Below, one piece after another: positions 1 to 64,000 of a DNA stretch of 64,000 bases. Made by a program: the position numbers and the translations under genes. The notes under the pieces were generated by a model that searched no databases, was not told where the DNA came from, and saw only the letters and a list, made by a program, of their open reading frames with translations. Each line of letters begins with the position of its first letter. Position 1 is the stretch's first letter. Source of the DNA: Muricea muricata (taxonomy: Eukaryota > Cnidaria > Anthozoa > Malacalcyonacea > Plexauridae); NCBI GenBank assembly GCA_963855995.1, contig OY979729.1:6156115-6220114 (forward strand). The letters are read 5' to 3'.

Positions 1-3
1 AGC
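1..3 (-). CDS. BUB1B: Probable start of a further BUB1B exon, cut by the window edge
   Basis: On the minus strand a pyrimidine-rich tract ending TTTTCAG is followed by GCT at positions 3-1, a good splice acceptor. It lies about 430 bp downstream of the KEN-box exon on the same strand, where the next exon of the gene is expected. Only three coding bases are inside the window, so the identity is inferred from position alone. Confidence 0.3.
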
Positions 4-434
4 CTGAAAACACAGAAGAACCACTGATACGAACACAAAGGTAAACCACGGCCAGCCGAAAATTTAAGAAAGTATAAAAAGAAAGAAATTCTACAGAATA
101 GAGACATCTTGTAATTCAAAATATGAATAAATCAAGGCAAGGAGAGTGTAAATTTTCCATTTTATCTCAGACATCTGTCTGATGATGACTTTGTCTAAGT
201 CACTTTGAAATAAAGTGTATTGATTAAAAAAAACCAGAGTAATAAGTTCCTTGTATGTTTGCATGGTGATTTTAAATCAAAGAATATTAACATGGTCGCT
301 TCACAAGGGACGTGTGAATTTAAATTATTCGTATTATTAGCACTGATGAGGATCGAAAGCTTTGCGACAAGAAATTATACTTTAATTTATAATCATGAAC
401 CATATAGCTTAATATCATCTTCATAACATCTTAC

Positions 435-631
435 ATGTTCCCCTGTCCATTTTCCTGGTATGTTTACATTCTCCTTGCTCATTACACCCTCCACTGGAGC
501 TTCTTTCCAGTCGTTGCCACGGCCTTCAGACAGACGAGACATTCTATTTTCGCTATCATCGGAATCGTGAAGTATAGAGAAACCCAGTCCTTTCTTCTCG
601 GACTTTGCTGGACCCGACCTTGACTGCGCCG
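435..631 (-). CDS. BUB1B: BubR1/Mad3 exon with the second KEN box
   Basis: Minus-strand exon of 197 bp. It has a consensus acceptor (TTCTTACTTAG before 631) and donor (GTAAGATG after 435), and begins in phase 1 and ends in phase 0. The reading contains FSILHDSDDSEN, then an acidic and serine-rich linker, then MSKENVNIPGKW. The KEN codons are at 468-476. In BubR1 proteins a KEN box followed a few residues later by G-x-W lies C-terminal to the TPR-like domain and helps BubR1 bind Cdc20 and inhibit the APC/C. The match is short but in the right order and on the same strand as the two TPR exons at 2145-3098. Exon B ends in phase 2 and this exon needs phase 1, so at least one exon between them was not found. 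The neighbouring sequence is intronic. Confidence 0.72.
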
Positions 632-2144
632 CTAAGTAAGAACAATCAGGACTGAGTCAAACTATCACTGCCACCTGGCGTTGACATTAGAAAAATGTTT
701 TAGTCGACAAACTAGGTATTTGATAGGGCTCGAAACTCAAGCGGGGAACAGTTGAAAAATGTCATCAATTATAGTGTGTCTAGTAAGTCACTTTAACGAA
801 AATTTAAATACAATCAATTTTTATAAAGATTTTTTCACAAGTCGAATATTATTATGGTTATTTTGTTATGTTGACTAGAATTGCTGTTAATTTGAAGAGC
901 ATTCATCAACGCATCACAGAAATATTGCCTTTGATTTAAACCATGATTTTTCTCAATTTGCAAACCTTATAAAACTGCAGCAGCTAACATGTGATTGTGG
1001 CAAAATGAAAATCAATACTTAATCCTCATTCAACATGTGCACCATTTTCAGTTGTAAACTGAGCACAAACCATGTTGGTATAAAAAGAAATAGCTGCATT
1101 TTTAGTGTAACTTTCTCCAAAATTGACATGCAAAGTTTGCACACTTCGTGTTTCACCAATTATTTCAACAGTTTTATTGCTTATTTTATCAGTGGCAAAA
1201 TAAGCCTCTGGCCACCGAGCTAAGGAGGTAGCTGATCAGATGAGAGCAAGCGTAGCATGGTAATGCCTGGTTAAAATTAGACCTTTCGGTAATTACACGT
1301 CACAGCTAATACTGTTTTCAACTTAGGACCACCATAAATGTAGTGGATTTGAAGTTTGTTTCTCACAGGTTATGCTCAGAAGCCTAGAACATCCTTCGTC
1401 AACACATGCATAAAAAAGAATTTGGAATTTTGACTATTAAACATGGAAATAAGCTTAAACACGAAAACGAGACTGAGGGTCAAGGCCCCTCAGCCTTGGT
1501 TTCGTGTTTAAGTTTATTTCCACATTTATTGGTCAAAATCCAAAAATTCTTTTTACTGCATGTGTTGACGAAGGATGTCCTGCGCCTCTGGCGCAACAAA
1601 CAACCAGCATGCCAGAGGCTTGAATAATTTTAGCGCGCAACTGCATTTACTCTACTATACAAGGACCGGTTGTACGAAAGATGAATAGTGATATTCTAAA
1701 ACTTTCTAAACATGTTCAGTACATGGCAAAACCCATATTAAAGTTCAACATTTTCGAGTTAGAGACACTTCTTATCTCTTGCGAGCTCGATATCCCTGGT
1801 GTCATTGCTCTTCATGGCTTTCTTATGAAAAATCACTATCCGGTGGAAAACACTATCACACAACATCTTTCGTACAAGATAAAAATCTTCAAAATTAGTT
1901 TTGTTCATTTTCCCCAAACAAAGTTTATTTTGCAGGATTTATTAAAGGCAATACCGATCTCATACACAGACAGCAATCATGTTTCGCTCGGGTTCTGAAT
2001 ATCTCCAAAACGTTGGATTGTGAATGCAAATCTAGCTTTGTATTCATAATATGATTATTACACCTGATTGGCATTGCTGAGAACAGACTAACTTCACAGA
2101 TAGCAATCAATTACACTAAACAAAACCCGCGCTACAAAACTTAC
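632..2144 (-). other. Presumed BUB1B intron(s), probably with one unrecognised exon
   Basis: No recognisable coding region apart from the hairpin repeat listed at 1389-1578. Splice phases at the two ends (2 upstream, 1 downstream) do not match, so a divergent linker exon must lie here if the gene is intact. Open frames such as 1681-1998 (+) show no family resemblance. Confidence 0.5.
1389..1578. repeat. Long imperfect hairpin (MITE-like)
   Basis: The arm starting ACATCCTTCGTCAACA at 1389 is matched in reverse complement by the arm ending TGTTGACGAAGGATGT at 1578. The pairing continues inward through the AAAGAATTTGGAATTTTGAC and AAGCTTAAACACGAAA regions to a loop near 1485. Each arm is about 90 bp with a few mismatches. 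There is no coding capacity, so it is a foldback-type non-autonomous element within a BUB1B intron. Confidence 0.85.
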
Positions 2145-2341
2145 ACATGATGTTTCTGTAACATCTCTAGAGGTTGAGCATTCTTCTCAATTCCTAACAG
2201 CAACACTTGGTCAGCTTTTTGAAAATTCTCGACATTTTCACACGAGGAGGACCATGCGATGTATAAAAGAGCAAGACGGGAACACGTGCCCTTCGCGTGC
2301 AGATAGTTGAAGATTTCAAGAGGATCAGAACTACAGTCTGC
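2145..2341 (-). CDS. BUB1B: BubR1/Mad3 exon: second half of the TPR-like domain
   Basis: Minus-strand exon of 197 bp, with acceptor TGTTTACAG before 2341 and donor GTAAGT after 2145; it starts in phase 0 and ends in phase 2. The translation reads DPLEIFNYLHAKG, then LYIAWSSSCENVENFQKADQ, then GIEKNAQPLEMLQKHH. This is the characteristic second part of the Mad3/BUB1 homology region I, a TPR-like helical domain that binds the kinetochore protein KNL1 and supports checkpoint signalling. The preceding exon at 2960-3098 ends in phase 0 and reads straight into it. The wording (DPLEIF..YLH..G, then IAW, then F.KAD) is closer to BubR1/Mad3 than to BUB1, but a single ancestral BUB1/BubR1-type gene cannot be excluded because the kinase region is outside the window. 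Confidence 0.88.
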
Positions 2342-2959
2342 CTGTAAACATTGCAAGCAAATACACTAGCTACAATACGGATTACGACAGGGAATACTGT
2401 GAGCATGGATAGTTGAAGAAATGGACAGAGGAGACTAGCTGGCGTCAACGTTGAAACCTAGTTGCGACTCTTGATGTCACGCACGATTATTGCGAATGTT
2501 GTAACGGTTTTCGACATTTTCTTTTTCCCGCTATATTTTTCGATTTCAAACAGTAATATTGAAGCCTAAATTGGTCTTATCGTTTTACGAGTTTCCTACC
2601 CACTTCTTTTGATTATCAGACTGTAGCAAGGTTGACAACAAAAGCGGGTAAGAACATTGTTACATCAATGATGCAACTGGTTCTTAGGACAACCTTGTCA
2701 CAAGTCTGATAATCCTATCAAGTTTGTTACAAGTTGTTAACAGCTTGTTCCAAACTTGTTGTCAACTTAAACAACGTATTGACAGACTTGTTACAACATG
2801 TGCTTTTTTAGGTGTGTGTGCATGAGAAACAACAACTAAGTTGGTTGAAAATGTAAATGTTTTAGAAATTGAGAACTCTTATTCAATACAATCTGGGAAT
2901 ACAGCCAGGGGGGGGGGGAATAACTTGGGTGTGAACTTATACGTTTCTTTAGTACTTAC
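2342..2959 (-). other. BUB1B intron
   Basis: A 618-bp intron bounded by GTAAGTACT on the exon at 2960 and TGTTTACAG at 2342. It contains the palindromic repeat at 2611-2805 and an 11-base G run (2908-2918). Confidence 0.8.
2611..2805. repeat. Inverted repeat followed by degenerate TTGTTACAAG palindromes
   Basis: GATTATCAGACTGTAGCAAG at 2611 is mirrored by a reverse-complement copy ending at 2714. The next 90 bp is made of short overlapping palindromes of the type CTTGTTACAAG/GTTGTCAAC. It is a non-coding repeat in a BUB1B intron. Confidence 0.7.
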
Positions 2960-3098
2960 ATATTTGAGCCAAACATTCAAATAGCGTTGATCATTTTCAT
3001 ATTTGCTCACATCTTGAAACTCCTTGATACACCGTTCTAACAAGGTTCCCGTTTCTCGCCCTCCTTTTGGCACGTTTTCCTCCGTCCAAAGAATGTAC
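2960..3098 (-). CDS. BUB1B: BubR1/Mad3 exon: first half of the TPR-like domain
   Basis: Minus-strand exon of 139 bp. The acceptor is TTTCTCAATGTTTAG before 3098 and the donor is GTAAGTACT after 2960; it starts in phase 2 and ends in phase 0. The translation starts YILWTEENVPKGGRETGTLL and continues LERCIKEF, then YENDQRYLNVWLKY. The R/K-YI-x-W-x-E-x-N-x-P-x-GG pattern is the hallmark of the Mad3/BUB1 homology region I in BubR1. Together with 2145-2341 and 435-631 it gives domain order TPR-like, then KEN box. BubR1 acts at kinetochores and in the mitotic checkpoint complex. The upstream exon carrying the N-terminal KEN box and the usual DPL-x-x-W motif was not found in the following 5 kb, so it is beyond a large intron or too divergent to see. 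Confidence 0.88.
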
Positions 3099-4475
3099 CT
3101 AAACATTGAGAAACACGACAGTTGCAACAAAGCTGCACGGGTTTATGTACACGTGGCTCACACCAGTGAGGATCTGTATGGAATTAACGTCGCATTCGAG
3201 GACTCACCTCATTATAAGTTGATTTCTCACGGGTCATCTTAGATAAACACAGGTTCTTGGAAATCTCATATTAGCCATTTGTCAGACAAGATTTCTAAAT
3301 CCAGCAATCGGCATCATGTGAAAATTATGCACTGTTTTCTTTTGAAAAATTATAAACTACTACAGCAGTTTCGAGTGATACGCGATCATCTGACCTAAAA
3401 TGCTTGACAGCATAGTTGTCTTTGAGGTTTGCACGTCCTCACTAATTTAATACAATAAACGTCACAACTGAAAAAGCCGTCAAGTTCGAATTAACAGAGC
3501 GAGAATGTTTCATAATAAACAGTTATTTTTGACCAAAAAGCGAGAAACCATGCTTATAGTTTAATTAGCGACAGCGCTCAAATGTCAAAAACAACTATTA
3601 TTCTCAAGCATTTTGCGTTGGGTGGTCGCGCATCACTTGAAACTATAGTAAATGATTTATCCAATCAGTCTGACTTTGACAGATTCTACATTTTACAGCT
3701 TGATATAAAAAATAAATAAAAAATCACCCTCATCTGTACCAGATATCAAGAAAATCATCACCATTATATGTTCGAATTTCAGCTTCAAAATTCCTGAAAA
3801 AGTTGAATGGAAGAAATTACTGAAAGATTCAGTCCTAGTTTTAGAAGTGCAGTCATTCTTTATTTGTGCAATTGTGAAAGATTTTTTGAGTGAGGTGAGA
3901 AGGCATAGATTGGTTATGCCAGTTTTAGATTTCATGTGAAAAGATTTACTTAAGAAAACTGTTACATAACTATAATATACTTTGTTTATCTCCTGGTGTA
4001 TTGTGGCACAATTAATTGACACAGACAGATTTTAAATAAATTTATTAAATATTTGTTATGAAACCCCAAAACAAAATGTTCATCCCTCCAAAAATATTTT
4101 CACTATCCCCCCCCCCCCCAATAATAAATAGTCCACTATCTAAGCATCTATCTATTTACAGCTTTGAGCAAATTATGTGGTTCCCTTTTGCATGTAAGGA
4201 ACTTTTATAACATTTTAAAGAAAATACATGTTGTGATTAAGCTTTGCTTCTCATATTAATTCTACAGGTGAGCCATGAGAGTGAATCTGAGAGCAGAAAA
4301 CAATGCACCAGCTTCCCCACTCTCTTAACATTTTTGGTACCACCCCAGTAAAAAAATATGAAAATCTGTCTATGACAATTGGTAATTATCAATTACTAAT
4401 GCACCAGCCATACTTGTTGCTAATGTCGATACTAATTCTAGATGCTATCATGATCATAGCAACCTACCTCTCGCT
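3099..4475. other. No recognisable gene; probable BUB1B intron or flank
   Basis: AT-rich sequence with short open frames only; the longest, 3693-4022 (-), has no recognisable motif. A 13-base C run lies at 4107-4119. Nothing here resembles the N-terminal BubR1 exon. Confidence 0.5.
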
Positions 4476-4539
4476 GATCTAGTGTGCATGTAACTGGTTA
4501 GCTCGGTAAACTAAATATTCTGCTGCTGGTGGCGGTGGA

Positions 4540-4799
4540 AGTTGAATCTTGTTCTTGCTATAATATTGTATTCTGTTGTGATGTATTGTATTGTACATGT
4601 ATTGTATCGTATTGTATTGTACCGTGTGATGTTGTATTGCGATAAGTTGAGTTGTATTCTCAAATTGACCGTATTTGATAATTTTAGAAGGGCCCACAGT
4701 AATTGGTGTACACTGTTGTGGTGACCCTGCCACTTGTTTATATCCGTGTGAATGGCGAAGTTTAATAAATAAATAAATAAATAAATAAAATAAATAAAT
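4540..4799 (+). mobile_element. LINE 3' end with (TAAA)n tail
   Basis: The stretch at 4690-4799 (GGCCCACAGTAATTGGTGTA, then GCCACTTGTTTATAT, then a GGCGAAGTT box, then AATAAATAAAT repeats) parallels the tail at 6730-6840, which directly follows a LINE reverse-transcriptase C-terminus. It is therefore a severely 5'-truncated or diverged member of the same non-LTR family. Just upstream is a TATTGTATTG-rich low-complexity tract (4560-4620). It has no coding capacity. Confidence 0.65.
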
Positions 4800-6004
4800 C
4801 AAATGTCATATAATTCTTTTGATCATCTTAACGCTTTTATCAAATGATTTAAACTTTGTCTACACATCTAATTAAAGACATCTAGACATCTAATTAAAGC
4901 CAACAACAGACTACAAAGAGATGTTAGTTAGAAATGATTAAAATGTTCAGTATCAATATTGTCACACTTTAGGTACAGTGTATATATTTGTAATTTTTAT
5001 TTAATGTCTTGTTGTAAATGAGAAACTTGCATGTGTGTAATTTTGACAGTTTATATATTTTCAAAAACTGATTGCACACAATCGGGAAAATGTAGTTGCA
5101 TATACTGTTAGAGTAATACTACTGATGATGAGTGTCTATCAATAACACAAACATTGTCTCAATCATGATACTGATTATCTGTCAATCACTTGATAGTTTC
5201 CAGTGTTTGAATGAGTCTATAGTCGCTGACTTGTACTTAGTTGACTTGAGCCCTGAATTTCAATTACTGGACTCCAGGCCATTGTGAAAACGAATTGACT
5301 CAAATATGAAAAGCTAAATATCTCAAGTCACTTGACTTGAGACTAAGCTAAATATCTCGAGTCACTTGACTTGACTGGAATGAGTTGAAGATGTGTAGAC
5401 ATGAATACTTGGGTAATGCTATTTATGGTATCTGGTATGAGTTTACTTGACATGATGTCTCAAAATTGCATGAAAAACATACCCACTCAGAGCACATCTT
5501 AAGAAGTTTTCAAAATTTGTAGTTTGAAAGGAAGGCTGGAAAGGAAACTAACTTCCAACTTGGAATGGCCTAACTGGAATGAAAATTTAAAAAAGAACCT
5601 TTAAGATACAAGATATAAAACTAAAGTTATCACGAATAAGGTGTGAATATTTATAGTACACAATTTAATTTTAAACTGTATATATATTTCGAATGGATTT
5701 GATTCATCTTCAGCAGTAAGCGTACAAGAAAATGTTAAAACAATTACGCATACAAGAATTTAAGCTAGCGTCAGCGTGCACATGCAGATATTGCATAAGT
5801 AACAATTAACAATTAATAATCTATCCTAATGTTCTTTTGTTCCTTTTAAACTGGATTAACTAAATAATTGCAATTCTTTGCTTGTTTTAAGGCCATTATT
5901 TAGGGCACATTCACGTCACTTTATGTGAAGTGCTTCTCTATATAGCAATAAGTTCCAGTTATTAGTTGAATCAATTATTTTTGTGTTATTTTATTCTGTG
6001 AGTG
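4800..6004. other. Non-coding; short direct repeat
   Basis: No gene recognised. Two adjacent copies of AAGCTAAATATCTC(A/G)AGTCACTTGACTTGA lie at 5311-5341 and 5345-5375. The rest is AT-rich unique sequence. Confidence 0.5.
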
Positions 6005-6841
6005 TGACCTAGGAATTTTAACATCATCTAGCTTAACATGGTCTAGGCATGTCGATTACCAGTGCACTAAAGCTACGAAAGCCACTTGACATAAGAGACA
6101 TTGCCATTCATCACACTCTATATTTATCCCTAGTTTCTTCTCAGTTATGTTATGGATTGCAAATTTGGGCACCACAAACTGTATCTTTAATCAAACGGAC
6201 AGAAAGAATTCAACGATGGGCAACAAACTATGTGTTAGACCTACCCTTCCGCTGTGACACCATCTACCAACAGCGGCTGTTATCCTTAGACCTTATTTCT
6301 CTATGTTATTGGCATGAATTCTTAGATATTGTTTCATTCTACAAACTAATTCACGGTCATGCAAGCATTGATACAAATTAACTGCCATCAACAACAAATG
6401 GCAACAGAAGAGAAACCAGATTATTCAACCCTGATCATCTAACATTTTTAACAAACCAATGCCAGACCAGCTCCTACCAAAGATCGTTCTTGAACAGATC
6501 GACCAGACTCTGGAACATATTGCCAAAGGAACTGACAGGCAAGAACATCAGCCGAACTCAGTTTAAGTCTGGTCTTTACAAATATTATCCACCAGCTGTT
6601 CAAAATGTTTTCAATGTAGACGATCCGAGAACGTGGAAATCTATATGTTTGTCCTGTAATATGTGTCCTAATCCGTCCTATGAAATCGTTTGTTGTTATT
6701 AGTTTAATGTTTGTTTTATCATATTTATGTAGAGGGCCGCTGTAATTGGCGTAAGCTGTAATGTGTATTCTGCCAATTGTCTATATTTGTGTATGTAATG
6801 TGTTGCTTGTTCATTGGCAAAGTTATATAAATAAATAAATT
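6005..6841 (+). pseudogene. 5'-truncated CR1/L2-like LINE: RT C-terminal end and 3' tail
   Basis: Remnant of a non-LTR retrotransposon polyprotein. Around 6009 the frame reads DLGILTSSSLTWSRHV, the segment after the reverse-transcriptase catalytic core. After a frame change come LYLSLVSSQLCYGLQIWAP and RIQRWATNYVLDLPF, then RLLSLDLISLCYWHEFLDI, the usual C-terminal thumb/extension of CR1, L2 and Daphne-type elements. One in-frame TAA (6379-6381) interrupts the frame before RSTRLWNILPKELTG. The element ends in a 3' UTR and an (ATAA)n tail at 6822-6840, as expected for target-primed reverse transcription. The catalytic YADD region is missing, so the copy is dead on arrival plus mutated. The exact clade (CR1, L2 or Jockey group) is uncertain. 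Confidence 0.85.
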
Positions 6842-8370
6842 TACAACAACATCAACTAGTTCTTTGTTAGTTTCTTACTTTGTTCTGGCCAAGGATACAA
6901 GAAAGACAGGGTCAAGATACTTCTGTCTGGTATAGCCAAGGCCAGTGTCGTTGTACATTCGGTTGTACATTCTCTTTACTTAATTCCCACTCACTGGAAT
7001 CCATGTTAGTATAAAATTTCCTAGTTCAACTTTAAATGAAGCACAATATTATTTCTTTCAAAAAAATATCTTTGCCCAAATTTGAAGTTGATAACCAACT
7101 ACGTCATGTAAGAGAATATATACGATATTTACCGTCCGCGTGATTCGCACTGGAAAAATATTATTTTGTCGAGATCTCAAAAACGGGCGTGGCTGAAGGC
7201 CGTGGGACCTTTTTGAGACCGAGATCAAATATTTTTCTAGTACGGACCGACCTAAGTGGTAAATAACTTCTGCAATAAATATTTTTTTCTGAGCGATGTC
7301 AAATGAAATTCCTAAAAAATTCCAGTGGCGCCGTCAAGTTTTGAGATCAGCTAGTTTGTTACTTTGCTTCAATATTTTTTTCAAGCAAGCAATGCCAAGC
7401 TTGGCCAACAAACAGCAAAACTATTTGGAAAAACCGACGATTTTTATATGCAACTTGATATTTGTATACTCGAGACGACAAATTATGACAAAGGTAAAAT
7501 TATCACAATTTAATAAGTTTCGTTTTACCGGCAAAACGAAGATAGTTGAAATAAGCGTTTTTACATGGCAAACAATGGTGATTTGCAAAGGTATAATATT
7601 ATTTAGCAAAGTGTTGACAACATAATTTCAGGTCAAAAATCACCCTTAAACTGCAGGTTATAGTGGTCAACGTTTTGCTAAAAAATATTATTTGTGAGTT
7701 GTATAATTCATGTTTCACTATTTAGTTCATGGTGTAATACTTTTGTTTGGGTAAAATGTGTGACTTGTACGGCTTTGTATGTAAAAAGAGGTTTGAAATG
7801 CTGGCTTTTTGTTGTTCTAAAGTATAAAGCTTGAATCAAAAGACATGTATTGAAGACAATTTTTTATCTGTAATGTTAGAATGTTTTTTCCGGTATTTGC
7901 ACACCTTTATATTGAAGTTCGACAAATTACAATAACATTTGTATTTTATTTCCCAGTGAAAAATTTAAATTAAATGAATTATGAATTCCTTCAACAGCTC
8001 TAGCATGTAAACAACTCGTATATGCAGGCATGGATTGTTTCGAAGAAACAAATTAAGTAGGAGTGCATGGTTATTTTCCTGACCCCTGATTACCGTTATT
8101 TGCGTTCCATAAATGGTGAAGACCTAAAAAGCTCGCTAGGGCATCTTAATTTGACCAATATTTTGCCGTCATTTATGCATGTTAAGGTTCACGACTCGGC
8201 TCCAATTAAAATAAAGGTCAAAATATCAAAACATTTGTTTTCCGCTTCATTTGAATCATTTCCCACTCTTTTCTAATCTGCAGTTGTCACTCAGGAGTGT
8301 TGATTAAATCTAATTATCTCTTTCGTGATTCATGAAAACTAAAAAGGACCTTCGTGATTTCGTGACAACC
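6842..8370. other. No gene recognised; contains a MITE
   Basis: AT-rich unique sequence with short open frames that look random. The only structure seen is the inverted-repeat element at 7132-7264. Confidence 0.5.
7132..7264. mobile_element. Small TIR element (MITE)
   Basis: The left end TTTACCGTCCG, with GGAAAAATATT inside it, pairs imperfectly with a reverse-complement right end (AATATTTTTCTAGTACGGAC to GTGGTAAA). The inner part pairs GAGATCTCAAAAA with TTTTTGAGACC across an approximately 30-bp loop. It is about 130 bp with no coding capacity. Confidence 0.6.
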
Positions 8371-8527
8371 TCCCCCCCCCCTAATTGCGAAAAAGGTAAC
8401 TCCACGCCTTAATTTCTTTTCTAGATAACACGTCAATATATTGTAAAAGTCTGTCCCTGCTGTATCCAATCAGATTGCAGGAAATAAAAACCCCCCAGTA
8501 AACAAATGTTACAGACAATGGCTGGAA

Positions 8528-8606
8528 GGCACACACGCACAGACACACACGCACGCACGCACGCACGCACGCACGCGCGCACGCACGCACGCACACACAC
8601 ACACTT
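8528..8606. repeat. CA/CG microsatellite
   Basis: Mixed (CACG)n and (CA)n array, preceded at about 8370-8381 by a C-run. Confidence 0.9.
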
Positions 8607-9784
8607 GGCAACATTTAGAAGGATGCCGAAATTGCAGAAAATTAATCATTACATAAAATTTGATTGACATTTTTTTCTAAACAACCAAAATTTCGTGTAA
8701 CGTCTCGAATCCGCATGCATTGGCGTCATGAAAAACATCCATTAAAAAAAGCGGCAACGACATTTTCAGCCTGCAATGCATTATGGTTGACATTTGCATG
8801 AACAACTAAATATCCTGTGGCAGGTGGGACATTTCGAGGGTCTAGTTATTTTGCATTTTCTTAGGTATAACAAATTCACCCAATTTCTTTCGGGAGTTTT
8901 TTCCACGTAGAAATAGTTTAGAATAATTGTATGATATAGTCAAGTAATAATTTTGGCATATATATTTCCGCGCTAACATCTGGGAACAAAACTTTATATT
9001 TGACTTTGCATGGGCTGCGTTGAATTTGGTTACTTGGTAGTTAAGTATATTTTTACAACAGTATTCGAAATTATTATTAAAATGTAAAAAAGCACTTCTC
9101 TCTTGGGCTGAAATATCAAACATCAATAATTAAGTTTGCGTCTATATTCACAGCGCGTCGAGACACGTACAGCGAAGTTCAAGTGTGTGGCTGTAAAATT
9201 ATTTGTGGAAAAATTTTTCATATACTGAAGGAAAACATTTACAAGGTAGGATTTTATATATGACTAAGAATTGCATAGACAAGCATGACCAGAAATTATA
9301 ATGCAAAAAGTTGCATTTAAATAATTTGAATGAAAAACAAAATGTCCTAATGCTAAAGCCATCGCATCTATACGCTTCCATCACATCTAGATACGAATTA
9401 ACCGTTTCATTGGAGTTGTTGAAAAACCATCGGGCGTTAATCGGGATGATACCATAATTATTCACCGCAAGTTTAGAATTGTAGTTACACCTCATGTTCC
9501 TCTGGTGTGTTTTCGTAGACACAATTTTCATACTTGTATTTGTTTTATATATAACTTTTCACATGCAATGACTGTGCTATTAAAACAGTCCAACAAGAAA
9601 TAAGCTCATTTGGGACAAGGTGCAAAAACAGTACAATGTCTTTTTCAATTTTGTATATGTAAAATATCGTTTTCAAAACCTGTAAATTCATCTCAATTTC
9701 CCCATAGTCTAGTTCGAATGGCTTGGTACACGCGTGCTCGTAATGCTTCGACATCGCTTTTTGCCAGTAATATCCTGCTAATTA

Positions 9785-10460
9785 AAACTCGAACCTGTCG
9801 ACCTGTCGACATCGCTTTTCTTAGATCGTGGTATATAAACTCAAACCTGTCCGTCTGTCAACATCGCTTTTATAAAATCGTCATAGTAAACTGAAACCTG
9901 TCGACCTGTCAACCTCGCTTTTATAAAGTATTCGTACTAAACTCAAACCTTCGACTGGCGACATCGCCTTCATTCAAAAGTAGTATGGTTAACTGAAACT
10001 TGTTGAGCTGTCCACCTAGCTTTTATACAGTAATCGTAGTAAAGTCAAACATGTCGACATCGCTTTTATACAGTAATCCTACTAATTAAAACTCAAACCT
10101 GTCCACCTGTCGACATCGCTTTTCTTAGATCGTCGTATATGAACTCAAACCTGTCCACCTGTCAACATCGCTTTTATAAAATCATCGTAGCTAGTAAACG
10201 GAAACCTGTCGACCTATCAACATTGCTTTTGTAAAATCGTCGTAGCTATAGTAAACGGAAACCTGTCGAACTGTCAACATCGCCCTTATAAAGTATTCGT
10301 AGTAAAGTCAATCCTTCGACTTGTCGTCATCGCTTTTATTCAATAGTCGTATAGTTATTTACTCAAACCTGTCGAGCTGTGGACCTCGCTTATTATACAG
10401 TAATCGTAGTAAAATCAAACCTGTCGAAATCGCTTTTATGCAAAGTCGTAGTTAACAAGT
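9785..10460. repeat. Minisatellite block of satellite unit 1
   Basis: About 13 diverged monomers rich in CTGTCGACCTGTC and ATCGCTTTTAT. The block closes with a monomer type (CCTGTCGAAATCGCTTTTAT) that also closes the blocks in units 2 to 6, so monomer order is inherited with the larger unit. Confidence 0.85.
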
Positions 10461-13400
10461 AAATCGTTCATTTGGGACGTAGCAGGTGATGTCTTACACG
10501 GCACATAAGCCAAGTTCTTTCGTTTTTTCCACGTAGAAACGACTTAGAATAGTTTTAAGATAATAAAGTAATAATTTTCGCATGTATATTTCCGCGCTAA
10601 TTTCTGGGAACAAAAATTTGTATTTGGCTTTGCATGGGCTGTGTTGAATTTGGTTACTTAGTACTTAAGTATATTTTTACAACAGTATTCAAGAGTTTTA
10701 TTAAAATGTAAAAAAGCACTTCTCTCTTGGGCTGAAATGACAAACATCAATAATTAAGTTTGCGTCTATATTTGCAGCGCGTCGAAGCACGTACAGCGAA
10801 GTTCAAGGCGGTAACTGTAAAATTATTTGTGGAAGGATTTTTCATCTACTGAAGGAAAACATTTACAAGGTAGAATTTTATATCACTAGAATTGTATGGA
10901 CAAGCATGACCAGAAATTATAATGCAAAAAGTTGCTTTTAAATAATTTGAATGAAAAGCAGAATGTCCTAATGCTAAAGATCGATCCATTAATCCGGTAG
11001 CATTTTTTTCAACCATCGCATCTATACGCTCCAATCACATCTAGATATGAACCGTTTCATTGGAGTTGTTGAAAAACCATCGGGCGTAAATCGGGATGAT
11101 ACCATAATTATTTACCGCAAGTTTAGAATTGTAGTTACACCTCATGTTCCTCTGCTGTGTTTTCGTAGACACAATTTTCATACTTGTATTTGTTTTATAT
11201 ATAACTCTTCCCATGCAATGACTGTGCTATTAAAACAGTTGGACAAGAAATAAGCTCGTTTGGGACAAGGTGCAAAAACAGTACAATACCTTTTTCAATT
11301 TTGTATTTGTAAAATATCGTCTTCAAAACCTGTAAATACATCTCAATTTCCCCTCAGTCTAGTTCGAATTGCTTGGTACACGCATGCTCGTAATGCTTCG
11401 ACATTGCTTTTTGCCAGTAATATCCTACTAATTAAAACTCGGGCCTGTCGACATGTCGACATCGCTTTTATAAAACCGTCATAGTAAACTCAAACCTGTA
11501 GACCTGTCAACGCATCGCTTTTATAAAGTATTCGTACTAACTTCAAACCTTCGACTTGCGACATCGCCTTCATTCAAAAGTAGTATAGTTAACTGACTTG
11601 TCGAGATGTCCACCTAGCTTTTATACAGTAATCGTAGTAAAGTCAAACATGTTGACATCGCTTTTATACAGTAATCCTACTAATTAAAACTCGAACCTGT
11701 CGACATCGCTTTTCTTAGATCGTCGTATATAAACTCAAACCTGTCCACCTATCAACATCGCCTTTATAAAGTATTCGTACTAAAGTCAATCCTTCGACTT
11801 GTCGTCATCGCTTTTATTCAATAGTCGTATAGTTATTTATTCAAACGAGCTGTGGACGTCGCTTATTATACAGTAATGGAAGTAAAGTCAAACCTGTCGA
11901 AATCGCTTTTATACAAAGTCGTAGTATACATGTAAATCGTTCACTTGTGACGTAGCAGGTGATGTCTTACCCGGCACATAAGCCAAGTTCTTTCGTTTTC
12001 TCCACGTAGAAACGATTTAAAGTAGTTTTGAGATAACAAAGTAATATTTTTCACATCTATATTTCCGCGCTAATTTCTGGGAACAAAACTTTGTATTTGG
12101 CTTCGCATGGGCTGTGTTGAATTTGATTACTTGGTAGTTAAATATATTTTTACAACAGTATTCGAAATTTTTATTAAAATTTAAAAAAGCACTTCTCTCT
12201 TGGGCTAAAATGTGAAACATCAATAATTAAGTTTGCGTTTATATTTACAGCACGTCGAGACACGTACAACGAAGTTCAAAGCGGGTGGCTGTAAAATTAC
12301 TTGTGGAAGAATTTTTCATCTACTGAAGGAAAACATTTACAAGGTAGAATTTTATATCACTAGAACTGTATAGTCAAGCATGACCGGAAATTATAATGCA
12401 AAAAGTTGCATTTCATACTATTTGAATGAAAAGCAGAATGTCCTAATGCGAAAGATCGATCCATCAATCCGGTAGCATTTTTTTTTAGCCATCGCATCTA
12501 TACGCTCCCATCACATCTAGATATGAACCGTTTCATTGGAGTTGTTGAAAAACCATCGGGCGTTAATGGGGATGATACCATAATTATTTACCGCGAGTTT
12601 AGAATTGTAGTTACACCTCATGTTCCTCTGGTGTGTTTTCGTAGACACATAATATTCATACTTGCATTTGTTTTATATATAACTCTTCACATGCAATGAC
12701 TGTGCTATTAAAACAGTTGGACAAGAAATAAGCTCGTTTGGGACAAGATGCAAAAACAGTACAATGCCTTTTTCAATTTTGCATTTGTAAAATATCGTCT
12801 TCAAAACCTGTAAATACATCTCAATTTCCCCTCAGTCTAGTTCGAATTGCTTGGTACACGCATGCTCGTAATGCTTCGACATTGCTTTTTGCCAGTAATA
12901 TCCTACTAATTAAAACTCGAACCTGTCGACATCGCTTTTATAAAATCGTCATAGTAAACTCAAACCTGTAGACCTGTCAACGCATCGCTTTTATAAAGTA
13001 TTCGTACTAAACTCAAACCTTCGACTTGCGACATCGCCTTCGTTCAAAAGTAGTATTGTTAACTGAAACTTGTCAAGCTGTCCACCTAGCTTTTATACAG
13101 TAATCGTAGTAAAGTCAAACATGTCGACATCGCTTTTATACAGTAATCCTACTAATTAAAACTCGAACCTGTTGACCTGTCGACATCGCTTTTATAAAAT
13201 CGTCATAGTAAACCTACTAATTAAAACTCGAACTTGTCGACCTGTCGACATCGCTTTTCTTAGATCGTCGTATATAAACTCAAACCTGTCCACCTGTCAA
13301 CATCGCTTTTATAAAATCGTCGCAGCTAGTAAACGGAAACCTGTCGACCTATCAACATTGCTTTTGTAAAATCGTCGTAGCTATAGTAAACGGAAACCTG

Positions 13401-15250
13401 TCGAACTGTCAACATCGCCTTTATAAAGTATTCGTACTAAAGTCAATCCTTCGACTTGGCGTCATCGCTTTTATTCAATAGTCGTATAGTTATTTGCTCA
13501 AACATGTCAAGCTGTGGACATCGCTTATTATACAGTAATCGTAGCAAACTCAAACCTGTCGAAATCGCTTTTATACAAAGTCGTAGTTAACAAGTAAATC
13601 GTTCACTTGTGACGTAGCAGGTGATGTCTTACACGGCACATAAGCCAAGTTCTTTCGTTTTTTCCACGTAGAAACGATTTAGAATAGTTTTGAGATAATA
13701 AAGTAATAATTTTCGCATATATATTTCCGCGCTAATTTCTGGGAACAAAACTTTGTATTTGGCTTTGCATGGGCTGTGTTAAATTTGGTTGCTTGGTTGT
13801 TAAGTATATTTTTACAACAGTATTCGAGAGTTTTATTAAAATGTAAAAAAGCACTTCTCTCTGGGGCTGAAATGTCAAACATCAATAATTAAGTTTGCGT
13901 TTATATTTACGCGCGTCGAGACACGTACAGAGAAGTTCAAAGCGTGTGGCTGTAAAATTATTTGTGGAAGAATTTTTCATCTACTGAAGGAAAACATTTA
14001 CAAGGTAGAATTTTATATCACTAAGAATTGTATAGATAAGCATGACCAGAAATTATAATGCAAAAAGTTGCATTTAAATAATTTGAATAAAAAGCAGAAT
14101 GTCCTAATGCGAAAGATCGATCCATCAATCCGGTAGCATTTTTTTTCAGCCATCGCATCTATACGCTCCCATCACATCTAGATATGAACCGTTTCATTGG
14201 AGTTGTTCAAAAACCATCGGGCGTTAATAGGGATTATACCATAATTATCTACCGCAAGTTTAGAATTGTATAGTTACACCTCATGTTCCTCTGCTGTGTT
14301 TTCGTAGACACAGTTTTCATACTTGCATTTGTTTTATATATAACTTTTCACATGCAATGACTGCGCTATTAAAACAGTCGAACAAGAAATATAAGCTCAT
14401 TTGGGACAAGGTGCAAAAACAGTACAATGTCTTTTTCAATTTTGTATTTGTAAAATATCGTTTTCAAAACGTGTTAATACATCTCAATTTCCCCTCAGTC
14501 TAGTTCGAATTGCTTGGTACACGCATGCTCATAATACTTCGACATCGCTTTTTGCCAGTAATCCTACTAATTAAAACTCGAACCTGTCGACCTGTCGACA
14601 TCGCTTTTATAAAATCGTCATAGTAAACTCAAACCTGTAGACCTGTCAACGCATCGCTTTTGTAAAGTATTCGTACTAAACTCAAACCTTCGACTTGCGA
14701 CATCGCCTTCATTCAAAAGTAGTATAGTTAACTGAAACTTGTCGAGCTGTCCACCTAGCTTTTATACAGTAATCGTAGTAAAGTCAAACATGTTGACATC
14801 GCTTTTATACAGTAATCCTACTAATTAAAACTCGAACCTGTCGACCTGTCGACATCACTTTTCTTAGATCGTCGTATATAAACTCAAACCTGTCCACCTG
14901 TCAACATCGCTTTTATAAAATCGTCGTATAGCTAGTAAACGGAAACCTGTTCACATATCAACATTGCTTTTGTAAAATCGTTGTGGTAAACGCAAACCTG
15001 TCCACCTGTCAACATCGCCTTTATAAAGTATTCGTACTAAAGTCAATCCTTCGACTTGTCGTCATCGCTTTTATTCAATAGTCGTATAGTTATTTACTCA
15101 AACGAGCTGTGGACATCGCTTATTATACAGTAATCGTACTAAACTCAAACCTGTCAAAATCGCTTCTACACAAAGTCGTAGTCAACATTAACATGTAAAT
15201 TGTTCACTTGTGACGTAGCAGGTGATGTCTTACACGGCACATAAGCCAAG

Positions 15251-15470
15251 TTCTTTCGTTTTTTCCACGTAGAAACGATTTAGAATAGTCGTATAGTTAT
15301 TTACTCAAACGAGCTGTGGACATCGCTTATTATACAGTAATCGTACTAAACTCAAACCTGTCAAAATCGCTTCTACACAAAGTCGTAGTCAACATTAACA
15401 TGTAAATGGTTCACTTGTGACGTAGCAGGTGATGTCTTACACGACACATAAGCCAAGTTCTTTCGTTTTT
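15251..15470. repeat. Internal duplication of about 206 bp at a satellite unit junction
   Basis: The segment carrying CGAGCTGTGGACATCGCTTA through CAGGTGATGTCTTACACG and CCACGTAGAAACGATTTAGA occurs at 15103-15290 and again at 15300-15495 almost unchanged. The junction reads from AGAATAGT straight into CGTATAGTTATTTACTCAAA, which looks like a recent unequal exchange. Confidence 0.8.
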
Positions 15471-18400
15471 TCCACGTAGAAACGATTTAGAATAGTTTTG
15501 AGATAATAAAGTAATATTTTTCGCCTATATATTTCCGCGCTAACTATAGGAAACAAACTTTGTATTTGGCTTTGCATGGTCTGCGTTGAGTTTGGTTACT
15601 TGGTAGTTAAGTATATTTTTACAACAGTATTCGAAATTTTTATTAAAATTTAAAAAACCGCTTCTCTCTTGGGCTGAATTGTCAAACATCAATAATTAAG
15701 TTTGCGTCTATATTTACAGCGCGTCGAGACACGTACAGAGAAGTTCAAAGCGTGTGGCTGTAAAATTACTTAAGTGGAAAAATTTTTCATCTACTGAAGG
15801 AAAACATTTACAAGGTAGAATTTTATATCACTAAAAATTGTATAGACAAGCATGACCAGAAATTATAATGCAAAAAGTTGCATTTAAATAATTTGAATGA
15901 AAAGCAGAATGTCCTAATGCTAAAGATCGATCCATCAATCCGGTAGCATTTTTTTCAACCATCGCATCTATACGCTGCCATCACATCTAGATATGAACCG
16001 TTTCATTGGAGTTGTTGAAAAACTATCAGGCGTTAATCGGGATGATACCATAATTATTTATCGCGAGTTTAGAATTATAGTTACACCTCATGTTCCTCTG
16101 GTGTGTTTTCGTAGACACACCGAATTTTCATACTTGCATCTGTTTTATATATAACTCTTCACATGCAATGACTGTGCTATTAAAACAGTCGAAAAAGAAA
16201 TAAGCTCATTTGGGACAAGGTGCAAAAACAGTACAATGCTTTTTTCAATTGTGTATTTGTAAAATATTGTTTTCAAAACCTGTAAATTCATCTCAATTTC
16301 CCCTCAGTCTAGTTCGAATTGCTTGGTACACGCATGCTCATAATACTAATGCTTCGACATCGCTTTTTGCCAGTAATATCCTACTAATTAAAACTCGAAC
16401 CTGTCGACCTGTCAACATCGCTTTTATAAAATCGTCGCAGCTAGTAAACGGAAACCTGTCGACCTATCAACATTGCTTTTGTAAAATCGTCGTGGTAAAC
16501 GCAAACCTGTCCACCTGTCAACATCGCCTTTATAAAGTATTCGTACTAAAGTCAAACCTTCGACTTGGCGTCATCGCTTTTATTCAATAGTCGTATAGTT
16601 ATTTACTCAAACCTGTCGAGCTGTGGACATCGCTTATTATACAGCAATCGTAGTAAACTCAAACCTGTCGAAATCGCTTTTATACAAAGTCGTAGTTAAC
16701 ATGTAAATCGTTCATTTATGACGTAGCAGGTGATGTCTTACACGGCACATAAGCCAAGTTCTTTCGTTTTTTTCCACGTAGAAACGATTTAGAATAGTTT
16801 TGAGATAATAAATAATAATTTTCGCATATATATTTCCGCGCTAACTTCTAGAAACAAACTTTGTATTTGGCTTTGCATGGGCTGTGTTGAATTTGGTTAC
16901 TTGGTAGTTAAGTATATTTTTACAACAGTATTCGAAATTTTTATTAAAATTTAAAAACCACTTCTCTTTTGAGCTGAAATGTCAAACATCAATAATTAAG
17001 TTTGCGTCCATATTTACAGCGCGTCGAGACACGTACAGAGAAGTTCAAAGCGTGTGGCTGTAAAATTACTTAAGTGGAAAAATTTTTCATCTACTGAAGG
17101 AAAACATTTACAAGGTAGGATTTTATTTCACTAGAACTGTATAAACAAGCATGACCGGAAATTATAATGCAAAAAGTTGCATTTAAATAATTTGAATGAA
17201 AAGCAGAATGTCCTAAATGCTGAAGATCAATCCATCAATCCGGTAGCATTTTTTTTCAGCCATCGCCTCTATACGCTCCCATCACATCTAGATACGAACC
17301 GTTTCATTGGAGTTGTTGAAAAACCATCGGGCGTTAATCGGGATGATACCATAATTATTACCGCAAGTTTAGAATTGTAGTTACACCTCATGTTCCTCTG
17401 CTGTGTTTTCGTAGACACAATTTTCATACTTGCATTTGTTTTATATATAACTCTTCACATGCAATGACTGTGCTATTAAAACAGTTGGACAAGAAATAAG
17501 CTCATTTGGGACAAGGTGCAAAAACAGTACAATGCCTTTTTCAATTGTGTATTTGTAAAATATTGTTTTCAAAACCTGTAAATACATCTCAATTTCCCCT
17601 CAGTCTAGTTCGAATTGGTTGGTACACGCATGCTCCTAATGCTTCGACATCGCTTTTTGCCAGTAATATCCTACTAATTAAAACTCGAACCTGTCGACCT
17701 GTCGGCATCGCTTTTATAAAACCGTCATAGTAAACTCAAACCTGTAGACCTGTCAACGCATCGCTTTTATAAAGTATTCGTACTAAACTCAAACCTTCGA
17801 CTTGCGACATCGCCTTCAAAAGTAGTATTGTTAACTGAAACCTGTCGAGCTGTCCACCTAGCTTTTATACAGTAATCGTAGTAAAGTCAAACATGTCGAC
17901 ATCGCTTTTATACAGTAATCCTACTAATTAAAACTCGAACCTGTCGATCTGTCGACATCGCTTTTCTTAGATCGTCGTATATAAACTCAAACCTGTCCAC
18001 CTGTCAACATCGCTTTTATAAAATCGTCGCAGCTAGTAAACGGAAACCTGTCGACCTATCAACATTGCTTTTGTAAAATCGTCGTGGTAAACGCAAACCT
18101 GTCCACCTGTCAACATCGCCTTTATAAAGTATTCGTACTAAAGTCAAACCTTCGACTTGGCGTCATCGCTTTTATTCAATAGTCGTATAGTTATTTACTC
18201 AAACCTGTCGAGCTGTGGACATCGCTTATTATACAGCAATCGTAGTAAACTCAAACCTGTCGAAATCGTTTTAATACAAAGTCGTAGTTAACATGTAAAT
18301 CGTTCACTTGTGACGTAGCAGGTGATGTCTTACACGGTACATAAGCCAAGTTCTTTCATTTTTTCCACGTAGAAACGATTTAGAATAGTTCTAAGATAAT

Positions 18401-18990
18401 AAAGTAATAATTTTTGCATATATATTTCCGCGCTAAATTCTGGGAACAAAACTTTGTTTTCGGCTTTGCATGGGCTGTGTTGAATTTGGTTACTTAGTAC
18501 TTAAGTATACTTTTACAACAGTATTCGAGAGTTTTATTAAAATGTAAAAAACCACTCTTTCTTGGGCTGAAATGTCAAACATCAATAATTAAGTTTGCGT
18601 CTACATTTACAGCGCGTCGAGACACGCGTACAGAGAAGTTCAAAGCGTGTGGCTGTAAAATTACTTGTGGAAGAATTTTTCATCTACTGAAGGAAAACAT
18701 TTACAAGGTAGAATTTTATGTCACTACGAATTGTGTAGACCAGAAGTTATAATGCAAAAAGTTCCATTTAAATAATATGAATGAAAGGCAGATTGTCCCA
18801 ATGCTAAAGATCGATCCATAATTCCGGTAGCATTTTTTCAACGATCGCGTCCATCACATCTAGATATGAACCGTTTCATTGGGGTTGTTGAAAAACCAGC
18901 GGCCTTTAATTGGGATAATACTGATGATACCACAATTATTTACTTAAATTTTTGAACTGCAGTTTCACCTGTTCCTCTGCTGTGTTTTTG

Positions 18991-20550
18991 CCCTTGGGTG
19001 AATTGTAGTTAAGTAGAATACGTGCATGCAAATGTTCGTTGGGGGATATTATTACTCAGGACCGTCTAAAAATGTATCGACATTTTTAACAATGGGAAAA
19101 TCTACTGCATGAAAATGTCTTCGTTATCCAGGGATCTGTATGGATAATGTTGCATTTTCTTTCCTCCATAGTATTTTCCAGATATTTTCTATATATTGTG
19201 GTAATATAAAATTGAGGGCGAAGCAAGAGCGTTAACTGGGAGGGTGGGATATTCATACAGTATATTCAAGTTCTGCCCGGTTATTAATTTCTTTTGGAAT
19301 GGAAAACAGGTTGATTTCAAAGGAATTGGTAGGCTTTTACGAGCTGTACGTGTTGAATTTAGTTACTTATATAGTATACTGTTATATCTACATAACAGCA
19401 TTCGAAATTTTTATTAAAATTAAAAACAACTTCTCTCCATTGGAATGAAATGTCAAATTAACATCAATGAGATTTGACGCTGTATTTATGTACAACGCGT
19501 CGGGACAAGTACATGAGGTACATCGAAGTTCAAATGAAGAATTTTTCATGTACTGAGGGGAAAGATTTATAAGTAAGGATTTTATATCACTAGGAATTGC
19601 ATAGAGAGCATTAGCCAGAAACTAGTATACTCCGTTGCATTCAAAAAATTTTAATGAGAGGTATATAGCTTTTATGCTGGAGATCGATCCATCCATCGGG
19701 TGGCAATTTTTTCAACCATCAGATCTATACACGTCGATCATATCCGAGTATGGTCCGTACGTTTCATCATGCTTACGTTGAAAACCAGTCGAGCGTTGAT
19801 CACTGCAATTTTAGAAATGTTGAGTGCAGCGTTTCCACGCATTTTTACACATGTTCCTCTACTGTATTTTTGTCTTCGGGTGGATAGCTATGTTCGTTGG
19901 CGTTCGTGTCTGGTTTGTAAATTTGGTATTTGAAGGAAAGCTTCTTATTTCACTCAGCTGAACAGCAAAGGTTTATTAGATGATATTATTGTTAAAAAAT
20001 TTTACCCGTGCGGCCTGCAGTCCAAAAGTTGTCGATGTAGCTTTGTCGACACGTGGTCTATGATGTTACGTTTTCACAAGACGCACAAGAATATAGTGAA
20101 GTAGAAATACGTGCAAGTGTTGGCGAGGGGATATTACTCAGGGCCAACTTTTTTGGGGGGTTTTGTATTACGATGCCCTATCCAGTCTTGATAAATATCA
20201 ATGAGTAATCTGTGTGGATAATGTATGCATTTTCCTTGCTCCATCGTATTTTTTAGATGTTTTCCATTGTGCGGCATCATACAATCAGGGGCGAAGCTAG
20301 AGCGTAATTGCGAAGTAGGGGTCTATATTAGGATATTCAGATTCTGCCCGACTAAACTGGTAAAAAATTAAAATCCATGGTAATGGAAATGAACCTATAT
20401 TAGAAGCAGGGTGGTTTTTGATTCTCCATAATTTTATGTACAATTGGGGCTAAGCTAGATCGTCAATTGGGGTTCGGGGTATATATTCATATAAATTATT
20501 TGCGTTGTGCCTGACTAATGCCCATTAAAATTAACCTTATTTCAAAGAAC
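18991..20550. repeat. Decayed satellite copies without minisatellite
   Basis: Diverged versions of the constant part reappear at 19390-19890 (for example TTCGAAATTTTTATTAAAAT and CTTCTCTCCATTGGAATGAAA). A downstream module occurs at about 19020-19280, 20090-20360 and 20440-20520 (GGGGATATTA.TACTCAGG; GGCGAAGC.AGAGCGT). These copies lack the CTGTCGAC monomers and are far more diverged than the main array, as expected at an array edge. Confidence 0.65.
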
Positions 20551-22745
20551 ATAATAGAATTGGACATAATGCGTAGTTTTAAGATTACTGAATTTTCGCC
20601 ATTAACTTAAAACTAAAGATCATATTAATAGTCCGTACGGTTAAGTACATCAGTATTATAGTTTTATTCGAGCATTTCAGACATACTTGGCAGGAATTTT
20701 CTTCGGGTAGAATTATGCATGCCTACTTACAGCTTTCAGATGCAGAGGTATTAACATGGAATTGAATAGACGTTCAAAAATGTAAAGAAACTTGCAATCT
20801 CGGCTTATCAAATGAAAGGACATATAGTTTACTTTGATGAATGCGACATTTGACATTGTTTCAAATGTAGAAGCTTGTTCTACCCTCAATGGTTGACTCG
20901 TGATAAAAACAGCTCTATACATACGAGGAAGTAAAGCCTATACTTTAACATTTTACCAGATATTTATGATATAGGCTAAAATGATGAATTTGCTTTAGTA
21001 GAACTACCGGTATTTTAGTTCTCGGCAATCAACACATGCAGTTGTAGCTTTTTTCATAATCATTTTCAGTCACATTTGAAACCCGGCATATTAAAAAGAG
21101 CTACGATCAAATTCGCGCAATGGCGACTATTGTGGCAGGTGTGGTATATAATATATGAGCGACTTAATTATGTTTTCACACTTTCTATATAAAAATTCAT
21201 GTACATTGTTTTTTTCAGTCATTTTTCTAAGAAATAATTTAACTTATATGTAGAATAATCTCTTCTTGTATCCAGAAAGAAAATATGAAAGTTGAAACAA
21301 GAAAATTCAAGAAATTTACACGAACCGATAATTGCATAAGTATATAAGTAGCTACTGCCTAAAAATGATCATGATGCTTTATCATCAAATGCATGAGGTA
21401 TCAAGCAGCTGTTAGGATTTTTACAAGTTTTTGATAAGTTTACCCGAATAACTCTACAATATGTCACACAATTTCGACGTTCAAATTCAATTCATGCAAC
21501 TATTCTTTATATATACCTACTAATAACTTAGCTTTATACCTTTATATAGCGACATCAGAATTGCTTAGGCAACTTGTAGCAAAATCGGATCTCAAGCAAT
21601 CTTAAGTAAAAGTGGCTACGAATATTGTTCACTATCTAAATCCAGTATGACTGGATGTTTGTGTTAACATGCATTAAAATCCACCGCTAAAATTAAATGT
21701 ACAATGTTTTATAACAATTAACAAAACAGAAGCGAGAGGTTTTAGCTTCATTTCCAAGTATTTTATTTGTATTATTTTGTCACAAATAGTTAGAAGTCCC
21801 TCGCGTACATGTAAGGTCCCGCATGCATATATTTCTCGGACAACAGCAGACACTATGGCATTCATAACCGTATTCTTTTGTCAAACTCCAAAACTGTTGC
21901 ATAACAGGACTTATATAGTGTACACAAATGACAATACAGTTGTTTAGCCTACTTGCAAGCAGACAGTATAAAAATAAAAAGGCTAAACTGAAAATATTAA
22001 CGTTTTCAAAGCAGGTGGGAATAAAGATGAATCCATAAATTCCTTTAACTCAAACTCTTTCCCTTTAAGTTTCGCACGAAATTCCCACCGAGTCTATTGA
22101 CACAGTTGACTCGTAGATAGTTACAGGTCTGATATCAGTTCACTGAATTTTGTGGGGAAAATCCGACGGTTTTGTGAACATCGTAAAAGCCTAAGTAAAA
22201 GATAGGTTGAAACATATTGAAACACCTGAGGTCAGAGACATTTTCATATCATACGATGACACAAACAGTTTTAATATCAGAAAAAAAACTGAAGAAAGCG
22301 AGCCGGCGTTCTTTAGGAGAAAAACATAAATCTATATGACCTGTCCCAGCTGATATCAGCTAGTTTGGTTTTTGAATACATCGAGATGCGATGTGATACG
22401 AGCATGTCGTCTGAAAAAAAAACATGAAAGACCAACACTATACTTTATAAATTATGTAAACCAACAAAAGAAACTGCACAACTGCACAAGGTAATTTTTG
22501 AAATTTTGATATTACGCTTCAAACTCTTTAGTTGTGAAGGAAAATGTCGGATAATCTTACAGTCTGATTTATACTTTAAAAGTATTAGGGACTGTTTTGT
22601 TTTGTCAGGAATGTTGGACTGTTTCGTTTTGTTGCGATCATTTTCTAAAATTGTTATTACAAATTTGTTATTAGCGTTTTTTAACACATTTTTACTCTTA
22701 CTCATGCAGATGATGTTCACATTCGAGCATGCCAGTTACCACGAG
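20551..22745. other. No gene recognised; 5' flank of the Cys-rich gene
   Basis: AT-rich sequence with no repeat or coding stretch that I can support. The promoter and 5' UTR of the gene starting at 22746 should lie at the right end, but no clear core promoter was identified. Confidence 0.45.
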
Positions 22746-23007
22746 ATGAAAAGATTGGTTTTCATTTCAACAAAGATCACTGTTGGCCTTCTTATCTTGA
22801 TATGCTTTGGGGCAAGTTTGGTCACCAGTAATGAAGGTATACCTTTCTGTAAAGAGCAATTGCAACGACTCAAACAGGACGTGGAAGTTTGGAATGAAAG
22901 ATGCTGGAACAATACTGATCACGGAAAAAGTACACCCTGCTGTGAAGCAGAGAAAGAATATAATCAAGAGAGGATGAAAATGCATGTAGAGATGTGCTTT
23001 TATTCAG
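22746..23007 (+). CDS. Exon 1: signal peptide and Cys-rich N-terminus of a secreted/membrane protein
   Basis: I chose the ATG at 22746 because it gives a textbook signal peptide: MKR, then a hydrophobic core (VGLLILICFGASLV), with cleavage near SLVTS. Upstream in-frame ATGs exist but bury that signal. The mature start is EGIPFCKEQLQRLKQDVEVW, followed by about 45 residues with five cysteines in all (FCKE, ERCWNN, PCCEAE, EMCFY) and one possible N-glycosylation site (NNT). The exon ends at 23007 before GTTAGAG, in phase 1. That phase fits the YWTD exon that starts at 30805, so the two are probably one gene. I do not recognise the Cys-rich module itself. Confidence 0.6.
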
Positions 23008-23786
23008 GTTAGAGTTTTATTATGAAAACAGAATTGGGGGTTAAGGGTCTTTATCACTTACTTGCAGTTTTATCAGGATTAATGAAGATCTGTTTTTATG
23101 TTTAAAAACATACTCAACACCGTTGATTCAACATCATTATGTATTGCTTGGCGCAACATGTATGTACATGTTTGCTTCGTTTGTAGAATGTGCTGAATAA
23201 TGTTGAATCGATTTTAAACAAACTTCAATGTATGCTAGCCCTCCTCACATATTTTTGTTCTAGCATAATTTGACTCATAACAGGTTTCCGTGGGTGGGGT
23301 TAGTGCAAAAAGAGTACTGCCCGGGACTGAAGACATGAGTTGTTTTGCTAATTTATGCAAGGAAGTTTACCGCGACCTTTTTGATTATTTATTACTGTGA
23401 CGTAACTGACGTCTACGATTGACGTTTTTTAGGCATTATGTCATTAAAAACGTAGACAAGCATCGCATTAAACTACAAGATAAACATATTCTGAAGAAAT
23501 ACATCTTGAAACTCAATCCTCCAATTAAAATAATGTTTCTTAATTTTCTTAATTTTGCAATTGATATATTGATGATTTTGAAAAAACCCATGAAATATTA
23601 CAGTCTCAACCCTTTCTTATTTTTACCTCGAGTATTGAGTTTACAAAATGTATTTCTTCGGAACATGTTTTATTTTGTATTTTAATACATCGCATTAAAG
23701 TTCATTAGTTTTCTGTTTGGAAAGAAATAATACGGACAGGCATGTTTTCTGGTGTTACAGTTTAACAAAATCCTTTAAGCGAACAC

Positions 23787-24011
23787 ATTGTTTCTTTGTG
23801 TCAGTTTTCTCAATTTTGCAGAATTGCAGTTGATATATTGCCAAGGCGGGGTAGTGTTTCTTGTGTCTCCAGAGTAGGCATATTCACTAACAATTTTTGT
23901 CCTACCATTGAGAACTATAAATTGACTGATACATCATGCATCCCATGTTCCACAATGGTAAAATCAAACTGCTGCAGTATAACAGTGACGCGCAAACGAG
24001 ACGACTGTTAG
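23787..24011 (+). CDS. Unrecognised Cys-rich terminal-exon candidate
   Basis: A consensus acceptor (TTTTCTCAATTTTGCAG ending at 23818) leads into an open frame with VDILPRRGSVSCVSRVG, then NNFCPTIENY, then SCIPCSTMVKSNCC, and ends RDDC-stop at 24009-24011. About seven cysteines in 60 residues and a closing Cys next to the stop suggest a secreted disulphide-rich domain (cystine-knot-like in feel, not assignable). The frame needs an upstream exon ending in phase 2, but exon 1 of the neighbouring gene ends in phase 1, so it cannot be joined directly. It may be an alternative last exon via a missing exon, a fragment of another gene, or chance. The exon proper would start at 23819. Confidence 0.3.
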   Translation: MVSLCQFSQFCRIAVDILPRRGSVSCVSRVGIFTNNFCPTIENYKLTDTSCIPCSTMVKSNCCSITVTRKRDDC

Positions 24012-24167
24012 GATCTTTTATTGACATAAGCCGCCACTTATGAGCGTAACTGTGATCTATGTGAATTGTGAACTTGTTACCATAGAGGTTGTTTCGAAAC
24101 TTTCTGATGTCAAAAACTATTGCTCAGGCCTCTCGTTCAGTTGGACTGTAATTTGTTTCGCTGGAAC

Positions 24168-24910
24168 TCAGATCACACCACCATAAGCAGTAGCACGTTC
24201 ACGCCATTCCTGGATTTGGTCCAACGAAAAGCCAATGTCCGTTGCAGATGCATCAGTATGCATTTCAAACTGCAAAGAAAAATCGAGATAGGCAAGTATA
24301 GGGGCTGAAACGAGCGCGGATTTAAGAAAGTTAAATGCAACGTCGCAGGCTTGATCGCAAGTATAGGAAACATTCTTCTGTGTCAAACCACAGTCAAACG
24401 GTGAGCGGCGATGCGGTGTGTGCGAAATCTTGAATGAACCGGTGAGCAACTATGTGGCCAAGGTATTCAACATGTGGCCTAGCGAACGAGCATTTCTGTG
24501 GTTTTAGTTTGATGTTTGCTGTGCGTAGACAAGCGAAGATTTTTAAGACATCTTTTTTCAGACCATCGTGAGTGACAAATGTAGTTTTTGGTTTTGAGTG
24601 GTCATTGACTTGTCATCGAAGATCCAATATGAAGTGGTAGTAAGTTCCTATGCGTCTTGTAGTCGAGAAAAGAAATGAGAATCAAGACGACCTACCTTGT
24701 TCTGATCGAGATAATCGACGCAATCAGTGTCTCCTTTTCTCGTCACGATATCACCAAGGGCAGCCCATGGACTGAGCGATGGTTGTATGACGCCTGGTTT
24801 AAGCTACGTTTTTACGTGTGCATCAGTTTTTTCCACGGATCGGAGGAGAAACATGGCATGGAGGCTTTCTAATTGGACGCTCATTGCCTGTACCATTGCG
24901 ATGCTGAACT
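24168..24910 (-). pseudogene. Ty3/Gypsy pol relic (reverse transcriptase to RNase H)
   Basis: Reading the minus strand from 24910 down: RPIRKPPCHVSPPIR and VIQPSLSPWAALGDIVTRKG, then CVDYLDQNKVGRLDSH. After a gap come ANIKLKPQKCSFARPHVEYL with GHIV, and then VAFNFLKSALVSAPILAYLD and LQFEMHTDASATDIGFSL. These match, in order, the RT fingers, the RT connection region (LKPEKC..F...V.YLGH) and the RNase H start (HTDAS with the first catalytic Asp) of Ty3/Gypsy elements. The catalytic YLDD segment is deleted, there are several frame changes, and no LTR was seen. It is distinct from the Gypsy elements at 32.8-47.2 kb and 51.6-54.7 kb. Confidence 0.85.
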
Positions 24911-25420
24911 AAAGTTGTATGACCCAATTCTTGATCGTTCACAGCAAACACGTCACGGTTTACTTCAACGAGCGGAGTTAGATGCTCGTCTTCATTTAAA
25001 TCATTGTCACAGAGATCGGCAAAAAATCGTTAGACTGGGAGCTCCCGTAAGTGCACAGTGTCTGTAACGGCAACTGTAAATTATTCAGAGGCACCAAATT
25101 GATCCAAAATCGTCTGTCGATAAATGGTGATAGGCTGAGATGTAGGGCTACAGACGTGGTAATAGAAACGCTCTGGGAAAAAAATTGACCAATTTATTTC
25201 CTCAAATTTAGCATTCCTCTAACCAATTTTGAAAAGTTCGTTTAAAGGTTCACAGCTTCCTGATTGTTGAAAAATCAGAATGCACACCAATAAGATATAG
25301 CATTCTGACTAGTCAATTAACATGAGGTTGTAAATCTTTCAGGAAACGTTTCAAAATTTTGAGGAATTGATCAGAGCAATTGCTAAGCTTGAGGAAATGA
25401 ATTAGCCCCCGTTTAATACG

Positions 25421-26464
25421 TACAATGGGTGGACAAAAAAAAGTGGCCCCCCATTATAATACGGTTGTTGTGTATAAAAGACAAAAAGTTCCAAAACAAT
25501 TCAGAAATATACACGGTGCCGTCCATATAAATAGCAAATAACATTATGTAAGTGTCAATTTTACTACTTAGCATTCAAAAATGTATTAATCGGTTAAATA
25601 CTGAACTTGTTTCAAAGTTGTGTTTCAATGTATGGGGGTGTTTGTCGTTGAATGGTGTTGGCGATCTGCATTGGGTAAAGGGTATTTTGACTGGGCCAGA
25701 ATATCGGAAAATTTTGATTCATCATTTCGTTCCATCAGCCAATCGATTAAACTCTGAAGGCTTTATCTTCCAACAAGATAACGACCCTAAACACACTAGT
25801 AACGTTGCTAAAAAATACCTTCAAAATAAGAAGATAGAAGTAATGAATTGGCAACCCCAATCACCGGATTTAAATTCGATTGAAAATTTATGGGGTCAAT
25901 TCAATCGCTTAACTCAAGATCGCAATCCACAAAACGAAGATGAGCTAGCTTTTTGACATTCTGAAACATGCTTAGTACTCCATGCCTGATGAATACCTGC
26001 ATAACCTTGTTGAAAGCATGCCGAGTAGGTGCAAAGCAGTTATTAAATCTAAGGGATGGCCAACCAAATATTAACAAATGTTTTTGACAATGTGAGCAAT
26101 GCATAGACATCTTGTAGTTGGTGAAGTGTTCGTGTTATGTAAGACTTTAACACACTGTCCATAATTGCAAATATCATTGACTACATTTTAAAAAATGTGT
26201 TCAGTTTCTTTACACTTCCAATGATTGCTTTGTTGTGTAATTCTCACATAAAATTAACGCTTAAATGATGTGATTTGCCACATATCTGTTTAGTACCATG
26301 ACTATTTATGAATTGTTTGTTACCTTTCATTGTTTCTTATACATCATATATACCAATACCATATTTATGAATTGTTTGTTACCTTTATTCTTTGTTATAC
26401 ATCATATATACCAATACCAGTATTATAATTGGAGGGGGCCACTTTTTTTTGTCCACCCATTGTA
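25421..26464 (+). mobile_element. Tc1/mariner element, internally deleted, with TIRs and TA target sites
   Basis: The left end TACAATGGGTGGACAAAAAA at 25421 is the reverse complement of the right end TTTTTTGTCCACCCATTGTA at 26464. The inner TIR continues with GTGGCCCCC. Both copies are flanked by TA, the Tc1/mariner target. Total length is about 1.04 kb against about 1.3-1.7 kb for full elements, because the N-terminal half of the transposase gene is missing. A roughly 57-bp tandem duplication (26305-26418) lies near the 3' end. Confidence 0.92.
25552..25956 (+). pseudogene. Tc1-like transposase, C-terminal DDE part
   Basis: This open frame carries CFNVWGCLSLNGVGDLHW, then GFIFQQDNDPKHTS, then the region WQPQSPDLNSIENLWG. 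Those are the second and third parts of a Tc1-type DD(34)E catalytic domain: the second Asp is in QQDNDPKHTS and the Glu is in IENLWG. The DNA-binding paired-like domain and the first catalytic Asp are absent, and the frame ends early at 25956, after which the usual C-terminus is frameshifted. No active protein is expected; it could still be mobilised in trans through its intact TIRs. Confidence 0.9.
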
Positions 26465-27130
26465 GCATTTCAGTCGCCTCGAATGTAATTCAAGCAATAG
26501 ATAATGAGATGGCTAAATTTATTATCTATTGTTTGAGTTGCGTTCGACGCGACTGAAATGCGACGTATAAACCAGGCCTTAGTCAACTTGCCTATTGCGG
26601 TGACTGTAAGCAATTGAAATAGGACGGAATTTTCGTCTGCTAGTTTGACAAGAATGACTGCCCTGCAAAGGCCATGGCGTTCTGGCGTGCGCAGTAACTA
26701 AACCAGTCGTGTTATGGGATGAAACACCTGTGGGTATTCCCCTGCGTTCATCTAAAACTACAGAAAATGGCGGTAGTACCCATGTAAGAGAGTACAAAGC
26801 AGATTTTGTTGAGGAAAAGGAGCTGGCTTATCCACTGTTTGTGGGGGCAGGGAAAGGTGACCAGGGAAGTTAACTGATAATGCGACAAAAAGTCAGCGCA
26901 CTGTATGGCGTGGAACATTAGGACCAGAAATACTGCCGTGGATCACAGGAGAATTGTCACAGCAGGAAACACAAGCCCATCTAAGTCTGAATTTATTAAA
27001 ACATCTATCTATATCTATCTAAAAAATAGTGGGACAACATCAAAATGCTATTTGGTTTATCACTGAAGTTAGTCGAGCAAGCTTGTGAACGGTTCTATAC
27101 TAGTAGACAAACAGCTCGCCGATGTTATTC
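26465..27130. other. Intron sequence, no gene recognised
   Basis: No recognisable motif. Short open frames only. Confidence 0.45.
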
Positions 27131-27470
27131 TAGACTTGGATCAAGTCCGTCCCTTTTTAGGTCAAACGGGTCAAAAAAGTGGCCAGCCAAGTGAACGATT
27201 ACATGGAGAGACGGATTTGGCTCACCTGCAGTGTTTCAAAAATATATTTTTGGCAGGAAATAAAATAAATAGACTTGATGTTATTTTAAACGGTTTCAGT
27301 AAGCAAACCCAGCAACCTCGTTTTAACAAGTTGTGACGTGTTACCGACCGAAAAATAGGTCAGTAAAGTTGGCGCGCTTGCAGGTTAGCCAAGACCGTCC
27401 CTCCCTCAAAAGTTCCTGCGTAATTTCGACTCCTCGGATTATATAGAGAGACGAACTTGATCCAAGTCTA
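27131..27470. mobile_element. MITE with about 25-bp TIRs
   Basis: TAGACTTGGATCAAGTCCGT at 27131 is the inverted counterpart of the right end ACGAACTTGATCCAAGTCTA at 27470, with one mismatch over the 20 outer bases. The 340-bp interior has no coding match. Open frame 27085-27336 crosses the boundary and is not a gene. Confidence 0.8.
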
Positions 27471-27587
27471 AGGCCATTGGACAATGCTTTTATTGTGTGT
27501 CGAGCGCGATATTACCCCTCTGAACGTCCAATCTATTCCAGTTATAACCGTTCCAGATTCGTATACGATTTCCCCTGAGCACAGAAC

Positions 27588-28380
27588 GTGTGGATACGTG
27601 AAACTCAAGGCCAAGTTTGCTCTAATGAGCTTGCAAACATGAAGACCAAGACGACGATTCGAATCACCTTAGCTCGACAACTCCGGCTCTTTCTCCTAGA
27701 TGAAAATATCACTCCTTACGGAGAAAGAATTCGCAACGCACCTTTGCAGTTTTCATCAAATTTTCCAGTTTTGCTCCCTCTGAACCACCACTTCACCACC
27801 TTAGTGGTTAAACCACACCCTAACTCACGTTGGTCAGCACTATTGGATTCCGAAAGCTCGTCAGTTTCTCAAGAAGTTGTCACGTCGCTGCGTAACGCGT
27901 CGCAAAGTTAATAGAAAACCGTGCAAGGCGCCTGACCCACCACCATTTTCCTACCTTCGACTGCTCGACTTGCTCTCATTTACTGTCACTGGAGTGGATT
28001 TTACAGGCGCAGTTTACGTGAAAACCACAAATTCGTAACTGATCTGACAGTTCCAGGCTTTGTCGCAGCGTTTGGACTTGTTAGTAAGACTGTGTGAACA
28101 CGAGGTCGTTTCCGAGCGTTTTCATAAAAGTCAAATTCAAATTAATCTCAACTATGAAAATTCTCATCGCATGAAGTGTTACTTTAGTTTTTGCCCAAAG
28201 ACGAGGTTCATGCTGGTTTTCATTAAATTTTGTCAACAAGCCTTGAGGTTCCTGAAATAATTCGGAATGAAAACGCTCGGAAACGACACCGTGTGCACGT
28301 AGCCTTAGTCGCAAATTCCTAACCTCTTCACGAAGATGATTCCTGTGATGACCCCACCTTTATGTCTAAAGCTGCTTGTC
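27588..28380 (+). pseudogene. BEL/Pao retrotransposon integrase relic, split by a MITE
   Basis: The translation shows PVLLPLNHHFTTLVVK (the zinc-binding N-terminus of BEL integrase), then after a frame change WIPKARQFLKKLSRRCVTRR, then TVTGVDFTGAVYVK, the start of the integrase core with the first catalytic Asp. FVTDLTVPGFVAAF follows at about 28035. The MITE at 28084-28304 interrupts it. The frame resumes as RKFLTSSRR and then DDPTFMSKAA, the degraded region of the second catalytic Asp. Several stops and frame shifts make it dead. No BEL reverse transcriptase or LTR is recognisable nearby. Confidence 0.85.
28084..28304. mobile_element. Harbinger-type MITE inside the BEL relic, TTA target duplication
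   Basis: The arm GTTTCCGAGCGTTTTCAT (ending about 28126) is matched by ATGAAAACGCTCGGAAAC near the right end. Outer pairing runs through ACACG/CGTGT. TTA occurs on both sides (28081-28083 and 28305-28307). Removing it rejoins the BEL integrase reading, which independently supports the boundaries. A 3-bp TTA duplication is typical of PIF/Harbinger. Confidence 0.88.
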
Positions 28381-29236
28381 AAATCGAACATCAAGCGTAG
28401 CAAAAAGTAGTGTTAATGCAACACTTTCGGAACCACTGGCGTCAAGAAAACTTAACTTCCTTATGTGAATTTTTAAAGTCTGTGGAAGGAAGGAAGTAGA
28501 AATTAAAGTCAGTGATATTAGTAGAATTGTGGCCACGTTAACACGAAATGCGTCAACTGGATACTTGCGGCTGTAGAACGTCTCATTGAAAACGAAAAAG
28601 CAACGGGGGGGGGGGGGCATTATTGCTGCACAAACGATGCCCTGCAAGCATATCCACTGGAAAAAGTCACTGGCAAAGAATCGGAGAAAAGGAGGATCCA
28701 ATCTGCCCTTGTATATATGAAAGTTTCATGTTTGCTCATATGACAATGTGAACCTATGATTTAGAAGAAATAATCTATGGGGAAATGTTCAAACGTTCTA
28801 GCTACTACGAATATTTCATGTTTTTGGGGAACAGTTGTTGGTTATGCATGTTTCTCGCGTGTAGTTGTTTCCCACAGTTATATCTTACATAACTTCTATC
28901 TACGCTGTTTAAACACACTGATCTCATAGTAAGTGGTTCAAACATGGAAGGAATATAGGGAATAATATACAGATTACATAATTATACATTCACAAGATCC
29001 TGCCTGTTCCAAAATTTATACACGTCAGGGCAAATGAGAACACTTTAGAAACTATGTAATTGATAATATAAAAATAGTGGTGAATTTTGGTTTACAATTT
29101 TTGAATCTATGGGCTGGAAGTTGAAAAAAATTGAAAATAACCAAATGATTTGGATGCCGATCTGTAATCAATGATGACTACTTATTGTTTTCTTTGAACG
29201 TGTATGAAAAATGAGCCGGTTGGCAGTTTATTGTGA
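28381..29236. other. Intron sequence, no gene recognised
   Basis: Contains a 12-base G run at 28606-28617; otherwise featureless. Confidence 0.45.
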
Positions 29237-30433
29237 TAGACTATCTCTTTTAGTTGCAAAAATGTGCCAAATATAAATTGCTGAGTCAGCAAAAGTTGCG
29301 ACGTCACTAGTTAGGTTAAGTTTGTTTAATAAGTACAACACCGAGCATAGCTCAGTTATTATTAACTCAGACACCACATGATAAGACGCATTGAAGAACA
29401 TTTTCAATTTGCTGTCAAGGTAACACTGTCGTCCACTGCCCCCTCGCATTGTTTTTGTAAAACAGCTGTATACTGGAAACTTGTTAGGATAACATAACAT
29501 CAGAAATGTGTCTACTGCATATCTATACCTGTACATGACTAATTGTCCCTGAGAGGATAATAATTTTAAAAAAATCCTACGAGTAGAAAGTTATAGAAAT
29601 TCCTTTACAAGGGCTTGGAGACGACAATGTTATATTACCAGCAAAATTTAATATCGTCTTCAATGCATCTTGTCATGTAGTATCTGTGTGTAAAATTTTA
29701 TTGAGTTAGACGACATTTACGGATCCGCATAGTCACGATATCAAATTGGAGAGTTTCAAGACGAGTTTAGCTCTTAAATATATGATAATATAACAGAATT
29801 TAATAACAACTACTGACAGAGAAAATGGTAAGAGTAAATATAACCAGAAACTGCCCGAACTCGATGTCATGACCATACGGATCCGGTATCGTGTAAATGA
29901 CGTCTTCGAGTTAATAATAACTGAACTATGCTCTGTTTAGCCTGTGCACAGACCTAAATGAAAATGATTAAGGTCTGTAAATACTTGAAAAATTTCTTGT
30001 CCATGCATAAATTAAATCTCAAGTATTAAAGAATTAAAACATTATAACATAATACATCAATTGATGTGTTTAAAATAGCGTTTCTTGGCCGAAAATTTTT
30101 AATTTGCTTTAAAGTTAGCATGCCCAATTTTTCCTGTATAAAATCTCTACGATAAATTGCACTAGAAGCAAATATTTAATAAACCTGGAATAATTAGCAT
30201 ATTTAACTTAATTTGGTTCTCATTCTTCTCTCGGTCAGGACAAGCAATTCTTCAAGTAGCTATTAACAAGCCTTACTCTTTTAGAGTTAGGTCTGTGAAC
30301 AGGCTATGCTCTGTTTTGTTTTCATTAAACATGCTTACCCAATGGCAACTAGTGATTTCACAGCTTGTGCTGAACTGGCAATTTATATTTTTCACATTTT
30401 TGCGAATAATTTGAAATATTATTTGGATAGTCT
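29237..30433. mobile_element. Element A: 1.2 kb non-coding TIR element with nested internal palindromes
   Basis: The left end AGACTATCTCTTTTAGTTGC, AAAAATGTG, ATATAAATTGCTGAGTCAGC, GACGTCACTAG is repeated in inverse orientation at the right end (CTAGTGATTTCAC, CAATTTATATTTTTC, ACATTTTTGCG, GATAGTCT). Inside, further inverted pairs are seen: GAGCATAGCTCAGTTATTAT at 29343 against ATAATAACTGAACTATGCTC at 29915. There is no coding capacity. A second copy (element B) frames the 18 kb nest at 31.7-49.9 kb. Confidence 0.8.
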
Positions 30434-30804
30434 TTTACAGTAAACTGAAATAACAAGAATATTGTCAAATAAAATAATAAGAATACTGTCACTACTATAA
30501 TACTGTAATAAGAAAATTGGCAAAATTTAGATATTACAATTATTATCGCCGAATGATGTCATATAAGAAACTCCAATTTTGGTCTGCGAAATGAATACTG
30601 AGAAATAATGCTAGCTAATCGCACCGGAAAGGCCCGGCTTATTCCACGAGCAAGATTGTTAACGCGATTTTTAGTGACTCTTTTATATCTACACTAGTTG
30701 CACTTACAGCCCATAAGCATGCTAAATTCACTGTCAACACATAATTATAACATTTTAACGCGTTTCTAAAAAATAATCTGTGTTGATTTATCATTGTTCT
30801 GCAG

Positions 30805-31177
30805 GTCCATATCCCGAACCTTACTTGTTCATAAGATCTGAGACTGAAATTCTGGCGATTGATTTGTTAACTCTGGATACAACTGTCGTCATCAGTGGAC
30901 TTACAAGTGCCGCGATGGATATTGACACTGTTAAAAAGAAATTATATTTTCGGAAGGGAAACAATATATCCAGAGCAAACTATGATGGCAGCAGCGTTGA
31001 AGTTATCGTACAGAATGTTACACCTTGGAGAGTAAGGGTGGACTGGAAAGGACGTCGCATATTCTGGACAAATTTTAATAATGAAATTTCCATGGCGACT
31101 TTAAATGGGCAGGAAAGAAGAGTGCTTAGAACAACAGAGGATTGGGTTTATGATTTGGCAGTAGACTCGAACGCAGG
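30805..31177 (+). CDS. YWTD (LDL-receptor class B) repeat exon
   Basis: A 373-bp exon with acceptor TTGTTCTGCAG ending at 30804 and donor GTGAGTTTT at 31178; it starts in phase 1 and ends in phase 2. The translation reads PYLFIRSETEILAIDLLT, then DIDTVKKKLYFRKGNNISRA, then VDWKGRRIFWTNFNNEIS and ATLNGQERRVL, ending VYDLAVDSNAG. LYFRKGNN and IFWTNFNN stand at YWTD positions, and the I..A...G......L spacing is that of LDLR class B repeats, which form six-bladed beta-propellers in LDLR/LRP, nidogen and related extracellular proteins. At least the second half of another blade must lie in a later exon; none was found before the transposon nest. The phase fits exon 1 at 22746-23007. Confidence 0.85.
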
Positions 31178-31719
31178 GTGAGTTTTATTGACTTGTAAAG
31201 GTTAAATTTTATCATTTTCTATTTCATTAATGGTAAAATATTCAGTCGCTTGCGTGTAAAAATCTCTCATCGACTTCACTAGGGCGACCAGGTAACACAT
31301 GTCCCACACATACACACACTATGTGACGTAATGCGTATTGTACTATCTACTGAATGATTATGCAGCTCATCGCAGCTCATTGATTCAAACACCACATTCT
31401 GTACGAGCTGAATTAGATAATTAAGTTTTATGCATGTAACGTACGCCCTGAGCGGACCAGAGACATGCGCACCCCTGGCAAAGTTTCACCTGCAGTAAAT
31501 TGAGTCCTGGCAAAGTCTCATGTTCCATCCTGTGGTGGTATAGTGGTTTAGAAGGGTCTGGGAGCGTATGAAATCTGAGGTCACAGCAACGTGAATGCAA
31601 CGTCTAAGTGAATTAGAATTGGCGGGTATTATGCAGCAACATGAATTTACAACTGAACAAGTTCGACAACACTCTATACATTAAAGGGTGTTAGCAATAT
31701 TTTTTTATTATTTATGCCA
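31178..31719. other. Intron start, no gene recognised
   Basis: Begins with donor GTGAGT. No downstream YWTD exon is visible before the transposon nest begins. Confidence 0.5.
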
Positions 31720-31939
31720 AAGAGCAAAGCCTGTGGCAAAGCGAAGTTATTCGCAAAAGTGTACAAAATGTAAATTGCTGATTCAGCAAAAATTGTGACG
31801 TCACTACTTATATTTTATATTTTACACGTTTGGTCACATCACATTATACGAGCTAACTAAACATACAAAAGACATTACGTGATAGGGTTATCCCAACACT
31901 ACAGCTTTTGGCCTATTACTGTGATCCAAAAGAGACATT

Positions 31940-32300
31940 AGGGCCATTTATAAGAGCGAAAATAAGCCGCGGCTAATTTTAGCCCAGGGTTCGGGCCTCG
32001 TCTTAATTTGGCCGCGGCCAATTTTAGGCGGGAAAACCTCGTAAAAACGCTTCGTTCGCGACCAAGGCAAGTCTATTTATACGATGTTTATTAATATCAT
32101 TTATTATTAGTTTAGTTTATTAATATGATGTTCGCGACCAAGGCAAGTCTGTTTATATGATGTGTTGTCCTATTTATACGAGTGTTTTGGGCTATTTTAA
32201 TAAATTTAGTAAAACTGGCGTATAAAAGGCTGTGTTCTCGACTTATTTAAGCCGCGGCCTATTTAAGCCGCGGCTTATTTTCGCTCGTATAAATGGCCCT
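31940..32300. mobile_element. MITE with GC-rich 35-bp TIRs
   Basis: AGGGCCATTTATAAGAGCGA at 31940 and TCGCTCGTATAAATGGCCCT at 32300 are inverted, continuing inward as AAATAAGCCGCGGCT. ATT is found on both sides. Internal duplicates of GCGACCAAGGCAAGTCT are present. It was inserted in element B. Confidence 0.88.
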
Positions 32301-32754
32301 ATTAGTGATTGCAAAGACATGCACGAGACATGTACAAAGTACATACAGGATACATACATGAACGCATACAAAACGATTTAACCCTTTTCCCAAAACCACG
32401 CGAGCGAGCTGAAAAAAATATAATGTTGCAAATGTCATGTTTCTATCACGTGAAATGGCATAAAATAGAAAAGACGAAACCTAGACAGAATATATTAAAA
32501 TATTTTAAAATATGCGAATTGGAATGTTTTGAAAAACAATCAGAAATTACTTATTGGAGAGAAAGCATATACAATGATAGAGAAACACAAAATTCAAAAA
32601 CTTTAAAAAAACCAAGCACAGCTCAGTTATTATTACCTCAAACTCAATGACATTTTGCACACAGATCAGGTCACGCGCACGGTTTTTACAGCGCAGCTGT
32701 ATACTGGAACTGGTTATGATAACACAATATCACAATGTGTCCGCTGTATCTATG

Positions 32755-32956
32755 TGTAACGTACTGAGACACTCTAAATAACACTCTCAACTTTTAACAA
32801 TTTATTCAGTACCATTCATACATGCACAACCCATTCTCTCCGGGTGCACAGTCACTCTCCCTCGATTACATGAAACCCTACTGCTTTAATCTTTAATGTT
32901 AATTATTTACAGTATTCTGTCATAACAGTGTTAAGCAATTACAACATCATGTTACA
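32755..32956 (-). repeat. 3' LTR of the nested Gypsy
   Basis: On the minus strand it runs from TGTAACATGATG to ACGTTACA (TG to CA). Its partner at 47021-47220 is colinear and shares CACCCGGAGAGAATGGG, with a modest number of substitutions plus a small indel, which implies an old insertion. Confidence 0.93.
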
Positions 32957-33039
32957 CTATCCTCAACAATAGCCCCAATGCCCATGCACAAATAACAATA
33001 GTACAAATGTGTCTGCCCGGAAAGCCGTACTTATCAGGC

Positions 33040-33720
33040 GCATGAACATTTTGCCTGAGATTCCTGGGCCTAACCCGTGGGATATGTGGAGCATTGTCGC
33101 AGTGACGTTGAACGTTGTCTGTGGGAATAGTGTAAATCACCTGGTCGCTCCCAAGTTCTAGAGCAGGACAGACAACCTTGCCGTTATCCGCTGGTGCGTA
33201 GCCACGTTTCAACCAATCTTGATGAACCACCGTAATCTTACTTCTACTCGATCTTATTTTGTTGTCGACACCCATCCTCTAAACGATTTCAAATGGCCCA
33301 GTCCACTTGCCCCAATTTCCATCCAGTCCAAAAACTATTTCATAGGGAGATGTTTCCTAGGGATTCTTGGTGACTAGTGTTGTATACGAAAACTACTGCA
33401 TCTATACATAATTCCGATCGTTGCCAACAACTGGAGATCTGAAGCGATTCAAAACTCCATCAACAAGTATTTTTGTGACAGTGGAAGCCTTTTGATTGGG
33501 TGCAGCAAAAGCTTCATGAACACCATTTGGTAGAACTAGGATATACTTGTTACAGCGATTGGCCTCTGGCAAGGGCCCCATGTAATCGATGGCCCAAAAC
33601 CTAAATGGCTCGCTAGCTTGTAAATTTTGTAGCGGCGCTGAGCCATTGTTGATAGCTGGTTCTTTCGACGCATCTGTATGTAGTCGAAATTCTCGACCGA
33701 ATTTGGGATTAATTAAGACC
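33040..33720 (-). pseudogene. Gypsy RNase H end and integrase remnant
   Basis: Minus-strand reading from 33720 down: FGREFRLHTDASKEP (RNase H start), then FWAIDYMGPLPEANRCNKYI (integrase core, first catalytic Asp in AIDYMGP) and ASTVTKILVDGVLNRF. After stops and a gap come VFGLDGNWGKWTGPFEIV and RSSRSKITVVHQDWLKRGY, the C-terminal chromatin/DNA-binding tail of Gypsy integrases. The stretch between RNase H and the core, including the HHCC finger, is deleted, and the DDE second half is missing. Confidence 0.88.
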
Positions 33721-33839
33721 GGTGACTCGTATGGACATGAAAAGCTTTTTCACAGTCTGTGGTCACGTTAAACTGCGTGCAGTTTGTTTTCGTGGTCAGT
33801 TTAGTGAGCGATGCCAAAATAGTTGCATTATTTTTTTAA

Positions 33840-33993
33840 AAAACGGTGGTATAGTTTCCCAACAATCCTAAGAAACTTCGGACTTCTTTTACTGTTTTTG
33901 ACATTCTGTTTTATTGCTTCAACTTTTGTCGCAAGTGGGCTAACTCCATCTTCGAAAATCACATGTCCGAGATAATGAACTTGTTGGGAATAC
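33840..33993 (-). pseudogene. Gypsy RT C-terminal remnant
   Basis: Minus-strand reading QQVHYLGHVIFEDGVSP, then LATKVEAIKQNV with a frame change to KEVRSFLG-like sequence. This is the conserved segment after the RT catalytic site (YLGH..s..GV.pdp.K..ai). The Copia-type LTR at 33994 is inserted immediately upstream. Confidence 0.85.
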
Positions 33994-34390
33994 TGTTAGA
34001 GGCTAAAGTTTGAACCAGTACACTCACAATATAGTTTTATAATTTATTAAAATCACGGTCTAAATCACACTGTACAATCACTCACGATCATTGCACGTTG
34101 ACTCTACTCACTAACCAGATCCAACTGTTTGTCTCTTATCACTTGACTTACTCATTCCCTATGACGCATGCATTGATTTGATTGATTGCATAAATTATCA
34201 TAAATACATTATTACCAACAATTCTCAACACTCTCCCCCTACTCGTTTCTGAAGGAAACGAATATAAAGATCACGCTTCATTTACCTAAATGAATAAGTG
34301 TTACGTAACTGTCCGTAATAAACAAAACACAAAGATGCTATACTTAAGACATATGCTATAGGTAAGACATAGGCAACGACAGATGCTATC
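33994..34390 (-). mobile_element. Copia-type 3' LTR with polypurine tract, inserted in the Gypsy RT
   Basis: On the minus strand the LTR runs from TGTTGAGAATTGTTGG (34230) to CTCTAACA (33994), 237 bp, TG to CA. It is directly preceded by the purine-rich tract GAGTAGGGGGAG (34231-34245), as in the 3' end of a Copia element. About 145 bp of internal sequence follows (to about 34390) before Gypsy RT resumes; the rest of the element is absent. The superfamily call rests on the LTR/PPT style only. Confidence 0.7.
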
Positions 34391-34394
34391 GGTA

Positions 34395-34536
34395 AAGCCA
34401 GCCAACATTAATTTCATGGCTCGTTGGAATGTCGCCGGCGCGGTTGCTAAACCCTTTAAAGGCATACGATTGAATTCCTTCCGAATGCAGTTTTTTCGCG
34501 ATCTTCCGGGTCGACAGAGATATACTATAGACCGAG
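34395..34536 (-). pseudogene. Gypsy RT core fragment
   Basis: Minus-strand reading VDPEDREKTAFG, then MPLKGLATAPATFQRAMKL. It matches the RT palm segment (a.dPedreKTAF....G.yef.rMPFGL.nAPatFQr.M). An in-frame TAG lies just upstream and one frame change separates the two motifs. The YLDD active site that should follow is lost at the Copia insertion. Confidence 0.85.
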
Positions 34537-35058
34537 CTTCGGATTCGAGCTCGGAATCAAGCTCGGAATCGATTCCTTATAAATTTTTATATTTGTTACA
34601 TTTGCTATGCAAATTAGCTTTTCGTTAGTGAAAAATAGAAAATAAAACTAAAGGACTTTAAATTTACCTGAAAAAGATTTGAAAAATCTATACCGTGCTA
34701 TAAGCATAGACATAGATACAGTATTAAAGCATTGTTAAATGAGCGTGAAACTGATTGTCAGACTAAGGTTTTTTGAGGCAAAACATTTCGTAGTTTTCGC
34801 TTATCGTCCAAGATATGGAAACTGGTTCAAATACGGATTTTGACAGGCGGTGTTTGACGGAACCGTTAAGATAATGCCTCGGGCTTTTCGCGGATTTTTA
34901 GGTAGTTTTGGTGACATTCAGGGATTTTTTTAGGCGTACGAGACTTTTTGAGTAGACATACACGGTCTCCGGAGCATTTTTATTTTTTAAGAAAATTGTA
35001 GAAGTAGCAACTCTGATGAAGATTAGTGGCAACACTGATCAAGTTTACAAAGATGCAT

Positions 35059-35119
35059 GTAACGCTGCTGCGAAAATTGTCAATTCGCTGTAACGCTGCT
35101 GCGGAAATTGTCAATTCGC
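35059..35119. repeat. 31-bp tandem duplication
   Basis: GTAACGCTGCTGCG followed by AAATTGTCAATTCGC occurs twice back to back with one substitution. Confidence 0.85.
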
Positions 35120-35504
35120 CAACATTCAACCAGACGTGTGAAGAAATTTGATGTCCGTGCCATGCAAAACGCTTTCGCAAAAATGTTATAATTATAATAT
35201 TAGCGATATGAATAGGCTATGAAAAATCTAAAATGCAAAAATGTACCGGTAACTTGTAAACTGATGTGAAAATTACAACCCTCTTGTCGCTAAGTTTTAT
35301 GTAACAATTTAGCTATGGTTTTGTGGTCAGCTCATATTACGTTTCCTTTTTCTTGCAACATGCGCTCTCGGGATGTCTGTCCTTCTAGTCTAAAAAAGGC
35401 TTTTACAACTTACGAATTAGAAATAGCTTGTTTCTGTTTAAAACATGGATAAACCAATACGACTATATTCTGAGGTTGCTAGTTCGAGCGGGAATGAAAC
35501 AGAT

Positions 35505-36670
35505 ATGGCGATCAATGTCTCCCACGGTAAGCACAAAACTGGCAAAGCATGGCTTGGTTAACTGGCTAAAGGATTACCAGGAAGAAGATGAGCACGTTGC
35601 TCTCACGAAGACTTTATATTTAAGCAAGGTACGCTGACTTGAAGTACTTTTTCGAAAACAGAATGAGGATTAATATATAGTTTTACTACCTAAGTATGTA
35701 GTCATATGCATATAATTGATCTACATGTTTGGATACAACAATATTCTTTATTAATGCATGAATTCACAGTAAATCTAGTATGTTTACTTATCCGCAGCTG
35801 ATTTTTGGTACAACCATTTCCTGACGTTTGAAAATGTGTGTATAACGTATATACCCGATAATGCTATGACGCGTATATAAGTTTATTAAATGCCATGTTA
35901 ATTTCTAAAACTTTCTTTTACTCCCAGTACCATCTTAAAAACTTGAAATTGTGTTCCCACAGTTGAGTTTTATATTTCTTAACTGTCAAATACAATTGTG
36001 GAGTCACATGAAGATTCATTTTCAGCGAAAGAATATTCATATATATTCATAGGCCTTGCCGCCTTGGCTACGCGCTAATGCTTTTTTACACGGCAAAAAC
36101 GAGTCGAGTAATTCGCGTACACACTGTACTGCACGGTTTTTTGTCTTTTTGACTGTCGGATACTGTATTTCGATGCGTTTTTTTCAAATATTCATGTTAT
36201 ACCTAACAACCCAAAATAAGTTATATGGGCGTGAAGCATTAATATAGTCACTTGCATGTTCATGTTTTTTTGCTTGAATAACTGAATAGAAAAAGATTAA
36301 GCAAGAGCTTATTATGCATCACATTGTTTGCAGTGGAAAGTTCAAACAAACTAAAATACGTCAAGTTAATTAAAAAAAGAAATGAAAAACTGCAAAAAAG
36401 TTGTTATACAGTTTTAAAATAACTTTCCAAATAGGGAATAAAAAATTTCGTGTTATATACACTTTAACAAATTTAATTGTAGAATGGTGATGCTCGGTTA
36501 CATTCGGATGTTGTGAGTGGGGGATGATAAGGACCGATCAATGTCTCCTGCCGCGTCTCCTACGGTAAGCCCCATACTGTGGTTTAATATATACTGGCTG
36601 AAGGATTACCGTAGGAAGAAGAGTACGTTGCACTTCAGAAAGCTTTAAGCCAAGGGCAAATAACGTAACT
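35505..36670. repeat. Diverged direct repeat of about 125 bp, two copies 1 kb apart
   Basis: CGATCAATGTCTCC, ACGGTAAGC, TGGCT(A/G)AAGGATTACC, GGAAGAAGA, ACGTTGC and GAA(A/G)(G)CTTTA recur in order at 35509-35636 and 36535-36665. The first copy is open (35428-35637) and reads NWLKDYQEEDEHVALTKTLY. It may be a duplicated exon of the transposon; function unknown. Confidence 0.6.
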
Positions 36671-37608
36671 GACGAACTGATGATCAGAATCAGAAAAACT
36701 TTATTTTGTCAAGTTAGCTCACTCACTGTACAATATACTGTTATCCTTGGGAGTCCTGGGGAGGTGTAAGTTGAAAAATAACCAACAGAGCGATACGAGG
36801 AAACGTTGATATTTTCTTTAAAGGTTGAAGTTATAGGTTTAACAGCTACAGACGATTTGCCAGCGAGGTAATTAGTGCCAAATCTAATACACGGACTTTT
36901 AATTCTAACTCGAAAATTTGGAACAAGTTTAGGTGTGAAGCACAAACAACCGAATAATCAACTCGCTTTATAGTTCATTATTTCAAGAACCTTATTTTAC
37001 GGCAGTGGCTCTTCTGGCAACTAATAGAAAATACCACATAGCCATGGTAATTATTTCAGGAGCCCTTCAGCGTAGGATCTTACTTCTGAAAAAGAATGTT
37101 CATCGGATGATAAGGTACAGCAGATCAGACAATTTATGTTTAGTTGAGTAACTGTGAATTTGTGGCTTGGCTTTCGGTAGTGACAATGTAAAGTCAAATA
37201 TAGTACGTTTTCTGTACAACAGTAAAGTACTTCAGAGTTGGACTTCGAAATGCAACACAATCAAGTGACATCTCGTCTGCAGTGCCGTAAAAGCTTCAAA
37301 GTTTTCTCAACGAAAAGCAATTTAAGAAAACACCAGAGATCAATACGTTGTGATAAGAAGAAGAGGTATGCAATGAAGCTTGCAATTTCAAGCGACTTTA
37401 TATATATATCCAAGTATTGTAGCAATATTTCATTAAATCTCTTCAATCATACACCGGAAATCAAATGAAGTTATAATCAAACAGGAAGACAAAAAAGTGA
37501 ATTTGGACTTTCGGTTATGATACTACGATTTACGGTCAAAAAATGAATTTTTTAAATATTTTATAATATAGTTTTTCTGTATATGTATGCATTGACCATG
37601 TTATTTAG

Positions 37609-38557
37609 AAATCAACGGAGGCTCATGCCATCACTATGGAGTGGGTGTAAAGTCCAAAAACGAGATAGCCTTCCACATAACATTGATGGAAATTGTGTGT
37701 TCGAGTTGCCATACGACAAAGATAAACGTATGGGGAGTTGTTCAGATGGAAGACCGTGGTAGCAGTGGTGTACGTCCAAGAGACAGGGCTTTCAGGGAAT
37801 TAGAAGAGTAGCATCTTGTGGCGGTACTTACGTGTGCAAAAATACGCGTTGTCCCTACCTTCACTCATGTGGCAAAGAGAACAAGGTGGCAGAGAACGAG
37901 GTAGTGTGCTCGTGTTGTGGGTACGAAGCTCAAGGAATATCATGCGAGGCAAGGAAAATCTGGGAATTCGAACATGACAAAGTAATCGTACTTCATTACG
38001 GGGAGCATAAGTGTAGCGTAAAGGAGCAAAGTCCTGACATTTGGGAGGCGGCTACAACGTTTTTCCGTAAAAATACTTCGGCAAAACCATCCCAGTTTCC
38101 TTATCAACATTTGCGAGGAATGCTGAGGGAAGGAAAGACCGTGGAGGGTGTTCGAAAAAGATTCAAAGTATTAAACAAACGGTCGTCGAACAGGAGAACC
38201 CTGTGGGACACTCTTTTGAAGCTTTAGCGGCAATAAAAGAGTCCACATGCAGATGTCAAAGATAAGTACCTCTTGTGAAGTGTTAGGGACTGTCGTGTTA
38301 ACGACATTACTGCTATGTGTTGAAGTAACAAGAAACGACTAGAGATTGCAAGCCAGATGCAACGAAATGCAAGCACACATCCTCTAGCAACTGAGTTCTG
38401 TTTCGTAGATGCAGAACATGACAAAGTGAAAGGCTTGAAAACGAACAACTTGTCGGTTCAGCACCCACTATTGAAGGAAATTGTAACAATCGCAAGCATG
38501 GATTGCCTCACAGAGTCCACTGAGACACTCTGCGAGTTTTGGCAGCAATTAAACGCA
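37609..38557 (+). pseudogene. MULE-like transposase exon: FLYWCH-like finger and first catalytic Asp
   Basis: Acceptor TTATTTAG ending at 37608; donor GTAAGTATGT at 38558; phase 2 in, phase 0 out. The frame stays in register for 316 codons although it holds TAG (37760), TAG (38225) and several stops between 38240 and 38330, so it is a decayed single exon and not several. SKRQGFQGIRRVASCGGTYV followed by paired cysteines is the recognisable finger; VQHPLLKEIVTIASM and ETLCEFWQQLN follow the Asp. Confidence 0.65.
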
Positions 38558-40231
38558 GTAAGTATGTCTTTTGTTCGATGAAAACTACAGAGCTGTACAA
38601 TCATAAATCAAAACAGAACCAACGTACGGCTAGCTTATACACTTATACGAGAGGGTGTTGTACGTCTGAGTACAGACTTTAGTTTATGAAGTCGATTGGT
38701 TTTCAAGAATGCTTTAAATTAAATCGTGTGTCTAGTATAAAAAAGCACTTTAATTATCATTTAGGTTTACTTTTCTTTAGGTGGTAAGATAACACGTTAT
38801 CTTCCCTTACATGGTAAGGAATGGCACCTCCGTCTGTATGTTGAAATTCTACTTTTCATTATAGGCGCTTGCAGATTATACTGGTGAGGCAAATTATATA
38901 TTTGACCCTGAATGCATTGTTACGGATGAGCATAGAGGCAATGGGGAAAGTATAAGGCGAGTGTGAAAGGAAGGGATGGTGGAACGCACACAGTCGTGTG
39001 AGATGCATTTCTACGACTGCGCCCACAGGGTAGCGAAAGCAGCATGGAGTTCTCAATCCAGAAAGAAGTTCATTACCATGATCGACGGTATTTATACGGC
39101 CAAAACTCCTGGATGCTATGAGCAAAGCGCCGTGCCCAGTTCGAATGGGCTGCAAATAAACCCAAGAGAGCCCATGTAAGAACATGATTTAGTAACTTCT
39201 GGCATGTTAGCAAGGGCTTGTGGGAAAGTTTCTAACATCCCATTTTTGCAAATAGCTTCTTTTCACCGGGATAAGTCGATATTGTTTGTTCTAAATGGTA
39301 TGCATTTTTTGTTACAGGTTTCAAATACAAACATGGCGGAGGTTGGTCATTCCAGGAATGCGACAAGAGGGGCCAAGAATGACACTCTAGCTCGAGTGGC
39401 TGCAGACCATGTTGTTGAAAGTGCTATCCTTCAAGCAAAAGTACAAAAGCTGATTTAGATAATGTACGTGTCGTATACAACTGGCTTTCAGGCGTTTGCA
39501 ATATTGTGCAGGCGGGTATAGGCGTAAAATGTCAATTTTCGATTTAAAAAATGCGAAGAGTTTTTGGCACTCATTATTCTATACTTCAGAAATTTTAGAT
39601 AAAACTTTTATTTTCATCTATGCGGCAAATTTTTCGTGATACCATGAATAAATAATGAATAAAAGATTAATAGCACTAAAAGAACAAAGTTACCGACATT
39701 GGTGATGATGTCAAAAGCACAGCTTATTTTCTTGCATTTTTTGAATTTTTTGTCACAATCAGTATTAGCAGTATTAAAACAACCCAAAGTATATTAAAAA
39801 ACGTTTATTGCTTTCAAAGCAAAGTTTTTAAGGTAATGCTGCAAGTCTTTATTTCAAATTATGTGTACTAATCAAGCGGACCTTCATCGTCAAAAAAACT
39901 AGTAGAATTTTTGGTGCGTTTTTCAAGTGATGTTTGATAGATTTCAGTTAAGCTAAGAATAATATTTATAGACAATGCATCGTTAAGTTGCACAGTAGTA
40001 TTTTAAAGTTTATTACACAATGTACGCACGTTTGAGGGATTTTGTGGAGTTGTAAATGTGACATGCAATTAGGTCTTAACACTAATATCCTATACAAAAA
40101 TCAACGCCTAAAAGTTTAGCTTAAAGAGTGTGTAAATGATTCAGTATCGTTATTTTAAATTGTTTAGCTTCCTTAACGGAACATACCAAGGTGGGCGGTG
40201 CCCATAACGAAAGAAAAAGGATCAGCTGTCT

Positions 40232-40807
40232 TTGCGACGAAAACTCGATAGAGCTACGCAGTTTGCAAACGATGACTTCAGAAATGGCTCCATTGACGCC
40301 AGCCAGTACGAAGCTAGTCCGCCTATGCATGAACGTTCGAGTCATAAGGCCAGAAATGAAGATATTTGCAGCTCATCGGCAGAAGATGAAACGCCAGTTC
40401 AGCACAAAAACGCAAAGAAAGCTCATCGTGAAAGACGTACGAGAAGTAAAAAATTTGAGGAGTCTTTAGAGATGGCCAAACGAGCCAAAATTGCACTTAT
40501 TGCAACTCATGACATGAGTGCAACAAACACAATTTTCAAGCTCAACCATGGCGGGAAAACGCGTCTCACGGAAATATCAGAGACGGTCTCGTGTAACTGT
40601 TCTTTTGCTAGAGGCAGTGATCTTAACCTACATGTTTTATTGGTACTGATGAATGTGCTTCAAGTTAATAAACACGATAAAATGCTTCATCAGAAGGCAC
40701 ATTCTGCAGAGAATGTTTTAAAACTGTTTTCCAATTGTCAGCCAAGCACCGTCGCCAGACTAGCTAGTACCGTCTCATCCAATATACGTCACATCCATCA
40801 CTGTTAG
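40232..40807 (+). pseudogene. MULE-like transposase last exon: basic linker and SWIM-like motif
   Basis: An open frame of 191 codons with a basic stretch (KKAHRERRTRSKKFEESL) and then SCNCSFARGSDLNLHVLLVL, continuing NVLQVNKHDKMLHQKA. It resembles SWIM domains (CxCxnCxH) that follow the catalytic core in MULE transposases. A frame change near 40200 separates it from the preceding GGAHNERKR, and a stop at 40805 separates it from the 40834-41265 tail. Confidence 0.6.
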
Positions 40808-41593
40808 GCCAAACGCAGACAGGATCAGCTGACGTGTCTACTGCTAGTGCTACAAGAACTGCACTACGTCCGCCAGGTCCAACACAGACAGGATCGTCTG
40901 GTGTGTCTGCTGCAACAGGGACTACACCCCTTCATCGACCAGCCATAAGCGTGCCTTATCCAACACCAAAAGTTGGCCAGTACGTACTAACATCGTCGCA
41001 GTACTGCCACCCAAACGTGGAGAAGTGCTTTGGCTTCCAAGGTCAGTTAAGATGTCGAAATGGAACCCCCTCCCCCCCGGAAGATCTGGTTGTCATTAGC
41101 ATGATGCCACGCCAATATATCGTGGCAGGTACAACCAGACTGAAAATGAGCAATGCATATTTTCATGCAAATGAAGGATGCATCAAGTGCAGGTTACCCA
41201 ATTTTCCCCACACTCTTGTTGATATCCAGCTAGGACTTCCCCCATTAATTAAGCCATGCAGATAAAACATTCCTCCTTGGCAACTTAAATTTCCCCATCT
41301 AAGTATGAGTGACGGGACGAGCATAATGACTTACAGATTTTTTTGTATGCACATTAACAATGGGAATCACTACTCCCATATATTTATATATAATTTAAAT
41401 TTATATTCAATAGGCATTTCGACCAATCACGTCGTTGCTTTCTCCCACGTGCATATGCTTTTATACCCAATAAATTGGCAACATTCTAAAAGCCCGGGGA
41501 GGGATTTGATATCGGCTTCAGGGAAATATGGGGTATAATAGAAGAACAAAGCAATGCAAATGAACATGAATTATTATATAACGACACATGAAC

Positions 41594-41648
41594 ATTATAT
41601 AATGACACATGTGCATTATACTGTATAATGCACATGTGTCATTATATA
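41594..41648. repeat. Near-perfect 27-bp-arm palindrome
   Basis: TTATATAATGACACATGTGC and its exact reverse complement meet at TATACTGTATA. A partial extra copy (TATATAACGACACATGAACA) precedes it at 41575. Confidence 0.9.
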
Positions 41649-41771
41649 AAATTTTTCATCTTATTTCTTTATGAGTACATGTACAAACATAAACCCAAAC
41701 TAAAACACACAACGATATGACTTTTAATTCAACACTTCCCAACAACATACTATTTTAGACAAACGTAGAAA

Positions 41772-43256
41772 CTATTTAGAAAAATTGAAGGTACAGTTAT
41801 TGAATACAGATCCCGACATAAAAACATTTGTAACACCACTATCACTACCATCAGGCTTCGACGAAATCATACTACGCATTAAGTCAGCAGTTTCTTCAAA
41901 TTCAATCAATTCAAGATCTTTGAGAATGTCTGACGAACTTTCTTGTACTGACTCGCTTAAACTTGGTTTATTTACAAAGGTTCCTTCACTTTTGCCGATA
42001 TCAATACTTGCACCACTGTAATCTGGAGGGGCGAGTGTATTACGGACATTCATTTGTTGTGCCAAACTTGACTTCTCATAGCTAAACAAGGCGTTAGAAC
42101 GATGGCCTGTCCCATCTCGAATCAATTTCTCGTCAACTTTACTTTGAAAAAGTCTGGTCGCGCACGCGACTCTCAAACTGTGCGATTTTTGCGTTCCAGC
42201 CCCGCTTCGACACATAGTTCTGGCAAAACTTTGTTTAATGTATTAATGCCAACAGGCATTCGACAAAATTCTATTCTGTGCTGTTCAAATTCGGCTTAAA
42301 ATAAAATGCCTCCACTTTGCACGCGATCTCTTGGATTTTTGACATATAAATGGCGTAGCATTTAATAATACATCGGTTGTGACCGAAATCTTTTCCTGCG
42401 CAGCAAACGTGTTTAACAACCCTTGGTTTATACTTTAAGTCTTTTAACCCGCCGTGGACGTTTTCGATACACTTTCATCGTAACTTCAAGGTAACGGATT
42501 CTGAATCTATGCTGAAATTCGAGTATCTTAGGTTCCAATGTTCTGTAGAACGTAATCCGAACAATTTACCGTTATAAAAATAAATAGTACTAAACAACGA
42601 CTTAGCTGAATTGCACCCAAGGATTCCCTTTTCCCACAAGAGAGCCTCATCTTCTTCAGATACTGGGTCTCGTTCCCTCATTTTATATTTTATAGCCACG
42701 CCATCTGATGTTGCCTTCCGCATCTCTGCCTCCAAAGCCCGCCTTAGTAAGTTTAATCTTGAAAAACAAACTATCATTAGCAACTGAAATAGATTCAGCA
42801 ACATATTTTGAATTGTTTTGAATTCAAGAATTACTCAGTACATCATATCGCTCAAGACTAACCTTGGCTCGTCGCGATTCAGCAGTCGAATAATGCTACC
42901 ATTTTCCGCTAAATGTCGTTGAAGACCAGAAGCAATCATATACAAACTTCTGCTGGGTTATCTTTCCCCATTTTCCTTCACAATTTCTTCAAAAAATTTT
43001 GTTAGCCAAAAATTTAAGCTCTCCACACTCATATCGACGATACTTGTCTCCAGAGTCTGAATTTTATGCAAATCAACTGGAAAAGAACACTGCTCTGCAC
43101 AAGGATTTTTGTTTTCTCGCTCACTTTGCCATTGGGAAAAGACTTTATATGCCCACTTTGTTGCACTTCGTGTTGATTTTGGAATACATTCATCCAAAAT
43201 CTCTTTTTCTTCCTCTTCTGACCTGGGAGGTCGATAACGGCGCTTTGGTGGCATAG
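41772..43256 (-). pseudogene. Crypton-type tyrosine recombinase pseudogene, two exons
   Basis: Exon 1 (43254-42863, minus) reads MPPKRRYRPPRSEEEEKEIL, then IPKSTRSATKWAYKVFSQW and SLYMIASGLQRHLAENG (core-binding domain), and ends at donor GTTAGT in phase 2. Exon 2 begins at 42757 after TTTTTCAAG and reads ALEAEMRKATSDGVAIKYKM, then LLWEKGILG and NGKLFGLRSTEHW, HGGLKDLKYKPRVVKH, and finally KSHSLRVACATRLF and DGTGHRSNALFSYEK. The R of HSLR, the GHRS box and the Tyr of SYEK are the tyrosine-recombinase catalytic positions seen in Cryptons and in Crypton-derived host proteins of the ZMYM/QRICH1 type. Stops at 42958-42960 and 42475-42477 and frame shifts near 42200-42260 inactivate it. The catalytic C-terminus itself is intact. 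An acidic tail of about 90 residues follows. Confidence 0.82.
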
Positions 43257-43546
43257 TGTTACTGATAAAATTCGTCCTTGTTCATATGGCTGGGTTCCGA
43301 TAGCATTTCACGAGCAAAGAATAAATGAAGTTGATATAGTAATCAGTTGAAGACGTGTCTCTGATTTAGTCCAAGTTAACAATGAGTTATTGTCGTAACT
43401 GTGCTTCAGGCAGCGTTTTACCATATACGAAACACTGCATGCGTAAAAGCTATTCATTCTTTGAAATCAATAGAATATTATTTTGGCTGATTTGAATTTG
43501 AAAGGGTGCCAATAACTGAACAGGTCTACTCTTTTTGTCACACCTT

Positions 43547-43793
43547 CAGGGACCGCGGAGCGGGGTGGCTGGCTGGGCTAAAGCCCCACCAATAATTTTT
43601 GTTCAATACATATGTTTGCATCAAAAATATAAGAATCGAGGCAAAAACTACATGCCACTTCATGATGATTGTTGAAATTAGAAGTGTTTCCAGGCATCTC
43701 AGGGCTCTTGGTTTCAAAAGTTTCCCCTCTAGATATCTCGCACCTTCGGTGCCCGATTAGCCCCACCAATAAAAAACCGCTCCGCGGTCCCTG
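43547..43793. mobile_element. MITE with perfect 17-bp TIRs and ACCTT target duplication
   Basis: CAGGGACCGCGGAGCGG at 43547 and CCGCTCCGCGGTCCCTG ending at 43793 are exact inverses. ACCTT flanks both sides (43542-43546; 43794-43798). The subterminal GCCCCACCAATAA occurs at both ends in the same strand sense (43583, 43760), so the inner structure is direct and not inverted. Confidence 0.9.
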
Positions 43794-43837
43794 ACCTTTA
43801 TGTTAGAACAATTTACTGATTACTCTCATGTCGGTCT

Positions 43838-43919
43838 CACTCGTAGGTCGTGTTTTATGTGATATAAAACACTCGACTGCGTCTCGCGTTTTATATCACA
43901 TAAAACACTCCTACTCGTG
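43838..43919. repeat. Hairpin, about 35-bp arms
   Basis: TGTTTTATGTGATATAAAAC and GTTTTATATCACATAAAACA are inverse, extending outward through CACTCGTAGG/CCTACTCGTG. Confidence 0.85.
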
Positions 43920-44140
43920 TTTTAAATATTACATATTTATTCGGCATGCTAATTCACAGTTATTACATTAGATTTTGATTATCATTATTATTAGTAGTAG
44001 CATTATTAGAGTATCATATTTCTATTATAAATGCGTCATAACTAATAATTTTAAAGTCTTTCATAATGTCATTCCTTTATCTTCTCGAATCCGAGCTCGA
44101 ATCTGAACCTACGGTAATCCCTACAGAGACCTTTTGCGGA

Positions 44141-44560
44141 CTAAGACTGTGGCCTGGTACTACGACGAATGATACCTTTATCTAACATGTCGTCAATCTG
44201 CTTTTTAGATTCATAGCGGAAAGCATGTGGCATTCGCCTGGCACGCTGCCTATTCGGCGGGTATATATAAATTTTATGATGTGCAATACGCGTTTGGCCA
44301 ATGGTGTCGCTAAATAGTTCTTCAAATTCGCCCAATACTCGCTTTACTTGTTGTTTTTCGGAATTTCTTAGACTAGCATCTAAACGAGAATCGACATTCT
44401 CCTCGCGATCTTTTGTTTTCACGGCATTACAATTAAATGGTTACTTATTGTTAGCGATTGCTTCCTGCTTAGACTCAATCAGAGGACGAAATTCCGCCAA
44501 TTTGCAACCCTTTAGTTACGAGAGCCACCCAGTATTTTAATATACTATTCTTTTGTATTT
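44141..44560 (-). pseudogene. Gypsy protease-RT junction and RT fingers
   Basis: Minus-strand reading DASLRNSEKQQVKRVLGEF, then EELFSDTIGQTRIAHHKI, then PNRQRARRMPHAFRYESKKQ and IDDMLDKGIIRRSTRPQS. This is the standard opening of Ty3/Gypsy RT (linker, H.I......p.r...R..p, then qi..ml..GiI.pS.sp). After a frame change it runs to DYRRF at about 44101, where the 9.6 kb insert begins. Confidence 0.9.
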
Positions 44561-44636
44561 TATTGCAACCCTTTAGCAACTCAATTTCATTCGCTGTATT
44601 ATAGGCTATTCAGACTGGTACCGTTTTAGGCATACT

Positions 44637-45970
44637 GCGAAACCCGGACTGGACTCAGACCTGTTTAAAACCCGGACTCGAGAAATAACCGGACTCGACA
44701 CTCGGCCTGAAAAAAGCTGGACTTGTTTTCACAAAACCCGGACTCGATTAATAAAATTGAATTCAAAACTGGAACCATTAAAGACAAGTTGCGCGTAAAT
44801 CTGTAATATACTATTTATTTAATCTCTGCATGAATTGGCCTAAAAATTTATAGGACCGGGTTTACGCCAACCTTTACACAACAAGTTAAAGCATTATAGT
44901 TAAACGCTGGCGTTCACCTCGAACTAACGTTAACTTGCCACTCATCTACCGGCATTACATTCAAAAATGCACAAAAACATTGGATTGTTTCACTATCTTA
45001 AACAAAATTCGACGTTTCGAGCGAAAATCCTTCGTCGGGAAGTTGCAATTATGATTTTGATGCAAGCTTCACCAGTTTTAAACGTTGTGCGGCTGCCGCA
45101 TAAAATGTGTAGCCATCGCCTATCTTCTGATGTATTGTTAAAAACAATTCCCAAACGATTTCCGTTATGAGTATGTCAATGATATTCATCCAACCAATCA
45201 CAAAATAATGTAATGTGTCGCAGCTTTTTCGAACAGGCACTTAGTGGCATACTCGGCGAAATACATATTGGCCGGAGAACGTAAATCACACCTGGGTTTC
45301 TGTTTGTTATCAAGGCAACTGCATAGCATCTCTGCTTTAATCATACTATGACAAGCAGATAAAACCCCCATGCAAATGGACTACTGATTCCAAGGATTGG
45401 CATCTTGTGAACACAATTTTGCAAAGGGAATGTGGTCCGGTGCACTCGTTTGGTTGCTCTTTGTCTTTTCAATACCTGTATTGTCAACTGAGTTAAGTAT
45501 TGAAAACATTAACCTACGGACAGTCCTATTGAAAACACAGGCATTAGCGCTAACTTCATGACGAAGGGCCTTCGCTAGAAACGTCAAATTCTGTTTATAT
45601 CGTTTAAGATAGTGAAAAATCCTTTGCTTTTTTGTGCTTTTGAATGCACTTTCGGTAGACTGAGTGGCAAGTCAGTTCGTGGTAACCGCCAGCGTTTATA
45701 ATGCTTCAACTTGTTGAGTAAAGGTCGGAGTGAACCCACTCATAAATTTTTAGGTCAATTCAGGAATTAATAAATATTATATTACAGATTATTACTCGCA
45801 AAGCTTTTAAACCTCGTTTTTAATGAGTCCAGTTTTGAATTCAGTTTCTTTATGAATCGAGTCCGGGTATTGCGAGGACAAGTCCGGCTTTTTTTAAAGG
45901 TAAGTGCGACTATCGAGTCCGGGTTTTATACAGGTCCGAGTCCTGATCCGAGTCCGAGTCCGGGTTTCGC
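44637..45970. mobile_element. Foldback element with about 430-bp inverted arms
   Basis: The left arm starts GCGAAACCCGGACT at 44637 and the right arm ends AGTCCGGGTTTCGC at 45970. Pairing can be followed through AAAACCCGGACTCGA, GAATTCAAAACTGGA, CCTAAAAATTTAT, AAGTTAAAGCATTATA/AAGTTGAAGCATTATA, TTTCACTATCTTAAAC and AGCGAA..CCTTCGTC to about 45060 on the left and 45540 on the right. The outer 150 bp is made of repeated ACCCGGACTCG motifs. The loop of about 480 bp has no coding match. It is inserted in the Gypsy between gag and RT. Confidence 0.92.
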
Positions 45971-46199
45971 ATTTTAGCGACAGGGGTTACAACCAAATGG
46001 ACCACGCGTAGTCCTTATATCTGCACGACCAGCGGATATCATACCAACCTGCGAAATATCTTTCGCCTGTATCTTACCTTGGATTAGTATTTCCAATCGC
46101 GCCGGAATTGCCACTACTTTAGATACGGTTATTTTGTACACCTTTCAACATATAGATTGCACAAGTACTGCATTGGTTTCACCACCGGTCTAGAACGCT

Positions 46200-47010
46200 C
46201 TGCCTGGCGGTGAGTTAGCCGCTGTCATCACAACTCCGTTCGACAACGACGATCTTAGCGTCTGCCTGAATTGCAACAATGTGGCCTGGTTTTCCGCAAC
46301 GAAAAAACGTAACTTTTGATCGTGGACGTTCTTGTTGCTTGATTGCTGCGGCATTTAACTGCTGCGAAATGCTTACTTGCTTTCGGGCGTTTTCTGTCGA
46401 GTTGCTAGCTCGGTAATTAGACCCACGAGTTGGTCGACATCCGCTGTCGGTTTTTGTGTCCCTGTGCTTGGGCTCGTATTTGCACAATGTGGGGCAGGTG
46501 CGTCGTGATCTGCGATTGCTCAAACGTTGGACCAAGGTTAGCATCTCGCTTAAGTTTGGTGTAGAATTGTGAGCCAAAAGTTTTCCTCGTACTAAACTCA
46601 GCAGACTGCGCATGATTTGACAAGTGAAAACAGCAGATTTGACGTCTCCAGCGAGTTTGGGGTCGACTGGTTGGGATGTATCTCATTTTCAAACCGTCAG
46701 GTCTTCATCAGTACGAAGCATTCGGGTTTCAAATTTTGCATAGTAATTACCCCTCTCAACTGTTGGACACAGAGCTTACTTTAGTTTTTTTGCTGCGGTG
46801 GTCTAGGTAGCTCTTTCTTCGGCAGGAGTGGCGTAGAAATGCGTAGCTGCTTGTCCCTGTAGGAACGCAGGCAATTTCTTAATCTTATCGTCGTCTTTCC
46901 GACCACATGCGTAAAGCGTGTGTAAAACTCTTTCAGTCATTCAACAAAATCGTCTTCGTCGAACTTTGATGGAAGAATGCTCGTATAGCTTCTTTGGTCC
47001 AGTTTTACCG
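46200..47010 (-). pseudogene. Gypsy gag remnant with zinc knuckle
   Basis: Just inside the 5' LTR the minus strand reads LPSKFDEDDFVEWLKEFY-like sequence with stops (near 46935-46990), then KKLPAFLQGQAATHFYATPA in pieces, and further on the region FFRCGKPGHIVAI (46280-46310). The last is a CCHC nucleocapsid knuckle whose first Cys is lost (C to F) and whose final Cys is replaced. The first TGG of CTGGTGACAGCGG at the LTR edge (47009-47020) is a plausible tRNA primer-binding site. Confidence 0.78.
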
Positions 47011-47020
47011 CTGTCACCAG

Positions 47021-47220
47021 TGGTAACGTATCGAGACACTAAAAACACTCTCAACGTTTAACAATCTATTCAGTATCGTTCTTACATGCACAGCCCATTC
47101 TCTCCGGGTGCACAGTCACTCTCCCTGGATTACGTGAAACCCTACTTCTTAAATCCTTAATGCTAATTTTTTACAATATTCTGTCATAACAATGTCAAGC
47201 AATTACAATATCATGTTACA
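47021..47220 (-). repeat. 5' LTR of the nested Gypsy
   Basis: Minus-strand TGTAACATGATATTG to ACGTTACCA. It differs from the 3' LTR at a noticeable fraction of sites and by a small indel (ATTTAGAGT against TTTTAGT), so the insertion is not recent. Confidence 0.93.
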
Positions 47221-47976
47221 TATGTATGAATAACGTTTAATGGAAAGGTGATTGCTCCAAAATAATGCCTACATGGATAAATACTAGGGTACCTGCGAGG
47301 TAGGGAATGCTGCGGAGGTTTTAAAGGCTAAAAGTGGTTGGAAATTTTTGTTTACATTTTGCTCGATCTTTCTCCAGCTCGGGGCAACCTTGCTTCCAGA
47401 GATGTTAACTGTGGGTACGAAATTTATTCAATAATATCAATGTGTGTACTACGACTTTGGGTCTGATCAAAATAGAGATTAATGAGAATAAGTTATTAGA
47501 AAAAAGAACTCACACATATTTAGTTTAAATAACAATGCATAGTTTAGTTTTGCGGTATAATTATTGCGTAGACATGCGTGTCTATGCTAAGCAATATCCA
47601 GCCATTTATTTATATTCCATTCTTTACTTGGACAACATTGGTCGAGTCTTCCATTTCAAAATTATATCGGTGAAGTTTTGAAGCTATTTCAAAATGTGGA
47701 AAGACCCTCCAATACAAACAGTGCCATCAAAATAATTAGTATACATTGACAAAATTATAGTTTCACCCTCACTTGCAGTAGTTGTAACTTTTACTAACCA
47801 ACAAGATTGCTATGATATGAATCTCTCAATCTAATAAATATTTTGGGGTTTTCTATTATTTTGGCGGTCCTTCTCAGGGGCCAAATTTGGGGGAAGGGAT
47901 ATTGCATGAAAGTCGGTCCTCAAATAATTGTGCAATTACAATTAAATTAAAACGATTAAATTGTCATCAATCGCAA

Positions 47977-48319
47977 TGGACCATTCCCCAATTAGACAAA
48001 CTTTTAAATTTGAAAACAATTTTAGCACAGTTGGAAAGAGCTTCCTAAATTTAGTGAAATTGTGAGATTTGGTTCTAAAATATTGTAAAATGTCGAAAAT
48101 ATAGTAATGTAAAGTTTGCGAATTTTGTATACTTTTATATTACGCGGGAAAAAGTGTTACCAAATGTTACCAGATTTCCACATAGAGGTAACGTTTTTCC
48201 CTGCGTAATACAAAAGTATACAAAATTCGCAAACTTTACAGGGCAATTTAGGATGCTCATTCCAGCTGTGCTAATTGATTTTCCGAATTCAAAAGTTTGT
48301 CTAATAGGGGAATGGTCCA
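47977..48319. mobile_element. Palindromic MITE, family P, copy 1
   Basis: TGGACCATTCCCCAATTAGA at 47977 mirrors TCTAATAGGGGAATGGTCCA ending at 48319. The inner arms GTAAAGTTTGCGAATTTTGT and ACAAAATTCGCAAACTTTAC are exact, leading to GGGAAAAAGTGTTACC/GGTAACGTTTTTCCC around a loop of about 30 bp. The left arm has an extra 60 bp. It lies in element B. Confidence 0.88.
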
Positions 48320-48870
48320 TTTTCTTCTAAAATATTATAAATTTGCAAAGATTGTGGCAGAAGATCAATGCTCGAACCACGGGAAATGGCCTTTTCCAGC
48401 TCAAGATTTTAAAATGTTCCAGGGTCCATTCCCCGGACCCCCTATAAAGCACGATTATGTATTACGAACGTCCCCACCATCACAAGTATGTACATAATTA
48501 AGAAGTCGGTCCCAGAATCGAGTACCTTCTTCAATTTTTTTGAATTTGCGCCTCTGATCCATCTAGATATCCCTCTAATGTCTTTCTTCAGTATGAATAG
48601 TTTACTGCATATATAATCGCACAATCAAGATAACTCTAGGAAACAAAAACAACTGACCAACTCTTTATTGAGCAATAATTTCCCAAATTGGCAATATATG
48701 GTGACGAGTGACCAATAGGCTAATAGAGTACATTCGCTGAGAACGACAGAAACTTCACCCAGAAACTGCAAAGTTTCTTTTAACGAGCCATTATGGCCAT
48801 AAAATATCAACATTTCCACAACATTAGCAAAGTAAAGTCTCAGAGCATGACGGTTTTATGCACACAACAA

Positions 48871-49094
48871 GGCCATTTACACGAGAAACAAAAATTCGTG
48901 ACTTATATAAGACGCGTTTTATTTGGGTCGCGAGCCGACTAGCGTAAGAACATGGGTTACTACTGTTCCAAAATAAGTCGCAACTTAACAGAACGTAACA
49001 GAAACTGACTTAGTAGACATGCATAGCTAAATAAGACGCAACTTAATTAAGACGCGACTTATAAATTCTTGTTTAAACTCGGTATAAATTGCCC
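48871..49094. mobile_element. MITE related to the one at 31940-32300
   Basis: GGCCATTTACACGAGAAACA at 48871 is inverted against TCGGTATAAATTGCCC at 49094. The inner arms (GACTTATATAAGACGCG; GACGCGACTTATAAATT) also pair. The GGCCATTTATACGAG terminus is shared with 31940-32300. Both sit in element B. Confidence 0.8.
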
Positions 49095-49920
49095 TAACGC
49101 ATGGTTCTTAAGTACACGGCTTTAAAAGATGTTGGTATTGAAATTTAGAATTAAATTTAAAAGTGTAACTATTTTAAAACTAATAGTGGAGAACTTTAAT
49201 GTTAAATCTACAGCTGAAATATGTTATTACAATAAACAGGAAACAGTCTGGTCAGTATACTCAGGTCGCGTGGAATGTAAATGCAGTATATGCGCAAAAC
49301 ATGATGATTCAATAAAGTAGATATGCTACATAATATACGTCTTTATACGATAACATGATGTAAGGTATGCATGTGTAGTCAAAATGTTTTCTCAGAACAC
49401 GGGCAAGTTGTAGTTTCATACTGTCTACAGACGTCCGTACACTATGATCAGCCACTATTTCTTTGCGAGTTAAAAGGTTGAGATAAAGCGGCAAAACGTA
49501 CAATGGTAAAACCACGAGTATTACTGACCACGAAACTGCAGTTTTATGGTTTCACCGCATGCAATATAACTGACAATTCTCGCTGAAGCCCCCTTTGAAA
49601 CTTTACACACTGGGGAGCTTGACACTCGTTTGCTTAATTAACGCTCGGTCGCTCCACAGCAATAACAAGTTATAGAAATTCCGTATCCGGGGACTGGAAA
49701 CGACAGTGACCTTGGCAGCAAAATTGCTTTTCAATACGTCTTGTCGTGTACTATGCAAAATTTAACGAGTTTGAAATAAGAATAACTTAGCTATGCTCGC
49801 AGTTTTATATTCATTAAACATACTTGTCCAACTAGCGACGTCACAACTTTCATTGCTGAATCAGCAATTTATATTTTGTACTTTTTTGCGAATAACTTCG
49901 CAAATGGAAGCAATAGTCTA

Positions 49921-51020
49921 CTATAGTTAACGGCCAGTTAGCTTTTTTATGCTCTTTTACATGAAACAATAGAACATATTGCCAGCATTCTATAATCAAA
50001 ACATGTTCTTTTACGTGCTCGAAATTGCATAAATTGGGCACGGAATTGTACGAATTATAAATTTATAATAAAATTTTGCTATCGATATTGTTCGCCACAT
50101 TTCATAGAACTTCGCGCCATCTAGCGGGAATTTGAAATTTTGACGTTTAAAATCAGATTGGGAACAGAAAATTTAGAACATGTACCCATAGATTAAAAAA
50201 TAGAAGGCAGATTTGGAGAGCACTTGCAACAGACACTAGATGGGGTGGGGGTGCTTTAAATCTGAAAAAGCTACACGAACTGCTGTTTTTAATAGCTTAA
50301 AGTCGAATTCACTTTCTTTCTGCGCAACTGGTTACGAACATTGATTGCATAGGCTTGTTTGTTTGTATACCGTATTTTACTCTTAATGCATACCAGTTTT
50401 TATTCCGTTTAATCCCTGAAATTTAACCGCTTTGTTCGTAACGAGGTAATTTCTGAAATATCCTATCGAAATTTAGAGCTAAATAATCTAATTATAGGGG
50501 CTATTTTTCAGTTCCTTTTTTATGTATGATGCATGACATAATAACATTAAATTCCAACGCAGGACTTTACAGCAGGAATTCAAATTTAATTATCAATTGT
50601 TTAAAACGACATATGTAAACAAAAACACCAAGCAACTTTTACGCCCACAAAGTGTACACTGAGCGGATTTGACTTCTAGTTTAGAAAACAAGTTATCTAA
50701 TCAGTTAATTAATTCACGAAGTTATTTTGAAAACCTCCACTACGTCGTGATTTTTTTTTCTCTTTTCTCATGAATTATTAATGAGTTTTTTCAGAAAAAA
50801 CGGTCAACTGACCCATCTCTACCACTGTGCATAATCTATTCTACTGTACACTATATTAATTGCTTCTTTTTTACGTAAATGCTACAAAGCGAGAAAATTT
50901 GTAAGTCTATAATGACACAGACTATTTGCAATTTGCATTAGAGACTAAAGGTCGAACTGAGCAGGAAGAACAAAACATTTTACAACAGTTAGAAAGAACA
51001 TTTTCAAGTACAGTTGTAAA
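49921..51020. other. No gene recognised
   Basis: AT-rich sequence with no supported feature. Confidence 0.45.
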
Positions 51021-51234
51021 GTTTGGTGGCGAAATGTTTTAAAATACGGAAAATATAGCCCTGCGAAGTTTGCAATATTTGTATATATTTGTACTGCGCG
51101 TGGAAAAAGTTACTATTTTTGAGACGAAATTGCCGTGAAAATGGTGACTTTTTCCTGCGTGCTAGGAGTATACAAGAAATTTTCAAACGTGACAGGGCTG
51201 TAATTTCCGTATTTTACAACATTTCGCATGAAAC
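51021..51234. mobile_element. Palindromic MITE, family P, copy 2
   Basis: The arms GAAATGTTTTAAAATACGGA and TCCGTATTTTACAACATTTC are inverse, followed inward by TAGCCCTGCGAAGTTTGC and GAAAAAGTTAC/GTGACTTTTTC. The inner arm is a diverged version of the element at 47977-48319. Confidence 0.88.
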
Positions 51235-52751
51235 TTAGCATTTCTACTAATCTTCAGGATTAATATTCACGATTACACTATTTAAACAGTGCAGTAAATG
51301 CAAATTTGTTCCAAAACATGTCAAGAAAAACGTTGGCATGATCATAGACATGAATGTAAGACTTCGTACTATCCAAGTTAATAACCTAACTAAGCGCCCA
51401 ATTAGGTTGCGAAAAAAGAACACTACTGGGTGAAATTCTGGGTGGAAACAAGTACAGGAAATTGAGCAAGCGCGTAAAAATAACTGCGAAAGAGGAAAAG
51501 AAACACGAAGCAGGTAGAGACAGTGACATTGTATCCGCTTACATTTCAAATGTTAACTCCATGGACTATCGGCCTGACCAAAGGATATAGTTCAAAAGAT
51601 GTTACAAGAGGAATCGGAATCATTTTCAAAGGACGGTGAAATCGGTGATGCCAAAGGCTTGCAGATGAATATAAACCTAACTCACACGATTCCCGTGCAA
51701 AAAAACATATACAGCCGTGCCCCGAGGTAAAACAGTACGTAGAAGACCCTTTGAACAGATGATGGGTACAGAGGTCACGATCAGCGTATTCATCACCAGT
51801 TGTCTGTGTGCGAAAGAAGGACAGAACGCTTAGGCTGCGTATTGATTATCGACAGTTAAATCAGAAAGCGGTTCCCGATCGACATCCCTTACCCCGTGTT
51901 CAGGCCTTCCAGGACAGTCTTGGTGGTAATAACTGGTTCCTTTGCTTGACCAGGGTAAGGCTTACCATCAAGGCTATATAACGCCTGAAAGTCGGCATAA
52001 AACAGCATTTATTACTCCTTGGGGATTATTCGAATGGGTACGCATCCCATTTGGTCTGATTAACGCACCAGGAGAATTCCAGTGGCTCATGGAAGATTGT
52101 TTACAAAGCTTTAGAGACGATATCTGTACCCCTTATCTCGATGATGGGACTGTTCAGCAAGTCATTCCAAGATTATGTACACCACGTTCGACAAGTACTG
52201 CAACGACTTCTGACGAATGGAATCAAACTCAAACCAGAAAAATGTAAGCTTTTTCAGAAGGAAGTGAACTATCTCGGTCAGATTGTTTCATCAGAAGGTT
52301 ATAGACCAGACCCCTCGAAGATTAATGCAGTAACGGTGTTAAAACACTCCATTTCAGCCAATGTAGGGGAAGTAAGGAAACTGCTTGGACTACAAGGACC
52401 GCCTTCTAATATTTCCAAAACGACAAGTAAGACTGATAAATCTAATAAAGCTGGATTTCTATCATCATAAAAACAAGTTGTATGGCGAAAAGAATGTTAA
52501 GATAACCTTAAGGAACTATTAAATCATTTAACGAGTCCACCAATTATGGGATACCCTAATTACAATGACCCATTTGTTTTAAATACAGACGCCTCACTAC
52601 AAGGACTCGGGACTCTCTCTCAGTGACTGAGTCAAGCAGAAAAAAATACCATTCTGGAAAACTAGAGATGCTAAAACTTAAATGGGCAGTGTGTGAACAT
52701 TTTAGCGATTACCTATATTACCTATATTTACTATAAGGTACAGTCAGACTA

Positions 52752-52882
52752 GAGGCCGGTTGTACTTTTTAATCACTGTTTTGTAGTTAAATAATGATTA
52801 AGCACAAAATACGTGGTTCTGATTGGTTGATGTTTCAAGTAGTGACAGTTAACTTTATTCACTGTTTTATACAACCGGCCCC
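52752..52882. mobile_element. 131-bp MITE inside the Gypsy RNase H
   Basis: GAGGCCGGTTGTA at 52752 and TACAACCGGCCCC ending at 52882 are inverted. The inner arms AATCACTGTTTTGTA/TTCACTGTTTTATAC are partly direct. It separates RNase H remnants on either side of the insertion. Confidence 0.85.
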
Positions 52883-54214
52883 AGGACGTTCAAACACAGA
52901 TGCAGATGTGCTCTCTAGGATGCCAGTGGATTTCTACACGTGCACGAGAGTGTGGAAGATGGCTCCCTTAAAAGATAAAAGCAAGTATTCATAATCAGCG
53001 ACACTGTTTAGGTTTCCGCATTTGCACACGATCTTTTGGAGATGGACAGAGAATTCCTTGCCGAGAACCAACCTGCCATTCCTAAGCATACAATTCTACA
53101 GGCCTAAAAACAACACGGCATTATTGGCCGAGTACTAGCCTTTTAACTCGAAAGACGACGCCTATCTCTTCAGAACACGAAGCGAGAACTACCTGATACG
53201 AAATCTTTGTTGCGACAGTGGCACAGACTCAAAATTGGTAAAGACGGTTTGTTACGACGTGAAAGTGGTCCTCGAAAACAGTTAGTGTTACCGAGTAAGT
53301 TCTACCGAACCATTTTCAAGGAACTTCACCAAGACATGGGGCACTTAGGTGCTAAAAGAGTGACCCGTAGCTAGAGAACGTTTCTACTGGCCTAATATGA
53401 GAAAAGATATTACCCACTTCGTCACCAATATTTGTAGATGTCTGAAACAACGGAAACCTACTTTGGAACATAACGACGTCATCTCCTTGAGAGATGTTAT
53501 ATTTTCTGGTTATCGTGGACCATTTTACCCGTTTTGCGCAAGCGTACCCCACTGAAAACAGGTCAAGCACAACAGCGGCTGAAAATTTCTATAAAGATTT
53601 CGTACACCGGTTTGATTTCCCAGCAAAAACTCTGCATGACGAACGAAGAGAATTTGAAAACAAGTTGTATCATCAACTAGAGAAACTTAGTGGAGTTCAC
53701 CCTTACCACCTACAGACAAACAGGAAGGATGAACGGTTTAACAGGGCATTGTCGTCGATGTTACGTACGCTGCCCGATAGAATGAGCAAATGGAAGGACG
53801 CCGTGAACAAAATGGTACACGCATGCAATTGCACTCTCAACGAAGTAACTGGGTTTTCGCAATTTTCCCTTATATTCGGTCGGTCACCAAGGTTACCAGT
53901 AGACCTATTGTTTGGAACATCATCTGATGTGGCGAAAGGGAATCATACGGATTATGTAAAATAATGGAAGAGCGCTATGAAAGACGCCTACGCTAAAGTT
54001 ATCAGCGACATCAGTAAAGCTGCAACAGCGGGAAAAACTATACGAACATTGGCAGCGAAAGGTGCTTGAGCTAAAGTCATTTCCTGAACGTACGCAAATA
54101 CGAAACATTTCCAAAATAATGCAAATGCCAACATAGAGACAGATTCATAATTTATGATCGCAAATTCCGTTTCACACTGTTAAGGCCAAGTGATCGCGTG
54201 TTGGTCAGGAACGC

Positions 54215-54225
54215 GGGGGGGGGGG
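54215..54225. repeat. G homopolymer run
   Basis: A run of about ten G within the Gypsy 3' part. Confidence 0.85.
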
Positions 54226-54438
54226 GCGTGGAAAGCTCAGATTGTACTATGAATAACCAACTTTACGAAGTAGTGGAATAGAATGGAGAGTTACCTATCA
54301 ACCTGAAAGGTAACGCGAAGGGAGGATCTCGACTACTACATGGAAATCCTCTTCTCTCCAGTTACTTTTTACCACCAGATAATCCTGAAAGCATCGAACC
54401 AGTCGCCCAACAGCAAGAAAGAAAGAGTAAGGCTGAAG

Positions 54439-54534
54439 TGTCCACACCTAAACTTGTCCACACCTAAACTTGTCCACACCTAAACTTGTCCACACCTAAA
54501 CTTGTCCACACCTAAACTTGTCCACACCTAAACT
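54439..54534 (+). repeat. 16-bp minisatellite, six copies, in the Gypsy C-terminus
   Basis: TCCACACCTAAACTTG repeats about six times without variation. Sixteen is not a multiple of three and the unit contains TAA in one register, so every frame meets a stop within three units. The expansion itself would truncate any protein. Confidence 0.95.
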
Positions 54535-55027
54535 GGAAGTACAAGACGCGGTCACAATGATAGAAGGGAAAGAACCGCCTGTCAACAACGTGTTAACCCA
54601 TGAAGATGCTGACGAAAATGCCCTGGAGCCTCACCACCAGTTCAAGATACACAACCAGAGCAACAACGGATAGACATGATGGCTCAACATCCAGTGCGGA
54701 ATGGGCGTCCAGCCTCGACGTGCACTTGCTCCACCGCCATGGTTCTGGCCCTTACCTCCCATTTCTTTTTTGGACTTCACCTTTATTCCACCAGCAGAGT
54801 TACATGTACCACGGAACACCATACCTACCTTTTTAAGTAACAAACGTTTTATATTGTGCTACCCGATGCATGAAGAAAAACAACTTGTTGGGTTTTCTAA
54901 GTATTACCATAAAGAAGATAAATGTGTATTATCTTAGTAATAAGCCTTAGGTAAAGACGATAAGCACAGAACCAGAACACGGAACAAAGCCGAGTTTTAA
55001 ATACAAGTTGCAATACTATAAAAGTTG

Positions 55028-55156
55028 AAATATAATTTTGTGGAAACACCACGTAAGTTAATTATCGCAGCGTGCTTACTTGACTCACCACCTGACGTCT
55101 CATCTGTTCGTTTGTGCCATAATAAACATACGTGGTGTTTCCACAAAATTATATTT
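55028..55156. mobile_element. 129-bp MITE with about 29-bp TIRs
   Basis: AAATATAATTTTGTGGAAAC and GTTTCCACAAAATTATATTT are exact inverses, continuing inward through ACCACGTA/TACGTGGT. Confidence 0.92.
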
Positions 55157-56089
55157 TAATTTGATATTCACCATGCAAACATGCAAGGATCTATAAAAGA
55201 TACTGGATATTGTTCTTTTTACGTTGGTAACACATGGGTTCGTTTTTGCATACCGCATCGTCCAATATTTTGAAGGAAGTAAACAAGTTTATTCTGGTTA
55301 AACCGCTATTTGTCGGTTAGTCGTTGACTAAATGCGAGCCCACGATGTAAACAAAAGGTTGGTAGTATTCATGAATAATTACGACAATTCTTTAACAATG
55401 CTCTAAGTTTTTCATTGTTTTAGTTTTTTGCTTTCTTAGGTTCCTTGACGAAACTAATGACGGTTTGGCCTAATTATTCATCAAAACTACCAGCACAAAA
55501 TAAAATAATTTTTTGAGGCATGAAACATATATTCTGATTTATTGATTGTTTCCGTAATTAAGTCCTTGTAACTGGTGCAAAAGATGTTCGCATGTATGTA
55601 CAGTGAAAGTACTTTTGAATCATTAATTCTGATCTCGAACCGAACAATTGCACAAAATAATTCGCCTCGGAAGAGGAATTTGGATGTAACCAAGAAACCA
55701 AATGCAGAACGTGCGCAATGAAAGAGGAATGTAAATACTGCAGAGCCTTACTTTCTTGTTTCCGTATCATAAGTAGGGGGGGGGGGGGGGGTCGGAAGAG
55801 CGGGCATCATATTTCCTAGGAAATATCTTTGGGGACAAATTTCCTTGTACACGAAACACGGCCCGCTTAAAATGTGCGTCCCAAAAAACAAATGTTAGTG
55901 GATAACAAACAAATTACAAATTCGTGGGTTTTTTAAGCATGGCTGATATAATGTAAAAATTGCTTTTGCTTGCATTGGTATATGCATGTTAGGAAACGAC
56001 AAATTATCCGAGCAAGGTACAAATGCAGCTTCCGAACAAGAATATCGTTTCATAGGCTAAATAAACCACGAGTTGCCTTAGTTGAAGCA
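55157..56089. other. No gene recognised; long G run
   Basis: Holds a 17-base G run at about 55777-55793. Short open frames only. Confidence 0.5.
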
Positions 56090-57201
56090 TTTTAAGCCTA
56101 TTTCATCAATCAACGAGAAAGATTTTTATGGATGCATCCACGTTCGCAAATTATGTTCCACATAGTCGATCAACAACACAACGATGAACTGTGGTACGTA
56201 AATTTTCGAGTGAGAAAAAGAACGTTTCAGTTTATTTTAGACAAAATTCACCAAGAAATATCTCGTAAAAGTAATCCATGCGTGACCCAGTTACAGGAAA
56301 ACGACCTCTGGCTCTAACGTTGTGCTATTTACCCCCTATCACGAGCATCGAACAGTTACAAATCTGTTTGGCGTGTCTCGGTTTGTGTGTCAGTGCGTAC
56401 GAGAAGTAAGCCGTGTGATAATAAAGCGCTTTCCAAAGCCCACCACCTTCCCTAAGGGAGACGACCTTCTTAATGTTCTCCAAGATTACGAAGAAAAGTG
56501 AGGATTTCCCATGTGCACTGGTGCAATAGATGGCACACACGTACCAATAATAGCACCAGCTGATCGCAACACAGAATACGTGAATCGTAAAGGCTGTCAT
56601 AGTATTGTCATGCAAGCAGTAACTGACTGCAATTACATGTTCCGGGATGTAGTGATAGGATGCCCTGGTAGCGTCCAACTATGATGCACGGGTTCTTTCT
56701 AACTCTACAATTCTCACAAAGGGAAGTGAGAAACGTCTTTTTCCTAATGATCTCGTTAACAAAAATTGGCGGAGTCCAAATAGCACCTTATCCTTTGGGC
56801 GAACCAGCTTACCCTCTCTTACCATAATTGATCGAGGGATATCCCAGTAAGGAAGCCACTGAAAGGCGGAAGACGTTTAACTACAACCTCATGCGAGGAT
56901 GACAGTCGAAGATACCTTCAGAAGATGGAAAGGGAGATACACAAGGTTTAGAAACAGATTAGATAAGGAACTAGCTTCTGCAGTTGATGTTATCCACGCG
57001 TCATGTGTTTTGCATAATATTTGCGAACTTCAGAAAAAGAAATTTATGCCGAACTGGCAGGCGGCGGACGCTCTTCAAGACGCTGTTATCGCAGAGCCAA
57101 TGAATGAAATTGAAGCACAACATGCCGACAATATTCTCGATGCTCTGACAGAGTATTTTTCTTATAACAGTTTTCAGTCCGAATGTTTAATGGTCAAGTA
57201 G
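56090..57201 (+). pseudogene. PIF/Harbinger nuclease pseudogene
   Basis: Frames in order: WYVNFRVRKRTFQFILDKI (56190-56250), then GAIDGTHVPIIAPADRN (56520-56570, first catalytic Asp), then VNRKGCHSIVMQAVTDCNY and FRDVVIGCPGSV; KGSEKRLFPNDL in another frame; and finally TVEDTFRRWKGRYTRFRNR and ASCVLHNICELQ (56899-57201), the C-terminal helix region with the catalytic Glu position. This is the standard layout of the Harbinger DDE nuclease. At least three frame shifts and several stops are present. The Myb/SANT-like partner gene and TIRs were not found within 1 kb on either side. Confidence 0.88.
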
Positions 57202-58849
57202 TATGAGCGATGCTGTCACGTTGTTGTGGATTGGAGTTAAGAACTGTAAACAGTATGGTAATTATATTGCTGCATGGTAACCAGTGATCACAACAGGAGA
57301 CTGTTAAGCCTATGTTGATAACATCATACGTAGCTTGCTGAGCTCATGTATTATTTTCAACCGAAAATAAGTTTGCTATCGTATATTATTGCGCGTTGTC
57401 TTGTTGTAAATGATAATAGATATAGATCACATACAACCCATGCAGTGCAAAGTAATGTATTAAACAACTATTGAAATTTGGTATAGCAACGCCCATCTTG
57501 GACTTCAAATGTAGTCAACGGAGAAATACTAAGTTCTTTCATTAGTTGAGGTTAAATAATGACTTTTCTTGTCAATGACTTTACCATTGTCTATTTACTT
57601 GTTATTTCAGTAGGGACCTTACTGTCAGAGTTACTAATACTACTCTAAAAAATTATTGATGCTGTGAAGAAATGTGGTTTATTAGATAGATGTAATTTTA
57701 TTCTCATAATTATTGAGTTTTCAAGCATTATTTGTACATAAAATGAAATTGACAATAAATTTGTTCATTTTTTTATAAATATATGGGTGTTAACCTGCGA
57801 CCTAGAGAATGAGGCAAAGGCTCAGGGTAAGACAGGAGAACATCTCCAATGAATGAAGTCTAGGTTAAACTTGTCTAGGCAAGCTCTGTATGGTGGCCTT
57901 AACTTTAAATTGCCAAATTATTTACTCGATTTCCTAACAAAGGTTAGCTATAGCTATCTGTAGCAAATATCATCATGATGCACACGTGCAAACATTCTGC
58001 TGCTGGTCGAGGGAAGGAACACGATGTTTAAGAGATGTGATTTCCATTACTTAACGTAATATACATTTGCAAACCTGACTGAAAAAATTCACCAGCAGTT
58101 ACAAATAATATATTTTGCAGATGGTCATATGACCACAAACACTAGAAAAACTATTGTCTTCCAAAATGAATCACAACTATAGCTGTTAAGATTTAGGCAG
58201 GTTGCAACATAAGCTGTTGAGTTTCATTTGTTATGTTTTTTCATGCATGAAGTATACAGAACTCATTGATGTAAAATCTTTATGAATTATATTTTAAACG
58301 CATTGCACGGTAAAAATATCGACTTAATTGGCTTCATAAGGCATAAGTACTCAAGCCCGTATTTGATCTTTAAATACCATCGTTCCACCATTGCCGATTT
58401 GACGGCATGTGAGCATCACACCGGGCGCGCGTCGTACTATATGCATAAATATCTAAAGTTGTTGATTTTTTTAGAGAAAACACCGTGTGGAAAATGTAAT
58501 TAGTACCTTACAACTACAATCACTGAATAGAAAAATATGTAATACTAATAGTGATTCAATAAAACAGTTGAATTGCTGGAGCAGTACCCATTTAACACTT
58601 GTATAATCTGTTTGTTGAGATTATAAGGGTGTGGAGATCAAAATAATTTATGTCCGGTTGAACGCAGTGAATTAGAACGTAAATATTTTCACAAGCCATC
58701 TCTTGTATTAACTATGGTCACTGGTATTGTGGCTGTGAGATGTTTCAACATGTTTTGATTTCGGATGCGTGCCAGATTATGGTTTTCATGTCAGAATGCA
58801 TTTTGTTGCTACGGAGATATCTATACAATATAATGTAAAGTAGGTACCA
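57202..58849. other. No gene recognised
   Basis: AT-rich sequence; the open frame 58282-58503 has no recognisable motif. Confidence 0.45.
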
Positions 58850-59070
58850 TACAATCATGGCAAAGATTGTCAGTTGTGTTGAAAACTAGTGGGAAGCTAA
58901 ATTTTATATCTCACATGCAAATCTTGACATGTTTTAAACCATCGCACTCCCACACAATGTTGAATGGATAACACATTTCACAAAGCTTTGCTGCGAGTGA
59001 TCTATCAGTGAAAAAAATTCTTGGCAGCGCGGGTATTATATACGATAACTTTTGCCATGATTATACAATA
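58850..59070. repeat. Weak inverted-repeat element
   Basis: TACAATCATGGCAAAGATTG at 58852 is imperfectly inverted against TAACTTTTGCCATGATTATA at 59046. It is possibly a decayed MITE. Confidence 0.4.
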
Positions 59071-60720
59071 GTTGAAATAAACCGCGCAAAGAATACCACG
59101 TATCGATGTGTAGAACAATTTGAGAAATGCACAGAAACCTGCCTTACGATATGTACATAATGTATCAAAATGGGAACGATTAACAAACCAAAAATGTTTT
59201 CACTTCAAAGTAACAAAGAACGAAAAATAAATACGTACTTAATAATTGTTTCCATTTCTTGTTGGAAACCCTCAGTACATAGGATAGTATTTGTTTGTTT
59301 TTGGGCAGCTGAAGTATTTTGACGTCATAAAATTTAATTAAGCAGATCAAAAATACAAAGTATTTCAATAACGATACACTGCCCGGTGTCTCGGAGCGAG
59401 ATGTAACTCTAAAAGTAACTATTCTAAACGGGAGAAATTTGGCCATATGACATAAAAAATTTCCGTGTATATCGGCCGTAAAAACAGGCAATCAACTGCT
59501 GATTAAATGAATGTAGGTTGATGGGAAATGTGCCTATCATACTCTATTTATTGGCGAACCCCTACATGATTCTCGTACCTTAATTGTTGAGAAATATTCT
59601 GTGAACTGGCTGAGGAGCGGCTCCTATTAACCTTTTTATGATCGGTTTGGGCGACTAGACGAAGTAAGCTTCTGTTCTCAAATTTTAAAAAATCTTTTCT
59701 GATGATTAAAATTTGGTATCTGATGGACCAAGGTGAAATTGGGCCTGTGCTTAACCATCTAGGGAAGGAAGTAAATCTGTTATTCCAAAGCAATTAGAAG
59801 ACAGTATGCTTATGATTTTCGTGCAAAGAGTTTATTTTCGCAATAGATTTCCTTAATTAGAGCCTATGATTCTATGAGATTACACTGTAGCCTTAATTAA
59901 GATACCTAGAGCATCTACGCGTAGAGACAGAGTATTGAAGAATTTTCCTGCAAAGGAATGAGAATATTTAATATCCTATATCACTCCAATATTAAAGAAT
60001 CGTTTGCATCGACAACATGGTGATGTAACTGAGAAAATCCTCAAGTAAATATATTGTTATGGGTTGATGAAAAGTACTTGCCTAAAAAATGTTCTTGCTT
60101 GCAAAATTTAAAGTTCCAGTCAAACGCGCATTGCAGAGCTTCTGCATGAAGATCAAAATCGGCGCATAGTTGTTTTAGCCTCAATGAAGAGTGGTGCTCA
60201 CGACTAGTTTAGTAAACAATGTATTTGTTGCAATGACCGTAACAGTTTATAAGATTTGATTAAAATACCGAACATTTTTTTACCTATTTCAGTTTTATGT
60301 GCATGAAAGAGTGCTTCTTAAGAGCACATTTGTAAAATAAGCTAGAAAACAAACTCCGCGGTTATGACAGAAGCCTATTTGCAAGTTATACTGATCTTTT
60401 CAAGTAAGTTAATCAGTGCATAAATATATGCTGCAGGTAAACTGATTAAATCATATCTGCCCAAACAGAATTAAGTTAGTGAATTGCATGAAGCAAAGAA
60501 TCTTCGTCTTATATATTTTGAAATTTGTTTGTTCGCATTTAGCTCATGCATTCCTAAATTTCCACACTTAGAGAAAACAAAGGGGTAATGACCAGGTTTT
60601 CACAAAACAGTCGTAGATGTTTCATTCTCAAAGTGTAAGGAGGCGATAGAGTACAAAATCTGACACGGTACGCCACACCGCCTCTAAATGGTGAAAGAAA
60701 TAAAAAAATTAGCATGCATT
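59071..60720. other. No gene recognised
   Basis: AT-rich sequence with no supported feature. Confidence 0.45.
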
Positions 60721-61150
60721 ACACAGCAAAAAGTCATTTTCTTATTGAGAAAAAAAAACTTGATTTGAGAAATAATTTCTTATGATAAGAAAATAATTCT
60801 TATTATAAGGAAAAAAGTACTTGCCAAGATGTCAATTTCTTAAAATAAGAAATTTTTCTTGGTTCGAAATATAGCCTTTTCTGGACAAGAAAAAAATTTC
60901 TTGAAACAAGAAAACATTCCTTCTTGATAAGAATATTTTTTCTTGAAACAAGAAAACACATTTTTAGTATCGTGATATTTTGAAACAAGAAAATAAGTTC
61001 TTCATTTTAAGAAAAAAAAACTTACATACAAGAAAAAAAATTCTAGAAAACGTATATGTATATTTCTCATTATAAGAAAATACAAATAAGTTCTTTGCAA
61101 TACTTTTTCTTACAATAAGAAATGTATAACATTTTCTAGAAATAAGATTC
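60721..61150. repeat. Low-complexity tract of TTTCTTG/CAAGAAA palindromes
   Basis: At least ten imperfect units of the type TTTCTTGAAACAAGAAA or TTCTTATAATAAGAAA occur at irregular spacing on both strands. It is not coding. Confidence 0.85.
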
Positions 61151-61660
61151 TACACTGATAATGCAGGCATTGATATGCAAGTGAACAATCTATAAATATG
61201 TTAAAAGCTATTGAAAAGCATTCCACTTGCTGGTTTTTGCATCTCGAAAAACTTTTAACTAGAGTTTTGGAATTTTCAGTTGTCGCATAGCACTTCATCG
61301 CTTTTTTATTGTTGACCGGCGAATAAACGACTCATTGATTATATGGTTGCATCCTTGCTATAAAGCATGCAGTATAAACATGGAATTTTGTGGGCCGACA
61401 CGTGATACGCTTTTGTCCAATTGCAAAACAGGAAAATTGAACTTTGATACTTGCTACTGTATATATAACAAGACAAATTGACCTTTCCGGTAATTACATC
61501 ATAACTACGTAGAAGCTAGGCTGAGGGGCCATTCATTCGTTCACACGTGTGTAGTTGTGACGTAATCAGATAACAGTGGATAGTTAGATAACAGTGAAAA
61601 TTATAAAGCACAAATTAGTGACATCATGTAAATTTTAATAAAATACATAGAAACTATATG

Positions 61661-61666
61661 TTTATT
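61661..61666 (-). terminator. Poly(A) signal for the 61722-63911 ORF
   Basis: TTTATT on the plus strand (AATAAA on the minus strand) lies about 55 nt past the TAG stop of the large ORF. Confidence 0.5.
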
Positions 61667-61721
61667 AAGTTAGAAAAATATGTAAAATTGTCATATATCC
61701 ATTGTACTCACAGTCACCAAT

Positions 61722-63911
61722 CTAGGATTTCAATGGGTTACATCCTTTGAGATGCTGCATCATCAAATCTTTAATTTCATACTTCACTGAAATGTACAGA
61801 TCCTTTAAACAGTCTTTATGTACGTGAAATATGTTGTAGTCAACCAGGTGTTCGTAAGCAGAGATGATGTGTCCAGATTCAGTTGAACTTTCTTTGATTT
61901 GATATGCTTGGTATGTATTACTGAAACATTGGGTCTCGAATGGCAGACATTCAAAATAGATAAAGTCACCGATAACCCAGATTTCCGTAATTGATGCAAA
62001 AATGGGTAACATTAATAGTTCGTTAACACTGAACATAATAAAACCCCCTTTACAAAATTTTGTTCCGTGGCATATTACCCAGCTCGTTCGGTACACATTC
62101 TGAAGTTCTACTCCAGGAATCATTCCAAACATGTCCAGTTTCGATCTAAGTGATTTTCTGGAAAGCTCATTTGCACAGTTTAGGACACCATATTTTCGCT
62201 CTGATGAAAAGAGGGGATGGCACGATGACTTGTCATTTGGGTCAGCAAAGTTACTGCATTCATTAAGCTGGCATCGTTCAGCAAGAGATTTGGTCAGGTT
62301 TTTGAAGTTTTGCCTCCGAGCAACCTCTTTAAAATAGTTGTGTGCAGACTCAAATCCAAAACACGAGTGTCGAATTAAAGGACCAAGTTGCTTTATCATC
62401 GTCGGTATATGAATCATGTAATGTTGTTTGGGAATAATATTCGCATTTGGGAATTTATGTTTAAATCGACTAAGGTGTTCAGCAATTAATACTCGAAGCA
62501 CATTGAGAGTGTCTACACTGACAACTGGTGAAAAGACAATCTGCACAATAGCAATCTGCTCTTCAAGTAATTTGTAATAGCCATCGCTTACATCGACCAA
62601 ACTGCAAAGTATAAAGGGCAACAACCTCAAAAACAATCTTGCCTGTGCAGCATTATATTTGAGTTTGTAGCATTCATTTCCACGAAAAACACTTTCCTTT
62701 AAGGGACCAGGCTTGTCAGACACTTCACTATAACCGCATTCTTGGTTGGCAATAGCTGCATTCAGCTGTGTAAGAGTGAATTGACCAGCATCAATGTAAT
62801 GCTGCAACAGATGGCGGAGCTCATATTGGACTGTACCTTCGAGTAAAGTGTGCATAATGTCCTGTGGCAGCTGGACTGTGATATCGAAATCCTGTAAGTC
62901 GCAGAGAGAAGTTCGGTGGTTTATACCATAACTCACTGTCAAGTCACTTCTAACTGCATCGTTCGGTGCATCATGGATTTCCTGGCAGTGTTTCTTGTGT
63001 GTTTCTTTTGTTCTCAGTGTGAAATCCTCTTCATAAAACATTGCCTGCATGGCTTCAAATTGGCATTGGCAATGTCTACATTTCTGAAAAGCAAAGCCAA
63101 CACCCACCTTGAATCCACCCCATTCATGTTGGCCTTCTGTATCTCCAGCACAGCTCACAACTTTGCCAAAGACCTTTCTCTCTTTGCCACCAACTGTGAA
63201 TGAGTGACCCCTTTCCAACTTCTTAAAATCAGATATCATTGGTTTAAGAATAGCATTATATCCATACTTTTTTACCAATTTCGATTTCACAATTCCTAAA
63301 AGCCTTATTGCACACCGTTTTGATCTGAATTTTGGATCAATGTTTCCTAAGGTGTAATAAAACATATCTATTTTATGTGTTCCAGCATGACTGCCAAGTG
63401 GATTGCACACCTCCAATGCATCATGATAAATTATTATGGTCAATGCATCATCATGTTCCTTAAAAAGCCTATCATCTTTAAAAAATTCACCGTCACATAT
63501 ATCATAAAATATATCAGCATCAGAGTAGTTAGGTTTTCTGAAAATCAGTTTTGCAATTCTCTTATTAGAGAACAGTTGGGCCAAGCTATTGAGAAATGGT
63601 ACGTAAATGAATGACTCATCCTTGCTCACTAGGATGCACTTGTTTTTCTTACGAATCTGTTCAATTTTACTACCAAGAACAACTTCACGGTAGTGAACAT
63701 AATTGAAATTCTTCTTGATGTATGATTCCTGCCGAAATTTTGTGTCCAATTCAGAAAATGGACTTGATACATTTCTAAATGTTTCAGTTATTACTTCAGA
63801 GAAATCGTTTTGTTCAGGATCATGATTACTCCATGCATCAACCAACCTTTTAGCTGTAGAATCCAGTACAGTTTGTAGTAAGCTTGATGTGCTGTGAATA
63901 ACACTGTCCAT
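61722..63911 (-). CDS. Intact animal EnSpm/Tnp2-like transposon-family protein, 729 aa
   Basis: A single uninterrupted minus-strand frame of 729 codons from ATG at 63911 to TAG at 61722. The N-terminal third has RNVSSPFSELDTKFRQESY and FIYVPFLNSLAQLF; the middle has YDICDGEFFKDDRLFK, NPLGSHAGTHKIDMFYYTLG and WGGFKVGVGFAFQKCRHCQC (a Cys/His cluster), then LPQDIMHTLLEGTVQYELRH; and later PKQHYMIHIPTMIKQLGPL, then FGFESAHNYFKEVARRQNFK. This block order belongs to a large transposon-derived family common in fish and cnidarian genomes that resembles the catalytic domain of CACTA/EnSpm Tnp2 proteins (LPxDxMHxxLEG, PKxHxxxHxP, FExxHxxFK). I cannot assign the catalytic residues with certainty. A splice acceptor (TTTCATAG before 63917) directly precedes the ATG, so an upstream exon may lie beyond the window. 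Confidence 0.7.
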   Translation of the reverse strand: MDSVIHSTSSLLQTVLDSTAKRLVDAWSNHDPEQNDFSEVITETFRNVSSPFSELDTKFRQESYIKKNFNYVHYREVVLGSKIEQIRKKNKCILVSKDESFIYVPFLNSLAQLFSNKRIAKLIFRKPNYSDADIFYDICDGEFFKDDRLFKEHDDALTIIIYHDALEVCNPLGSHAGTHKIDMFYYTLGNIDPKFRSKRCAIRLLGIVKSKLVKKYGYNAILKPMISDFKKLERGHSFTVGGKERKVFGKVVSCAGDTEGQHEWGGFKVGVGFAFQKCRHCQCQFEAMQAMFYEEDFTLRTKETHKKHCQEIHDAPNDAVRSDLTVSYGINHRTSLCDLQDFDITVQLPQDIMHTLLEGTVQYELRHLLQHYIDAGQFTLTQLNAAIANQECGYSEVSDKPGPLKESVFRGNECYKLKYNAAQARLFLRLLPFILCSLVDVSDGYYKLLEEQIAIVQIVFSPVVSVDTLNVLRVLIAEHLSRFKHKFPNANIIPKQHYMIHIPTMIKQLGPLIRHSCFGFESAHNYFKEVARRQNFKNLTKSLAERCQLNECSNFADPNDKSSCHPLFSSERKYGVLNCANELSRKSLRSKLDMFGMIPGVELQNVYRTSWVICHGTKFCKGGFIMFSVNELLMLPIFASITEIWVIGDFIYFECLPFETQCFSNTYQAYQIKESSTESGHIISAYEHLVDYNIFHVHKDCLKDLYISVKYEIKDLMMQHLKGCNPLKS

Positions 63912-64000
63912 AGCAACCTATGAAAGTGCATGTAAGTATGAAATTAATTTAAGATTATATGCATACATGTATTTATACCAAAATATCTGGACTTCAATTC

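Follow-up and report, generated by a model that had tools for sequence, protein, structure and literature searches.

Nested transposable elements are described in PMC2517846 and PMC5657132, where insertions are ordered by interruption and the inner element is younger than the outer one. CryptonA, described in PMC3212892, comprises elements with a DUF3504/tyrosine recombinase and no terminal inverted repeats (TIRs), whose internally deleted derivatives outnumber full copies. Proto-Helentron, as presented in PMC4067079, has 5' TT and 3' CTAG ends and inserts between A and T with no target duplication. Tandem gene arrays are treated in PMC7475035 and PMC12400953, which discuss gene conversion.

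The locus analyzed here is a transposon nest in Muricea muricata. The window, meaning the whole stretch of DNA analyzed, comprises 64,000 nt of assembly GCA_963855995.1 (OY979729.1:6,156,115-6,220,114, forward strand), with position 1 as its first letter. C1, C2 and C14 are chromosome labels. Units u1 and u3-u9 are the other members of a tandem array, as distinct from the window's own unit. The nest is real, and the insertion order proposed for it in an earlier sequence-only reading holds with corrections. Four levels had been counted. There are five, from the outside inward element B, Gypsy, MULE-like block, Crypton and MITE, because a separate Crypton, at approximately 41374-43923, interrupts the MULE-like element that makes up the rest of the block.

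Tandem Array and Host Exon

The window is contained in a nine-unit tandem array on C14 of at least 2.14 Mb with a mean period of 242 kb. Four probes occur in the same order in all nine units, L048 and L049 each being fragmentary in one unit. The units are collinear, 1.6-4.9% apart overall, and carry unit-specific insertions. The nest is located ~0.5 kb downstream of an LRP-like exon which is open in all nine units. Positive selection on the exon was not indicated among 15 pairs of six units, dN/dS being below 1 in 14 (0.37-0.89) and 1.46 in the other. Changes in the exon were clustered, the only notable exon pattern, in a comparison that kept all nine array copies complete and dropped two of four C2 exons (25.57 and 26.28). 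Feature coordinates are given in Table 1. The helitron-like element, the 359-bp MITE, the small insert at ~44517-44562 and the nine-unit array had been overlooked earlier.

Table 1. Positions of the features in the window.
Feature	Position	Strand	Remarks
Element A, further copy of the B family (comparison copy)	29179..30445	+	Alignment to B, family copies
Host exon, LRP-type YWTD (LDL-receptor class B) repeats	30804..31177	+	
Element B, left part, ending at Gypsy target site	31681..32754	+	Collinear with L045/L046; A alignment
359-bp PIF/Harbinger-like MITE in B	31942..32300	.	TIR GGGCCATTTATA, TSD TTA, both by eye
Gypsy target site duplication (TSD)	32751-32754 / 47221-47224		TATG
Gypsy LTR retrotransposon remnant in B	32755..47220	-	LTRs 32755-32956, 47021-47220
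Copia-type remnant in Gypsy	33982..34334	.	LTR 33982-34231 plus ~104 bp internal
MULE-like element, left part	34535..41373	+	Inverted repeat; TIR 34535-34561
Crypton in MULE-like element	41374..43923	-	Left end uncertain by ~25 bp
27-bp perfect palindrome, intrinsic to Crypton family	41595..41649	.	
244-bp MITE in Crypton	43546..43789	.	TIR CAGGGACCGCGGAGCGG by eye
MULE-like element, right part	43924..44110	+	Inverted repeat 44084-44110
Small insert (~50 bp) in Gypsy	44517..44562	.	Adjoins repeated TGCAACCCTTTAG
Foldback element in Gypsy	44633..45971	.	Inverted repeats
Element B, piece from Gypsy to helitron-like element	47221..47284	+	L046 1433-1500
Helitron/helentron-like element in B	47285..49663	-	3' end likeness; continuous B family copies
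Foldback within helitron-like element	47975-48321		
Element B, right part including its TIR	49664..49995	+	Family copies

Element B and the Elements Inserted Directly in It

TIRs at 31741 and 49906 had been taken as the ends of element B. These positions were rejected as termini: they are internal to long TIRs and family copies continue past both. The true ends are near 31681 and 49995, 60-90 bp further out. TTAA flanks both ends of the dispersed family copies L045 and L046, while B has TTAA on the left only. Copies of the A/B family are too short for autonomy, and the family is a piggyBac candidate with a putative TTAA target, for which no unoccupied site was seen. Besides a later MITE, the left part of B contains ~440 bp that is absent from family copies.

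The splitting of B by Gypsy was borne out. L046 crosses the Gypsy site unbroken (its 1380-1440 is window 32695-32754 and its 1433-1500 is 47217-47284), and L045 is likewise continuous in opposite orientation. Element A aligned to both ends of B in order, 29250-29313, 29337-29372 and 29445-29526 matching the left part and 29588-29683 and 30303-30412 the right. Taken alone the comparison with A is weak because the family is near-palindromic and A also aligns to inverted B; the split is settled because the dispersed L045 and L046 run through it. C2:34.22 (L047) was rejected as an empty Gypsy site, its target stretch having been replaced by ~2.3 kb of other sequence. It has B and the helitron-like end in common with the window. 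The helitron-like part is 87-91% alike there, compared to 81-82% for the surrounding B, which counts against the explanation preferred below.

The PIF-like MITE was seen in the window's unit only, one of six readable units. It was absent from the other five (u1, u3, u5, u7 and u8); the count excludes u4, which has a larger change at this place, and u6 and u9, which were not covered. B-family copies are unbroken across the insertion site of the helitron-like element. Its 3' end is 91% identical over 34 bp to a 986-bp relative in u3 and u5 (85% in u7), and this end is the only part that BLAST finds shared. The 986-bp copy has the features of the class, namely 3' CTAG, a hairpin, an A|T target and, by its empty site, no target duplication; the window copy is assigned by its CTAG end and resemblance, and the 3' hairpin that folds in the relative does not fold in the same way in it. 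Relative ages had been regarded as fixed by the sequence itself. This is so for nested pairs only: Gypsy and the helitron-like element both sit directly in B, as siblings, and have no relative order.

Gypsy and Its Smaller Inserts

The LTRs and TATG duplication of Gypsy were confirmed, with both LTRs from one family, and this pairing with a short TSD identifies an LTR retrotransposon. Protein matches were all below the cut-offs (RVT_1 E=0.063, RNase H E=0.019, zf-CCHC E=0.13). Related copies were found genome-wide. The right LTR is present in 9/9 units. The two LTRs of the window differ at 20 of 199 aligned sites, and LTR-LTR divergence was 9.0-12.9% in the eight units with both LTRs readable. 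The mean divergence between units was 2.6% for the right LTR and 5.8% for the left. C14 and C2 gag-region copies that share the insertion are 11-12% apart; LTR divergence (10%) is slightly below this, so that the clock is consistent with the shared insertion only within error.

Dispersed Gypsy copies agreed with the proposal that the Copia-type remnant, the block and the foldback split Gypsy, the flanking pieces being near each other in them. Among copies with both flanks, 33980-34373 was spaced at 131-134 bp in 11/13, 34477-44128 at 211-227 bp in 14/15 (~70 bp in one) and 44512-45972 at 50-64 bp in 13/13. The two halves had been said to rejoin once the inserts are removed. For B this stood, by L045 and L046; for Gypsy it is only approximate, because the window copy is missing ~137 bp at the block (~211 bp in dispersed copies, 74 kept), 93 bp at the Copia-type remnant (132 bp, 39 kept) and 0.7-0.8 kb between 33651 and 33666 (716-839 bp, 14 kept).

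The label Copia was taken over from the sequence-only reading, and the family is known here from its LTRs and copy length. In dispersed copies one end corresponds to 33982-34334 and the other to 33982-34231, with an overall length of 5.4-5.9 kb in the four end pairs matched up. The small insert is missing at C2:25.58 and C2:26.28. The foldback has an imperfect 9-bp TSD (TTTTAGGCA / TTTTAGCGA, 7/9 matching by eye), and no foldback was present at the site in 13/13 dispersed Gypsy copies with both flanks. As an empty foldback site u4 was rejected, showing a later deletion that runs into the 986-bp insert.

MULE-like Element and Crypton

The MULE-like element is present in 9/9 units with unit-specific deletions. 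A single match stands behind its identity, to the Mutator-type transposase family PF00872 at E=0.023, which did not reach the cut-off, and Pfam searches of single frames of this part gave nothing useful. It is named MULE-like only. Matching 9-mers were not seen by eye beside 34535 and 44110, where the adjoining Gypsy is partly deleted, and neither the block nor the Crypton showed a clean target duplication. In L050 (C2:36.66), 34477 and 44127 are separated by 66 bp, and there is no trace of the block. It serves only partly as a clean empty site, having itself lost Gypsy sequence, and another insert is nearby. The block flanks are 2.9-7.3 kb apart at C2:24.89, 25.58 and 26.28.

The block had been read as one 9.6-kb unit with MULE-like and Crypton-like genes, and it is two nested elements. 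The inner one matched DUF3504 (PF12012) at E=4.2e-11, above cut-off, which identifies a tyrosine recombinase; Phage_integrase (PF00589) was below cut-off (E=1.4e-4). Among 22 inverted repeats of at least 25 bp in the window no pair links the Crypton ends. Non-autonomous derivatives are represented by at least 20 short copies in which 41399-42060 is fused to 43278-43540. The hairpin at 41594, formerly listed as a separate item in the block, belongs to the Crypton family itself: of the 25 copies outside C14 that span the palindrome, 23 were scored as having it.

The Crypton occurs in 7/9 units. Units u5 and u7 are empty sites, with MULE-like sequence on both sides and no Crypton. Its MITE is present in the window, u1, u3 and u6 and absent from u4, u8 and u9 (4/7 Crypton-bearing units). 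The dispersed copies and other array units supplied the sites without inserts. Deeper elements are present in fewer array units, as expected from nesting, and this is independent support for the insertion order.

Probable Exchange Between Units

The Crypton MITE and the 986-bp insert are 2.2 kb apart and occur in all four combinations among the units. In a comparison of u4 with the window, 162 of 2690 sites differed left of 39290 and 44 of 4200 to the right, through the Crypton (p=9e-32). No such step was present in u5 and u7, the units without the Crypton (p=0.20 and 0.73). These p-values are optimistic because the cut points were chosen after the binned table was seen. Uniform divergence across regions was rejected in 36/36 unit pairs (p<=2.5e-3), in a test that assumes equal rates among regions, the variable exon stretch being included. 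The nearest-neighbour units differ from region to region. The four-gamete conflict, together with the abrupt steps, points to units having exchanged sequence, and conversion or unequal exchange is therefore the probable route by which the Crypton tract spread. We infer that u5 and u7, in lacking it, retain the original state.

An alternative, considered unlikely, is that Crypton and MITE are ancestral and were excised or deleted from some units with no exchange. Elements with a tyrosine recombinase can in principle excise cleanly, and later deletions are clear in u4 at about 43.8-45.8 kb. Against loss, divergence of the neighbouring MULE-like sequence is also highest in u5 and u7 (3.7-6.4% from the window over 39.3-41.4 kb, compared to 0-2.7% for Crypton-bearing units), and the abrupt u4 step would be left unexplained. 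Stepwise duplication alone, with insertions inherited along a single unit tree, fits the several insertions common to all units, but it is opposed by the four-gamete conflict, barring loss or recurrence of one insertion, and by the changing nearest neighbours, and is very improbable. Equally improbable is an assembly artefact in which the units are haplotypes or mis-joined repeats: the array is known from the assembly alone, but nine collinear, diverged units with their own insertions and nine different open exons make two haplotypes an unlikely source. The weakest alternative, a four-level nest with one composite element, accounts for both genes lying between one inverted-repeat pair and is disfavoured by the dispersed Crypton copies covering the palindrome (0/25 start left of 41380), by a MULE relative at C1:23.9 that ends at 41367 and by the empty sites in u5 and u7.

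Discussion

The preferred explanation is a decayed, five-deep nest in a nine-unit LRP-like gene array, in which the Crypton tract spread by conversion or unequal exchange (probability approximately 0.77). The nesting at the junctions, the empty sites, the distribution over units and the mosaic divergence on which it draws were observed directly. The first insertion would have been element B, non-autonomous and presumably TTAA-flanked. Gypsy would then have entered B, and the helitron-like element separately, followed by the Copia element, the foldback and the MULE-like element into Gypsy. The gene and nest may then have been amplified to nine tandem units. The Crypton would have entered the MULE-like element of one unit, gene conversion or unequal exchange then carrying its tract to 7/9 units, and the MITE would have inserted into the Crypton. 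The 986-bp helitron relative would have entered the foldback of some units, and the PIF-like MITE B in the window's unit.

The nested transposons are of an ordinary kind, and the point of interest is their ninefold replicate beside a variable LRP-like gene. Relative ages based on nesting are usually unreplicated; with nine units, sites with and without an insert are available naturally and most steps of the order become testable. One unit is not one history, because of exchange between units, and the mosaic shows to what extent the nest of a single unit can be treated as one. Among the nine copies, some insertions seem to have been passed on by DNA exchange and not by jumping. Transposition can be separated here from copying by exchange, a distinction that matters when insertion ages and copy numbers are estimated in repeated regions. 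More tentatively, and with somewhat less than even odds, insertions may multiply without transposing, copied with several kb by conversion or unequal exchange, while the surface-receptor exon ~7 kb away stays diverse. If true, this would be a live case of concerted evolution spreading insertions beside a gene that is kept variable.

As in the nests treated in PMC2517846 and PMC5657132, order was read from interruptions, and the present nest adds a test by presence and absence over nine paralogous units. The Crypton resembles CryptonA, as described in PMC3212892, in its DUF3504 domain, lack of TIRs and deleted derivatives; it differs in lying inside a MULE-like element with ends that are not base-exact. 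MarCry, in the same paper, is a true composite, whereas the MULE-like and Crypton parts here are separable. The helitron-like elements are like the proto-Helentron, Helentron and HINE elements of PMC4067079 in 5' TT, 3' CTAG and A|T insertion, features described there for proto-Helentron. A further likeness is that sequence of the 5' end recurs in inverted form close to the 3' end. A difference is that the window copy does not fold a 3' hairpin in the way its 986-bp relative does; it is known from element ends. With the tandem arrays in PMC7475035 and PMC12400953 the C14 array has gene conversion as a common theme; it is unlike them in its very long units (mean period as given above) and in the nest insertions that mark the tracts.

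The nine-unit array on C14

Four probes (the nest, the exon at 30777-31178 and two flanking sequences) recurred in one consistent order across nine units of contig C14 in the window's own genome, where the window is C14:6156115-6220114. The exons were spaced 208-297 kb apart (mean 242 kb) and the outermost matches lay at 5.85-7.99 Mb; this tandem segmental duplication takes up about one sixth of the contig. The exon probe also matched two further divergent C14 copies. The upstream probe, 106 kb from the nest, was fragmentary in u4 and the downstream probe, 58 kb past the first unit's nest, was fragmentary after u2. In the eight other units (u1, u3-u9) the comparison covered 21-35 kb surrounding the nest. 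Junctions were compared with other copies within the same genome (453 Mb, 74 contigs), in which copy counts are lower bounds based on best-scored matches.

Features of the window and their distribution in the array
Feature	Window position	Distribution or detail
Higher-order tandem repeat, long	8880-18988	sub-repeats of ~50 bp
LRP4/LRP2/LRP6-like YWTD exon, splice-like ends	30804-31177	frame open in 9/9 units
PIF-like MITE	31942-32300	window unit only; missing in five other readable units
Gypsy right LTR		9/9 units
MULE-like element		9/9 units, with deletions
Crypton		7/9 units
MITE	43546-43789	4/7 Crypton-bearing units
986-bp insert in foldback (site)	45781-45784	4/9 units (u3, u5, u7; truncated in u4); not window
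Second insertion in B, helitron-like	47285-49663	
2.76-kb insert, inverted ends, TTAA-flanked (site)	49470-49474	u9 (C14 ~7.928-7.931 Mb); not window
Part of second Gypsy-like element (+)	51700-54600	rve integrase core E=1.6e-7, just under cut-off; reverse-transcriptase-like frames by eye
Open frame, 731 codons (-)	61722-63917	weak DUF4218 match E=1.3e-4, below cut-off

Element B and its interruption

The sequence-only reading proposed a nest in which element B is split by a Gypsy. As its suggested check had it, BLAST aligned element A, another family copy, with both parts of B collinearly and in order. Element A also matched B inverted, as the family is nearly palindromic. A stronger test of B's unity is L046, a dispersed copy on C9. 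Left of the Gypsy, its positions 1138-1205, 1236-1287 and 1380-1440 correspond to window 31742-31809, 32615-32666 and 32695-32754; beyond it, 1433-1500 and 1501-1822 correspond to 47217-47284 and 49664-49971. A second dispersed copy, L045, showed the same correspondence in opposite orientation. Both run through. The Gypsy therefore breaks B precisely at the TSD TATG, and a second insertion, overlooked in the earlier reading, interrupts B 64 bp past the Gypsy. L045 and L046 are each ~0.83 kb long and carry TTAA at either end, the entire copy forming an inverted repeat. Judged against them, B spans ~31681 to ~49995, and the TIRs at 31741 and 49906 are not its ends.

About 440 bp in the left part of B (31811-31941 and 32301-32607) is missing from family copies. 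At position 32607 most other units have an extra 110-190 bp or more.

The Gypsy and its inserts

The Gypsy is split by a Copia remnant, a block and a foldback, as had been read, since the flanks of each insert lie close together in dispersed Gypsy copies. Distances were corrected for missing bases if a match had its start or end within a piece. Among the matches listed, the foldback flanks (44512/45972) were 50-64 bp apart in 13/13 copies having both, the block flanks (34477/44128) 211-227 bp in 14 of 15 (~70 bp in C1:2.33) and the Copia flanks (33980/34373) 131-134 bp in 11 of 13 (shorter on C9, 2.8 kb at C1:90.5). The Gypsy halves thus belong together, but they do not rejoin cleanly as claimed because the window has lost bases. 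It keeps 74 of 211 bp at the block and 39 of 132 bp at the Copia, and 14 bp lie between 33651 and 33666 compared with 716-839 bp in all nine dispersed copies compared. Pfam matches for Gypsy proteins were below the cut-off. The left side of the nest (Gypsy, Copia and the beginning of the block) recurs on another contig, at C1:2265530-2270490, with 90-95% identity.

The 9.6-kb block, described as one piece, consists of a Crypton inside a MULE-like element, according to dispersed copies and the empty sites of u5 and u7. Query 40600-43540 recovered a Crypton of nearly full length on C1 (query 800-2941, 96%), as well as at least 20 short copies in which 41399-42060 is joined to 43278-43540. MULE-like relatives stop at 41367 (C1:23.9) and 41269 (C15). 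The Crypton was identified by DUF3504 (E=4.2e-11); Phage_integrase (E=1.4e-4) was below the cut-off. The hairpin at 41594 had been listed, along with MITEs, as lying inside the block. Of the 25 listed non-C14 copies covering its palindrome (41595-41649), 23 scored for it (one partly), which assigns it to the Crypton; none of the 25 begins left of 41380. The MULE identity is weak, the Mutator transposase match (E=0.023, under the cut-off) having come from three frame pieces joined by X.

Order and age of the insertions

Elements that lie deeper are carried by fewer copies, in agreement with the nesting order; this evidence was out of reach of the sequence-only reading. The window LTR pair differs at 20/199 sites (K2P 10.9%), and LTR-LTR divergence was 9.0-12.9% in the eight units with both readable (u3 from 170 sites only). 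This exceeds the mean between-unit difference of 2.6% for right and 5.8% for left LTRs, so the Gypsy insertion is older than the array. Gypsy-Copia junctions also occur near the exon paralogues C2:24.89, 26.28 and 36.66, and an excess of ~1.07 kb over an uninterrupted Gypsy, taken to be the foldback, lies at the foldback position in C2:25.58 and 26.28. The Copia and foldback insertions thus probably predate the C2/C14 split. The LTR clock and this sharing agree only within error, because divergence of the C2 copies is 11-12% in the gag region and that of the LTRs 10%.

Probable exchange between units

For the MITE and the 986-bp insert, which lie 2.2 kb from each other, all four combinations were seen: u3 has both, the window, u1 and u6 have the MITE alone, u4 has the insert alone, and u8 and u9 have neither. 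Differences from the window fell from 162/2690 to 44/4200 at ~39.3 kb in u4, and from 2.9-3.7% to 0.8-1.5% at ~38.1 kb in u1, u3, u6, u8 and u9, with no step in u5 and u7, which lack the Crypton; the cut points come from a binned table, and p-values based on them are optimistic. Equal divergence across regions was rejected in 36/36 unit pairs, and nearest-neighbor units change along the sequence. The combinations, steps and heterogeneity point to spread of a Crypton-bearing tract among units. Loss of the Crypton by excision in u5 and u7 is possible; these units carry the MULE-like sequence on either side of the site, with nothing of the Crypton in between.

The LRP-like exon

At least 29 copies of the YWTD exon were found at 77% protein identity or more: 11 on C14, 17 on C2 (one with a stop) and one on C1. 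In the nine array exons, differences are concentrated at recurring sites that lie between conserved strands; the clustering test gave p=0.0004 for nonsynonymous and p=0.54 for synonymous changes, with 73 and 33 extra states, respectively, in 124 codons. dN/dS was below 1 in 14/15 pairs of six units. The copies are possibly a diversified receptor family.

Helitron-like elements and comparison with known systems

The full 986-bp copies are 99.4-99.6% alike. On the minus strand the insert starts TTGCTGCGGAGC and finishes with a predicted short hairpin and CTAG. It sits between A and T, and comparison with the empty site showed no target duplication. PMC4067079 describes 5' TT, 3' CTAG and an A/T target for a proto-Helentron. 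The 3' end of the insert matched window 47284-47317 at 91% (u3, u5) and 85% (u7), and the opposite end of the second insertion in B resembles the 5' end by eye. The C2:34.22 paralogue, at the corresponding place in B, matched this 5' end at 76% over 83 columns. The last bases of the window copy do not form the same hairpin. The second insertion is read as an older relative. At 4321-4608 of the C2:34.22 locus, similarity to the C14 units is 87-91% in the helitron-like part and 81-82% in adjoining B, a contrast that slightly lowers confidence in the proposed history.

Transposon nesting is ordinary, and reading the order from interruptions is an established practice. What is unusual is that the nest is replicated ninefold; the replicates support the order, correct the parts of the nest and suggest sharing of some insertions by exchange.
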